Origin: Topomyia yanbarensis
Lineage: Eukaryota; Arthropoda; Insecta; Diptera; Culicidae
Length of the DNA stretch: 64,000 nucleotides
Reading direction: 5' to 3'
NCBI RefSeq assembly: GCF_030247195.1
Contig: NC_080671.1
Span: 432,946,539-433,010,538 of the forward strand
Below, in pieces: positions 1 through 64,000 of this stretch (position 1 is the stretch's first letter; each line of letters opens with the position of its first letter). The notes under the pieces are model-generated. The model saw nothing but the letters and a program-made list of their open reading frames with translations. It was not told the origin of the DNA and ran no database searches. The position numbers and the translations under genes are program-made.

Positions 1-400
1 CAGAACTGTCTGAATTGCCTCCACTGTCGATTCTCCATTGCAAAATCTGAACCGCATATTGGACGCACTCACCCACCGTGCATTTCGTCAGCCTGTTAAG
101 AATGATCCTTTTCCGTAGTATATACAACAAACATATAATTCTATGCGAGAACGGATCGCCTGCTGGCTTCCCAGGTTTTGGCAGCAATACCACCTTCTGT
201 ACCTTCCACATTTCGGGGAAGTTGCCTTCATCCAAGCACTTCTGCAGCACCATCCTGAACATGTTCGGAAATGGTATTCCATCCGGACCGGAGGGGTTTC
301 TTTGATTTCAATCGCATCGACACTTCTGCTAGCTCGTTGTTACTTACCGATCGTCCGTGTTTGCTCCTTTTTCGCCGTGCGGTGTCGGTGGCCAGGTAGT
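1..400 (-). pseudogene. R1/Jockey-type non-LTR reverse transcriptase fragment
   Basis: Read on the minus strand, this stretch encodes the N-terminal part of a non-LTR reverse transcriptase. Visible motifs in order are an SGPDGIP block, a PEMWK block, the basic LLPKPGKPAGDP block and a LNRLT segment. The frame is open from about 302 to the window edge, so the element probably continues to the left. The related element at 54-59 kb carries the same blocks ([27 protein letters not shown]). The conserved YRPI part is changed to SHRII, so this is a decayed copy. The order relative to the gag-like remnant at 540-1240 implies a large internal deletion that removed the endonuclease. The plus-strand open frames here are shadows. 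Confidence 0.8.
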
Positions 401-539
401 TGGGTCATGCTTTGAGAAGAGACCCTCAACGATTTATCTTTAGCCACAACAGTTACTCTGTGGTGTCACAATGATTCAGATTTATCTGGATTATCTCTAT
501 TACGGTTGGTCTGCAATCGCCCTCGCCTGATGGTTGTTT

Positions 540-1240
540 CCGTTCTTTGGGGTGCACTTTAGTCTCTGCATGCAGTCTTTTTCCCCACATTATCGTAACA
601 TCCTGGACCTAAAGGAACCATCACTGTCTGTGTTCCTCCGTACCCCTTCTAAAACCGGATCGTCACGTGCACCTCGTCCAGGTTTCACCGTTGCTTCAGT
701 GCACCTCTCAGCTCGTTTACTGTCGTGATCTCATCCAGGACCTTGCATACAATTACCGTCTCCGGACTTAAGGCTTTAACTTCTGCCTCTTCTCCGATCA
801 TCATCTCTTGCATAGTCGAGCTGTTATTCGTTGGATCTTCCTTCAACTCGAAGAGCATCTCACCTTTTTGGGATCATGCCACGTTTTCACCTAAATTCCT
901 CAGCTCCGGATCCTCTCTGATCTTCTTTGGGAGCGCTGAATATGTTGTCGCGCCATTGGCTTTGACCAGACGGCTTCTTCCTTTGGTGTCTTCGGACGAG
1001 CCGGAGGTTTTTCTTTCCTCTTCTGCTCCACTTTTCACTGTCCCTGTGTTTCTCCTTCTGACCTACAACGGTTCTCCAGCTTTCTCCCTGTTGAGTGGTA
1101 TTCTTCCATTCGGTAGTGAGAGCGTCCTCTCGTACGTCTGCCTTTCGGGCCCGCCTATTCTCCTGGAGAGGTTCATAAAAACCTTCTCTAAAGTCATAGA
1201 AACTGGCGTGTTCAACTCTCCAATTCTTTACAGATTTTTA
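540..1240 (-). pseudogene. Gag-like ORF1 remnant of an R1-type non-LTR element
   Basis: The minus strand translates to a gag-like ORF1. It has a basic ERKTSGSSEDTKGRSR stretch, then TTYSALPKKIREDPEL, GEMLFELKEDP, and KALSPETVIVCKVLDEIT followed by VNELRGALKQR. These are typical of mosquito R1-group ORF1 proteins upstream of their CCHC knuckles. In-frame stops occur near 873-875, 685 and 650, and no knuckles are seen, so it is dead. It lies directly upstream, in element orientation, of the RT fragment at 1-400. Both are most simply one internally deleted copy. The plus-strand open frame at 725-1297 is its shadow. Confidence 0.8.
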
Positions 1241-1599
1241 CAAACGCGCTTTGAAATGAAAGATTCAATATTCTCATTGAATTTCATTCAGATCTGACTT
1301 TTGGTTATGAAGTTACCGGTTGGATACTGCGGTCACATAGGAGATTTCCATCTAAACCGGTACAACCGTAATACCTGAGAGGTTGAAAATCTATTGAAAT
1401 GGGCATCAAATTACTTCAGTTCAAGGAGTAATTAAATATCGACAATTCCGGAAGTCCAGAGTTCCGGGCATGTTCCAGAATTAAAGTCACGTCGGTCATT
1501 CGTTAATCACAAACGAAGTATTAGAAGGAAGGTATAGTGTGCAGTTGGGTGTCGCACTAGACTGTCCAGAAAAATGATTTTTTGAAAAAAAAAAAAAAA

Positions 1600-1850
1600 A
1601 AAAAACTTAATCGGCTTCCTCCTGAATCGATTCCTAGTCCCATAAAGAGCACTTGCTCCAAATTTGAAGCAAATCGGAGAAGTCTAGCTATCGAACCAAC
1701 GTGCCTGAAGTTTGTATGGGATTTTTCAACAATTACATGGAGAAAACCCACCCACGGTATGCATCATATTATCATTGTAAGTGAAAACAAGAAAAATAAT
1801 TTAATTATCTATAACTTTGTCAAAGACTGCTAATCAATCCGGCTTTGTTA
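1600..1850 (+). repeat. Dispersed repeat, copy 1 (pair with 59.9 kb)
   Basis: About 250 bp matches 59,893-60,175 in the same orientation, sharing blocks such as GATTCCTAGTCC, ACTTGCTCCAAATTT, CAACGTGCCTGAAGTTTGT and GACTGCTA. The distal copy has about 30 extra bases around CGCCGCTAGGTGGC, absent here. A run of about 20 A precedes it. No coding capacity. The class is unknown. Confidence 0.7.
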
Positions 1851-1869
1851 AAAAAAAGTTGTCCTACGG

Positions 1870-2760
1870 TACGGTTCAGGTATGTTCGGGCGTAGGGACT
1901 CGCGATCGCGTGTATTATCGCGAAGAGCTCGAGCATTTGTACGTTAACGTGCTCGATCGCGTGTGCGTTTGTATGTCGCGTGTGCTAACGTGTATGTAAC
2001 TTCACGTGTATAAATTCTATTTTATAACCGTGTGCTTTTCGCATATTCGCGTGTGTTCTAGAATGATCGCGCGCGGACCGTGGATCTGATACTTAATTTT
2101 TCGTGTACGGTTCACATTTCAGAAGAAAATGGGTTCTTCCATATCATTAGAGTTTCCAGTCATATCGCCGTAGAACATGTGGTTTAATGGATATGAGCTT
2201 TATTTTGATTGGTCCAACTGAATGTATGGACCTAAATTGCTAGAATGAAGGCTAAAGATTTCCGGACGTGACCGATTCATGACCGCGCGCGTTTGCGGGT
2301 TCGCGTTTGAGACCACGTTTGTAACTTCGTAGGTACTAAAGCATTCACATAATTACCGGAGTGTTAACAAGTTTACGCGATTGCGGGCATAGGTGTGCGT
2401 AGATGATCGCGAAGGGCTCAAGCGTTCTTATGTTGACGTGTTTGACGCGTGTGCTCGCGTGTATGTGACTTCGCGTGTATAAATTGAAACCCTGCGGCCA
2501 TTCATATATTCGCGGACCGTTATCCTGATATTTAGTTTTCGGTGTACGGATCACATTCTGACAGGGAGTGAGTTACCCCATATCATTAGAGTTCCCGATC
2601 ATGTCGCCATGAAACGTTTTGTCTAGTGGATATGGGAGTTATTTGATTTCTTAATTTTTCGATTTTTTTTTATTAATTAACATGGACCTAGACTGTTGGT
2701 ACGGAGAATAGAGACTTTCGGAGTTTATGAGTGCTGAGACGTTCACCTATATTCAATCGT
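1870..2760. repeat. CpG-rich degenerate tandem repeat, array A (about 2 units)
   Basis: Two imperfect units of roughly 450 bp carry the recurring blocks GATCGCGAAGGGCTC, ACGTGCTCGATCGCGTGTG, TTTCCGGACGTGACCGATTC and CATGTCGCC followed by TCTAGTGGATATGAG. The same unit recurs at 32.8-34.2 and 35.0-36.4 kb. CpG and CGCG density is far above the AT-rich surroundings. No credible protein is encoded. Confidence 0.8.
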
Positions 2761-2860
2761 ATTACTAGTAGCCTTGTCTTGTCTTAGGAGTAAACCGTCG
2801 AACTCGTTAAAGGTACAAGATGATAGATAACGGAAATCGATGGTTAAAGTCATTTTAAAT

Positions 2861-3291
2861 GAAGGCGCAATTGGTTGAGTGGTAAGCATGAGTCTGAGTT
2901 CAATCCCAGCCGAGGACGTCTGAGGTGAAAATTCTTCCTTCGGAAGGGAAGTACAGCCGTTGGTTCCAGGTTCATTAGTCGATGGGTCGATATCTAGTTA
3001 CTAACAATTATCCTCCTCCCGTGATTCTTGTGGGGTGCGCAGTAGTATATACGGCATCTAGCAAAAGCAAGTATCGGACTAACGTTCCTTGCGCGATCTA
3101 CGTTCGGGCCTAACCGGCGCCGGTTTCGTTCAATAAACACTTTAGGATTACCAGGAGTTGCACATTGAAAGATGTTTCCCTAATCCCAAGCATAATTATC
3201 TACTGATTCCCTGTGCAAATTCAGCTTGTCCAGATCGATAACGGAGTGGTAGGCGGGGGTGATCGCAGAAGGTCAAGCTTAAGCTCAAGCT
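2861..3291 (+). mobile_element. tRNA-derived SINE-like element, copy 1
   Basis: This is a shortened copy of the element at 23,508-24,036. It starts with a tRNA-like head (A-box-like TTGAGTGGTAAGC, B-box-like GAGTTCAATCC), then the body block CTTCGGAAGGGAAGTA, and ends near CAGATCGATAACGGAGT. A degenerate direct repeat of about 23 bp (2838-2860 and 3292-3314, starting CGATGG) flanks it, as expected for a target-site duplication. It sits inside the GATGGCGG-type repeat that follows. Confidence 0.75.
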
Positions 3292-3640
3292 CGATGGCTA
3301 AAGTTATTTTAAAATCAGAGATGAGGGCAACATGGATACCATTTTGAAATCCAAGATGGCGGCCTTTTATTACCAACAAACAGTGAAAACAACTATCAAT
3401 ATGGGTATCATTTAAAGTAGTCATAAAATACTGGAATTTATTAATTTAGGCAATTTTGAAAACAAAGATGGCGGTTTCCGGTAACCACCTAAGCGAAAAC
3501 CATAATGAATATATATCTTTATCGCTTTTGCAAGGCTGGTCAGTAGATGACGGAAACTGATGATTGAGGACATTTTGCAATCAATCCAATATGGCGACTT
3601 TTGGTTACTTCAAATCAATAAACCCACCATCAATATGACC
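3292..3640. repeat. Degenerate repeat with AAGATGGCGG motif
   Basis: Three diverged units about 120 bp apart carry a CATTTTGAAATCCAAGATGG-like core (near 3340, 3452 and 3571), followed by CTTTTNGTTAC or TTCCGGTAACC. The GATGGCGG core resembles a YY1/Pho-type motif, but nothing shows that it acts as a binding site. Confidence 0.55.
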
Positions 3641-4742
3641 TGTTCATAACATTCATATCGAGCAAAATCTTTTCGAATTCTTTCTGAAAGAGAACATCGA
3701 CTATTCTCGTGTCTGGAGACCGTGCTCGTAATGTGTTCCTATAGAACCAGTGTGGAAGTGTTTTACCCCTTTATCATGTCATCGGAATTGTTCACAGGAA
3801 AATATTGGTAGAGGCGCAAAGAAAATAGCTGAATTACATATTTGATTTTAGCGATGAATTTGACAGCTTAGTACAATTATGATAGCATACTGCGGCTATC
3901 ATATTTATTTTTCAAAATTTCTTAAATTCGCAAATTTCAGACGAAAAATAATGAATCTAGTAATAACAGCTTGTTGGAACTGGTTGTAATGAAAAACGTA
4001 TTCATCTCTATTATATTTCTGTTGCAAATTTGACTCTGATGAATTGGCTGTTATGCTGGCCAAATTTGCTACGAACATGTAGTATGTGATAATAATGTTG
4101 GATTGATTAGTACCAGATAAATTTTGGCGAAATGTGTGTTAATAAAATGGCCATTATTATGTGTATTATAGCAACATACCTAAAAATGGAAAAGAAATTG
4201 GCTGCACTGCCAACCTCGCTAGATGCATACACTCATCTGTCATCTGGCACAAGAAAGGCAAGATAATCAAAAATACGAAGCCAGTTGTCTCTTCTTGTCT
4301 TAGGTTTACCCGGATCTCATTTGACTGGTACTGACTGGGGAAATTCAAAGCGGATCTATTCATTTGAGAGGATCAAACGAAGGAGGTTGACTATGAATTG
4401 CGACTCATTTGAAAGCGACGGTGAGTGAAGAGCCATGAACCGAGCTTCAGATCAACAGCAACTGATGCGTTAAATCAATATGAATGCTACCGTAGACGAC
4501 TGATTGACTGTGTTCATTCAGTTTCCATTGAATGAAATGAAATTTTACTGCACTGGCTTCACCTACTTAACGGAAGGGCGATTTATCAGACTCATTCATA
4601 GGTGCCGCGGAGTTGGTTGTTTGGAAGGTCTAGGATTCGCTTCAAGCAAGTGATGCGACCTGTAAAGTGAAGTTTATTAGGTATTTGTTCAGTTACACTT
4701 CGAGTACGCGATAACGCGAAAAAAAATGTTTTTGAGGTTTTT
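3641..4742. other. AT-rich sequence with nothing recognisable
   Basis: No open frame with coding character, no terminal repeats and no RNA gene were seen. The open frames here are short and without recognisable motifs. Confidence 0.5.
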
Positions 4743-5215
4743 ACATTTCTTAGAAAAGAAATGTATAGAATTCGCTCAACCTTTCAAGATTTTTTCCGAG
4801 GCCCGGAGGGCCGAGTCTTATATACCAATCGATTCAGCTCGACGATTTGGGACAATGTCTGTGTGTGTATGTAACGGACAAACTCTCATTCGTGTTTCTC
4901 AGCAACGGCTGAACCGATATTATCCAAACCAATTGCAAATGGAAGGCCTCACACCCAGACAGAACGCTATTAATTTGTTTCTAATTCTGATGTTTAGTTC
5001 CTAAGATATGAATGTTTGAAAGCGCAAAAATTGCGTTTTCGCAGATTTTTGAAAATTTCTGCCAACGTTGACGACACAACTGAACAATTTATATATTTTT
5101 AAAAAGCTTATACGAATACCTTTCGAACGAACTAACGAGCTAATCGTTGAAATCGGACTATCATCAAAAGAGATATTTAACATTAAATGTGGACGAAAGA
5201 TTTTTATCATTTCCC
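4743..5215 (+). repeat. Palindrome-headed dispersed repeat, copy 1
   Basis: It begins with a 22-nt palindrome (ACATTTCTT paired with AAGAAATGT, 4743-4764). This is followed by the invariant block TTTCCGAGGCCCGGAGGGCC, then ATATACCAATCGA, ACAATGTCTGTGTGTG, CGGCTGAACCGAT and AAATGGAAGGCCT. The same series occurs at 13,229 onward. It encodes no convincing protein. A family of non-autonomous elements is the best reading. Confidence 0.7.
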
Positions 5216-6154
5216 ATAGCCAGAAATAAGACCAAAAACATTTAATGTATTATTAGCGCCAAAACGGATAATTTCAGGTCAATAGTATCTTCGGAGAATT
5301 TAAAGCATACAATATGCCCTTTCTTTTGGTATTGATTTACTGATTAATCCCCCTAAGATGGAAATATTTTCATAAATTTTCTTGAAAGTGATTGTATTGA
5401 AATAATGTCTTCAGCAAATTTGTAGCTCTTACTTTTGCGAATAACTTTACTGAAGACATCAAATACATATTTCGAATACTTTAAAAGTTTTGGCCTGGAT
5501 TATCCTTTGTCGCCTATTTACGGTTCATTATAGTAATAATCCATTTAAATGAGCCAAATATTGTTTCGATAAAACAAATTTCGTATTTGATTTTTCTATC
5601 TACAACCACTAGAATAACCACCGAACAATTCCAAGTTGCCTAAATGGAACTTCATCACTTATCGGTGCCAAAATTTTCATTTGCGCGAACCTTCTGACTT
5701 ATAACCATCGGATCATATCTCGGAAAATGTAAAGCGAAATGAATAACTCCAAGCAGTGGTGTAGCCAAGAGGATGCTTTAGGGTTTAACCACCCCCCCCC
5801 CCCCCCTCACAAAAAATAATTGGATTGAAGTTAAAAATTTATTGATGCTGACTGATTTAATCCAATATTACAATGATAATTATCTGGTCAGCACATTGAT
5901 AATCTATTGTTTGAAACCTTAGAAAAATTGTGGGAATGCGATCTTGATCTGTAACTGATCTATTGGTCTTGATCTCACAGTTGTCTAATAACATCAATAT
6001 CAAATACTTGCCTAAAAACATTCCAATAGAAACACATTCCAGAGTTCTGAAATCAATCATAATCATAATTTCCTATCATATTGAGTTCAGTTTTGAAGGG
6101 ATGTACTGTAATATGGATTGGGAGCTTTGTTAATAGGAAGCGAAACTGGAATTG
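5216..6154. other. Unassigned AT-rich sequence with a C15 tract
   Basis: A run of 15 C lies at 5792-5806. Otherwise I see no gene, terminal repeat or RNA feature. Confidence 0.5.
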
Positions 6155-6162
6155 CTTTAATG

Positions 6163-7166
6163 TAGGGTTGTGGTACCGGCAATACCGGTACCGAAAATCC
6201 CGGGAATACCGACCCATTTTTGGTACCGTAGTACTGGTACTGAACAAAAGCCAGTACCGGTATTTTCGGTACTATACAAATTTTTAAGACAAATATGTTA
6301 ACTCTGCAGGGAGATCTGTTTCAAAATATCGGTTTGCAAGATAACGTTTAATTATATTAATTTGCCTTCTAGATAAATCGTTGAGATAACACCTTTGTGT
6401 GGGAATGAGGTGGGGCCATCATCATAATAATTCTAGAAGTTAAAGTTTTATTAGCGACATTCTGATTAGTTTCCATTATTCACTGGGTGGCGCGTAATAA
6501 GACTATGGTCTAAGCCATGTCTGTATTTGGTTTGCTCTTAAACCTTTATCTATAAAAGAACGAACAGCGATTTAGTAGCTAACAACTTTAGACTGCTTCA
6601 AATGGGGCGATTTGTAATTATTGGTGATCGGAAAATTCAGCAAAACTCCATAGTTTACAGGAAAGCAAGGAGCCTTGATATACATTAGAGAATAGCAGGC
6701 AAACGACATAAAGGTTGGAATCAATTTTCAGAAAAACAAGAGAGGAAATGCGATTAACCTGCTCGGATTTACTGCCATTCACGCTTTGATTTACTGTTGT
6801 TAATAGGGTTTCATATATTTACCATCTGTTCAAATCGACGAAATTCGCACCACTTAGCAGTTATTGATTTCAAAGTGGCCTAGATTTCGAAATAAAAGAA
6901 GGTGCCCTACACGAAAAATATCTTCTGTGAAATAAGTCTTGCCATTCCGCAGCAATTAAAAATAATAAACATGTTTTTTGATCAGCACAAATCAATCATC
7001 TGAGAATAAGATCATCAGTTTGAACATTCAATTTCAGTTTGAAGTTTCTTTCGAATTTTTTAAAAAGATATTCGAGTACCGGTACTTTACCGGTACTACC
7101 GGTACTGAGGGCTTCAGTACCGTAGTACCGGTTCTCACCAAAAAGGTTCGGTACTGCGAACCCTAC
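6163..7166. mobile_element. Non-autonomous hAT-type element with GTACCGG subterminal repeats
   Basis: The left end reads TAGGGTTGTGGTACCGG and the right end, inverted, TAGGGTTCGCAGTACCG. Both ends carry clusters of GGTACCGGTA/CCGGTACT motifs (6170-6280 and 7075-7165). The 8-bp flanks CTTTAATG (6155-6162) and GTTTAATG (7167-7174) match at 7 of 8 positions, as expected for a hAT target duplication. The interior of about 0.8 kb has no transposase. It could depend on a hAT enzyme elsewhere. The broken hAT gene at 48-50 kb is not shown to be the partner. Confidence 0.75.
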
Positions 7167-7174
7167 GTTTAATG

Positions 7175-9509
7175 TCTATGAAATTTAGAACTGCTCACCG
7201 AAAAATTGCATAACTTCCAACATTTGCTAAACATGTTTTTATGTTGGGAATGCGTCGAGTTGAGAAGAAAACGTTATAGAATTAATAACGAGAAAACCAC
7301 CTTCCAAAAGCAGGGGAATTTATGAAAAATGGCATTTTTCGTTCCGCAAATTTCACAGGTTTAGCATCTTTGATGAATTTTACAAACGTTAAACAGCACA
7401 TCATTTGATAAAATAATTTTGGCGTTATATTCACCAAGAAGTATTTATGACGAATTCACTCTTGAAACAAATTTAGTTCCAGACTTAGTAGACGTAGTAT
7501 TCATGCCTACAATAAAGTTGTTTTAAATGAAAGTCTCAACAAATTCGCTAAAGTCAGGAACTTTTACAAGTTTTTGAAAAGCTGATGCTTCATAATTTTA
7601 AAACTTCAAAAATGGCGGTTTCGTAATTATGCCATTTGAACATTAAGTTAGATTTTCACCAGATCCCCACGAAAGCGATTTTCTGGCTACGCCGCTGACT
7701 ACAAGTAAGTAGAAACAAAGTCGTTCTACACTCGTCCACAAGAAACTTCTTCGAATACTGCCTATCTAATATAATACATTGAAGACCCGATTTGATCAGC
7801 CCCCAATTTTATCAGCCTCATATGAAAATATGTTTGATGGGCTCTAGCTGACAAACAAGGCTGAATTTGAGTAAATCCTTTCTTGACCATGTTTTCCTTA
7901 TCTTAAAGATGCAAATATGCAATAATAAAAAGATCTTTTTAATTTTTGCGCTAGAAGACTATATTAAATAATCAGAAATAGTTATTAGACTACATCAAGG
8001 GAATGGAAGAATATTTTAACAGTTCCAGTTTACTATGAAGAAAAAAAATGTCGCGATTTAGTCCATTTTGTCAGCCTAAAATACACCATGTAGATGATAA
8101 AAACGGGTCTTTACTGTATTTATTATTCACAGTAATAGGTGCATCCCATTTTCTGAGGATATTTTCTTTCAATTGCATCGAACTACACCAATTTTTAGGA
8201 AGTTTTAAGGGGTTATTTTATCGACTTCTTCCCTAATTCGGCGAACCTATTCCCATTCGTGCGATAGTTTATGTTAAAAGGGAATCCTAAATTAATTAGT
8301 ACACTTAAGGGTTTATATATTGCAGATAGGGAAAATTCATAAATTTTCAGCTTTTCCTACACAATATTACAAAAGCTTCTTAAACAACTGTTCCTAATAA
8401 GATTATATAATTTACAAAGTATTTGAAATTTTTTAATAGAAGTGACAGAAGGTTATCGAAAAGTTTCGTGAAAAAGAAAATTCCAGTAATGGTAGTGGTT
8501 TTTTCTAACTGGTTTCGCGAGTTTTTTTATTTGTTCTTTGGTATTAGGAGTAGGAATAATAATTCAGATCAAAGGTAATACTGGGAAGTCATTTTTAGAA
8601 AAAGTCGATATCGAAGTAAAATTTGAACGCATGTACTTCAGAGGTAGCGAGATATCAAGAGCTGAAATTTCAGTGCTCAGTTCTCAGCCGCGTTGGGAAT
8701 TTGAGTCAACGCTATGGAGAGTATGAACTTCAAATCCATTTGAAAATTTGTTTTTCGAAATTTTTGGCTCAGCACAACATATATAAATTCAGTTTTCCCT
8801 ACCCAATGCATTGAATGAAGAATTTATGTATGTTATTAACGGAGCATTGGCGATAATTCGTTTGTATTACTATTTTATGGACCATTTTTCCGCTTTTCCA
8901 TTACATTGGTTTTACCTTTGAGATTTCTTGCACTGATATTGTCCAATGCTAATTTGAGCGATTCTCTGAATCCTGCCACTATCCCATGTAGTATGTGTCA
9001 TCAAAAAAATCGCGAAGCATCAAGTTATAAATGTTCTCAATCGATATAATACCTGAAGAAAGCGATAAGAGTTATAAGAAATGTATCATCACACTGTTGG
9101 GTGGATTAAAAGCATTTTTTAACTAGGCAGCCGGCTACCGAGAGTATCTTAAGTTTTCAAAGGCAATTTAAATTCCAAACCGTCGGCCCTGGGATATTGC
9201 CTAGAAAAGCTAAGTCACTATTTATTGCAACAATATTCAAATAGATTTCGTTATTTCTTTTCACTATATTTTTATTGGGTTGAAAACCACCGAGTGATAA
9301 TACGTAATATAGACAAATGGCTAGGATAGCGCGAAATGTTATAAATCAGGAAAACATTTTTTCTCCATATCGGATTGTTTGTAAAATATGCATATACGAA
9401 TAACGATAATAACGACCATTGAAGAGAACTACAAAATGTGGACAACCTGATGCAGAAGATTGTTATTGACCAAAAAACTTCTTTTTTTGGGAAAAATGCC
9501 AAATGTCAG
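7175..9509. other. Unassigned AT-rich sequence
   Basis: No supported gene. Near 9075-9120 a GAAATGTATCATCACAC...GGTGGATTAAA block matches the block at 17,690 and 22,604, so a piece of another dispersed repeat is present. The rest shows nothing I recognise. Confidence 0.5.
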
Positions 9510-9760
9510 GTGTTTGGTTTTCAAACCAAAAGACTAGTTTTGGATTCAGTTTCCTCATCAGCGAACCAGAGCTTCTGTGTTTACGACCGAGACATCACTC
9601 GGAACAAGACAGTTATTTTGACGTACACACAAGTCGTGTGACTTTTTGGATTTAGTGTCTAGCTAGTGCGATTTTGATGCTCGCTTGGATCTATCTAACG
9701 GGATCCAAGTTGATACCAGTTACTGAAGAGGAGAATCCGAAACGCTAAAAAACAAATTTT
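9510..9760. mobile_element. Degenerate MITE related to the one at 31.9 kb
   Basis: The ends are imperfectly inverted (GTTTTGGATTCAGTTTCCTC against the reverse complement of GAGGAGAATCCGAAACGC). Inner blocks CCAGAGCTTCTGTGTTT and GTGTCTAGCTAGTGCGATTT align with CAGAGCTTCTGTATTTG and GTATAGCTAGTGCTAATTT of the better preserved element at 31,925-32,187. No coding capacity. Confidence 0.55.
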
Positions 9761-11614
9761 CGATATAATCAAAAGACAATCAAATTTTTTAACAATTTGT
9801 TAAACCGAGGGAAGATTCCATGGACCGACGAATGGTTCAATCGAGACAAAATTTGAATTTTATATATTAGCTCTAGATGAACGATTCCCCTCAAATTAGT
9901 TGAAATCCGCGGGTTCTTCGCGCGGAATGACCCATAATTTCAAATTTTAATCCACCAGTTTCAAGAAATTTAAATTGTAAAACAAAGAAATCGTCAAGCT
10001 AACGAGAACGTGCCGGGTCAAATAAACAAATTGAACAGCAGACATGAAAAATCAAATCATAGTAGAGATATTCTTTATACGAGCAAACGAAACTAATTTC
10101 TTCTTTGTACCCATGAACGTTTGGTATATGCAAGCACGATACAAACAGGCATTTGAAGTGTAATTGTGGTCAAGGAAGAACCGACGATGTGGATCTTCAA
10201 TTGGAGAAATCATCGGCTGTAGGATAGGATTTTGCAAACGCGAGGAACGAATTTATTGTCGATGGAGTTGCAATAGGTACAACAATTTCTTGACATTTTG
10301 GCAAACAGTAATATTGAGCTGAGTGCCGTGAGTCATAATACGCGTTTCAAATTTGTGAAGTGTAAGGGCCTTTCATGCTGTAAGGTAATGCGAAGCAATA
10401 TTTTGTGTATTTTACCATAATTTACCATAATTTTACCAAATTTTAACAATACCTTATTATTTCAATTTATAATATTTTTTCTTGTGTATGTGGATAAATT
10501 TCTTAGACTATTAAGATCGTTTTAGGAAACCCATAAACATTGTCAAACACAATAAAAATGTAATCTCGGAGCAAGCCGACCCCCTCATATCCTTCTTCCA
10601 ATTACACCGGCCCGATTGCACGCAGTTCATCAGCACCGTCTGATGAGCATAACTCTAGACGCGGTCAGCCATTCCGAATTTCGATTGGAATGGCAAATAT
10701 GTGTATCAATTGCCACGGTTCATGGAACATCGGCATCGCGCTGAACCGAATTGTTTTACTTGAGCGCGGTTTTGGCCCGAACTAAACGAAATGGATGGGC
10801 CAGATGTGTGCGCCGCTGCCGCCATAGCAAGCAGCGAAAGCGAAATAAACAACAAATCCCAGTAAATCAAGAGAGAAAGAGCCACATGAAAAGTGCGCCG
10901 AGGATAGACCTATAGTCATGCCGCAAAAATAGATTCAATGGCTCCAGTGGTTCATAACGAAAGCGGGAGGAGGTACTAAAAAATGTGAAGGTAATAAATT
11001 TCCTAGCGAAAAACAACATTGATCCGTAAAACATTTAACTTTTATGCAATTTTCCTCGCCATTCACTCTCGATTGAAGCGAGATGACGAAAGAAAAGTGG
11101 CGATGACCATCGATGAGGCGCGATGAAATTGAGAGCTTTGCGCGTGTCGGTTGCGTCTCGTGATTTTTTTTCTGATCCAGCACTTCACGGCTTGAAGCTG
11201 TTAAATGCTGTGGTTTGTATAGTGAATAGCGGTAAGTACATTCCACGGAAGGTCTTCGGTTGTTTCCGCGGCGGTGACTTTGGTGGGGGTGTCCTTAACC
11301 ACTGGAAAGCGTGTCGCGTAATGTTGCCCGAAGTCAAGGTTGGTTAGGTTTCCATTGAGGAAATTTTACCATCCAAGCAAACTGTAAATGTCATCCATTT
11401 CAGTGTCATTAGTTGGATTGGTGTGGTTTGGTGATGATAATGGGTTAAGTTGGTTCCGTAATATAGGCTCAAGTCAAAGAAGTTTCGATACAACTTCAAA
11501 CCTCAAACAACTGTGTCCTCAAAAACAACTACAACTGAATGAATTTTTATCTTCAAAGTACAATTTTTTTATCATTACTATGTTAAGTTCATTTCAATAG
11601 GTCCGTGGATTAAG
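9761..11614. other. Mostly unique sequence with a possible non-coding 5' exon
   Basis: The part from about 10,560 to 11,350 is less AT-rich and shows no repeat family. A strong splice-donor match (AGCG then GTAAGTAC) lies at about 11,231 on the plus strand after a short open frame starting at 11,123, whose product I do not recognise. It might be a 5' exon of an unseen gene or chance. Confidence 0.3.
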
Positions 11615-11615
11615 T

Positions 11616-11864
11616 GGTCGGTGTTAAGTCAGACCGGACTAAGTGACAAAATATTGATTTCGAGAAAAACAAGTTTAAAGTTTGAATCGCAGCATCCTTT
11701 ACATTATGATTGGAAATTAATTTTTGCCATAATTCTTGTTTATTGTTACATAGTTCAAATCTGGCAAGAGTTAAATGTAGCTGATGAAATTCTTTATCCA
11801 ATGCTATAGTTATCTCATTTTTTTTATGCTTTGCGACTTAGTCCGGTTTGACTTAACACCGACC
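11616..11864. mobile_element. MITE with about 30-bp terminal inverted repeats, copy 1
   Basis: It starts GGTCGGTGTTAAGTCAGACC and ends with the inverse (GACTTAGTCCGG...CACCGACC), about 29 bp with few mismatches. It is 249 bp long. A second, more diverged copy lies at 47,000-47,235 and shares the internal block TTGATTTCGAGAAAAACA. Confidence 0.85.
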
Positions 11865-11865
11865 A

Positions 11866-13228
11866 ATTATAGTGTCTTAGTTACAAATAACTAATTTGAA
11901 CGACCGACTTCAACGAGGTCGAACCAAGCTAGTTGATTATCATATCAACCATGACTACTGCACCAGGAATTTCGATATCAACCTAGCCAGAGAAAGTTGA
12001 TTCCCGATAACGGAAATACGTAAAACATGACTTGATCGAGTAACATTTCCCGACAGCGTCACTGCCTACCGCAATCGATATAACAATCGGCACCACCCTC
12101 TCTCTCACTCTTTCTGGTTCGGACTCGAACCTGCGCAGCCTTGAAGCCCCCAAGCGAAGCTGACTGCAACTTGCTTTTCAACCAGCTGGACGTGGTTGGG
12201 TTAAGTTTGCATGCAGGTTACATGGCAGCGTAGTAATCAATAGCAAACCGTTTCCGATATGGCCCCGACAGCGAACTTCGGTCTCCCGCCGGCATCGGTA
12301 CGGATCATCGCGGTCTGATTCGATAGGCGAAATTGGATATGCTCTTTTCCTCCCTCTTATTGCGGTTCGCTCGAGCAATCTTTCTCAGATCTTGTCTTAA
12401 TTAGTGCCGACGCGATCTATCCGACTTGCAGCTTGCAGCTGGGATTTGTTTCAACTGATCTGATTGGAACTCGTTACTTCCTCCATGAGGTCTATGGGTC
12501 GGTATCGATTTGCCCGAATGAAGTAGGAGGGATTACGGTCATACATCATATGTAGAGTAAGGTGAAGCATCAGATTGTATCGGTACGTGATAGAGGTTAC
12601 CCGCTAGGATGAGTATCTAACAATAAAGCATTGTATTATTTCCATCGAGTACTGGGAATACCTTGAATGTCAGTTACCGAACGTGGATTCCAGATTTTTT
12701 TCAATTATGTTCATTTTCAGAAAAGCTATACCACTAAGAACATTTTCAAAACACAAAGGTATCATCAAATACCACTAACTAGGTCATGCTCCTGCCCCAC
12801 AACACTCTGAGATGATGAGATTTACGACGTGCGAAACTGATGACGGTGTTGCACCATCGGAAAGGCATTCTAACACGCACGGCCAGTGGAATCTTGAATA
12901 GTTTCGATAACAATAAGATCAATTCATTTACAACTGCATCAAACGACGTATTCCTTTCATTCCTAAGTTGCTTGGCAAGTGGAAAACAGCCGATATTGAT
13001 CAGTGTTTTGTTTGCTTTAGCAGAATGAAACAAAATTTTGCATTATCGATCAAAATTTAGAAAACTTTTGGGGTCGATATTTAAGAAGCTTTATACACTC
13101 GAACTCGCTAGAATTTCGTGCTTCATCTTTCTTATAAAAGAAAGGTTCCATCCCGGGAAATTATGTTTTCTCATTCCTGGGATTCGGGAATCCCGGGAAA
13201 AAGATTTTTAAATTTTACATTTCTTATT
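11866..13228. other. Unassigned sequence, GC-richer part at 12.0-12.5 kb
   Basis: The stretch 12,050-12,500 is repeat-free and richer in G+C, and could be regulatory or exonic. An 84-codon minus-strand frame (13,033-12,779) is unrecognised. At 13,142-13,206 short CCCGGGAA/TTCCCGGG inverted motifs resemble those at 25,440-25,510 and probably mark ends of another transposon family. Confidence 0.4.
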
Positions 13229-13349
13229 ACATTTCTTACAAAAGAAATGTATAGGATTCGCTCAAACTTTGACAACTTTTTCCGAGGCCCGGAGGGCCGA
13301 GTCTCATATACCAATCGACTCAGCTCGACAAATTGAGACAATGTCTGTA

Positions 13350-13381
<32 letters not shown>

Positions 13382-13740
13382 TATGTATGTATGTACAAAA
13401 TGTCATGTAATTATCTCAGCAATGGCTGAACCGATCTTAATGAAATAAGTTTCAAATGAAAGGCCTAACATTGCCATTTGACACTATTATTTTTGATTTT
13501 CGATATGTTGTTTACTTTCTGAGATATGGGCGATTTTGTCAAAACACAGCAGGTTTTTTGCAAATAACTTTCGAACAATACAATATTGTCCCACAAACTG
13601 CACATAAATAGAAAGCTTGTAAAAATACCTTTCTAACAAGCTATAGATTGTCTAAATCCGTGCACGAGCGGCGGAGATATTAGACATTTTGTATTTTTAG
13701 TCCTCGCTTACCAATTTCCACTAATTAAAAATGAGATTGT
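13229..13740 (+). repeat. Palindrome-headed dispersed repeat, copy 2
   Basis: The head palindrome is at 13,229-13,250 (ACATTTCTT / AAGAAATGT), followed by CCGAGGCCCGGAGGGCCGAG and a TG microsatellite at about 13,347-13,380. The left breakpoint of the large duplication (13,455) lies within this element, so only its distal part recurs at 18,297 onward. Confidence 0.7.
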
Positions 13741-14313
13741 TTCATACAGAGTATTGCTTTACTGGTGTTTTAGGGGCAAAACTAAACCGATTTTGAATAT
13801 CGGGGTATGAAAACACATCTACGTGATTCAAGGAATTCGATGTTGAGAACATTTTGTGAATTACCTTTATAATAAAAGAACTATTTCTCAAAAATCAATA
13901 TATAAGTTCACTTCAAAGACAAAATAATGCGTTGATAAAGAAACAGTGAGTTCTAGTATTTATTCCTTGGATTAGGCATTGCGTTCAATCATGAGGTAAT
14001 GTTGGATGGTATATCAATACACAGATCAACAAGTAATTCACCTAGTAGTGAGATAAAAGATTTCTAATATAATTATACTTGTGGCGTCACCGAAAGCAAC
14101 TGCATGTTTGAAGCCCAAAAATCTAGCGAAAATTTAGCTCTTTTGCAAGATTTAGGTTATACTGGTTATGGAGCAAAAATTACTACTTACATTATTTATG
14201 ATAAGAATGTAAGAATCAATATATCATAATAATATACCTATAAAAATAATGTCACTGCATTAACCATCATTTGCCATTCCTCACACGCCCCCCCCCCCCC
14301 ACCCATCTCTATC

Positions 14314-14364
<51 letters not shown>

Positions 14365-14739
14365 ATCTGTCTCTCTCCTATCGCATCTATCTAGCTATTT
14401 CTCTATGCATTTCTAAGTTGTGTGATAAGATCTTCTGCCAATCTGAAATATTTGTTAATTGTAATTGCGAAGGTTTGAGAAAACAAAACTATTTTTTGTC
14501 TGCTGCTACATCAACTCAATTTTAATTCAATTATATTCAAAGCCTGTATCTACACTATAATTAAGGAAATTCATGGCTATATCAGAAAAATATTTGGCTT
14601 AACTGGGTAATATGAAAGTTTGACGATGGAAATTTTCAAAAGAGACATTCCACGTGCGATATTTAAACTATTCGTATCTCTATTGAATTTTGAATGAAAT
14701 ATATACTCAAAGACTGAAAGCTGAAGCCAGGATTTCGAA

Positions 14740-15195
14740 GACAAAATACATGAGAGGAAGAGGTTCTAGAGACGACAATGTGAACCTCCCACCCGAGTTC
14801 GGATTGACGGTGACGAAATCGAGATGGTCGAAGAATTCATGTATTTGGGCTCACTGGTAACCGACGACAATGATAACAGCAGAGAAATTCAGAGACGGAT
14901 CTTAGCGGGAAATCGTGCCTACGTTGGACTCCAGAGGACACTCTGGTCGAACAAAATTCGCCGCCGCACGAACTTGATTATCTACAAGACGCTGATTAGA
15001 TCGGTGGTCCTCTACGGCCACGAGACCTGGACTATGCTCGTGGATGACCAACGCCTTGGAGTTTTCGAACGAAAGGTGTTGCGTACCATCTATGGTGGCG
15101 TGCAGATGGAAGACGGAACGTTGCGCAGGCGAATGAACCATGAGTTGTATCAGCTGCACATTCGTTGTATTGGTACGAACTTTCATGAAAAATAA
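14740..15195 (+). pseudogene. RTE-type reverse transcriptase C-terminal fragment, copy 1
   Basis: The open frame from 14,824 begins MVEEFMYLGSLVTDD. It continues with EIQRRILAGNRA, LWSNKIRRRT, YGHETWTML, FERKVLRTIYGG and RRRMNHELYQL, the familiar C-terminal region after the palm and thumb of RTE-like elements. Upstream, KTKYMRGRGS and then RVRIDGDEIE belong to the same protein but lie in different frames, so one base has been lost near 14,790. No catalytic FADD box is present. After YQLHIRC the frame runs into unrelated sequence. It is a 5'-truncated remnant. Confidence 0.85.
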
Positions 15196-15769
15196 TGGAT
15201 CAAACACCAAAAATATCCACAAATTAGATCCAGGAAAAGAAGTCCCCAAAGTACCCACTCTCGATGGGGGATATACTGAGTAGTTTGAACCATTTCTTTT
15301 TCACAATATTGGTCTGTATAGGACTTATTTATCCATATTTCCTGCACGAGAATTCCGAACGAAACAATACAAACACGCTTTTATGCAATCGACATAGCCT
15401 AGACATTTCACACTATTTACTTCAATGCAAATAAAAACTTTGAAATATCTACCTGTCTCATTCACGAATCGCATTCTCCCTCTGTCGTTCTCTGTTCAAG
15501 GGGCTTGAAAGCACATGTGACCTTGTCTCACTTTACTATATTCAATTGCGCGTTAAAATACTGGACCAGTAAATTCTGTTCTGCACATAAATCTTTTTTC
15601 GGGAATATGTGACCAAAAAGTAAACTTTGAATTCATCAAGTAAAGAAGCATGAAAACCAAAAAAAGATGGAAGCCCTAGAAAGTCCATTGCATATTTATT
15701 AGCCTTTTCTCAGAAGATGGGATTTTCAAAAACATTTCAAAACTTTCTGATGCAATGGTTTTCAATCCG

Positions 15770-17600
15770 TACAATCCGGTTTATTCATTTTCTTTATTCA
15801 AAAATGTGTTTGGCTTCAAATATATGACCATTTAATTTTAATTAATTATTTCATTCCGCATCTTTTTATTCGTTTTGTTCATCTGAGTTCATTTTACTTA
15901 TTTTATTCGTTTCATTCTTTGGTTTCACTCTGATCAGTTTATCCTTTTTGTGCATTTTAATCATATCATTCATTGTTTTCATTGTATGTATTTTATTAAT
16001 TTTTTCCAGTTTATTCATTTTGTTCAGTTTCTTCATTTTAATAATCTGACTACTTTTTCAGTTTTAATCATTTCATCCAAATAATTTATTTGATTCAATT
16101 TATTTCTTTATATTAATTTATAACCTTTTACTGCTGTTCAATTATTCATTTTAATCAATGCATTTAATTCTGCTCATTTTCTTCTTTTTATTCATTTTAT
16201 CACTTCAGCTCATTTTGTTTATTTGATTCGTTTGTTTTATTTATGCATTTCATTTATTTTTTACTTTATTCGTTTTGTTCATCCATTCTTTTTATTCATT
16301 TGATCCATTTCATTAATTTGATTCATTGTATTCACTGGATGAATTAAATCAATTTGATTCATTTAATTCATTTGATTCATGTGATTCATTTGATTCATTT
16401 GATTTATTTGATTCATTTGATTAATTTGATTCATTTGATTCATTGGATTCATTTGATTCACTTGATTCATTTTGTTGCCGCGCAAATGAGTTAATTATAC
16501 AATGTCAGCAGTGCATAAGAAATGCATCACTGCTACGCGTAGGGAAGGTTGATGTTGATCTTAAAATCCCGAAAATGAAATGAAAAGAACACAGAAAAAG
16601 GGATCACTGCCTATTTACCAACCTCCCGCGCCTAATATACATAAGCGTGCCATACGCAGTCCGATTAGCTAGCTTTGGTTTTTCCTTCTCACTTACTCTG
16701 CGGTTAGGATAGTAATAAAATCTTAGAAAGCGGTACAAATGTAACCGCATATTTTGTGAGCCCTTGTGGGACTGGACTAGGATTGAATAGCAGGAATCCG
16801 TATTGTGGTTAAATACGTCAGTCTTGAAGAGGCAGGGCCAAATATATAAGTAAACAAATAGGAATTGCGCCCTTCTAAGGCCATAGGAAATCTACACCGT
16901 ATCTCAGGAGAATAGGGAAAAACTTAAGAACTAAAAGGGACAAATTTTCCCGTAGCGATATATGAATCGCGCGGGCAACATGTAGCTTTAAGATAACTTT
17001 TGTAAATATTTTCTGAATAAATTAAGTTTCAAAGTTCTAAAACTCCAGACGTCCTTCTAAGAAAGAAAACCCAACCACGGAAGCAGGACCACAGCCCAAG
17101 GAACATTAGGAGAGATATAAAGTCCACGGCCTCGCTCTGGTAAGCAAAGTGTTGGGAAAACATTCCCGTTGTTTCACATTTGATTCATTTGATTCATTTG
17201 ATTTATTTGATTCATTTGATTGATTTAATTCATTTGATTCATTTGATTCATTTGATTCATTTGATTCATTTGATTTATCTGATTTATCCGATTCATTTTA
17301 TTCATATCTTTAATTTTATGCATTTCATGTTCAGTCATTCGTTTTATTTCATTCAATTTGTTAGTATGAGTCAATTTATTCTATTAATCTTATAACTATT
17401 TCTAAATATCTTAATTTTTATGTAATAACCTAATCTAATTTGATTCGTGTATTTGGATCAAAATTATAATGATTTCCATTACTTTTTCTACTCATTTTAT
17501 CAATTTAAAAACCTATTGTTTCATTTTTTGCTTTACTTTTTTATTTCGGTCGTTTTGTTGATTTGTATAATTTATTCAGTTTATTCGAGATTTTATTCGT
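15770..17600. repeat. ATTCATTTG 9-bp minisatellite, copy 1
   Basis: Imperfect 9-mers (ATTCATTTG and variants) are densest at 16,316-16,472 and 17,177-17,300 and decay outward into TTCATTTT-type sequence. The array is split by the solo LTR at 16,473-17,176. Frames reading FDSFDS or IHLIHL are artefacts of the 9-mer. Confidence 0.85.
16473..17176 (+). mobile_element. Solo LTR, copy 1 (704 bp)
   Basis: It begins TGTTGCCGCGC and ends CCCGTTGTTTCA, so it has TG...CA termini. It is flanked by the 5-bp direct repeat CATTT (16,468-16,472 and 17,177-17,181). An AATAAA (TGAATAAATTAAG) lies in its last quarter, as in an LTR polyadenylation region. There is no internal domain, which is consistent with LTR-LTR recombination. 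TGTTG ends are common in BEL/Pao elements, but the family is inferred. CATTT also occurs in the host 9-mer, which weakens the target-duplication argument somewhat. Confidence 0.7.
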
Positions 17601-19152
17601 GCAAGACTAGAAACTGTTTTCATCCCACCTCTAATTGGGTGCCTACTTCTCGTGAGTTCTGCAAACTAATCCAATAGTGAAATGTGTAAGAAATGTCTCA
17701 TCTCACTGCTAGGTGGATTAAATCGGTTTTTCCAAAAGGCTTAGGTTCTGTAAATGAAATTCTGTAGGAAATATTTTGACCGGTAAACATTTGGGGTGCG
17801 TAGTGATTGCAAATTATGCTTTTTAAACCCCAAGTCCAAGTCTTACTCAAGTCACTGCTAACTAATGTGCGTATTTTCATGAAAAAAATGGATGAATTTG
17901 CCGGCCGTTGTTCCGAAGCATTTCCTTACAGTAGCGTTAGCGGAGCACAAGATATCTCTGCAACCGATGAGCCGATCGATCAGATTTTTAACAGTTCTTT
18001 TAACAGTTCATTTTAATAGTTAGATCTTAAATGAAAGGGTCTGCAAACACAAATTAGTTCTGGAAATAGTGTTACTTTCTTAAAAAATCAATCACTGTTT
18101 GTGTTAAAAATTGTTTGTAGAGGTGCTTAACTCAAACGCTATATAAAATAAGAAATGTTTCTAGAGCATCTGCAGAAATATTTGGTCGGTTCATCGAATG
18201 TATACTTCGTATAATTTGTTTTACCGGAACTGCATTTGCATGAAATTTTGCATGCCCGGATATTTAAATTTTTGGATGTATAAAAAGTAATACAAAAATG
18301 AAAGGCCTAACATTGCCATTTGACACTATTATTTTTGATTTTCGATATGTTGTTTACTTTCTGAGATATGGGCGATTTTGTCAAAACACAGCAGGTTTTT
18401 TGCAAATAACTTTCGAACAATACAATATTGTCCCACAAACTGCACATAAATAGAAAGCTTGTAAAAATACCTTTCTAACAAGCTATAGATTGTCTAAATC
18501 CGTGCACGAGCGGCGGAGATATTAGACATTTTGTATTTTTAGTCCTCGCTTACCAATTTCTACTAATTAAAAATGAGATTGTTTCATACAGAGTATTGCT
18601 TTACTGGTGTTTTAGGGGCAAAACTAAACCGATTTTGAATATCGGGGTATGAAAACACATCTACGTGATTCAAGGAATTCGATGTTGAGAACATTTTGTG
18701 AATTACCTTTATAATAAAAGAACTATTTCTCAAAAATCAATATATAAGTTCACTTCAAAGACAAAATAATGCGTTGATAAAGAAACAGTGAGTTCTAGTA
18801 TTTATTCCTTGGATTAGGCATTGCGTTCAATCATGAGGTAATGTTGGATGGTATATCAATACACAGATCAACAAGTAATTCACCTAGTAGTGAGATAAAA
18901 GATTTCTAATATAATTATACTTGTGGCGTCACCGAAAGCAACTGCATGTTTGAAGCCCAAAAATCTAGCGAAAATTTAGCTCTTTTGCAAGATTTAGGTT
19001 ATACTGGTTATGGAGCAAAAATTACTACTTACATTATTTATGATAAGAATGTAAGAATCAATATATCATAATAATATACCTATAAAAATAATGTCACTGC
19101 ATTAACCATCATTTGCCATTCCTCACACGCCCCCCCCCCACCCATCTCTATC

Positions 19153-19197
<45 letters not shown>

Positions 19198-19572
19198 ATC
19201 TGTCTCTCTCCTATCGCATCTATCTAGCTATTTCTCTATGCATTTCTAAGTTGTGTGATAAGATCTTCTGCCAATCTGAAATATTTGTTAATTGTAATTG
19301 CGAAGGTTTGAGAAAACAAAACTATTTTTTGTCTGCTGCTACATCAACTCAATTTTAATTCAATTATATTCAAAGCCTGTATCTACACTATAATTAAGGA
19401 AATTCATGGCTATATCAGAAAAATATTTGGCTTAACTGGGTAATATGAAAGTTTGACGATGGAAATTTTCAAAAGAGACATTCCACGTGCGATATTTAAA
19501 CTATTCGTATCTCTATTGAATTTTGAATGAAATATATACTCAAAGACTGAAAGCTGAAGCCAGGATTTCGAA

Positions 19573-20028
19573 GACAAAATACATGAGAGGAAGAGGTTCT
19601 AGAGACGACAATGTGAACCTCCCACCCGAGTTCGGATTGACGGTGACGAAATCGAGATGGTCGAAGAATTCATGTATTTGGGCTCACTGGTAACCGACGA
19701 CAATGATAACAGCAGAGAAATTCAGAGACGGATCTTAGCGGGAAATCGTGCCTACGTTGGACTCCAGAGGACACTGTGGTCGAACAAAATTCGCCGCCGC
19801 ACGAACTTGATTATCTACAAGACGCTGATTAGATCGGTGGTCCTCTACGGCCACGAGACCTGGACTATGCTCGTGGATGACCAACGCCTTGGAGTTTTCG
19901 AACGAAAGGTGTTGCGTACCATCTATGGTGGCGTGCAGATGGAAGACGGAACGTTGCGCAGGCGAATGAACCATGAGTTGTATCAGCTGCACATTCGTTG
20001 TATTGGTACGAACTTTCATGAAAAATAA
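19573..20028 (+). pseudogene. RTE-type reverse transcriptase C-terminal fragment, copy 2
   Basis: Duplicate of the fragment at 14,740-15,195. The 123-codon plus-strand frame is identical at protein level, and the same upstream one-base loss is present. It is therefore a product of the segmental duplication, not an independent insertion. Confidence 0.85.
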
Positions 20029-20599
20029 TGGATCAAAGACCAAAAATATCCACAAATTAGATCCAGGAAAAGAAGTCCCCAAAGTACCCACTCTCGATGG
20101 GGGATATACTGAGTAGTTTGAACCATTTCTTTTTCACAATATTGGTCTGTATAGGACTTATTTATCCATATTTCCTGCACGAGAATTCCGAACGAAACAA
20201 TACAAACACGCTTTTATGCAATCGACATAGCCTAGACATTTCACACTATTTACTTCAATGCAAATAAAAACTTTGAAATATCTACCTGTCTCATTCACGA
20301 ATCGCATTCTCCCTCTGTCGTTCTCTGTTCAAGGGGCTTGAAAGCACATGTGACCTTGTCTCACTTTACTATATTCAATTGCGCGTTAAAATACTGGACC
20401 AGTAAATTCTGTTCTGCACATAAATCTTTTTTCGGGAATATGTGACCAAAAAGTAAACTTTGAATTCATCAAGTAAAGAAGCATGAAAACCAAAAAAAGA
20501 TGGAAGCCCTAGAAAGTCCATTGCATATTTATTAGCCTTTTCTCAGAAGATGGGATTTTCAAAAAAATTTCAAAACTTTCTGATGCAATGGTTTTCAAT

Positions 20600-22515
20600 C
20601 CGTACAATCCGGTTTATTCATTTTCTTTATTCAAAAATGTGTTTGGCTTCAAATATATGACCATTTAATTTTAATTAATTATTTCATTCCGCATCTTTTT
20701 ATTCGTTTTGTTCATCTGAGTTCATTTTACTTATTTTATTCGTTTCATTCTTTGGATTCACTCTGATCAGTTTATTCTTTTTGTGCATTTTACTCATATC
20801 ATTCATTGTTTTCATTGTATGTATTTTATTAATTTTTTCCAGTTTATTCATTTTGTTCAGTTTCTTCATTTTAATAATCTGACTACTTTTTCAGTTTTAA
20901 TCATTTCATCCAAATAATTTATTTGATTCAATTTATTTCTTTATATTAATTTATAACCTTTTACTGCTGTTCAATTATTCATTTTAATCAATGCATTTAA
21001 TTCTGCTCATTTTCTTCTTTTTATTCATTTTATCACTTCAGCTCATTTTGTTTATTTGATTCGTTTGTTTTATTTATGCATTTCATTTATTTTTTACTTT
21101 ATTCGTTTTGTTCATCCATTCTTTTTATTCATTTGATCCATTTCATTAATTTGATTCATTGTATTCACTGGATGAATTAAATCAATTTGATTCATTTAAT
21201 TCATTTAATTCATTTGATTCATGTGATTCATTTGATTCATTTGATTTATTTGATTCATTTGATTCATTTGATTCATTGGATTCATTTGATTCATTTGATT
21301 CATTTTGTTGCCGCGCAAATGAGTTAATTATACAATATCAGCAGTGCATAAGAAATGCATCACTGCTACGCGTAGGGAAGGTTGATGTTGATCTTAAAAT
21401 CCCGAAAATGAAATGAAAAGAACACAGAAAAAGGGATCACTGCCTATTTACCAACCTCCCGCGCCTAATATACATAAGCGTGCCATACGCAGTCCGATTA
21501 GCTAGCTTTGGTTTTTCCTTCTCACTTACTCTGCGGTTAGGATAGTAATAAAATCTTAGAAAGCGGTACAAATGTAACCGCATATTTTGTGAGCCCTTGT
21601 GGGACTGGACTAGGATTGAATAGCAGGAATCCGTATTGTGGTTAAATACGTCAGTTTTGAAGAGGCAGGGCCAAATATATAAGTAAACAAATAGGAATTG
21701 CGCCCTTCTAAGGCCATAGGAAATCTACACCGTATCTCAGGAGAATAGGGAAAAACTTAAGGACTAAAAGGGACAAATTTTCCCGTAGCGATATATGAAT
21801 CGCGCGGGCAACATGTAGCTTTAAGATAACTTTTGTAAATATTTTCTGAATAAATTAAGTTTCAAAGTTCTAAAACTCCAGACGTCCTTCTAAGAAAGAA
21901 AACCCAACCACGGAAGCAGGACCACAGCCCAAGGAACATTAGGAGAGATATAAAGTCCACGGCCTCGCTCTGGTAAGCAAAGTGTTGGGAAAACATTCCC
22001 GTTGTTTCACATTTGATTCATTTGATTCATTTGATTCATTTGATTCATTTGATTCATTTGAATCATTTGAATCATTTGAATCATTTGATTCATTTGAATC
22101 ATTTGATTCATTTGATTCATTTGATTCATTTGATTCATTTGATTTATTTGATTCATTTGATTGATTTAATTCATTTGATTCATTTGATTTATCTGATTTA
22201 TCCGATTCATTTTATTCATATCTTTAATTTTATGCATTTAATGTTCAGTCATTCGTTTTATTTCATTCAATTTGTTAGTATGAGTCAATTTATTCTATTA
22301 ATCTTATAACTATTTCTAAATATCTTAATTTTTATGTAATAACCTAATCTAATTTGATTCGTGTATTTGGATCAAAATTATAATGATTTCCATTACTTTT
22401 TCTACTCATTTTATCAATTTAAAAACCTATTGTTTCATTTTTTGCTTTACTTTTTTATTTCGGTCGTTTTGTTGATTTGTATAATTTATTCAGTTTATTC
22501 GAGATTTTATTCGTG
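20600..22515. repeat. ATTCATTTG minisatellite, copy 2 (expanded)
   Basis: As in copy 1, with dense parts at 21,140-21,305 and 22,010-22,205. The right part has expanded and contains a variant subset TTTGAATCA at about 22,058-22,100 that is absent in copy 1, showing array turnover after the duplication. Confidence 0.85.
21306..22009 (+). mobile_element. Solo LTR, copy 2 (704 bp)
   Basis: Same termini, length and CATTT flanks (21,301-21,305; 22,010-22,014) as the LTR at 16,473-17,176. Carried by the segmental duplication. Confidence 0.7.
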
Positions 22516-23507
22516 CAAGACTAGAAACTGTTTTCATCCCACCTCTAATTGGGTGCCTACTTCTCGTGAGTTCTGCAAACTAATCCAATAGTGAAATGTG
22601 TAAGAAATGTCTCATCTCACTGCTAGGTGGATTAAATCGGTTTTTCCAAAAGGCTTAGGTTCTGTAAATGAAATTCTGTAGGAAATATTTTGACCGGTAA
22701 ACATTTGGGGTGCGTAGTGATTGCAAATTATGCTTTTTAAACCCCAAGTCCAAGTCTTACTCAAGTCACTGCTAACTAATGTGCGTATTTTCATGAAAAA
22801 AATGGATGAATTTGCCGGCCGTTGTTCCGAAGCATTTCCTTACAGTAGCGTTAGCGGAGCACAAGATATCTCTGCAACCGATGAGCCGATCGATCAGATT
22901 TTTAACAGTTCTTTTAACAGTTCAGTTTAATAGTTGGATCTTAAATGAAAGGGTCTGCAAACACAAATTAGTTCTGGAAATAGTGTTACTTTCTTAAAAA
23001 ATCAATCACTGTTTGTGTTAAAATTTTTTTGTAGAGGTGCTTAACTCAAACGCTATATAAAATAAGAAATGTTTCTAGAGCATCTGCAGAAATATTTTGT
23101 CGGTTCATCGAATAATTTGTTTTACCGGAACTGCATTTGCATGAAATTTTGCATGCCCGGATATTTAAATTTTTGGATGTATAAAAAGTAATACAAAATG
23201 CTGTATTCGTCATGTCATGTCATATCATTCGCATTTAAACTCTTTGAAAGTCGCTTTCAAAGACGCACGCTGGATTTCTGAAGGACCTTAAGATCAAGAA
23301 ATTCAGATTCTGACAGATACTCGCTCGTAACAGGAAATCGATGGTAGACTTCACCCATCGCTGCACATTTCGTCCATTATCTGCTTGATTTTGATTCATA
23401 CTTAATTCGCAATGATGCTGATCTTAATGTGACGGAAATGGAGTCCACATATCATGTTTTCTAATTTGATCGAAAATAATTGCACACTACCCTGAAGCAG
23501 CTCAATC

Positions 23508-24036
23508 GACGGCGCCGGTGGTTGAGTGGTAAGCGTGACCGCCACTCATTCCAATTTGCCTGGGTTTTCAATTCCAGCCGAGGTCGTTGAGATTTTTCTG
23601 AGGTGAAAAAATCTGTGGTCACGTCTTCCTTCGGAAGGGAAGTAAAGCCGTTTGTCCCCGGTCTATGAGTTTGGTGGATCGATATCTAGTCCAGATAGTG
23701 AAGTCACCTCTCTGGCGTCGGTAAAGAAGAAGTGATCCAACTTCTATACTCTTACTATCAAAAATATCCTCCTCCTGTGCTACTTGTGGAGTGCGCAGTA
23801 GTATATACGGCCTCTAGCAAAAGCAAGTATCGGACTAACCATTCCTTCCCTTTCCTTCCGCGATCTATGTTCGGGCCTGGCCGGCGCCGGTATTGATGAA
23901 TACTTTAGGATTACCAGGAGGTTTGCACATTGAAAGATGTTTTGCCACTCCCAAGCATAATTATCTACTTATTCTCTGTGCAGCTAGTCCAGATCGATAA
24001 CGGAGTAGCAGCCAGGGGTGGTCGTACAAGCTCACT
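23508..24036 (+). mobile_element. tRNA-derived SINE-like element, copy 2, with 23-bp target duplication
   Basis: The head reads GGCGCCGGTGGTTGAGTGG with a B-box-like GGTTTTCAATTCC, then the body with CTTCGGAAGGGAAGTA, GGATCGATATCTAGTCC, GCGCAGTAGTATATACGG and CCAGATCGATAACGGAGTA. A perfect 23-bp direct repeat flanks it (23,485-23,507 and 24,037-24,059, beginning CACTACCCTGAAG). This supports retrotransposition by target-primed insertion. No poly(A) tail is seen. Confidence 0.85.
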
Positions 24037-24059
24037 CACTACCCTGAAGCAGCTCAATC

Positions 24060-25574
24060 ATTTCATTCAAGATTACCAAAGAACTGAGGCGACGCGTGGT
24101 TCCACCGTCAACCTGTTCAATACCACAGTCCCTCAAAATCGTGGATTCTAACATCAAACGAATAAGACCAATGAAAGATGTTCATCGGACGTTTTTTTCT
24201 GATGTTTTTCTGATCGCAGGAGTCGAGCAAAACAAATTTGTTGTCGAAACCCATCGGTGAATCGTCCAACAAACATCTTGTGGAATACCTAATTCGAGAG
24301 AGTCCCATAGAGAAAAGCAAAAAAAAAATCCGTGTAGGCAACTTCGCATTGAAAAGATTCCTAAAGTTAAATTTAAACAACACAATCATGTCTAAAGGCA
24401 ATATTGAATATTCATGAATCATGTTATGATTCGAATCAACCTGCAATTATCTGTGTAAAAAATAAGATTCTATTTTTTACACAGATAATTATCCCTCCTT
24501 CCGTATAAGATAGGTTGACACATTTATAAACCTGTTTAAAACCTTAATGATGCGACAAATAACCAATTATTTTAAATATAGATGATTTCTACCAAATAGG
24601 ATAGAAATTAAAATGTTCCATATTCAATTCAATGAATCCAGAAAATTTTTTTTGCTTGCAAAATATCGTAAGAAAGAGACTTAACATTATTACAATAGAA
24701 CGCGAAACGATTCGACCAAATCTTTTTTGAAGTTATGCCCATTTTACATTGTTAGTAGACATGTTTTCAATATGTCAATGCAAACAACAAACAATTTTTA
24801 CAAAGCAAAAATAGATGGTTCGTTGTTATCGTTGAACCAAGTAAATCCATATACGCTTATAACTAGTGTGTCCCAAGGGGAGAAAGATCTGATTAGACTA
24901 CCCATGAAAACAAGCGTTCGAAACGTGTTTGAAATTTATAAAGTGCTCTCGTTTTGCACACAGAGCTCTAACGAGCATGTGGACATCACTACAATGCACG
25001 CTGGTTCAATAATTGATTTGAACCGGTGCAAAAGAGAATAGAAAAAGCCGTCGCTCTTGGCTCTCACACTACTGTTTCAGCCATCACCCATGCGGCTGCT
25101 TCTTTCAAAGCATGTGGTGAAAGTACGAGATTCGTGTATGTTTGAGGTTGAACCGATGAAACAATGAAGACAGAAAATTTCTGAAATTCTACTGGAGACG
25201 CTAGAATGGCTTATCGTTCCAATCTGAATGTGCAACTTTAGTGTTTGAAGATTTTTTCCTTCGTTGAAAATATTTTGCGTGGTACATACTGCAGTTAATT
25301 TCAACTCAAAATGGGTTTCGGCATATTCTGACAACTGGATTTAAGACTGATATACATGCAATCAAACGGGTATGAAAACTTTTCAATTTTACCTTTTGTT
25401 TTCAAGAAAATGATTCACTTTTTTATTTATTTCCATATTCCCAGGATCCCGGGATTTCCCGGGAAATTTCATATTTATTTCCCGAATCCCGGGAAGCTGA
25501 AAACCGTCGGGAAATGGAAGCTCTTGGGGTACAAATCGGCTAATCGAATAATTTTTTTATTCTTCGAGCGTGTT
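24060..25574. other. Unassigned sequence with short unrecognised open frames
   Basis: A plus-strand frame around 24,241-24,414 (KHLVEYLIRESPIEKSKKK...) and another at 24,727-25,041 (104 codons) look mildly coding-like, but I do not recognise them. They could be decayed element ORFs. GGGAATCCCGGG-type inverted motifs lie at 25,440-25,510. Confidence 0.35.
24445..24490. other. Perfect 20-bp inverted repeat with 6-nt loop
   Basis: AATTATCTGTGTAAAAAATA at 24,445-24,464 is followed by AGATTC and the exact reverse complement at 24,471-24,490. No flanking target duplication was recognised. It may be the relic of a foldback element. Confidence 0.85.
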
Positions 25575-26545
25575 TTCACGGTTACGCTTCGTTCTCGATT
25601 GGTTGTTTCCTTCTCTCTACAGGACGGTGTTCATATGGTTCCGCTCGATCGACAGAAACTACTGGCTCTGTCCCGAAAATTATTTCAAAATATTCGTCGC
25701 CCCGCTTTATTACCTCATAAGACCCTTCTTAGGTTATTGGACTGGTCGTCTAACTGTATCGATTCGGACGAACACAAGGCTGTTATCCTTTAATATCGGA
25801 TTTATAAAGACTCGCTCCTTGGAATGACGAACGCTCTTTGGTGCTGTCAAACCCGAAAACGTTCGATATAATGCGCATGCGCAAATTCCGCGCGGTCCCC
25901 ATTTTGTCTCGGTGAATCGGGGTTCGGGGATTCTTACTTGTTCTCCGAACACAAGCTTAGCTGCAGAACATCGGAAATTTTCTCGAAATATGGATTTTAA
26001 ACCAAGAACTGGTACTGATGCAATGAAAAACGATCGCCCCATTTTTTGGATCGGTGTACATCAAAGCCACATTCATAGTGCGATGAAAACGCTCCAACAT
26101 TCCATGTGATTGGGGATGGTAAGCGGTGGTATGTATGTTATGTACTCCAAGGAGACGCGTCAAATCCTGAAAAACTTCTGATTCCAACGGACGACCCTGA
26201 TCGGTTGTGATTGTTTCTGATGTACCATATCATGAAGTCCATTCTTTCAAGGTCATTGCTACCGTTATGCCCTGAAGCGGTATCGTCTCTGGCCAACTTG
26301 AAAATCTGTCGACGATTGTGAACAGATAACGGTATCCTTTGTATGGCAACAGTAGTCCAACCAAATCGTCATGAATATGTCGAAATCGAGCCTTTGGCGT
26401 ATCGAAAGTCAAGTTCGGTGCAACGGTGTGTCGAGAAATTTTAGACTTTTGGTACTGTTGACAATCTCTGACAAACTTCGTGATATCATTGTTTATCGAT
26501 GTCCAAACAAATCCATCGGTGATGAGTTTTCTTGTGGATCTGACT
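25575..26545 (-). pseudogene. Ty3/gypsy-type integrase remnant
   Basis: On the minus strand the order is an integrase zinc-binding tail (KFVRDCQQYQKSK, near 26,470), then core-domain blocks TPKARFRHIHDDL, GYRYLFTIVDRFSSWPE (26,400-26,250), VFQDLTRLLGV and TTAYHPQSHGMLERFHR (26,180-26,090). A C-terminal region follows with FSGLTAPKSVRHSKE and GSYEVIKRGDEYF (25,860-25,640). The first core aspartate reads HDDL and the E of the HPQSHGMLERFH block is present. Several frameshifts, and a deletion between AMTLKEW and ESEVF, make it non-functional. No LTRs were identified. Protease, RT and RNase H regions are absent upstream. Confidence 0.85.
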
Positions 26546-26682
26546 CCAGGGTTACCAAATCGGTATTATTCTGGGATGCAGTTTCCCGAAATACCATTGC
26601 CCGAAATGAACTATACCAATTATCCGAATTTTCCGCAAATTCTATAAAGCTACACTGCCCATGATCGCAAATCAGTCCCATA

Positions 26683-28745
26683 AAGGGCGAACACGAAATT
26701 ATTGCGACACATTCAACAGGGCATAACTTTTTTACCATTGGGTAAAAATCAACCAAATTTTGCACACTTTCTCATTGATGTGTATTGTTTACATGCTGTC
26801 AAACTCGAAGTCGTGTTTTTCGATTCAACGAAAATGGAGGTGAACCAACGCGAGTCGAGAGAACAAATTCTTTCCAAACACCTGGAATTTCCTGACCTGT
26901 CGCACCGGCAGTTGGGAAAAATGTTGAACATTCATCATTCAACCGTGTCCAGAGTGTTGAAGGGGTTCCAGGAGCGGTTGACGTTGGACCACGGCAAAGG
27001 AGCTGGAAGAAAACCGGGACCGGAGAACAAAAAGACGCAGGGAAAGGTGAAGCGGATGATTAAAGCAAATCCCAACGTCTCAAGCCGTGATTTGGCTAAA
27101 AAGATCGGCATGTCGCAGAGCTACGTCCAGAATGCAAGAAAGAGAGCTGGACTACATACATACAAGGTGCAGAACTTCCCAAACCGCGATGAGCGGCAAC
27201 AATCGACGGCTAAAACTCGGGCACGGAAGCTCTACGAGAAGATGCTGACAAAATATGGCTGCTGTGTAATGGACGACGAAACGTATATAAAAGCCGATTT
27301 TAAGCAAATTCCGGGGTTGGAGTTTTTCTCCGGCAAGATCAAGTTCTATGTGGACGACAAATTTAAGAAGAAGAAAATGTCGAAGTTCGCCTCCAAATAT
27401 CTCATTTGGCAGGCCATCTGCTCTTGCGGACTGAGGAGTGAGCCTTTCGTGACAAAGGTGCTCGAGAAGCGCTTTTTGCCGTTCTTGCAGCAGCACGACG
27501 AAGCTCCGCTATTTTGGCCAGATTTGGCATAATGCCACTATTCTAAATGTGTCCTGGAGTGGTACGAGGCCAATTCTGTCCATTTTGTTCCAAAGGACAT
27601 GAATCCGCCAATCTGTCCGGAGCTGTGCCCGGTGGAGCAGTACTGGGCAATGATGAAGCGGGAACTTCGGAAGAGCAAGAAGACAGTCAAAGACGAGAAG
27701 GACATGCTAAGAAAATGGGAAAAACTGAGAAACTGGTACCGGATGACACTGTAAAGACTTTGAAGGAGGGCATCAAGCGAAAATGCGTTCAATTTTACGC
27801 TCAAGGCTCCATCGATTACCTTTTCTTTTGATTTTTGAAGTAAATATATGTATAAAACTACCCTAAAATTTTGGTTTGATTTTAAACATTATAAGAAAAT
27901 TGGCATGACATTTTCGGTGTCACAATAAGAAAAAATTGGCAGCACTGCCGAACCGCTCGGACGTGTTTTTCTGTTCATGCAATATTTTCCAAAGTTTTCC
28001 AATAGTATATTGTGTGTTTGACGGAAAATCGAAGTCAATCATTCACATAGTAATTTCTTCTGTAGAGTTACGTGTTAATAGGTGTGAATAGCGTGGAAAT
28101 AGAGAGATTTTACGTAGTGATTATATCGTCACATTCTGATAACTTTTTAATGCATGAGCGTGAATCTAGCCGCCAAGGGTACACCAGCTCGTTTAGCGTA
28201 GCGCCATCTATACATGACTAGTTGATGCAACGATTTCACTGATGGTGGAGGAAAATTCATGCACCCTAATTAATTGAGAGCAGGTGAAATTGTTAAATGT
28301 TATTTTTTCAATGTTTATATATTTTATCTAAATAATTTTCTTATTGTAAATACGGGCTAAACAAGGTAAGTTACATCCATTTTGCACTGAAATATTGTTG
28401 AATAAGCTCCTCATAAATAACCTGCCCTACTAACACAAATTCCTATTCCTGAAACATCTATGAAAGTTGTATGGGTTCCCTGCACTTTTGTAAGTAGATG
28501 TTGAACTAACATTCCTTCCCTTCCTCGACGATTGTCAGGACGTGGCCAGGTGTACACTGTGATGCTTGTTCCACTATGAAGAAAAAGCGTTAATCCCAAA
28601 TGTTTTTTTTTCTTGCGACACGATATGGTGGATATCTTGGTAATTATCAGCTGATCATTGTACAGCCACCCACGATTTGTGCAATCGTATATGCTATGCT
28701 ATGCTATGACATGTTCGGTGTCGCAATAATTTCGTGTTCGCCCTT
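26683..28745 (+). mobile_element. ITmD37E mariner-like element, apparently interrupted or composite
   Basis: The left terminus AAGGGCGAACACGAAATTAT (26,683) is the exact inverse of the right terminus ending at 28,745 over about 28 bp, and TA dinucleotides flank both. The transposase gene sits at the left. A second, degenerate right-end-like sequence (GACATTTTCGGTGTCACAAT, 27,908-27,927) precedes about 790 bp of foreign sequence, before the good terminus. Either another element inserted near the right end, or two related ends lie side by side. The foreign part contains a GACGATTGTCAGGACGTGGC block near 28,527 also typical of dispersed repeats. Confidence 0.65.
26834..27831 (+). pseudogene. Mariner (D37E) transposase, broken
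   Basis: Starts MEVNQRESREQILSKHLEF. An N-terminal helix-turn-helix pair is visible (LSHRQLGKMLNIHHSTVSRV, then SSRDLAKKIGMSQSYVQ), with a basic GRKPGPENKK linker between. The catalytic residues are the first D in MDDETYI, the second D in LFWPDLA, and E in LCPVEQYW. Exactly 37 positions separate the second D and the E if the stop at 27,530-27,532 (after WPDLA) is counted, so this is the mosquito-type ITmD37E group. Other lesions are an internal deletion after SEPFVTK and a frameshift near 27,740 before the C-terminus (YAQGSIDYLFF). It cannot produce a full enzyme. Confidence 0.9.
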
Positions 28746-28789
28746 TAACAGAACGACAACACATCCTAAGAGATATTGTCATTCAAATA

Positions 28790-29960
28790 CGGCTAAAACA
28801 ATATCTCTTTACCACATTGGGTTAGGAACAATATCATATCCTTAAATTTCAGCTCTCTGTACATAGGTTCATCTATGTATGAAGAACCAAAAATCCGGAT
28901 ACGTAATTGCATTAATACAGGGCAGTTGCATATCAAATGATATGTTCCGTAATCGGATTCACAAAGATCACATGAATAATACTCAGCGCGCTGAATAGTA
29001 GCCATGTGATAATTGAGTTTGCAATGTCCAGTCAGTGCCCTGACTAGAAGACTGCAGTTGTGCTTGGAAAAATGCAACAAATTTTTTGACATTTTCGGAT
29101 TCACGTCCGGTAGAAAAGTCTTTGTTTGAACGCAAGTTTGCAAGCTACGCGAATGGTTGGCAAGAGCGAATCTTGTGCATTATCCAACTTATCGACACTG
29201 GTACAACTGGTTCTGGACCAACGAAATCAGTCGCAGTGCCAGCTCTAGCCAATTCGTCCGCCCACTCATTTGCAGTAATACCGGAATGACCGGGTACCCA
29301 TAGAAGGTAGATAGCATTTGAAATGCTAAGTTCTTCGATTGGAGTTCGACATGTGATTACTAATTTCGATCCCGAATCTGCCGAACTAAGTGCTTTCAGG
29401 GCAGCCTGACTGTCAGAGCAAAAATAGATTCTTTTACCGCAAATTCCCTGTTGAAGTGCCGATTGTACGCCACACAGTATCGCAAAGATTTCTGCTTGGA
29501 ATACGGTACAGTATCTACCAAGCGAATGAGATTGGTTTAATCTCATCTCATGACAATAGACACCAGCACCGGCTCGGCCCTCCAACAAAGAACCGTCCGT
29601 ATAACAAACTACGTATTCTTCAAGTTGTCGCTCCATCCAGCCAGACAGCCATTTCTCGCGAAGAGGAATTCTCACATTAAAAGTTTTAAAGGGAAAACTA
29701 CATGTGCGTGTAAGGTCACTAGGAGCAAGTGTATACTCATTTCAATTAACCATTTGGGGCTACAGTCTTGTGTGGCTAATTGCACGATCTATTGGGTTAC
29801 TGTTCCAGAGCCCAGTAACCTTAAGATGGTATACACAAGAAAGTGCTTCTTGTTTCAGAAACATATATTGGTTTTATGTTCAAGAGCGGCACATTGGTTT
29901 TATGTCTCTAGAGCAGGAGTAGGTCAAGAACGCACCAGCCACCGCCATCAAGACCATCCT
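28790..29960 (-). pseudogene. I-type non-LTR element: RT tail, RNase H and C-terminal cysteine region
   Basis: Minus-strand order: a tail of the RT protein (HLKVTGLWNSNPIDRAISH, VRIPLREKWLSGWMERQ), then an RNase H domain in the uninterrupted frame 29,675-29,145. RNase H residues are visible: YTDGS (D), QAEIFAIL (E), CSDSQAALKAL (D), and WVPGHSGITANEWADELA (H and final D). Further 3' in another frame are LTGHCKLNYH and a CDLCESDYGTYHLIC...P cysteine/histidine motif, as at the C-terminus of I- and LOA-group elements. In-frame stops separate the parts. The 5' half of the element is missing. The mariner right end lies 45 bp past its 3' side. Confidence 0.88.
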
Positions 29961-31924
29961 CTGAAAATGGTTTAGCTTTGATTGGATTGTCATGACTTCT
30001 CCCTTCTGCCTGTTAACCTCTCCTCAATTAATGCCAACAATAGATTCCTCGACCTATTAATCCTTTCGTTTTTTCCTACTTCTATACAAACAGCATATCA
30101 GTACTGTTAATTCAAATATATATTTCATCGCCTTACCTTAGTCTCCAAATTATGGTGTAGTTAAAATGTCCGAACAGCATAATGCCCTGCCACGTTCTAG
30201 CTTAATCATTTGCATTATATAATTTTATATAATTCCTTTTGTTTGGTTGCTCGTACTCAATCAACGTTTCGCACTTTCCTACAGGTCATCGTGTAGGTTC
30301 AGTCGGTCGTGCCCAGCGGCGCTAATAAATACCATGCTATATTTCACCCTAAGGAGGAAAATTTGATAAAAACCAAAATTTCTCGCTAGGGTGAAACTTT
30401 GTTTGTAAAAACCAGTCTTTGTACAGGAGGGCATCACGTTTGATCAGTCGTTCGATTGAAACACAAAGTGTGTTTTAGTTTTAAGGGATTTGCGTCAAGC
30501 CGGCGCTAATCTATTCCGACAATAAGTTAGTGTTGGTTTCTGATGAGGCGAAGCCGAAACGCAACACAGTATGCTAATAAATACATTTCTGATAAAAATT
30601 ACTCGATTGAAAAAACATTTCGTGGACACATTTTAACGCCATTTAACATTTATCCATGAAACTGTTATAAGCACTTTTTCCACGTATATGACACCCCTAT
30701 CCCATTTGTATTGAACTGACATAAGTCAACATCTCAGCGGGCACACAAACTATGGGCTCCACTGACAGTTCAAATTGTTCTGCTTGTTTTGCTCGAAGCT
30801 CGATTTTCACTAGTCAGATACCGTACGGCATGACTCAATTTTTAGAAATTTGTTAGAAAGCGAAAATATTGGAAAGCTAATTAAAGAAATGTGTTGTTTT
30901 CGACTTGTCGGTGAATAACAAAAACTTTACATCATGGTGCACCAACAAATTAAACGAACTCGACTATCACGAAATTGTGTCGAATGAAATTGATTCTGTT
31001 TATTGTGGATCGACCCTAACGCGACGTTTTAGAAGTTGGCATAGAAATCATGGCGGCGTAGCAGATACCTGACTTTTTCATTAAAAAAATTCTGTTTATA
31101 ATCCCAGTAGCACTGATTAGGGCAAGTGAAGGTTATTTCTGTTTCATCTTCATAGTAGGTCATGACTTATAGTACTCTTGATATGGATATTTTAAAATGC
31201 CCATTTTTGAAATTTTCTACGTTGTCATTATTCAACCAATTTTTAACCTTTTTATGTTATAAAAAGAATAAGAAACGACCATTCCAAAGATATGCTATGT
31301 TATGTTCTTTTACTACAAGTAGGGCATTATAGGATCGCGCACTATAGGATTCTAGAATTATATCCGTTATTGTTCAAAATTTTAACTTCAATGTTCACAC
31401 ATGCTTTTGATTGTACACGTAATCGAGCCAAAGCATTTTCTAGTCCTCCGATCTTACTTCGTGAGGACAACGCACGTTGACGATGCTGTAGTTGAAGAAA
31501 CGGCCTTTGATCCTCACTACACATATCCTTTCCGCTTACCACTTGATCACGTGTTGATGTATCTTTCCCAGCACTATAAAACCGGTTCTCTGCTTGTTTT
31601 TGCGCCGCTGCTCTGAATGTAAGCGCTCAATATCCGCGTTTCCACTCCTTCTGTCCTGCCAGGTAAAGTTCCTGCCATACAACAAGTTCGAAATTGAGAG
31701 TTTTGCAGCTCGTCATGCAGGATTTGGTCGAACCCGGGGAAGCCAAGCGACTTGCAGTTCCATGGTGTTTTCTGGGTCTGCAAACAAAAACCTTCTGTAA
31801 CCCTTGCTCGCTCGCGCTTTCTCATTTTGCTACTACTGCAGAAGACAGTAGTATCCAGTTGACGCCGGCCTACAGGTTTGATATCCTCAATAAACGCAAG
31901 GGAAGGCATGAAATAGAATTAAGT
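29961..31924. other. Unassigned sequence with a small imperfect hairpin
   Basis: No supported gene. At 30,342-30,396 TTTCACCCTA and AAATTT are mirrored by AAATTT and TAGGGTGAAA. At 30,530-30,560 a GATGAGGCGAAGCCGAAACG block resembles MITE ends. Open frames at 31,342-31,909 overlap on both strands and match nothing I know. Confidence 0.4.
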
Positions 31925-32187
31925 TTGATTTTTGTGTTTTGAATTCATCTCATCACTACCTAGCACCAAAGTTTAGAAGATGTACCTAAACTAGACAAGA
32001 GTTTGTTTTTCGTTATCTCGTCAGTAAATCAGAGCTTCTGTATTTGTTTCTAGTTAGGCGTTCACATGTGTCGAGCTTTTTTGTGTATAGCTAGTGCTAA
32101 TTTGGGTACTAGTTTAGATGCATTGTCTAACTAGACACTCAGTTGGTGCTAGTTACTGACGAGATGAATTGGAAACACAAAAATCAA
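31925..32187. mobile_element. MITE with about 44-bp terminal inverted repeats
   Basis: The left arm TTGATTTTTGTGTTTTGAAT...TAGCACCA is mirrored on the right with about five mismatches. Total 263 bp, no coding capacity. It is related to the degenerate element at 9,510-9,760. Confidence 0.85.
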
Positions 32188-32479
32188 ATCCAATTTACGC
32201 TAGGTCTTGTGCCATTAACGCGCAAATTGGTTTCATCCAATTTTCTCTTTTGGGAATTAATGAGATAGAAGTTTTTGAATACTTGGAAGTTCCGTAAAAC
32301 AGTCTCTTTTCATTAGATACGTGAGAGATACTTGCCTCTACTCTCGGAGACGACGAGTTCCCCCGAATGATCCAATCGGCTCGAATTAAATACGCATTAG
32401 AACCACCAGTTATTCGGAATGAACAAACATCGCCGATCTGAGGTAGAAACTGGTTATTTTCAAGAGCCAAAAACTAGTT

Positions 32480-34200
32480 GAGCGAAACAATCAACATTCT
32501 CCCAGGTGCCAGTATTGCACTTTTTCCCTGAACCTGTCAACACACTCAAGGTCAAAAGAGTCGACAGTAAGCAGGACCCTCATGTATATCTACCCAAGGT
32601 AATTGATCTTTTTTTTCGAGAGTTGTCCTACTGGAGCTGTAGAGCTAGGTTCTCGGAAGAGCTCCCCGTCCGAATCACATATTACAATTTGCAGACGAGA
32701 CAGGCAATGTCGCCCACTAAAACACTGCATTAGGCCAATTGTAGCGGGCCGTGATTCTGAATGTGATATTCATTGTACGGTTCAGGTATGTGCGGGCGTA
32801 GGGACTCGCGATCGCGTGTATCATCGCGAAGGGCTCGAAGATTTGTACGTTAACGTGCTCGATCGCGTGTGTGTTTGTATGTCGCGTGTGCGTTTGCATG
32901 TCGCGTGCGCGTTTGTATGTCGCGTGTGCTAACGTGTATGAACTTCGCGTGTATACATTCTATTTCATGACCGTGTGCCTTTCGCATCTTCGCGTGTGTT
33001 CTAGAATGATCGCGCGCGGACCGTGAATCTGATACTTAATTTTTGATTTTTGGTGTACGGTTCAGATTTCAAAAGAAGGCGGGTTCTTACATATCATTAG
33101 AATTCCCATTCATGTCGCCGTAGAACGCGTGATCTAGTGGATATGAGCTTTATTTTTTTTTTTGATTGGTCCAACTGAATGTATGGACCTAAATTGCTAG
33201 AATGAATGCTAAAGATTTCCAGACGTGACCGATTCATGATCGTGCGCGTTTGCGGGTTCGCGTTTGAGACCGCGTTTGTAACGTCGTAAGCACTAAAACG
33301 TTCACACAATTGCCGGAGTGTTATCAAGTTTACGCGATCTCGGGCATAGGTGTGCGTAGATGATCGCGAAGGGCTTAAGCGTTCGTATGTTGACGTATTT
33401 GTTGCGTGTTCTCGCGCGTATGTGACTTCGCGTGTATAAATTCGATTTTGAAACCCTGCGGCCATTCATATATTCGCGGACCGTCATTCTGATCTTTAGC
33501 ATTCGGTGTACGGATCACATTCTGACAGGGAGAGAGTTACCCCATACCACTAGAGTTTCCGGTCATGTCGCCATGGAACGTTTTGTCTAGTGGATATGGG
33601 AGTTATTGTTCAATTTTATTATTTTTTTTATTAATTAACAAGGACCTAGATTGTTGGTACCGAGGATAGAGACTTCCGGACGATCCCGATTCATGATGGC
33701 ACGAGCGCGGGAGTTTGTAGGTTGACGCTTGAGATCGTGTTGCTAAGTTTATGAGTGCTGAGATTTTCACCTTATCACCGGGGTGTAATCACGTTTGCGA
33801 GTTCGTGGGCGTAGGTTGCTTGGAAAATCGCGAGGGGCTCTAACGTTTGTGCGCTGACGTGATTTTGTAACGTGTGTTCTTGAATGGTCGCGCGAACCGT
33901 GAGTCTGATATTAAATTTTCGGTGCGCGGTTAGAATTCTAGTAGAGAGTGGGATCGTTTATATCGATAGGGTTCCCGGTCATGTCGCCATGAGACGTGTT
34001 GTCTAATAGGTATGAGCGTATTTTCTTAATTGGTCCAGCTGAAGGCATGGACCTAGGCTTCTAGGATCAAGGATAGACTTCCGGACGTGATCGATACGTA
34101 ACAGCGCGCGGGGGCTTTTTTATAGGTTCATGCTTGAGACCGCGTTTGAGAATGTGTGAGTGTTAAGACGTTCACTATCACCATCTTTGCTGACCCAGCT
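32480..34200. repeat. CpG-rich tandem repeat, module B (about 3 units)
   Basis: A leader with GCAATGTCGCCCACTAAAAC and GCGGGCCGTGATTCTGAATG (32,700-32,790) is followed by units of about 450 and 416 bp. Unit starts can be counted at the CATGTCGCC motif (33,113, 33,563, 33,979). Recurring blocks are GATCGCGAAGGGCTC, TTCGCGTGTATAAATTC, GATCGCGCGCGGACCGTGA, TTTTCGGTGTACGGTT and TTTCCGGACGTGACCGATTC. No meaningful open frame. Confidence 0.85.
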
Positions 34201-34904
34201 GAAGGCTGGTGTAGAATGGCAGTATAGGACTCAAAAAGAAGAAATAAAGGACAATATATGAGAGACGTAATAGATTAGGTAGGTACAAGATACAGCTGAA
34301 TTTATGATCATCACATGAAAGACATACATTAGTACTGAGAATTGGGCCCTAAACCCACATTGTATATTATTTGACCATGGCAGTGGACAATAAAGGTCGC
34401 CAAGTTAAGTACTAAAATTGATCACAATGTACCTTAACTAAAAAGAAAATAATCGTATCCCAAGTTTATGTGATATAATCACTGTAATACTGCTTTGGTG
34501 GAAAAGCCCCCGGACCACATCAAGGTACAGTATCATGCCGAGGGATCTACCCAAGGTAATTGATCATTTCACTTATAAGTAGAAACAGATATCCATCAAC
34601 TAGTTATGAAAACATTCGTATCAACGAATCTGGACCATGCTATCTGAAGGCCCACAACTGACTTGAACCGTCTCAATAAAAAAAAAACTTGTACCGGTCC
34701 CTTGAAACTATTTAATCAGAGGTTACTCATTGGTTCACACCAATAAACATAATCCACCATCGTACTCAGACGATACAATGCGTATTTACGCTGCAAATAA
34801 AACACCACAGGTAAAAGTCCCATCAGTGTACAAGGCAAATAAATGGTTTGCGCAGTAGCTAATCAGTATAGCACCACCCGGGGGGGCTCCCCGTCAGAAT
34901 CACT
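34201..34904. other. Spacer between CpG-rich modules B and C
   Basis: It includes a GGGCCCTAAACCCACATTGT block at about 34,346 that recurs as GGCCCTAAATCCACATTGT after module C (36,491), and ATCTACCCAAGGTAATTGAT at 34,545 that also precedes module B (32,588). Modules B and C are therefore two copies of one larger element of about 2 kb. No gene seen. Confidence 0.55.
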
Positions 34905-36530
34905 CACTACGATTGCAGACGAGACAGGCAATGTCGCCCACTAAAACACTGCTTAAGGCCAATTGCAGCGGGCCGTGATTCTGAATGTGATATTCATTGT
35001 ACGGTTCAGATATGTGTAGGAGTGGGGATTTCGCGAGCGCGTGTATCATCACGAAGGAGTCGAGCATTTGTACGTCAATGTGTTCGATCACGTGTGCGTA
35101 TGTATGTCGCGTGTGCTAACGCCATTTTAGGTTCTATTTTATATTAGCGTGGTCTTGGATAATCGCGCACGGGCCGTGAATCTGATACTTCATTTTCGGT
35201 GTACGGTTTAGATGCTAGAAGAAAGTGAGATCTTCCATATCACCAGAGTTCTAGGTCATGTCGCCATGGAAGGTGTTGTCTAGTGGATATGAGCTTTATT
35301 TTTTGATTAGTCGAATTTTTTCGAACACCTCTTTTCGGTTTACAGAAATCTCTTTTGGAAAAATCTCTAACCCTGTGTGCGGGGTTGGGAATCGAACGCA
35401 GGTGAGCTGCGTACAAGGCAATCGATTTACCAACTACGCTATGCCCGTCCCCTAGTCCAACTGAATGTATGGACTTAGGTTGCTAGGGCGGAGGGTAATG
35501 ATTTCCGGACGTGACCGATTCATGATCGCGCTAGTGCGGGAGATTGTAGGTTCACGTTTGAAACCGCATTTGAATGTTTATAAGTGCTGAGACGTTCATA
35601 TTATCACCAGGATGTTATCATGTCTGCGAAAGCGCGGGTGTAGGTTGTGTGGATGATCGCGAGGGGCTCAAGCATTTGTATGTTTGTTTGTCGCGTGTAT
35701 GTGACTTCGTGTGTATAAATTCGATTTTTATGTCGCCATGGAACGTGTAGTTTGGTGGATATGAGCATCATCTTTTTGATTGGTCCACCTGAAGGCATTA
35801 GACTTATGCTACTAGGGCCGAGAATAGGAGTTTCCGGACGAAACCGATCCATGATCGCGCGAACACGGGCATTTAGAATTTCACTCTTGAGACCGCGTTT
35901 GTGAATTTATAAGTGCTAAACAGTTCAATTGCTAAACGGTTGGGTTATCCCGTTCGCGAGATCGTGGGCGTTGGTGTGCGTGGATGATCGCGAAGGATTC
36001 GAACGTTTGTATGTTGATGTTTTTGTCGCGTGTGTTAGTGTGTATATCATTCGCATGTTTACGTGTTCTTGGATGATCGCGCGAGGACTGTGAATATACT
36101 TAATTTTTGGTGCATGGTTCAGATGCTAGAAGTAGGTTGGCCCCGTTCCAGGTAATGTCGTCATGGAACGCGTTGTACATTTCTTTTTCTATTGTTACAA
36201 TTGAAGGCATGAGTTTGGGGTGCTATGATCACGGACGCGCTCAAATGATTGCGCGAGCGGTTGGTTGATGCTTGAGACCGCGTTAGTAATGTTTAGGTGC
36301 CAAAATATTCACTAATTACCGGGGTGTTTGAATGTTGGCGAGATCACGGGCGTTCTCGTTTGTGATCAGGTTTGTGTTATCGCGAAGGCTACGTTTGTAT
36401 GTTTGGAATGAGAGAGATTGTGAGTGTAATTTATTTTGTTAGTGAGTGTTAGCATGGAACCAATTTAAAATATGGCAATCAAAGAATTTGGCCCTAAATC
36501 CACATTGTACATTATTAAATTTGTAAATTT
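34905..36530. repeat. CpG-rich tandem repeat, module C
   Basis: Same leader (GCAATGTCGCCCACTAAAAC at 34,929) and unit blocks as module B, with CATGTCGCCATGG at about 35,257 and TGTCGCCATGG at 35,730, and further degenerate units to about 36,420. One unit is interrupted by a SINE at 35,313-35,452. Trailing AAATCCACATTGTACATTAT marks the module end. Confidence 0.8.
35313..35452 (-). mobile_element. tRNA-derived SINE, minus strand
   Basis: The reverse complement starts GGGGACGGGCATAGCGTAGT. It contains a perfect A-box match (TAGCGTAGTTGG) and a B-box (CGTTCGATTCC), spaced as in a tRNA, followed by an AACCCCGCACACAGGG tail part. TAGTC flanks both sides (35,308-35,312 and 35,453-35,457). It interrupts a CpG-rich repeat unit whose uninterrupted form is seen elsewhere, giving an empty-site comparison. 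Not a functional tRNA gene. Confidence 0.85.
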
Positions 36531-36938
36531 ATTATGAAATCTAAATAGCGGTTAAAGCAAAAATACTTTTCTAACGATACGGTTATTCAATACGATTTCC
36601 GCATTATTTTCCGAAAGATTAAGGTCGATTTCAGCAACCAATACCGCTTTCTTAACCCTATAATACATAAACCCGTATCAAACAATAACGCGGGTGACGT
36701 CGTAAAAACTACCGAATAGTAGTTGACAACAGCTTAAAGCTCCAGTCGTGTATGTTATCTGTTTTATGAATTAACCTGCCTGAAAGCCAATTTTTGATAA
36801 TCTTTGCAAGCCTTGCATAGATTGATGCAAGTCAAGGATTAGTTTTGCTTGTAAATCGTTAATTTTTGTTGGAATCCTATGGGAAAGATGGTTCGAAATG
36901 GAGAGTTAAACGAAAGCAATCGTGTGAAAAAAATATCT
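36531..36938. other. Unassigned AT-rich sequence
   Basis: No gene, repeat or RNA feature recognised between module C and the tRNA-like inverted pair. Confidence 0.5.
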
Positions 36939-37297
36939 CCAGAGGCAGGATTCAAACCTGCAACCCTTGGGCCGCCAGCCCAATGCGTAAACATTTTTGT
37001 TATCCCTTAACTATGAAGACGTTCCGGGAAGAAAACCTTATTATCGCATTGGCGACAATGATCGTACCACTGTCTCTAGAAAGGGATCATACACAATAAT
37101 AAAAGCCCCGGCCTTGGTATCTAGCGGGGAAATTAAATAGATCAAATGTGATCTCTCTAGAGACAGTGGTATGATTACTGTCGCCAATGTGATAATCATG
37201 TGTTCTTCCTGGCACGTTATCATAGCCCAGGGATAGCAAAAGGGTTCGTGCTTTGGACAGAGTCCCAAGGGTTGCAGATTCAAATTCTGCCTCTGGG
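36939..37297. repeat. Head-to-head inverted pair of tRNA-related sequences
   Basis: Arms at 36,939-37,081 and 37,152-37,297 are inverted copies joined by about 70 bp. Each arm's outer end is tRNA-like, with GGGTTGCAGATTCAAATTC or GGGTTGCAGGTTTGAATCC (T-arm/B-box) after a CCCAAGG stem. The inner ends carry CCACTGTCTCTAGA. The arms are diverged by roughly 15-20 percent. They resemble two SINE copies in opposite orientation, or a foldback element. Confidence 0.75.
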
Positions 37298-37339
37298 TGA
37301 AAACGAATTAATTGTTCATGTTATGATAGATGAGCAACA

Positions 37340-38312
37340 TTTGTCCGATGTCATTGATATCAAGATCACAAGAGAGCCGAACGTTCACTCTGACCATTAT
37401 GGTGCGAAAGATTGGCCCAAGACTGCTTAGCCTTATTGGTTCCAGGCGTGTGAAAATCATGCGTCTAAATATACAACGACTGTCGACTGAGGATGATGTC
37501 CCTAACCTTGATGAACGAAAAGAAGATCCGCTAATAAGAGATAACCTGAAGGCAGCGACGGGACAGGCCAGAAGCCAAATGTTTGCAGCGGCTACACGTC
37601 AGAACAGTGAACGATCTGGTGAGCTGAACAAAAAGCATCATTGGAGTTAGAAACGTGTGCACGACGCAACAAAGGCACTCGCTGAAGCAGAGATAAACTT
37701 TACCAGCAACAGCACGTGAAATTTTTACAGATCGGTCAATGGCATGAGGAGGTACAGCATGCCGGTCACGATTAAAACCCGGGACGAGAATCTGTTGACA
37801 GATCGTAAATGAGTGGCTACCAGGTGAAAAGAGCATTTTAATCTGCTATTGAACGTAAAAATGGGTAGAGTCACAAACATAATCAGGATTGGGGAGTATA
37901 GACAAGCGGTAAGGTAGTAAAGTAAATAACGGAGTCCCGGCTGATCTTCTAACAATTGAGGGTGACCGGCTGTGCGTAGCAATCTACTGTGTGATCGTGA
38001 TGAACTAGGTGGAAGAAAAAATGCTGTCCGATTGGTTGGATGGCCTCATATGTCCTATATTCAAGAAGGACCACAAACTTGAGTGTAACAACTATGGAGG
38101 CATAACGATCTTCAGTGACGGCTACAAGGTACTCTCCCGTGTTTTATTTAGTAGAATGAACAGGCTGATTATCGGCGAATATCAAAGTGGGTTTCGAGCA
38201 GGACTCTCAAGGACGGACCAGATGTTTACCTTGCAACAAATTTTGGGTACATTTCGGGAATACATCTTTTGGAATAACCATCTGTTTGTGAATATCAGGG
38301 TGACTCATACAT
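37340..38312 (+). pseudogene. RTE-type non-LTR element: endonuclease end to RT N-terminal half
   Basis: Reading across frames gives, in order, RRVKIMRLNIQRLSTED, SQMFAAATRQNSER, GRVTNIIRIGEY, and the frame 38,009-38,312 with SDWLDGLICPIFKKDHKLE, CNNYGGITIFSDGYKVLSRV, and EYQSGFRAGLSRTDQMFTL followed by QQILGTFREY. These are the inter-domain region and RT motifs 1-3 of an RTE-like protein (usual NYRGI, GFR.GRST and TTDQIFTLRQI). Many frameshifts and stops are present, and the protein is lost just before the first catalytic aspartate block (DFKAAYD). Same clade as the C-terminal fragments at 14.8 and 19.7 kb. Confidence 0.88.
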
Positions 38313-38319
38313 AAGGAAC

Positions 38320-39133
38320 GTTCTGTGGCAAAACATGCTTGAACAAGGCTTCGCATGATGCTGCATGGCTAAAAATCCAGCGCAAAATAGTCCGAGTCAT
38401 CCAATATGTTTGTGACGTTGGATGGATTGAAGCAAAGCGATGTACTTTAATTTATTGTTCAATTTTACTCTTAGACTTCAATCCTGCATTCTGTTTCTGA
38501 GCCAGCTGAACAAAGTTCAAAATAATCGATAACTAACAGCACAAATATACTTCCACTAAAGCGAATTTATCAATTCACTTGTAAGTAGAAATACACAACC
38601 ATCAATGCTATGAAGATATCGAAACAAATGAAAATGTACTCTGCCAGTCGAAGGCCACAGGCACAGCGACAATTATAAAAAAGCTATGAACGTGCTTTCT
38701 AACCCTTTGAAATTCCCATCAAATCAAAGATCATCTGTCGCATTAGTCAGGTATTTTTTATAGGCAGCCTTTAAAAAAACAACCAGCAACTATCTCTTCA
38801 AGCCGAACTGAGTTTTAAATGACAACGCAGTTTTGGCCCATTGGTCAATCCACTATCAATTACGATGGTCTACTAAACAGTGCAAGTGAAAATATGAGTC
38901 CCAGATCCCACTGACATCTGACAATATTGCCTGCATCTTCTAAACGTCTATTTTCAAATAATCTCCTTATAAAACAATCTCCATTAATTAACGGTGCCAA
39001 TTATTGCTCCGACCAATGACAGCTTACTCGAAGCAATAAATTGATACCCTATGAATATGAATGAATGAATCAGTCCTAATAGAGACAATAATTTCAAAAT
39101 ACGCAACAAAACGGAAAAACACAACCAACTTAC
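38320..39133. other. Start of SBF-like intron 1 (minus strand); nothing else recognised
   Basis: Sequence downstream of the SBF-like exon 1 donor. Weak similarity to 34,565-34,680 (CTTGTAAGTAGAAA...) suggests another decayed repeat. No second SBF exon was found here. Confidence 0.4.
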
Positions 39134-39188
39134 GTTCTTTCTCGTGATCGTATCCCACAATTACAAAGTAATCGGCCAGCCGTGCCAT
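39134..39188 (-). CDS. Sbf: SBF/MTMR13-like protein, first coding exon
   Basis: On the minus strand an ATG at 39,188-39,186 opens an 18-codon frame, MARLADYFVIVGYDHEKE, ending in a phase-1 canonical donor (GAAC then GTAAGT). This is the start of the uDENN domain of the SET-binding-factor family (SBF1/2, MTMR5/13; insect Sbf), where MxRLADYFVxV is highly conserved. Family members are large myotubularin-like pseudophosphatases with DENN, GRAM, catalytically dead phosphatase and PH domains. They act as Rab exchange factors in endosomal trafficking together with active myotubularins. Only exon 1 is seen. Transcription runs leftward, and I found no second exon in the remaining 39 kb, so intron 1 may exceed the window. 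The start has A at -3 (CGAAAATGG). A DENND4-type protein is less likely because its N-terminus differs. Confidence 0.82.
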
Positions 39189-39192
39189 TTTC

Positions 39193-39219
39193 GGGGGGGG
39201 GGGGGGGGGGGGGGGGGGG
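39193..39219. repeat. 27-base G/C homopolymer beside the SBF-like start codon
   Basis: The plus strand shows G x 27. On the gene's sense strand this is C27 ending 4 nt before the ATG. Its exact length in the genome is uncertain because homopolymers of this size are often miscounted. Confidence 0.95.
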
Positions 39220-40500
39220 CTTCTTTTAGCTGCTATCGATGACCCAGTGAACCTCCTCGGTTAGAACTGCTGACGGGATTCCTCTGCCCGCACCAACCCA
39301 CCAGATTGCTTCGATCGAGCGGGTTGTGCGGGATGATGAATACTGCTGCTCTACTTAATAATGCTTCTTCGGCTGGTTGGCTTTGTTCAGTTGTACACTT
39401 TTCCAAGCAGCGTCTACACTGACCTGATCACTACGTTCCGCTAGTTTGCGTACGACATTGATGATGTTATAACTGAAGATGTTCACATCGCCACTGGTAG
39501 GGTGAATCAAGTCCTAGCTTTGTAAAGATTGTATTGAGTTTGTAACATGAATTCTACAGTTTAATTCCTACGAAATATTAATGATGATTATATGCATGTG
39601 TATTGTATACATTATATTGGATCAACACTATTCATAGACTTGATTCACACTACTAACAGAAGCACTTTGCGTACATCCAGCCCAATCTCCGTAATGACGA
39701 ACAGCAGCAGAAAGGCGAAAGGATGAAGATTAGGCCGGAGAATGTCAACCACTGTCCACCATTTTTTTTATTCACTTGCTCGTTTTCCAGCTCAGCTACA
39801 ACTCCTCCTGACTATTCCATTTTCGATAATCTTACTCCTCCGGTACTGGCTGCTACTCTTCCAGCGGTAATCGAAATAACATTCAAAAATAATCGTATTC
39901 ACACTGATAACACTTGAGCACACACATCAATTTTGTTTCGCTGCCGCAGCACCCCGGAATAATCCCATGCATAGGTTTTCTTTCGCCTCGAGTGAGACTC
40001 TTCTATCCGGAACGCGGAAGACCTGCAACCGCCAGAGTAGCACAATCAAAAACGGGAAAATCTTATTTTGGGACCGCACCCCATCGGCACACACGAAAAA
40101 TCAGAATACGAAATCTACTGCTGCTGGTGCTAAACTATAGTGCCAGGTATGCGGAACGGGTGAGGGAAGCAGAACAACAGCTTATGATTTTTCTTGAGGA
40201 GCAATCGCCTTTCCCGTTTTCTTTTGCATCATCAGCAGAAGCACAAAACAGATCTTTATTCTCACTTTTGTTTGTTTCCAGTGCCTATCAAACGGTCGCG
40301 AGAATGTTGTCGATATTCCAACGGGAGCTGGCCAAACTTTAGAAGAACGCAATAAGTGCACTATTGACCCCTCACTTTTGAATGGATATACGAGCGGTCG
40401 AGGTGCCTAGTCACTTTACTTACTCGAAACGGATGAAACTTCTTTTCTTCACACGACAAGACTTTGCACTGCGAGGAAAGTTGCTTGTTTGACGTTATTT
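39220..40500 (-). promoter_or_regulatory. Putative 5' UTR and promoter region of the SBF-like gene
   Basis: This lies upstream of the minus-strand start codon and is comparatively GC-rich and free of recognised repeats up to about 40.5 kb, as expected for a 5' UTR and core promoter. No TATA box or initiator stands out enough to place the start site. A 142-codon plus-strand frame at 39,914-40,342 matches nothing I know and is probably fortuitous. Confidence 0.4.
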
Positions 40501-40700
40501 TACTCTTGTTCAACTACGGCGAGGCAAGTGCGGATCGTGCACAAACACAAGCGCGATTTTTCAATTCACGAAAGTTTACCATCAACTGACATTGCGACGA
40601 ATTGAAGTCAGAGGTGTCATTTTCCGGGATTCTGAATCTTTGAATAAAATTTTTTTTGAAGCTGCGTGTTCTAAAACAGTGTTTTTTTGGTTGTAAATGG

Positions 40701-40892
40701 CCAATAAGCATGCTGTCAAAATTCACTTTGAGAGAAAATTCCGGACAAACCGTACCTCGCCGAGAATGGATGTTAACATTTTATGAAAGAGAAAAGTTTT
40801 TTCTTCCGCTTGCTGTTATAATTTATAATCGGCGATTAATGGTTTCTTCAAAATTTCCTCTCAAAGTGAATTTTGACAGTATTCTTATTGGC
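40701..40892. mobile_element. Inverted-repeat element, about 44-bp arms
   Basis: GGCCAATAAGCATGCTGTCA...TCACTTTGAGAGAAAATT on the left is mirrored at 40,849-40,892 with about four mismatches. It is 192 bp long and non-coding. Confidence 0.8.
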
Positions 40893-40978
40893 CCGCGAGA
40901 TCTACTTTTGAAAGAAAAAAACTTTTTTTTACTTTTTTATTTCGACTATGTTAGTCACATTTTCTTTTTAACATTTTA

Positions 40979-41236
40979 ACGACATTCAATTAGCTAGAGA
41001 TTACTGGGTAGGGAAAGTTATGAAAATTGGAGCCATAGTACTCAAGTGAGAGCAAGAATGTGAAGTAAACAGATCGGAAAACTAGAAGTGACAGGGTCAT
41101 TAGAACAGGCTTAATATCGTACGGGCTTAATCTTTGTCTTCTGTCTTTGTCTTTGTCTTCTGCTCTCACTTGAGTACTATGGCTTTAATTTTCATAATTT
41201 TCCCTACCCAGTAATCTCTAGCTAATTGAATGTCGT
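40979..41236. mobile_element. Foldback-type MITE, about 75-bp arms
   Basis: The left arm starts ACGACATTCAATTAGCTAGA and runs to GTACTCAAGTGAGAGCA. The right arm (about 41,162-41,236) is its inverse with about four mismatches. A CTTTGTCTTCTGTCTTTGTC simple repeat sits in the loop. 258 bp in total. Confidence 0.88.
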
Positions 41237-41327
41237 AAAAATTTAAAATAGAAAAAAACTATTCCAACAAAGGGCATGTGATTTAAAATGTCGCCAATAT
41301 CCTACTCATTTCAGGTAATTATTATCC

Positions 41328-41595
41328 AGCTTTTCACGTGCTATACTGGCGGTCTAAATTGTTCAGTTCGTAATACGTTTAATGGCCCTTTTTTGACCAT
41401 AATCGTTTACGTGAAGCGCCCAGTGAGAGTCATTCTACGTTAGTCCAATGCGTTGGATGCTTATTTAATGAACGCCCGACATCTTCAACTGGGCGTTGCT
41501 GTCAAACTGGCGTAAACGATTATTGTCAAAAAAGGGCAATTAAACGTATTACGAACTGAACAATTTGGACCGCCATTATGACACGTAAAAAGCTG
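41328..41595. mobile_element. Foldback-type MITE, about 85-bp arms
   Basis: The left arm starts CAGCTTTTCACGTGCTATAC and includes TTCAGTTCGTAATACGTTTA. The right arm is its inverse with few differences. The loop of about 90 bp contains a second, shorter inverted motif (GCGCCCAGT / ACTGGGCG). 268 bp. It differs from the element 92 bp to its left. Confidence 0.88.
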
Positions 41596-41599
41596 AATA

Positions 41600-43349
41600 T
41601 TTTCATATCAACTTTTGAAACTGATTTTTCTTAGTTTTCTATAATTTCAACACAGAAAACAAATCAAATTGCTTCTATGAAGGGAAAAGATTTGGATTAA
41701 AATGCATTTTCCCTGAAATTCTATTCTGTAGCCGAATAATGACCAAAACAGGTTTAGCCCTTTTGAAGAATTAATATTGATTTCATTTGTAATTTTATAA
41801 TTTTATGGAGTACAATAACCTGTCAGCACTGAGAACTGACATACAAGTAAAGGTTTCTATGTGTGTAAGAAATAAAACCGTTGTTTTTAAATGCCACCAG
41901 AAAGTAGCAACTTGTCACTAGCTGTTGCTACGACCGGCCAGCAAACACTATACGGGCGTTGCATCCAAACTTGGATACAATGGTGATTCATGCATGCGAA
42001 CCTGTATTCCATGGTGCTTTTCAACGTATTTTCATTTAAATGTTTACACAGGTTTTTCAGGGGAGTTTGTTCTAGCTTATATGTCTGTTCTCTGTGCTGT
42101 AAGTACAGACTTTGAATCAGGTGAATGAAGATATTTGGATAGCAATAAATACATAAGGTACAAATAAAGTTAAACAAAAAGAAACAGCTAGCTACAAAAA
42201 AGGGCGTGGAACTAATTGTAAATCGCAATGAAATGGTTAAGTCAAAGGTTTGGGAGCATTTTTGAACAATGCTATACTAGGTTTTTCTTTTATGTTTACG
42301 GGTAGGCCGTTCCAGCATAATACTTCATGGATAGTGAAGCATCATGTACGTCCTTGTGCCTCTTTGTAGGTGTTGTTAGATGTAGTTTGGTAATAGGCCG
42401 CTATGTTCTTGCTTCAAGAAACAGCAGATTCATTGGTGGTAGTTAATTGGTACATCGTGTCGAACACACTTAAATTAGATTTAGCTGTTCGGTAATTCTT
42501 TTAGCGGAAATTTCGGTAAAGATCAAAAGATAACCAGTTTATATTTGTATTTGTATGTATGTATTTGTGACGATAGCCCGTTAGCGTATTTGCCTTATAT
42601 CAGGCCAAGTTTGTCGATAAACATGATTTATTTGACAGAAAATACGTCAAATTTTACCGAACATTTTGTTATATACGAACGGTTTTACTAACATTGGCTA
42701 AGCGGTGATACAGGTGCTGGGATCAAAGTTTGAAGTAGACGATGTCGCTTCGTGAAAAATTGATTGAGTTCATCAACGTTAACGTGACGGACTGGTCCGT
42801 TGTTGTGGATTCATTCTCTTCGCAGGTTACTTTATTTTTTTTCGCTGGCTGGTTATAGTCGAAGTTTAGCTCAGCATGCCGCTTCTTGGCCGAAAAAAGA
42901 GATCTGGCTCCGTCACATTTTTTGAAGTAATCCATTGATTACCGCCTTGTGCTGGAATTTCGGAAATGTTTTTCAATGGTTTATACGCGTGTTGTGGCTT
43001 ATTCCACTGTTGCCAATTAAATAATTGAATGGAGTATAAAATTCTTCTTTTATTACATAAACCGGGGGAGCTCTTCTTTCTAAATATAGCATTATATATG
43101 TTGAATTTCAATATAATTTATAATTGATTTTCCAAGAAAATGTAAACACGACCTCGTTTGACACTATCGGTCTTCCTTGACAGTGAATTTAGCCACATGT
43201 GTTAATATTTTTGACAGTAATCCCAGCAAAAGGAATGGAAGCTGTGGTCGTAATAAAGCAATTTTATGAAATAATTTTTGTTATTTGGCGTACAAAGAAG
43301 TGAAAAAAATCAAAAATATTGGCTTGATGATCCAATTGATTACTCTTTA
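41600..43349. other. Unassigned sequence with unrecognised minus-strand frames
   Basis: Minus-strand frames at 42,228-41,887 (113 codons) and 42,935-42,723 (70 codons, lysine- and acid-rich, KKCDGARSLFSAKKRHAELN...) do not match a family I know. The second looks mildly coding-like and could be a gene remnant. No terminal repeats seen. Confidence 0.35.
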
Positions 43350-44977
43350 TACAGGGTGTTTGGTTCATGGTTAAGAATCTCTCGGGGGGTGATAGACTGC
43401 CATATTTGGAGAAAAATATTGTTCTACACATACCATCAAATCTCAACCGTTATAGAGTTATTGAACTTTTTGTGTAAAAAACTTATTTGTCTTAAAATAC
43501 CTCTAACTTTAAAAGTATACTTTATATTTTAAATGCTTCAGTTCCATTCGAAAGGTGAGAAAATTTCCTATTGAATGGTGTTCTCATATCTTTTAAGTAA
43601 TTAGTTTTAATTACCTTTTAGCTGTAAAGTAGTTAAAAGTTAGTGTTTTTGAAAAGGTTTTTGCTAATTTTCTCGAAATAATGAAGTATGATTATAGCAA
43701 TATCCATTATCCAAAAGTTGGGTTTTAGGACGATTCATAATTTGTTCTTGGACGTCATATTTCTATCTCTTCTCATTTCTTTGTAACTTCATTACTATAC
43801 TTTTTCTGTAACCGACTTGCAAGTGCTTAAAAGACTCTAATCTAAAAAATCTGCTTTATATCGTTATTTACAAGATTTAATTGGAAAGCTGAGAAAATGT
43901 CCTATCAGTGTATGTACAAATATCTTTTAGTTAAGTGTACTAAATGATTTTTTACTAACGAAATAACTCAAAATTTGTGTTTTTTGGAGAGTTTTTTAAT
44001 TATTCTAATTATTAATCAACAAAATTTATCCTTACTATTGTTCATTTGATGCCCCTTAATGTTCTCTATAACTTTTTATTTGACACTTTGTCTATATCTC
44101 TTTTCATTTTGCTGCTATTTCATAGTTAACACAGCATGAGCTCGCCACAAATGTAGTGAGTTCGAAATCGTTATTTTTCCATATGAAACGAGGTGATAAA
44201 AACGATTTTGCGTCGAAACCAAAAGAGATAATTGAATGGAGTCAAAGAAAGAAATGTAGAACTTGCTGAGATGCATTATTTCCATGATAATAATGGTGAT
44301 GTTTATTATTTACTATTTTAAGAAAATTAACGAAAATGCTAATAATAGAACTAACTTTAAACTAATTTACTTTTAAAAGAATACTAAATTCACTTAACTG
44401 AAAGGTATAACTACATTTTTCACTGTAAAATTTTCCTGGCTTTCGAATAAAAAGAAAAACAGTACAATAAATGCCATAATTTTTCAATTAGAGCTGGTAC
44501 TAGTGAAAATGAGATAAAAATATCAAAGTTGAATAACCCAAAATCATGAAAATAAGAAAAGGTAAGTGTATCATGTCAAAGAACGAATTAAGCAGCTCAT
44601 CAAGACTAACAATCTGAATTATTAAAATGATGAGGTTAACTATAAGGATTTTCAAGAAATGAACGAAAAATCGTTTAAAATTGTTTAATTTTCAATAAAT
44701 TACTTTGAAAAGGCTACTTAAACTCATTAGCTGAAACATGTGGGGGCATCACTCAATGCGAAATTTTCTCACCTTTCGAATGGAACTAAAACATTTAAAA
44801 TACAAAGTATACTTTTAAAGTTAGAGGTATTTTAAGACAAGTAAGTTTTTTACAGAAAAAGTTCAATAACTCTGTAACGGTTGAGATTTGATGGTATGTG
44901 TAGAACAATTTTTTTCTCCAAATATGGCAGTCTATCACCACCCGAGAGATTCTTAACCATGAACCAAACACCCTGTA
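43350..44977. mobile_element. 1.6-kb element with about 230-bp terminal inverted repeats
   Basis: It starts TACAGGGTGTTTGGTTCATG and ends with the inverse (CATGAACCAAACACCCTGTA), flanked by TA on both sides. Inverted similarity continues for about 230 bp (43,350-43,585 and 44,742-44,977), including AAGAATCTCTCGGGGGGTGA and ACCATCAAATCTCAACCGTT. The interior is AT-rich and without a transposase frame. The short termini resemble TA-targeting Tc1/mariner-like elements, but the superfamily is not shown. Confidence 0.88.
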
Positions 44978-44989
44978 TAAAGTATTTTA

Positions 44990-45548
44990 AGTTATAGTTA
45001 CAAAACGACTAAACTTTTCTGTTCACGCTTTTCACAATTTTGGTGGATACAAAAGTCATCGAGGGGCGAGTGTTTCGTTTTCCCTTTCTCACTCCTGGCT
45101 TTTCGTGCTATACACGTACATGGTGGAGCTGAAGCGAACCTTCGGTTTCAAGTTGCTTTCTGGACATGACCTCGAGAAGAGGTTATACGACAATACTGCC
45201 ACTACTGATAGTCGCGTACATCATAAAATATCCGCACTTTGCTCGTAAGCTGGTCCTACGGTACACGTACCGTGCCGGAGAACCAAATAATATTTGCCGA
45301 ACTAATGCCCCAGATTAACTTTTACGAGGAGGAGACGGGTGTAATACCCCATCAACGGGCTAATTTTGAGTTCGCGGAGTAAAATGTACATGCACATATA
45401 ATTGCGGAATACCAGTATGACGAAGGTTTCCAAGCAGATGGAAAGATGAACAAACTACCGCCGAGATCGATGATTGGAAAGATTTTGGACGTGAACAGAA
45501 CAGGTCAGTTAGTTGTGAATATTTCGGATTACTTTGAAGAGCGGTAGT
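44990..45548 (+). pseudogene. Decayed coding sequence of unknown family
   Basis: Successive plus-strand frames look protein-coding but are broken. They are VELKRTFGFKLLSGHDLEKR (about 45,123-45,250), NQIIFAELMPQINFYEEETG (about 45,285-45,382, ending at a stop after ANFEFAE), and YDEGFQADGKMNKLPPRSMI followed by LDVNRTGQLVVNISDYFEER with a stop (about 45,417-45,547). The pieces join with at least two frameshifts or stops. I do not recognise the protein. It may be a host-gene copy (retro-pseudogene) or an unusual element ORF. It lies just outside the right end of the 1.6-kb inverted-repeat element. Confidence 0.5.
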
Positions 45549-45584
45549 TAATAGCTAGCATGTTGCCATTTCTTGCTATAAAAA

Positions 45585-45930
45585 CTTTTTGACAGTCTTC
45601 CCTGCTACACGCGGTACAAGGGTACGAGCAGATTTTGTGCTTCGTTTTACACCCATACTTCGGGTTCGTACCGCATTCAGCAATTTGTGCCTAAACTCGT
45701 ACCCGGAACATGAATGCGATACACTCATAGGGAACTCAACCTCTAACTTGTATCGGGTACAAAATTTTCGTTTTCTGTTTTGCATTATGTTCTGCTAGTT
45801 CAGCACCGGACTCCTGCACTCACTCTGTTTAGGTATACAGTAAAAACGACACCCAACTGAACGCAGCACGACCTTGGTGTTGTATTTCGTTTTGTGTCTT
45901 TGCTTCGTACTGGTACTGTCCATCCATTAT
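45585..45930 (-). repeat. Dispersed repeat, inverted partner of 50.5-50.75 kb
   Basis: The reverse complement shares CAGTACGAAGCAAAGACAC, AAAACGAAATACAA, GCTGCGTTCAGTTGGGTG, ACTGTATACC, and CAGGGAAGACTG near its far end with the plus-strand copy at 50,505-50,750. The class is unknown. Confidence 0.65.
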
Positions 45931-46999
45931 TATATAACTTATAACTCGTTAAAATTGGCAGCTTGAAAAAAAGGTGTACAGAGAAGCTCCGTACGACGGT
46001 ACTAAAGTGCGTTTCAGTCCGTGTATATATCTAAATTTTTATTACCGGTCTGTTCTATGTGAAAAGAAGTTGTTTTTTCTTCGAAAAATATATTAACATA
46101 CGTGTTTACACCACCGGTAAGTCTCAGCTCTGTTGTTAAATGCATTGGCACTAGAAATAAGTTCGAATTCGTTATCGCATAATTGGCACCACAACAGACC
46201 TCCAACCTCCTCAGGTGGCATGTTACCTTTTTTGAGACGAGTTAAGATAGGGTATAAGATAGGGAGTGCCGCACTATTTCATAATTGACGCGGCCTACGA
46301 TCGATGGAATGCGAATAAATTAGCATCAGCACCTTTTCTCCGTTCTTAAAAATGACATGTTACGATTCTGTTAAAGCTCAGCGAAAACTCGAATCGAATA
46401 GCCCAATTATCGCACTACTATTTGAGCCTATCCGTTAAACAAAGATGGCAGACGCTGCCCTAACCAACGGCTTATAATGGATAAGGTAATAATATGTAGA
46501 AACATGGCGTAAATACACATCCTACTATGTTGTTAAAATTGCATGATCTACATAAATCAAAACGAAATATTTTGATTTTTTTCAAAATACGAACACGATC
46601 AGCATAAGGTTAGGGGTAGTAATCTCTACTGCTCTACTGCTCGTCATATAGTTTTTTTTTCAGTTTGGTTGCTCCCCGGCTTTTCGCATAACGTTGAGAG
46701 CCTATAAGAAAATTAGCGAGGGAGAAACAAACTACTTTTTTGTATCTCCCTCGCTAATTTACTGAAAATAAAAACAAAAGCAATCTCATGGAAAGTTTTC
46801 CCGGAAAATGAATTACTATTTTTCCGGAAACAATAACTTGCTAGACTTTTTAATAAACATGGTATTACGAATCGATATAATGATCAAATGGTTAAATTAA
46901 TGTCAAATGTACCACGAGCATCAACATTTATCATTATTTATCAAGTGAATTGGTCTTGTAGTAAGAATTATTCAGAATGATTTGCTAAATCACAAATAT
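45931..46999. other. Unassigned sequence with a small perfect hairpin
   Basis: No gene seen. At 46,710-46,760, AAATTAGCGAGGGAGA is followed 19 nt later by its exact inverse. Confidence 0.5.
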
Positions 47000-47235
47000 G
47001 ATCGGTGTTAAATCAGACCAAACTAAGTGACATTTTATTGATTTCGAGAAAAACATGTTAAAGTTCGAACCGCAGCATTCTTTATCTTATAATACTGAAT
47101 GAATTTTTGCCATAATTCTTGCTAATGGTAAAAAATCTGGCAAAAGTCGAATGTAACTCAAGAGAATTTTTATCCAGGGCCATCATTATCTCACTTTTCG
47201 ATAATTTACGACTCAGTCCGGTCTTACTTAGCACC
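47000..47235. mobile_element. MITE, copy 2 of the 11.6-kb family
   Basis: It starts GATCGGTGTTAAATCAGACC, ends near ACTCAGTCCGGTCTTACTTA, and shares TTGATTTCGAGAAAAACA and a TTTTTGCCATAATTCTTG block with 11,616-11,864. The ends are more diverged than in copy 1. Confidence 0.8.
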
Positions 47236-47974
47236 TTACTTACTATATAATTCGGAAATCTTAAAATCGATTCACGATAGCAAAATTAAAACTTACGGGT
47301 ATCAATCATCACTTTTTTTGCACTTGCTCAATCAATTACTACTAATTCTACAGACACAAAACCATGACCAAACTCAAACATATAGTGGCTTAAATATGAA
47401 CCTGTCGTTAAATTTTCCAACTACGTTTCTGAAATTCAGTGAATCATTTTGAATAGTTTTTTTTTATTGAAAACCACATCTTCGCAATAAAGATGTTCTG
47501 ATATATTATGATATGTTCACAAAATCAATAAATTTCTGCAACCACTTTGATCCTTTTATCCATACATCGTCAGAACATTGACGAGCAAGTTACTGCTTTC
47601 TGAAAAACTTAGCCACATTCTAAACTACACTTTTATTTGTTTTTAAATTGTAGGTTTTCACAATTTTAGTAAACCGCGATGTGTATGAGCGAAAAAGCAA
47701 AAAAAAAGACTTTCCATACACATTTCCATTCAAACTTAAAACGTGATGAGCGAAAATTGGGAAAAAAAATTAATCGCCCCCAAAATTTGCAGTCTTTTGA
47801 AACCACAAAATGAACGTAAAAAGCACTGTGATCGGTCATTAGGATTATTTTTATTATAAAACCACGAGCAAGCCTACTGGTCGGGTCTGATTGTATTGAA
47901 AACGAACTTATATGTTAATTTATTTTAAAGCTTGTCTAAGATATGCATTTGTTTTGAATGAATTATTAGGTAAA
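47236..47974. other. Upstream flank of the hAT transposase
   Basis: AT-rich, non-coding. I could not identify a hAT terminal inverted repeat or 8-bp target duplication here. Confidence 0.4.
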
Positions 47975-49983
47975 ATGAATAAGTTGGTAGTGAAGGAGCG
48001 TTTTTTCACATACAACAGGGAAGAAAATGTATATGAATGTACAGTAGATGGCTGTAAGAGCAAGTTAAAGGGTCCTGAGAGCAGTTTAAAAAGACATTTG
48101 TCAAATCTACATCCAACGTTAGCGTCGCAGATCCGTATTCAAGGCTATAAAAGAAAATCCGAGTCCAGTCTTGAAGAGGGAATCAAGACTAAAAAGTGTA
48201 AAACATTTACAGTAAATGTTGATCCAAATGATTTCTTTTGTGGACTCATCGAAATGGTTGCAATCAATTCGATTTCCTTCAATTTTTTCGACAGTCCGGC
48301 CTTTCAAAAAACAGCTGGTGTACTTGCCAAACCACTCGGAATCTCTATTAATGCTGACGGTATGGCGTCGTCTGTTACGGAGGTAGCCAAATGTATTCGA
48401 GGCCTCATTGCCAACGAGCTGAAATAGAAAATGTTTTGCTTGAAGTTCGATGGAGCCGCGCGACACAATAGAAAAATTTTGGGTATAAATGCACAATATT
48501 TGAACAACGGAAAACTTATTATTAGAACACTATCTATGGAGGATATGACAATACGTCAAACAGGCGAAAACTTAAAAGCACGAATCGATCAAGTTCTTCA
48601 GAAATACAATGTGGATATAATGAACGTTTACTCTGCGACGACAGATAATGGGAGAAACATGTTGAAATGCACAGAAAGCCTTCGAATGCAACAAAATAAA
48701 GAGCTGACTATGAATTTGATGGAATCTCTCGAGGCGGTAAATGATTCGGATCAAAATGACGATGAATATACTTTTGATGAATGGGATCAACAAGAAATTG
48801 AGAAGGACGATAGTGTGGATGACATGCTCAATTCATTGGAGAATTTGTTTCACAACGGCGATGAAGGATGTGTTGAGGCTATAAAATGCGGAGCACATAC
48901 GTTCAACCTGATTGTAAAAGATGCATTGCGTGTTGAAAAAGACGATTCTCTAAAAATGATAAGAAAAGTTGTCAAAATCTCTAAAAGGATTGAATATCGC
49001 ACGTTCTTTGAACTGGCCAAAATACCTTTGGCGAAAATTGATGTGGAAACAAGGTGGAGTTCGGCTTGGGAAATGATACAAAGCGTGTACACATACCAAT
49101 CGTTTTACAATGATATTGGCAATAAATGCAATGATCTGAAGCTAACTGACGAAAATTGGAAATACATGGGTGATTTCATTGCTGCGTTTGAGTCAATCTT
49201 CAGTGCCATCAAGTCTTTTCAGTACAACAATTTAGTGATGGGAGATGTATTGAAGATTATAAAAATGTGCCAATTTAAGATTGAAAAACTTCCCCGCGAG
49301 AACCGGTTCGTCCCAGACCTTCTGAAAGCATTCGACAATCGGGTGCAATATTTGTTTGAAAACAACGCTTTTCGGGCCGCTATGATCTTTGATCAGCGAT
49401 GGTGTTTCCTCGATTCACCCTTTTTTTCTAAAGAAGATAAGCTTCTTGGTATAGTAAGTAATTTGAAAGAAATATATTTTCAGCTCGTTACAGAATTCTT
49501 CATTCACAGGACCACTTGCTTAAAGTTTCCAGTTTGCTTAAAACGATTAAAAAGACAAATGAGCCACTGTTACCGGTACAAGATGCTTCGCTTGAGCATC
49601 AAAATGATGATTTTGAAGCAATGTTGGCTGAATCATGTAGAAATGCTACGACATCCATTGAAAGGAATCAGATGGATCTTAAGTTAAAATTGATTCATTT
49701 GGCGAAAACTAAAACGCGACTTCCGGTATCTACTGATATTATCAAATATTGGGAGGCAAAAAAATTCGAAGATGACGAGTTATACGAACTTGCGTCTGTC
49801 GCTTTGTCTTGTCCAGCGACGCAAGTATCAGTTGAACGATGCTTTTCGGCAGTAAAACTGCTACTGGAGCAACATCGCTTAAGAATGTCCTCGAGTCGGC
49901 TGGATGATCTGATGATGATACGTTTCAACCAAGATCTTCTTCCAGCTGCAATAGTAAAAGTTTGTGGAAAATCCATGGATTAG
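47975..49983 (+). pseudogene. hAT-superfamily transposase, nearly complete but interrupted
   Basis: The likely start is the ATG at 47,975 (MNKLVVKERF). An N-terminal BED-like zinc finger follows (YECTVDGCKSKLKG...LKRHLSNLHP). A single TAG at 48,425-48,427 interrupts an otherwise continuous frame, which resumes at once in the same frame (KMFCLKFDGAARHNRK). hAT core motifs are YSATTDNGRNML (catalytic D), KCGAHTFNLIVKDAL, and KIDVETRWSSAWEMI (second D/RW). After KEDKLLGIVSNLKEI the frame shifts by one near 49,450-49,515. The C-terminal dimerisation region follows (ELASVALSCPATQVSVERCF, LRMSSSRLDDLMMIRFNQDL). About 670 residues in total, normal for the family. Two lesions only, so it decayed fairly recently or could be a domesticated or recoded gene, which I consider less likely. 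Confidence 0.9.
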
Positions 49984-50504
49984 CACCTACCGTTTCTTTT
50001 TTAATTACTAAGTTAAACGTTTAATACAAAATACGAAAAAATAAAATTTGACTTTTAGTAATGGAATAGCTGTCGAAAATAGCTAACCTCACTCACGTCA
50101 CTAACAGTAACAGTTACGACATAAAAGTAGAGTGGATTACTTGTTGTGGTTAAATGCAAATTTCTCTTACATGAAGGAGCCAATAAGCGTCAAAATAGCT
50201 ATTGATGGTGCACAAATGTAGCTAATCAGCCTGAATCTGTAATACTACAGATTTTTTTTCTAATAAATGAAGGCAATTCGCATTATCAATAACGACAGCA
50301 ATATTAAACGTGAATTTTATTTGATTGAACCGGGATAAGGCTGAAAACTCGCAATGATGATGTCATCATCACCAGTCAAGAAAAACTTTTGTAAGTATAA
50401 CGACTGGCTGGGTCGCTCCACACAGCGCCCTAGATTGAAAAGAAAAACAAAATCAAATTCGTTATGCGCTCGTCCTGTGAAGAAAATAAATTCCATCCAC
50501 ACTA
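49984..50504. other. Downstream flank of the hAT transposase
   Basis: Polyadenylation-like AATAAAA lies at about 50,039. No terminal inverted repeat was recognised. A plus-strand frame from 50,354 runs into the dispersed repeat and is unrecognised. Confidence 0.4.
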
Positions 50505-50760
50505 CACCGGTAGAAGCCGCAGCCGAACTGCACCCGACACAGTATGAAGTATGGTACCAGCACGAAGCAAAGGCACAAAACGAAATACAAAACCGAATTC
50601 GTGTCGCGTTCAGTGGGATGCAGTGTTCACTGTATACCCGAACTGAGCTAGTGAAAGAGTTCGGTGCTGTACGCCTACCCAATATTTTTGTTCCCGATAC
50701 AAACTTGGTATGGTTTCAGGGAAGACTGCTTTTTGATACAGCTGGAGAGTAAACGTTAGA
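50505..50760 (+). repeat. Dispersed repeat, inverted partner of 45.6 kb
   Basis: The match to 45,585-45,930 is in opposite orientation (ACCAGCACGAAGCAAAGGC, AAAACGAAATACAAAACCG, CAGTGGGATGCAGTG, CAGGGAAGACTGC). The 132-codon frame across it (50,354-50,752) is not conserved in the partner and is probably fortuitous. Confidence 0.65.
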
Positions 50761-51922
50761 GGACCGCCAACCAAAAGTAAAACAAACCTTCCAACGAGAC
50801 CACATGAGCCATAGTTCCAGGATAGGTTGTAGTACTGAACGCGTGAGTAAATAATATTGATTGTCGTCAGCTGTTTCGCTTTCCTACACCAAAGGAGAAG
50901 CTGTGATCGTTATTCTATGTTTTCATACTCTTCGTGTTCGATGTCGCTTGATAAATAGAAGTTGTGTCCAGTTTCGTAGCTCACAAAAACTAACATCAAA
51001 ATAGGCATCATCACTAGCAGCCAAAACAGGCAAAAAATGAAAATGAATTGTAAATGTAAAATAGATGTTGAAATTTCTCCAGTATTTTATAAATAGAATG
51101 TCTGCACTTCAAACTCGTTTCCCTCGATTTCTACAAAATTTTACATACATCCATTTGAAAAGTAGTTGAGAACTGTCAGTGGGTGTTTTATTAGTGGCAT
51201 AAGCTTGATAATGACATTTCTTTGCAACATGATATTTTTTTGATTTTGGACCTTTTGACCTTAAAAGTCTTAAAAGTGTCAGAGTAAATTGCGTTCATGT
51301 TTAACAGCGAATGCTTAGCAACAAGAATCTTAAGCAAATTATACCTCATTAGTTAACGATCACTCTCTCTGTAGGGTCGTGTTTAATTTGTCACTGTGGA
51401 ATAAAGCAATCCATTGAATTGCTGACCAATTTGAAAATAAATGCGATAAAATTCGCATTCGACATACCGTTCCTTAGGTTGACCAAACGTTCTTGTTTCC
51501 CAGGACATGGCCTGGTTTTTAACTGACTGTCCTTGGATATCGAGAAAAACGCCTAACGCTTGTTTATGGCTAGGAAATCAATCGCTTGGAGCTATACAAT
51601 ATTTATTACCAAACGCAACCAGAATTATAATAATAATAATAAATTTTAAACACAATCGAAAAAAATAACGAATCGGAAAACTATCACGGAATCTGATACC
51701 TGTTTGATGCTGCGAATCCATAAGTACCACTCCCAGTGCTAAAGCAACGAATGTCATTTGACGCAAACAAGTCTGGTTAACGGCTTTGTTCCGCAATAAA
51801 AAAAAACGTAAATAAACAACTCGTTCGGGTTTACAGTTTCGATAGGAAATTTCGAAAATATTCCAGTTTCGCAACTGTTCAAATAGTTGTGTAGCTTTCG
51901 TGCTACACAGGGAACGATTACC
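50761..51922 (+). promoter_or_regulatory. Upstream region and 5' UTR of the ZAD zinc-finger gene
   Basis: No transposon family was recognised in this 1.1-kb stretch, which precedes the ATG at 51,923. A perfect 7-bp stem (GTGTAGC, loop TTTCGT, GCTACAC; 51,889-51,908) sits 14 nt before the start codon and could fold in the mRNA leader. No core promoter element could be placed with confidence. Confidence 0.45.
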
Positions 51923-52792
51923 ATGTCACTAAATCCGGAATGGAACATTACTTGCCGGATTTGTCTGCAGGAGGGCGAAACCCGCTCTCTGTTCGAACTG
52001 TGTCCGGAATCAAATCTAAGTTACTGTGCCAAAGTGATGCAGTGTACCAGCGTTGAAATACGATTGAATGATTCTCTGCCGGAGCAGATCTGTGCCCCGT
52101 GTATTCGGGATCTGAATGTGGCCTATCGATTCCGGGTCAATTGCGAAAGTTCCGATGCGATACTGCAATCGTACCGGGAAGCCAGTGGGACTAAGGGTGA
52201 CGAGGTTGACGATGGCGATGAACAGGATGTAGATATGGCCGAGGTGTCTAGTTATACCTCGGAGATACAGATACCGATTGGCTCGGATGTTCTGTATAGT
52301 TATAAGCCGCCCTCTGGGCTCAATGTGAAGCTTGTTTCGAGAGAGCAAACGTTGCTGCTTGAGAACAATGGCGAAATAATCATATGTGGACGACCTCCGC
52401 CTGAGCTGATGCCTGAGTTGGCGGTTGACGACCGGGATGACATTGCATCTACGGGAGAATCTCTAGAAGCACCAGAACCGCCTGATGACGACGACGACGA
52501 CGACGATAGTGATTCGTTGATAACGTATGACGATGCTCTGCCGCTTTCAACGTCCCGGACGGGAAATGTGGAGGAGGAACTTGATGAAGGGACCGAAGCG
52601 CGGTCAGAGTTGATCAACGGCGTTGTGGGAGAAGAGGATAATCGAACTGCCGACAGTGGTAAGCAACCGGACGACAGCAGTGTTGATCTCTTCTTCGATG
52701 CGGAGCTGGTGTATGTGGACAAAGAGGATGATCTGCTAGATCAGCTGGCAAGCATCAAGCGCGAGGATGACGTTGACGATTGGGAGATTATT
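51923..52792 (+). CDS. ZAD zinc-finger gene, exon 1
   Basis: 290 codons from [20 protein letters not shown] to VDDWEII, phase 0, donor GTAAGT. The start is the first ATG after the leader hairpin and places the ZAD cysteines at the very N-terminus, as is usual. An earlier in-frame ATG at 51,887 would add 12 residues. Confidence 0.92.
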
Positions 52793-55700
52793 GTAAGTTT
52801 GAAGATTCAAAGATGATTTTTACTTTAATCTTGTTTTTTTTTTTTTAATTTCAGTACGATGACGAGAGCAGTAACGATTACTTCAAAAAGATACCACAAG
52901 TGAGAGCAGCAAGAGCCTTTGAGGAGTCTACTGCAAACAAAGTAGAATCAGCGGTAGAACAACAGAGTTCAGTATGCTTTACTGGAAGTCCAATGAAAAC
53001 CATCAAAACCATTCGAAAAGCTAATGTTCCGAACGAAGAGAAGCCTACGATCGAAAACATTATCACCAAACCCGGACCGGACGGGTTAATGGAGACAGTC
53101 ATTCGGGTGAAGCGAAACTTGAAAACCGTTAAACAGCGGCACGTTTGTAAGCTGTGCAACCGTTCGTACAAATACAAACATGCGCTGGAAACTCATCTTC
53201 GGCGGCATCGTGGTGATAAACCGTACAAATGTACCGACTGTGAGAAGGCTTTTGTGGTGCCGTTCGAACTGCGGCGACACATGCGGACGCATACGGGTGA
53301 GTACTGGTGGTAATCGGTAATAGCGGCGGCTGTTTTTGTCTCTTTGGTTAAATGATTTTATGCGTTTTGTTTGCTATTACAGGTGCCAAACCGTACAAGT
53401 GCAAGTACTGTGAGCGACAGTTTTCGGATTTTGGTAGTAAAATCAAACACGAACGAACGCACACAGGAGAGAGGTTTGTGTTTTGTCTTTATTCTTTACA
53501 AGTAGTGGAGATGTTAGTGGAATGCTTTATACGTAAGTTATCTCAATAATCTTGCAAGGTTTTTCAGTGGTATGGGTATTTGATTGTTAATATGTCATGT
53601 GTTAAGTCAATAAGGCCCCGGTTTATTAAAATCACCGAGGACAAACGCTACATGAATTGCGTTAGGCTGTGAGAAAGCGTTATCCACAGAACCCAGTTTT
53701 GCATGATATTGCAGTCAAGTTGAAAAGCGTTCAGGAAGAATGCAGACTACAGAAAGTAGTTCTACACAGAAGTAGTAATACTGTTGCTTCTACTTTGGTC
53801 CGAGCGGTAAACGGTTTATTAATCGACGAAAAGCTGCATTAATTGTACGCTTGCATCAAGCCATGTTTCTGTGAAAACACGGATATCATTGTCACCGTCA
53901 ACAGCAGCCAATAAATTTTTGTCCTTTGTCGTTTAACGTTCTGGTGGTACATCTGTAAACCATCAGTATTGTATACCACTGTTACCGAGATCAAATATCC
54001 TAAAGAAATCTCGGATTGGCCGTCTGGGAGCAGAAGGCGGAGTTAATGGAAAAGGAGTTGTCGTTGGCCAAGAAGTCCTTGGAAATAAAGCAAACAGTGG
54101 CACCACCAAAAGTGAAGGAGACTTATGAGGGGAAAGATAAACCCCGGAGAACGGAAACCGTGTCCCTATCTACGTTGAAGAGGTCGAGAGCTTCACCAGG
54201 TGATGCGAGACCAGCAGGCCCCAAGAAACACAAGAAGGCTCCCGGCACCGCGGTACGCGTAGCGAAAGAACAACGAAGCAGCTACTAACGTGGGTAAAAA
54301 CACCAAAATAAAAAGTCGTGGGCAGCACAAAACGGAAGGCAAACAACAAGGATAAGTCAGAAAAGTGAAAGTTCTTCAAGGGACGAAGCAAAGGTCAAGC
54401 ACTCATAGTCAAAGCTAACGATGGCTGGTACAAGAAAGTACTGCGCGCAATGCAGATAAACCCGGTACCGAAGGAGCTGCGACGGTACTCAAGCAGCCAC
54501 ACCGGAGAGATGATCCTCGAATTGGAAAAGGATCCGATGTCAAACAGCCCTACTTATAGAAAGCTCACCGAGAAAGTGATGGGCGAAACAAAGCACTAAA
54601 ATCCGGGAAAATCAAAGTTGGCTGGTCGGTATATCCACTGAATGTCTCTCAGCGACAAGTGTGCTTCAAGTGTCAAGAGTTAGGCCACCTGGCGCGAAAC
54701 TGCAGTGGACCTGACGGGAGCAAATTATGCAGAAGGTGCGGGGAAAAAAGCCACAAGGCTAAAGACTACCGACAGGCTCCGAGATGTCTGATCTGTGCAA
54801 ACCAAGGAGATAACCATCACGTTACAGGAGGCCCACGATGTCCGGCCTTCAAACAGGCAACTGCAATGAACTCACTGTGGAGGTAACGCAAGTCAACCTT
54901 AATCACTGCGACAAAGCACAACACTTGTTGTGGCAGCCTGTAGCGGAGTCTACATGTGATGGAGCTATCATCTCGGAGCCATACCGTATCCCGGCCAACG
55001 ATGGAAACTGGATGTCAGATAACGCAAAATCAGCGGCAATTTGGTCGACGGGAAGATATCCATTTCAGAAAATATCCATTTCGATTCATAGACATAACTG
55101 ACAAAAGAACTTATCGATCGAAGACCAGTCATTATGGCCGGCGATTTTAAGACTTGGGTAGTAGAATGGGGCAGCAGCTTCACCAACTCAAGGGAGAGTA
55201 GTCTACTCGAGGCCTTTGCAACGCTGAACGTAGATGTTGCAAACGATGGTGCAATCTGTACCTACCGCCGGGAAAGTCGAGAATCAGTTATTGACGTTAC
55301 CTTCTGCAGCCCCGGGCTGGCAGGAAGTTTGACCTGAAGAGTGCGTGAGGAGTACACCCACAGCGACCACCAAGTGATTCGGTACACTCTCAAAAGCAAT
55401 AGACAGTCTGAAGCGCGTGACCCAATCAAATGAGCGGTGGTGGAAATCAATTAAGTTCGTCAAGAAAGTCTTCGTTGAAGCGTTGAGACGTGAGTGCAAA
55501 AACCTGTACTTTTGTGCAAATGAAGTGATAACGGCATTAGCAAGAGCGTGCGATGCAACCATGTCAGGAGAGGGTAAACCGAGGTACAGTTGCCACTGAG
55601 CACGGAGGAAAATGCAGATAGCCCACAACGTCGCAGAAAGAGCAGCTCTAAGACCAGTATATAAGGCAGTCGCATTTAACAAGGAAATCAAGCTGAGTAA

Positions 55701-58700
55701 GAAAGCCTGTCTAGAGGAGCTTTGCCGCAAAGCGAATACAAATCTGTGGGGCGACGCCTATGGAGTTACAATGGCGAAGATAAGAGAACCGGCAGTATCA
55801 CCAGATAGGTACCCGGAGAGGATGAGAGTAATCGTAGAAGCGCTATTCCCATAGCTTGAGCCGGAACGGGTCGCCCACGCGGAGTTCAATGTGATTACGA
55901 AGAAGCTCGGGTAACCAACAAGGAGCTGATAGTGGTGGCAAAAGCCTTGAGAACCAAGAAGGCCCCGGGACCAGATGGTATCTTCAATCCCAACGATGAT
56001 AAGTTCCCCGGTATCTGGAAGCGACAAAAGCTGGTGTCGTTGCTGAAGCCAGGCAAGCCCTCTGCAGATCCTTCAGCATATAGACCGATATGCCTGTTGG
56101 ATACAGCCGGCAAGGTGCTTGAAAGAGTAGTCATTAACAGGCTTACAGTTCGGCTTCCCGAAATCTAGATCCATTGTGGAAAATATGGAGGGTGCACAGA
56201 AGCAAAAGAGAAGAGAAAACTGTTGCTGCGGAGTGGTTGCGCTGGACGTAAAACGCCTTCAATAGTGTTAGTTGGGCTGCAATCGCCGATTTGCTGTACA
56301 GATTGAGAGTTCCCGAACACCTCTGCAGGATTCTGAGATAACCTTCTGAACCGGCCACTGATCTATGAAAATGACGGCGGAAATAGAAGGGTAACCTTAA
56401 CAGAAGGCGTTCCACACGGTTTCATGCTAGGTCCAAATCTTTGGGGACAACGGAGTGCTAAATCTGCCCTTTTATGCAATTCTGACGTTAGCGCCAATAG
56501 GAATATTTTTCAGGAAACCAATTTTTGTGTTTCGTGATGTTTTCAAAAGCACGAATAATGTTCCAACTATCTGTTCTGTACAAAATGTGTACAATCCATC
56601 GTAGATAATAGCCAATTGCTTAAATTTTCACTTTTTTGCAAAAACCTTGTAAATTTTAGCTAACGTCACTTTTGCAAAAAAATAGCGATTTCATTTCACT
56701 GTTTTTATGCAATTCTGACGTATGTATACAAACCAATAGTAGCGGGTAAAACGTGTCGTATATTATCAACCGTTTTAATTGAATTATCTGCAAATGATTT
56801 TGAGTTCATTCAAGTTTCCGAGGCTATGTGGTGGTCTGGTCAAATGGTCGGTTTTGGATCTATACGGATGTTCCGTGGGTTATGTCCGAGGGCCATTGAG
56901 TACATTTTCATTAATTTTCCAAAGTTTAGCTGCAAGTCAGGCATTATTATAAAATGTATTGTATATTATATCCTACATTTGAACACTATGACTACATTTT
57001 GGTATCATGTAGGCCTTTTTCAAGCAACGTGGAAGCGGTTCTGGGCTGAAAGTCCTAGTGAATACGGAATGCGCTACCCATGTTTGTGAAACATTTATAC
57101 TTGAAGATACCTGCCATGCGGCACATTAACGATGATCTGCAGTCATGTAAAATCATTCGGAATCACGGAGAAACTTTACAACCCATTCGGTGATTCCGGA
57201 TTCCTTTTCAACGGATGAATTTTTAAGTGAATATTCCTGTCACGCGGCACATCAAGGTGCACCAGCTCGGTTTTCTACGAACAATGCTATCACATGTAAA
57301 GTCATCCGGGATGAAACGTTTTTGTTAAACATTTCTGTCATGCGACATATCAAATAATATCAACCCTATAATTTATGGACAATGCAAATTCAATGTCAAA
57401 TAGGGATACTTTATTAACAATTCTGGAATATGGCAGTTCGGACCAAACAATTCTAGTAATTATTTCTGTCATGCGGTACATCAAATTCTGTGATCTGTGA
57501 TAAATACAGTCATATTTGAAGACATTTGGATACAGTGTTCCACTTAACGACTGGTTCCGGTAATTCCGGTTTCCCGCTTCTTTGGTAATTTTGTAGTGAA
57601 TATTCCTGTTACACGGCTCATCAAAATACATCATATAGGTTGTCTATAAACTATTCATGCACATTTGAAGTCTTCCTAGTATACGGTTATTCTGGAGTTG
57701 GTCTTAATCTGATTGCATTTTTAGTAGATCAAGCGTGTCGAATAACAGGTGTTTTCAGGTACAAACGTTTCACAGGTATGGGTTACTCATTTTGAATCCA
57801 CAAAGTCTCTCAGATGGTTTCCAAATTAGTTTAGAGCTTTTATATATACAATTTATTAATGTTCATGTTATAATAATACCAGTTTTCATGCTATAGTTTG
57901 AAAAATTAATGAAACTGGCTTAACATTGCCTCGGACTGACCCCATGAAATTTTCGTATAAATTTGGATATGCCGGATATGTGAACAGTTTTACTCACGGT
58001 TTATGAGACTTGAATAAATTCTATTTTATTTGCAGGTATTTTGGTTGGAATTGGTTTTGAAATTAGTTGGTTGGGTACCAATTACGCACTAAAATGATGA
58101 AATATAGAACAACAGCGGTCAAGGTTTTGAACAAAAGTTTTCACCAACATACATTCGTACATTATCGTGGTATGAAAAATCCATGTTGAAAAAGACTAAG
58201 CTTGCTGCTTTACAGAAGCATTCCAACTTTCACAGGAAACTTCTTTATAAAATATAAAAGGTTAAAAAAAATTATCGCACTAAAAAACTAATTTGAATAC
58301 CACCCTAGCCTAATTACAACACCACCCTAGCCATTAACATCACAAAATGGGGCTTATCTAGCTCCCAACATTACTTATGATACAACAGCTTAGGAATAAA
58401 TTGTTTTGCGTTGTTAAATATACCTTCAATACTATATTGCACCGGTACGTCACTTCGGTAAAAAAAATGGCGTCTACGTCACTTTGTTTTTCTCGTTTTA
58501 AAAGGCCATTTTGCATAATTTTTTAAAGACAATTACACTGAAAGACGTGGATTTTTATGGAGAACTCAGCAATACGAAAAAAATGAAATTTGACCAAAGT
58601 GGCGCTTACGTCACTTTTGCATACAAGGGCAGTAAAGTTGAGCCTCCCCAGGGTGGTGAAGATTGTCGGTTTTGTAGACGACGAGGTGCTCGTAGTGATC

Positions 58701-61700
58701 GGCGTATCCATAGAGAAAGTAGAAGTACTCGCCACGGAGGCGGTAGATACTGTTGAAGACTGGAAGCTCGAAAGAAAGCTGGCGTTAGTTCACCACAAAA
58801 CCGAGATTGTTTTGATAAGCAACCGAAAGGTAGTAGCACAGGAACAGGCGAGAATTTTGGTCGTAGAGTATCATCAACTTAAAGCGGGAAGTTAGACAAC
58901 TGGGAGTGATCTCGGCATTATCTCGGATCATGTTTAAAAAAGTGGTGCTCAGCAGCAGTAAAAAGAAGTCTCCATATCACATGCATGGGTGATGGCACTG
59001 CAGACGGAGAGGAACACATCTCGGCTGAACAGCACGTTCGGGATGATAGCCAAGGGGTGCGTCATAGGATCCGAAAATAAGTGTGCGTCATAAAGTCCGG
59101 GCCCCAAAGATGCATATCCGTTTTCGGATGTTATGACGTACCTGTTGTGCGTCACAATGTCCCGGACGTTATAACGCACTGTCGTTTTCGGATTTTATGT
59201 CGCAATGGACATGTTGGACAGTGTGACGCTCTCCTAGTATCGGATATTATGACGCACAGGTGCTGCGTCATAATGTCCCAGGTCATAACGTCTCAAAACA
59301 GTGAGCGTCATAACGTCCGGGACATTGTGAGGTACGAGAGTGAAATGCGTTATAACATCCGAAGTTATTCTTGTGTCACATGTCCGGGATCTTATGACGC
59401 ACACTGATATTGAGATGTTATGACGCAGAGGTATTGCGTCATAAAGTCCGGGATAATATGACACAATCATTGTTTCGGATATTTTGACGCACACGTACTG
59501 CGTCACAACGTCCCAAGTCATGCAGCATTGGGACATTATGACGCAGTTCTTATGCGTCATAATATCCGAAACTATACCTGCGTCACAGTGTCCACGAAAT
59601 TATCTGCGACATAAGATCCGAAAACCAACGTTCGTCATAACGTCCGGAACATTGTAACACACAAAGTATGCGTCATAAGATCCGAAAAGAAATGTACGTT
59701 GTAAAGTCCAGAAACTTGTGACGCACACCCGTTTCCGGATATTATGACGCAGCCTGGTGCGTCATATTGTCCCAGATATTATGACGCGTTCTTCTTTGGG
59801 ACCTTATGACTTGTGACGCTATGACGCAGTATCTGTGCGTAAAAATTCCCAAAAAAATGCGTGGGTAATAGAATGACAGGAAAAAAAATTACCCCTATCG
59901 GCCTACCCCTGAGTCGATTCCTAGTCCTACCAGGAGTACTTGCTCCAAATTTACAGCAAATCGGACAAGTCTAGCTACTGGACCAACGTGCCTGAAGTTT
60001 GTATGGGATTTTTCGACAATTTACATGGAGAAAACGCACTAACTCGCATTTTCGCCGCTAGGTGGCTCTGTATGCATCGTATTATCACTGTAAGTAAAAA
60101 TAAGAAAGATAATTTGATTGCCTACAACTTTGTCGAAGACTGCTAGTGAATCCGGCTTTGTTAAAAGAAGTTATTAAACTTTCAAAGAAGTTATGTCTGA
60201 GTCCGTTTTGCATGGCGATGATCATTCTACGAGGCAAAACATGGAACAATCGCCTTTCTACTTCACTTACAGTTGGAAAGTGTTGCCCGATTCAAAGACG
60301 GCTCACGGCAACCAATAGCACACACTGTAATCACAGTAGCTGAACGCGGGAAACGAACACACGGTGAACACGCGATACAAGTCCGGGACGGGACGCGAGA
60401 ATTCACAGTTCGCGTGGCATTACATTAAGGCCATAAGAGGCTGTAATCAGCAACTGAGCACCTAAAAACCCTCACTAGAGGTAAGGTTTTTGCACTTATT
60501 CGTGGTAATGCCTTGCTCATGGGCAGTAAATGCTTTTCCAGGGTTTTGTTGGTCGATCGCTTTGGTTCAAGTTCGACTGGGTTGGAATCAGTGTCCACGA
60601 TTAGACTCGGGAATCCGACGAGCGACCGCTAGGAGCGGTGGAAGCACGTGGCTTGGACGGAGAAACACAACGTTCGGAAGTTTGAACGGCGTGATCGTCA
60701 GGGAGTGAACTAACTCGCCGTCGCAGATGCATGGCCATCGGAATTCGTGAGTCGTAGCACATAGTGTGAGGGTGCACCTCGAAAAGTGAAAAGAAGAGAG
60801 GGAAGGATGGAGAAGAGAGAGGTGGAAAGGGAAGGAGACAAAGACTACATGTATTGTGAACTCGACTGTAGTCCTTTACTCCGAAGATCGTTACATCATT
60901 ACACCAAGTGGAGCGGCATGAAAAAGGCATCTGTTAACGACATGGCAGCGCCGAAGTTTTTCACGAGGATATTTCAAATGTGTCTCGTTTTCTCGTACTT
61001 TTCCAATCTACTCCCTATGTCAGAGATGTTGGGAGATCTCTATCCAGCTCCCGGAATGGCTGACACTTGATTTATCCCAGTGAACCGTTATTGAGATTGA
61101 CGAATACAGCACATCGTGATTTGTCCCATAAATCTTTTAAATTTAATAAAATGCAGTAGCAGCATTTTTTTCCTATATCTGTAGTATTTGTATTCGAAGT
61201 GTTCGGATGTTTAAAAATATTTCTCAGTATGACTATTGTACTCGTATGTTAGACAAGTCCGTCTTTTTTCCATTTCAGGCCCTACGTTTGTGAGATTTGC
61301 GAGAAAAGTTTCACCTATTCTCATGTACTCAACAGTCACATGTTGATTCACACTGGAGTCAAGAAATATTCGTAAGTTCAATAGAATATTTACATTTTTC
61401 GATAAAAAAGTCCATTTCTTCTTATTTTCCTCCAGATGCCCAGACTGCGGCAAGCGTTTCGCGAAATCACACCACTTGAAGGCACACATGAACACTCACG
61501 TTCGATCAACTAGCAATAACAATAACAACAACAACAGCATCAACAAAAGCAACTTCAGGAAGGAAAACAGCATCGACAGCATCGGCATCGGTAATCCTAT
61601 TTCGACCATCATTTCCGACGCGGACGGTGATGCCGATGATGACGATGACGACGACAACGGCGACGCCGCGAGGGCACTGGCCCAATTTGATCGCCACCAC

Positions 61701-64000
61701 CAATCCAGTAGTCTGATGGCGAGCGGTATCGATGACCGGAGTACCGATTTCCAGCTGGACGAGGGCAACCCGTTCGGGCAGCTTGTAAATATTAGCGATT
61801 ACATGATCTCGACCAAGAGTGGTGATACGGCCTCGATTGGTGCCATAATGGCGGCTGACTGTGGCTCGGCGGACGAGGACGGCGTCGGTGATGACGAGGA
61901 CGCTTTGCTGAATGTAGTAACCGTGCTGGCGTCGTCCAATCAAGTTTCCGGGCTGGTCGATGGAGATTATGGAAATATTCGAATTATTAACGGGTGAGTA
62001 CCACCAGGGAAGGGAAGGGGCGAAAGCTGGAATAGAGGTCTTCAGGGACTTTTCAAAAGTGTCTGATTGTGGGTAGAACGACTTAAAGAAATCCTGGTGG
62101 TTCGATGAAAAAAATGTTTTATTTGTTAAAAGTGTACAAAGAGTTTTAAAACTGGTTAAAAACTGCCAGTTTGAATCTGGCGGGAAGTCATTAATTTGGC
62201 GAGATTCGTTTTGGCCATTTGTGAATCAGGGTTAAGTTTGAGCGCCTCTCGGTAGAGGCGCTCCGCTTGCTCCAGCTTACCCCAGCGATGATACAGGACG
62301 CCCATGTTTTGGTGGTATTTTTCCACCCGTGGATTGGTCCGAATTAGATCGCTGTAGATTCGTTCCGCTTGCTGGTAGCGACCCATTTTGGCAAGTGCAG
62401 TTGCTTGGGCTGCTAGCAGAGTGGGATTACCGGGAAGGTGTCGTAACGCACGGTCCGTAACGGCAAGAACTTCTTTCTGCATGTTTGCGCTATCGTACAC
62501 GTTGACCATGTTGTTCCACGCTTTGATGTGCTGTGAGTCCTGCTGAACGGTCTCGTTCCAGGTAGCCAGCGCTAAGCTTTGATTTCCCATGTCGTTGTAC
62601 TGAAAAATACCACGAAGCGTTAGCTGTTTAATTTTCATATCATTTGTGGGGTGAAACTTACCAAGTTCCCCAAGTTGAACATACAATTGGGATAGTGCTT
62701 CTGCTTTCGCATCGCCCGCTGATAGCTGGCCAAAGCCTGGTCGTAATTTTTCATCGCAGCATGCACAATACCAAGATTCATCCAGGCGGTGTGAAAGTCC
62801 TCGTGAAATTCTATCGCCTTCTTCAGATGCTTCAAAGCCATCTCGTAGTTCCGCTCATCCCGGTACAGATTACCTAGATTCATGTGAGCTGCTTCGTATT
62901 CCGGGTATAGTTCTATTGCACGCCGATAGAAGGTGAAGGCTGTTCGCTTGTCGCCCTCGTCGGTCGCCAGTCGCGCAATATTGTAGTGTACTTTGGCGTT
63001 GTTCGGAACCACGCGCAGAGCCGATCGGAACAGGTGATTTTCCGTGGCCCACGACGCGGATCGTTGCATTGTTCGAACAACAAACAGCAGGCAGACTAGA
63101 AAAAATCCCGTTCCTACCAGAACACGGATCCATCGAGTATCGACTTTTTCGAAAAGTTGATCAAACCCAAAAGCTATCAGGTAGCAGTATCCTAGGGAAG
63201 GAATGTATAGAACGCGTTCGGCTATGACAAACCCCACGCGGACGATTCCACAGGCTGGCAGAAAGGGAATGACCATTAGGGCTACTCCCTTCAGGATGTG
63301 GTTTCGAATTCTGGTGCGCAAAAGTAAACTTATCATAAACATGTAAAATAGTATCACAAATAGTACTCTGTAGTCGAAGAGTGATCTAACTAGGGGTATG
63401 GAGTCCATCGCCCAATCGAAGCTCAACCAGTCGGGACATAGAAGGAGCCACAGATTTAGACAGTACAAATAGTTTTGCGATAGAACTCGGGTCAGTCCTT
63501 TACTAATGGCTACCGGATTGTCTTTGTCTCGGAATTGTGGCTGAGTAAAGTCCTGAATCCATAGCCGACCGTAGATGAGGGTGCTGGTCATTATGAATAA
63601 TGTGATGATACGGGCTTGTAAAATTCTATTAGCTAGGAACGATTTTACAGGACTGTGCCCGGTGATGTGCGTTAGAATGTCCAGGGCTGCGCAGGTTGCC
63701 TGAAAGGTGAAGAAATACAATCTGTTAGGTGGGGAGCTGGAGCGCTGATTTTGGGATAGCTACCAACACAGTGATGCCGGTTTCCTTGCATAGAACTGAT
63801 ATGATGGTACATAGGAAGATCGATGGGAGAATAGCTGCATGTTTCCAGAGTGATGTGCGGTTTTGGGGAGCTGGAATTGCATAAAAATAGGGGGAATATT
63901 TTATTCAGAGGGTGACAATATCACATTGTAGTAATTCGGTTTTTTTTTCTTGGTTTCAGGTCGATTTCGAATGGAAGCAAAATGCATGCCGCAGCTACGA
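51923..64000 (+). CDS. ZAD and C2H2 zinc-finger transcription factor (3' end beyond window)
   Basis: Exons are 51,923-52,792, 52,855-53,296, 53,383-53,473, 61,279-61,371, 61,436-61,993 and probably 63,960 onward. All junctions are GT-AG and all phases agree. Residues 11-85 form a ZAD (CRIC at 11-14, QICAPC with C57 and C60), the dimerisation domain of insect zinc-finger factors. A long acidic middle follows (a DDDDDDDD run near residue 195). Five C2H2 fingers then lie across exons 2-5: HVCKLC..., YKCTDC..., YKCKYC..., YVCEIC... and SCPDCGKRF..., joined by TGEKPY-like linkers. After them come an Asn-rich stretch and a second acidic stretch. Expected to act in the nucleus as a DNA-binding regulator. 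The target is unknown, and no orthologue can be named from sequence alone. Intron 3 is 7.8 kb and full of transposons. Confidence 0.92.
52855..53473 (+). CDS. ZAD zinc-finger gene, exons 2 and 3 (fingers 1-3)
   Basis: Exon 2 (52,855-53,296) follows a T-rich tract and TTTCAG and carries fingers 1 and 2, ending in HMRTHTG with donor GTGAGT. Exon 3 (53,383-53,473) begins GTGCCAAACCG ([10 protein letters not shown]) and ends GGAGAGAG before a non-consensus donor GTTTGT. Intron 2 is 86 bp. Confidence 0.92.
56464..58632. mobile_element. 2.2-kb terminal-inverted-repeat element nested in the R1-like element
   Basis: It starts CTGCCCTTTTATGCAATTCT and ends with ACTTTTGCATACAAGGGCAG. The inverted similarity extends about 32 bp (TGACGT and GCGCCA are shared). 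TAAA flanks both sides, and removal rejoins GTGCTAAAGTTGAGC, an in-frame RT segment (GVLKLSLP). Further internal TGACGTA/TACGTCA motifs occur near both ends (56,660, 56,715, 58,447, 58,475). No transposase frame was found. The superfamily is undetermined. Confidence 0.8.
57106..57720. repeat. Degenerate tandem repeat inside the 2.2-kb element
   Basis: Five units start at about 57,111, 57,237, 57,335, 57,466 and 57,606 (periods 98-140 bp). Each opens with a variant of CTGTCATGCGGCACATCAA, followed by a region with CA(T)GTAAAGTCATCCGG-like sequence. Confidence 0.75.
59058..59840. repeat. Array of palindromic GCGTCATAA repeats
   Basis: About 780 bp is built almost wholly from TGCGTCATAA and its inverse TTATGACGCA (25 or more recognisable copies, either orientation). 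They are joined through two kinds of centre, GTCCGGGAC and ATCCGAAAA/TTTTCGGAT. A complete palindromic unit is TGCGTCATAANGTCC meeting its own inverse. The array replaces the continuation of the R1-like RT, right after its KLNSTF-like segment ([11 protein letters not shown]). No coding frame; the frames here are artefacts. Confidence 0.92.
59893..60175 (+). repeat. Dispersed repeat, copy 2 (pair with 1.6 kb)
   Basis: Same family as 1600-1850 (GTCGATTCCTAGTCC, ACTTGCTCCAAATTT, CCAACGTGCCTGAAGTTTGT). Contains CATTTTCGCCGCTAGGTGGC, missing in copy 1. Confidence 0.7.
60176..61278. other. Distal part of ZAD gene intron 3, unassigned
   Basis: GC-moderate sequence without recognised domains. A purine-rich stretch (60,785-60,845) produces a lysine/glutamate-rich frame. 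I could not relate it to the missing 3' end of the R1-like element. The exon 4 acceptor tract closes it. Confidence 0.45.
61279..61993 (+). CDS. ZAD zinc-finger gene, exons 4 and 5 (fingers 4-5 and acidic tail)
   Basis: Exon 4 (61,279-61,371) starts after CATTTCAG with the [11 protein letters not shown] finger and completes the ER/PY linker begun in exon 3. Exon 5 (61,436-61,993) completes finger 5 ([20 protein letters not shown]), then encodes an Asn repeat and a D-rich segment, ending AACGG before GTGAGT. If this donor were not used, the frame would stop at the TGA immediately after. Confidence 0.9.
62118..62123 (-). terminator. Polyadenylation signal of TMTC4
   Basis: AATAAA on the minus strand, 33 nt past the stop codon at 62,156-62,158. 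Confidence 0.6.
62156..63870 (-). CDS. Tmtc4: TMTC4-like O-mannosyltransferase, C-terminal exons
   Basis: Three minus-strand exons, 63,870-63,764, 63,699-62,662 and 62,599-62,156, have GT-AG junctions and consistent phases. They encode about 528 residues ending QTGSF. The 5' exons lie beyond the window. The first exon has [20 protein letters not shown]. The large exon has the family-specific DUF1736 region ([40 protein letters not shown]), several membrane helices, and the hallmark [20 protein letters not shown]. About seven TPRs then begin at [20 protein letters not shown] and finish with [20 protein letters not shown]. This arrangement, and the YHRWG repeat, fit TMTC4 better than TMTC1-3. 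Family members are multi-pass ER proteins that transfer mannose to cadherin-type domains, with lumenal TPRs. It is antisense to the ZAD gene intron between exons 5 and 6. Confidence 0.93.
63960..64000 (+). CDS. Probable next exon of the ZAD zinc-finger gene (partial)
   Basis: A T-rich tract and TTGGTTTCAG precede GTCGATTTCGAATGG. Joined to exon 5 in phase 2 it stays open ([14 protein letters not shown]) to the window edge. Supported only by splice signal and phase. Confidence 0.5.

Follow-up and report, generated by a model that had tools for sequence, protein, structure and literature searches.

A palindromic intronic array in Topomyia yanbarensis as the probable internal fragment of a dispersed foldback-type DNA transposon, most likely Mutator-like

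The window analysed here—the whole 64,000-nucleotide stretch of the Topomyia yanbarensis genome to which all coordinates refer—contains a dense array of short palindromes within an intron of a zinc-finger gene. We conclude that this array very probably comes from the interior of a foldback-type DNA transposon that is non-autonomous, most likely a Mutator-like element (MULE), and has spread through the T. yanbarensis genome. It belongs with the foldback-type transposons by the features tested: dispersed copies, inverted ends made up of internal repeats and a target-site duplication. The MULEs are the likely home of this candidate, as suggested by a 9-bp duplication, mosquito precedent and architecture. 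Two points are unusual: the phased lattice of half-sites that runs in both directions along the whole body of the element, and the way in which divergence between the arms of the element compares with divergence between its copies.

An earlier note on the window had drawn attention to the array, and our counts bear out its existence and its place. The ten-base word TGCGTCATAA occurs exactly at 10 sites within the array’s 801 bp and at none across the rest of the window; when one mismatch is allowed, there are 25 sites in those 801 bp and three in the other 63.2 kb. When the array was shuffled with its dinucleotides preserved (n = 300), 0.13 sites at ≤1 mismatch arose on average and two at most. 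With ≤2 mismatches, 29 sites fall within the 801 bp and 33 elsewhere in the window, and the whole-window count is not above chance (62 found, 67.7 expected) because the array makes up only 1.2% of the window. The depth of homology among 20 loci places the limits of the array at ~59051–59870. Tandem Repeats Finder, at a score of 50, did not report the array; a protein search with its open frame returned no relative at E 10 or better and a search of bacterial and archaeal genomes for the array pattern found none.

A single motif, the 15-bp half-site TGCGTCATAANRTCC, underlies this dense lattice, and TGCGTCATAA represents its first ten bases. Half-sites are built into two kinds of unit, which alternate along the array: unit A, a 31-bp palindrome (TGCGTCATAANGTCCSGGACNTTATGACGCA) with two half-sites head to head around the core GTCCSGGAC, and unit B, a 20-bp asymmetric sequence with one half-site followed by GAAAA, which has the tail ATCCGAAAA and is present in both orientations. 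The two central sequences that the earlier note had picked out are real, the first being the unit A core and the second the unit B tail. The same holds for its description of palindromes nested in direct repeats, and for its view that simple tandem repetition or an ordinary satellite would not account for the array, given units in both orientations and relatives with transposon-like ends. Parsed by hand, the units run in the order A, 6 bp, B tail, B head, 7 bp, A, with a period of 64 bp. In the same parse, the spacers show no consensus in sequence but keep their length (6–7 bp in 20 of 24 gaps), a feature that had been overlooked, as had the mirror axis described below. Representative units are as follows:

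59148–59178, no strand assigned: unit A, a 31-bp palindrome with half-sites TGCGTCATAANGTCC head to head
59669–59688, plus strand: unit B, half-site TGCGTCATAANATCC followed by GAAAA
59185–59204, minus strand: unit B in the opposite orientation, with a variant in common with its mirror partner at 59605–59624
59212–59230, no strand assigned: shortened unit A (A'), 19 instead of 31 bp, with its counterpart at 59579–59597 in the other arm

Taken as a whole, the array fragment forms one large imperfect palindrome with its axis at 59404.5, and its two arms are 74.3% complementary when compared ungapped, with the next best of 701 registers reaching 47%:

59055–59280, plus strand: left arm of an internal inverted duplication, its units running B+ A B- A B- A' B- A*
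59529–59754, minus strand: right arm of the same duplication, recognised by complementarity with the left arm

Both arms show the same unit order, and an A unit shortened by 12 bp and the variant half-site TGCGACATAA recur in them at mirrored positions, so we regard them as true inverted duplicates. Predicted folding was far stronger than in shuffled sequences (z −19.9 for DNA and z −23.8 for RNA, 20 shuffles each), in line with the cruciform or hairpin folding proposed in the earlier note. The predicted RNA fold, at −393.5 kcal/mol, pairs 76% of the bases, has 21 bp as its longest perfect stem and follows the 59404.5 axis in 136 of 163 long-range pairs, so that, according to the model, the array would fold mainly as one long hairpin rather than as many small ones.

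The domains of the exons and splice sites read by eye (GTGAGT at 53297, CAG ending at 61278, with the C2H2 exons joined in frame) support the view that the array lies within a gene intron, where it is bordered by other repeats:

53297–61278, plus strand: intron of a ZAD-C2H2 zinc-finger gene, enclosing the array, the LINE parts and the right-hand repeat
54010–56444, plus strand: dead LINE, part 1, endonuclease and start of the reverse transcriptase (Pfam zf-CCHC and Exo_endo_phos_2; tblastn with P0121–P0124)
58605–59051, plus strand: dead LINE, part 2, a further part of the reverse transcriptase, reaching the array (tblastn)
59051–59870, plus strand: internal fragment of the foldback element, matching positions 338–1175 of the 1,639-bp copy L009
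59881–60169, plus strand: unrelated dispersed repeat to the right of the array fragment, with another copy at 1599–1856 (77.5% over 289 columns)

The dead LINE, which we take to belong to an R1-like clade, is related to proteins P0121–P0124, one of which is recorded as a protein of Aedes albopictus. Its reading frame runs to 59051, where the array starts, and the remaining ~190 residues of P0121 were not found within the window. Apart from LINE domains and the margin of the zinc-finger exon that follows, Pfam searches of the intron in six frames gave no match. Three other accounts of how the array came to lie here were tried. As the 3' tail of the LINE it was rejected, the array starting mid-frame in the reverse transcriptase; as part of the 59881–60169 repeat it found no support, the only other copy seen (1599–1856) lying without an array beside it; and a shared-word comparison of the junctions revealed no target duplication of the kind left by a simple insertion into the LINE, the rest of which is missing. 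The 59881–60169 repeat was not found in viral contigs.

Several other features of the window were recorded along the way. A DNA transposon of ~2.2 kb, with 33-bp inverted ends that match at 28 of 33 positions, is nested in the dead LINE at 56464–58632, and the LINE resumes beyond its far side. Frames for a hAT-type transposase occupy 47900–49983 (hAT dimerisation domain, E 2.5e-11, in 49462–49980), and the frame at 26684–27532, presumably Tc1/mariner-like, gave helix-turn-helix matches of the kind usual for transposases. A diverged repeat in which words like CGCGTGTG abound occurs at 1869–2722, 32775–33680 and 35455–36061. The segments 13454–17393 and 18296–22233 form a direct duplication of ~3.95 kb at 98% identity, which reflects either a recent tandem duplication or an effect of assembly, and an unusual run of 27 G at 39193–39219 is a possible weak spot in the sequencing. 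At the right end of the window lies a TMTC4 gene; a protein recorded under T. yanbarensis matches it at 99% identity across 94% of the query.

When the genome was searched, dispersed copies with common ends emerged, some of them with 9-bp target-site duplications. That search gave 447 candidate regions, and the 40 that were scored yielded 256 matches, spacers included. Listed pieces other than the window itself were 65–96% identical and, among the matches listed, two others span the whole query on the same strand, at 84% and 86% identity. We took 38 loci for comparison (L009–L046), which are not all independent, as L027 and L028, like L020 and L022, are segmental copies and L017 holds two copies. 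The better-defined relatives are elements of 1.1–2.2 kb. Window positions 59057–59870 align with L009 at 85.1% over 838 columns; since the alignment covers only 338–1175 of that copy, we consider the window copy to be an internal fragment, about half of an element, with both ends gone. Common homology in L027 and L028 begins at the same unit boundary as the window’s 59051 (CAAGGGGTGCGTC).

Many of the first 20 loci have common ends at which homology stops, GGCACCGTGTCATAACGTCCGA on the left and, as its reverse complement, TCGGACGTTATGACACGGTGCC on the right, so that the element runs from GGCACC to GGTGCC (short form GGCACCGTGTCATAA). Under a strict rule for ends, 11 of the 38 loci have the left end, 17 the right end and five both (L009, L010, L015, L021 and L037); under a looser rule, 19 of the 38 have some admissible pair of ends, with 33 pairs in total. 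A 9-bp target-site duplication matching at 8/9 positions or better was found in five of the 38 loci: L021 (GCTTCCATA) and L025 (TTTCAGTGT) match in full, L010, L017 and L037 at 8/9. L011 reaches 7/9. When left ends were paired with right ends in 20,000 random control draws (same-locus draws being skipped, so that fewer were scored), none reached 8/9. Duplication lengths of 7, 8, 10 or 11 bp do not fit among the rows listed for L010, L017, L021 and part of L025. Three of the five loci with both strict ends carry the duplication; it is absent from L009 (0/9), L015 (5/9, with a 7-base match in its place) and L018 (3/9). The ends of L021 (1–83 and 1503–1585) are 84% complementary, with further inverted matches inside, and L009 aligns with its own reverse complement over 1–1639 at 63%. 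These figures bear on the TIR length of more than 100 bp that goes with MULEs, the L021 match spanning 83 bp and the L009 match the whole copy. The window copy has neither element end nor target duplication. We had also considered the arms within 59055–59754 as the transposon’s own terminal repeats and dropped the idea, the fragment being internal and the real ends being GGCACC...GGTGCC.

Whole elements carry the same lattice. In L009 the half-site is found throughout, at 62 sites with ≤2 mismatches, and six copies (the five with duplications together with L009) hold 43–62 half-sites each, or 34–39 per kb. In these six copies the sites keep preferred distances: a step of 26 bp separates 86 of 143 same-strand neighbours, one of 21 bp 59 of 87 head-to-head pairs and one of 16–17 bp 69 of 81 back-to-back pairs. 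Several other loci include site-poor stretches between arrays. In two such interiors, L018 read in six frames and L020 in three, no Pfam domain was found at E 0.1, and hence no transposase.

Comparison of units with spacers provides a view of when the half-sites were constrained. Between the two window arms, unit positions match at 149 of 178 (unit B 73/80, unit A 76/98) and spacer positions at 19 of 48, a contrast with a Fisher p of 5e-9 that is the best of 226 circular shifts; the spacer figure itself is slightly above chance (p 0.02). Set against L009–L028 (20 loci, each aligned once and including segmental copies of one another), the window copy shows an identity of 82% in matching spacers, 86% in A units and 91% in B units. 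The element thus holds two clocks: inverted arms, in which sites were kept and spacers drifted, and dispersed copies, in which spacers are nearly as much in common as sites. As read from these alignments, the spacers would have drifted almost completely between the arms before dispersal, with the half-sites held meanwhile, and units and spacers would have decayed at similar rates after it. Constraint may not have ended entirely with dispersal, because units exceed spacers in 18 of the 20 between-copy comparisons. Such a contrast between arms and copies is expected if selection acted on binding sites before dispersal, and we infer that the half-sites were under selection during the active life of the element, most simply as transposase-binding sites.

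Whether the element is a MULE depends on the enzyme that moved it. It is conceivable, if on balance doubtful, that the same mobile element relied on a transposase of another superfamily (Merlin, P/Galileo or hAT) and that its foldback shape evolved independently. Merlin elements also make duplications of 8–9 bp, and the window includes a hAT remnant at 47900–49983; against this, hAT and P elements make 8-bp duplications. The foldback shape does not reveal the transposase, as the published accounts of Galileo as a P-type element illustrate (PMC3169594, PMC3573991), but the duplication here is 9 bp instead of the 7 bp given for Galileo (PMC3573991), with 9 bp fitting and 7 bp not in the rows listed for L010, L017, L021 and L025, and the known mosquito elements nearest in design, as described in one survey, are MULEs (PMC5225508). 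We judge it unlikely that we are dealing with a satellite-like array that grew from transposon ends and today spreads through duplication, not through transposition. The report on Tetris indicates that foldback ends can seed satellites (PMC4079207), some of our loci are the segmental copies named above and the window copy lacks ends; however, many loci have common inverted ends, five carry the 9-bp duplication at 8/9 or better and no long tandem array was seen in the loci examined.

Other readings concern a role for the array where it now lies or a viral source. The strong predicted RNA fold, with its energy, pairing and 21-bp stem as given above, would suit an intronic long hairpin that, once transcribed, might be a source of small RNAs or double-stranded RNA; we think this quite unlikely, as the arms are only 74% complementary and a search of 58000–61300 found no match in Rfam, and such RNAs would in any case arise secondarily from the element and leave the account of its origin untouched. 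The earlier note had also raised the prospect of a binding cluster for a bZIP protein, which would make the array a host regulatory cluster of many TGACG-type half-sites acting on the zinc-finger gene. TGACG is indeed present in most half-sites and the array is intronic, but this proposal now seems very improbable: the array is dispersed genome-wide with transposon-like ends and 9-bp duplications, rather than confined to one regulated locus; it abuts a dead LINE; and its matching spacers are common to other loci as well. An integrated viral replication or enhancer repeat similar to the homologous regions (hrs) of baculoviruses, which are described as ~30-bp imperfect palindromes that bind a viral activator and so resemble unit A in size (PMC6669502), is in our view barely credible, with no match in exact-match scans of viral contigs for three array patterns, no viral domain in six frames of the intron and the target duplications of a transposon in place.

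The preferred reading, a foldback-type transposon of probable MULE affinity, finds its nearest precedents in Aedes aegypti. The account of MULEs in that mosquito gives 8–9 bp duplications for all 14 families (Muta1–Muta14) and 9–15 bp subterminal tandem repeats for 10 of 12 families with long TIRs, and describes Muta1, with its terminal palindromic motif, as a type 2 foldback element with nine 12-bp repeats, 3–4 bp spacers and 145-bp ends (PMC5225508). The 9-bp duplication seen here falls within the 8–10 bp range given for MULEs (PMC5225508). Like the Muta elements as described there, ours is a mosquito DNA transposon with repeat-filled ends, a duplication in the 8–9 bp range and many non-autonomous derivatives; unlike them, and comparing by description only, it uses a 15-bp half-site in both orientations, at steps of 26, 21 and 16–17 bp, that fills the element. 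By its published description, the Tm1 Mutator/Foldback element of root-knot nematodes has 9-bp duplications and composite ends with a redundant motif of ~14 bp (PMC3169594). It resembles our element in its duplications, motif repetition, variable length and mostly non-autonomous copies, and differs in sequence, in the transposase-coding copy that is known for Tm1 and not here and in that the Tm1 motif is a TIR repeat; the same paper emphasises that the transposases of foldback-like elements belong to different classes (PMC3169594).

Comparable architecture is reported in other foldback elements. Galileo is credited with several transposase-binding sites in its long repetitive ends, in a paper that calls the repeats of Foldback and Phantom untested for such sites (PMC3688188). 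As far as the accounts go, Galileo shares with our element internally repetitive TIRs, TIR-only copies and chimeric copies with diverged TIRs (PMC3688188, PMC3573991), and differs in its 7-bp duplications, few binding sites per TIR and P-type transposase. Tetris of Drosophila virilis is likewise described as an apparently non-autonomous foldback element whose TIRs contain internal tandem repeats, although its repeats are ~220 bp long and form kilobase satellite-like arrays (PMC4079207). The baculovirus hrs are similar as arrays of ~30-bp imperfect palindromes (PMC6669502), with protein binding shown for them and inferred here, and differ in being viral and without transposon ends or target duplications. 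The ATon elements of mosquitoes, which are reported to use AT target sites, do not fit (PMC3422177).

The earlier note had also weighed whether the unit might be the repeat of an already described transposon. That it belongs to a transposon is largely upheld; as to a previous description, our evidence consists of searches with exact strings. Either of two 10-base array strings occurs in 31 papers of the open-licence literature, of which the 20 listed have unrelated-looking titles; the end strings retrieved no paper from it, and the family may already be catalogued in Repbase or Dfam.

By analogy, the element would work as other foldback elements do. A transposase with its gene elsewhere would bind the half-site through its DNA-binding domain, with unit A holding a dimer and unit B one subunit, and the fixed steps of 26, 21 and 16–17 bp would keep neighbouring subunits in register. 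Such an element would amount to a multivalent landing platform, on which a short recognition motif would gain sufficient specificity. The window copy would have lost both its ends through later rearrangement. We tentatively put forward a bolder possibility, which we hold to be less than probable: that the whole body, and not the ends alone, is a selected lattice of ~40–60 phased two-way half-sites, a protein-assembly platform on which spacing would count for as much as sequence in holding a multimeric transposase and which, present in hundreds of genome regions, could also titrate transposase or a DNA-binding protein of the host.

Why foldback transposons have long repetitive ends is an unsettled question, on which the contrast between arms and copies bears, and the preferred steps of 26, 21 and 16–17 bp offer a concrete geometry that is testable by binding assay. 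For the zinc-finger gene of T. yanbarensis, a transposon origin would account for this striking structure in an intron with no need to assume a role in regulating the host gene.
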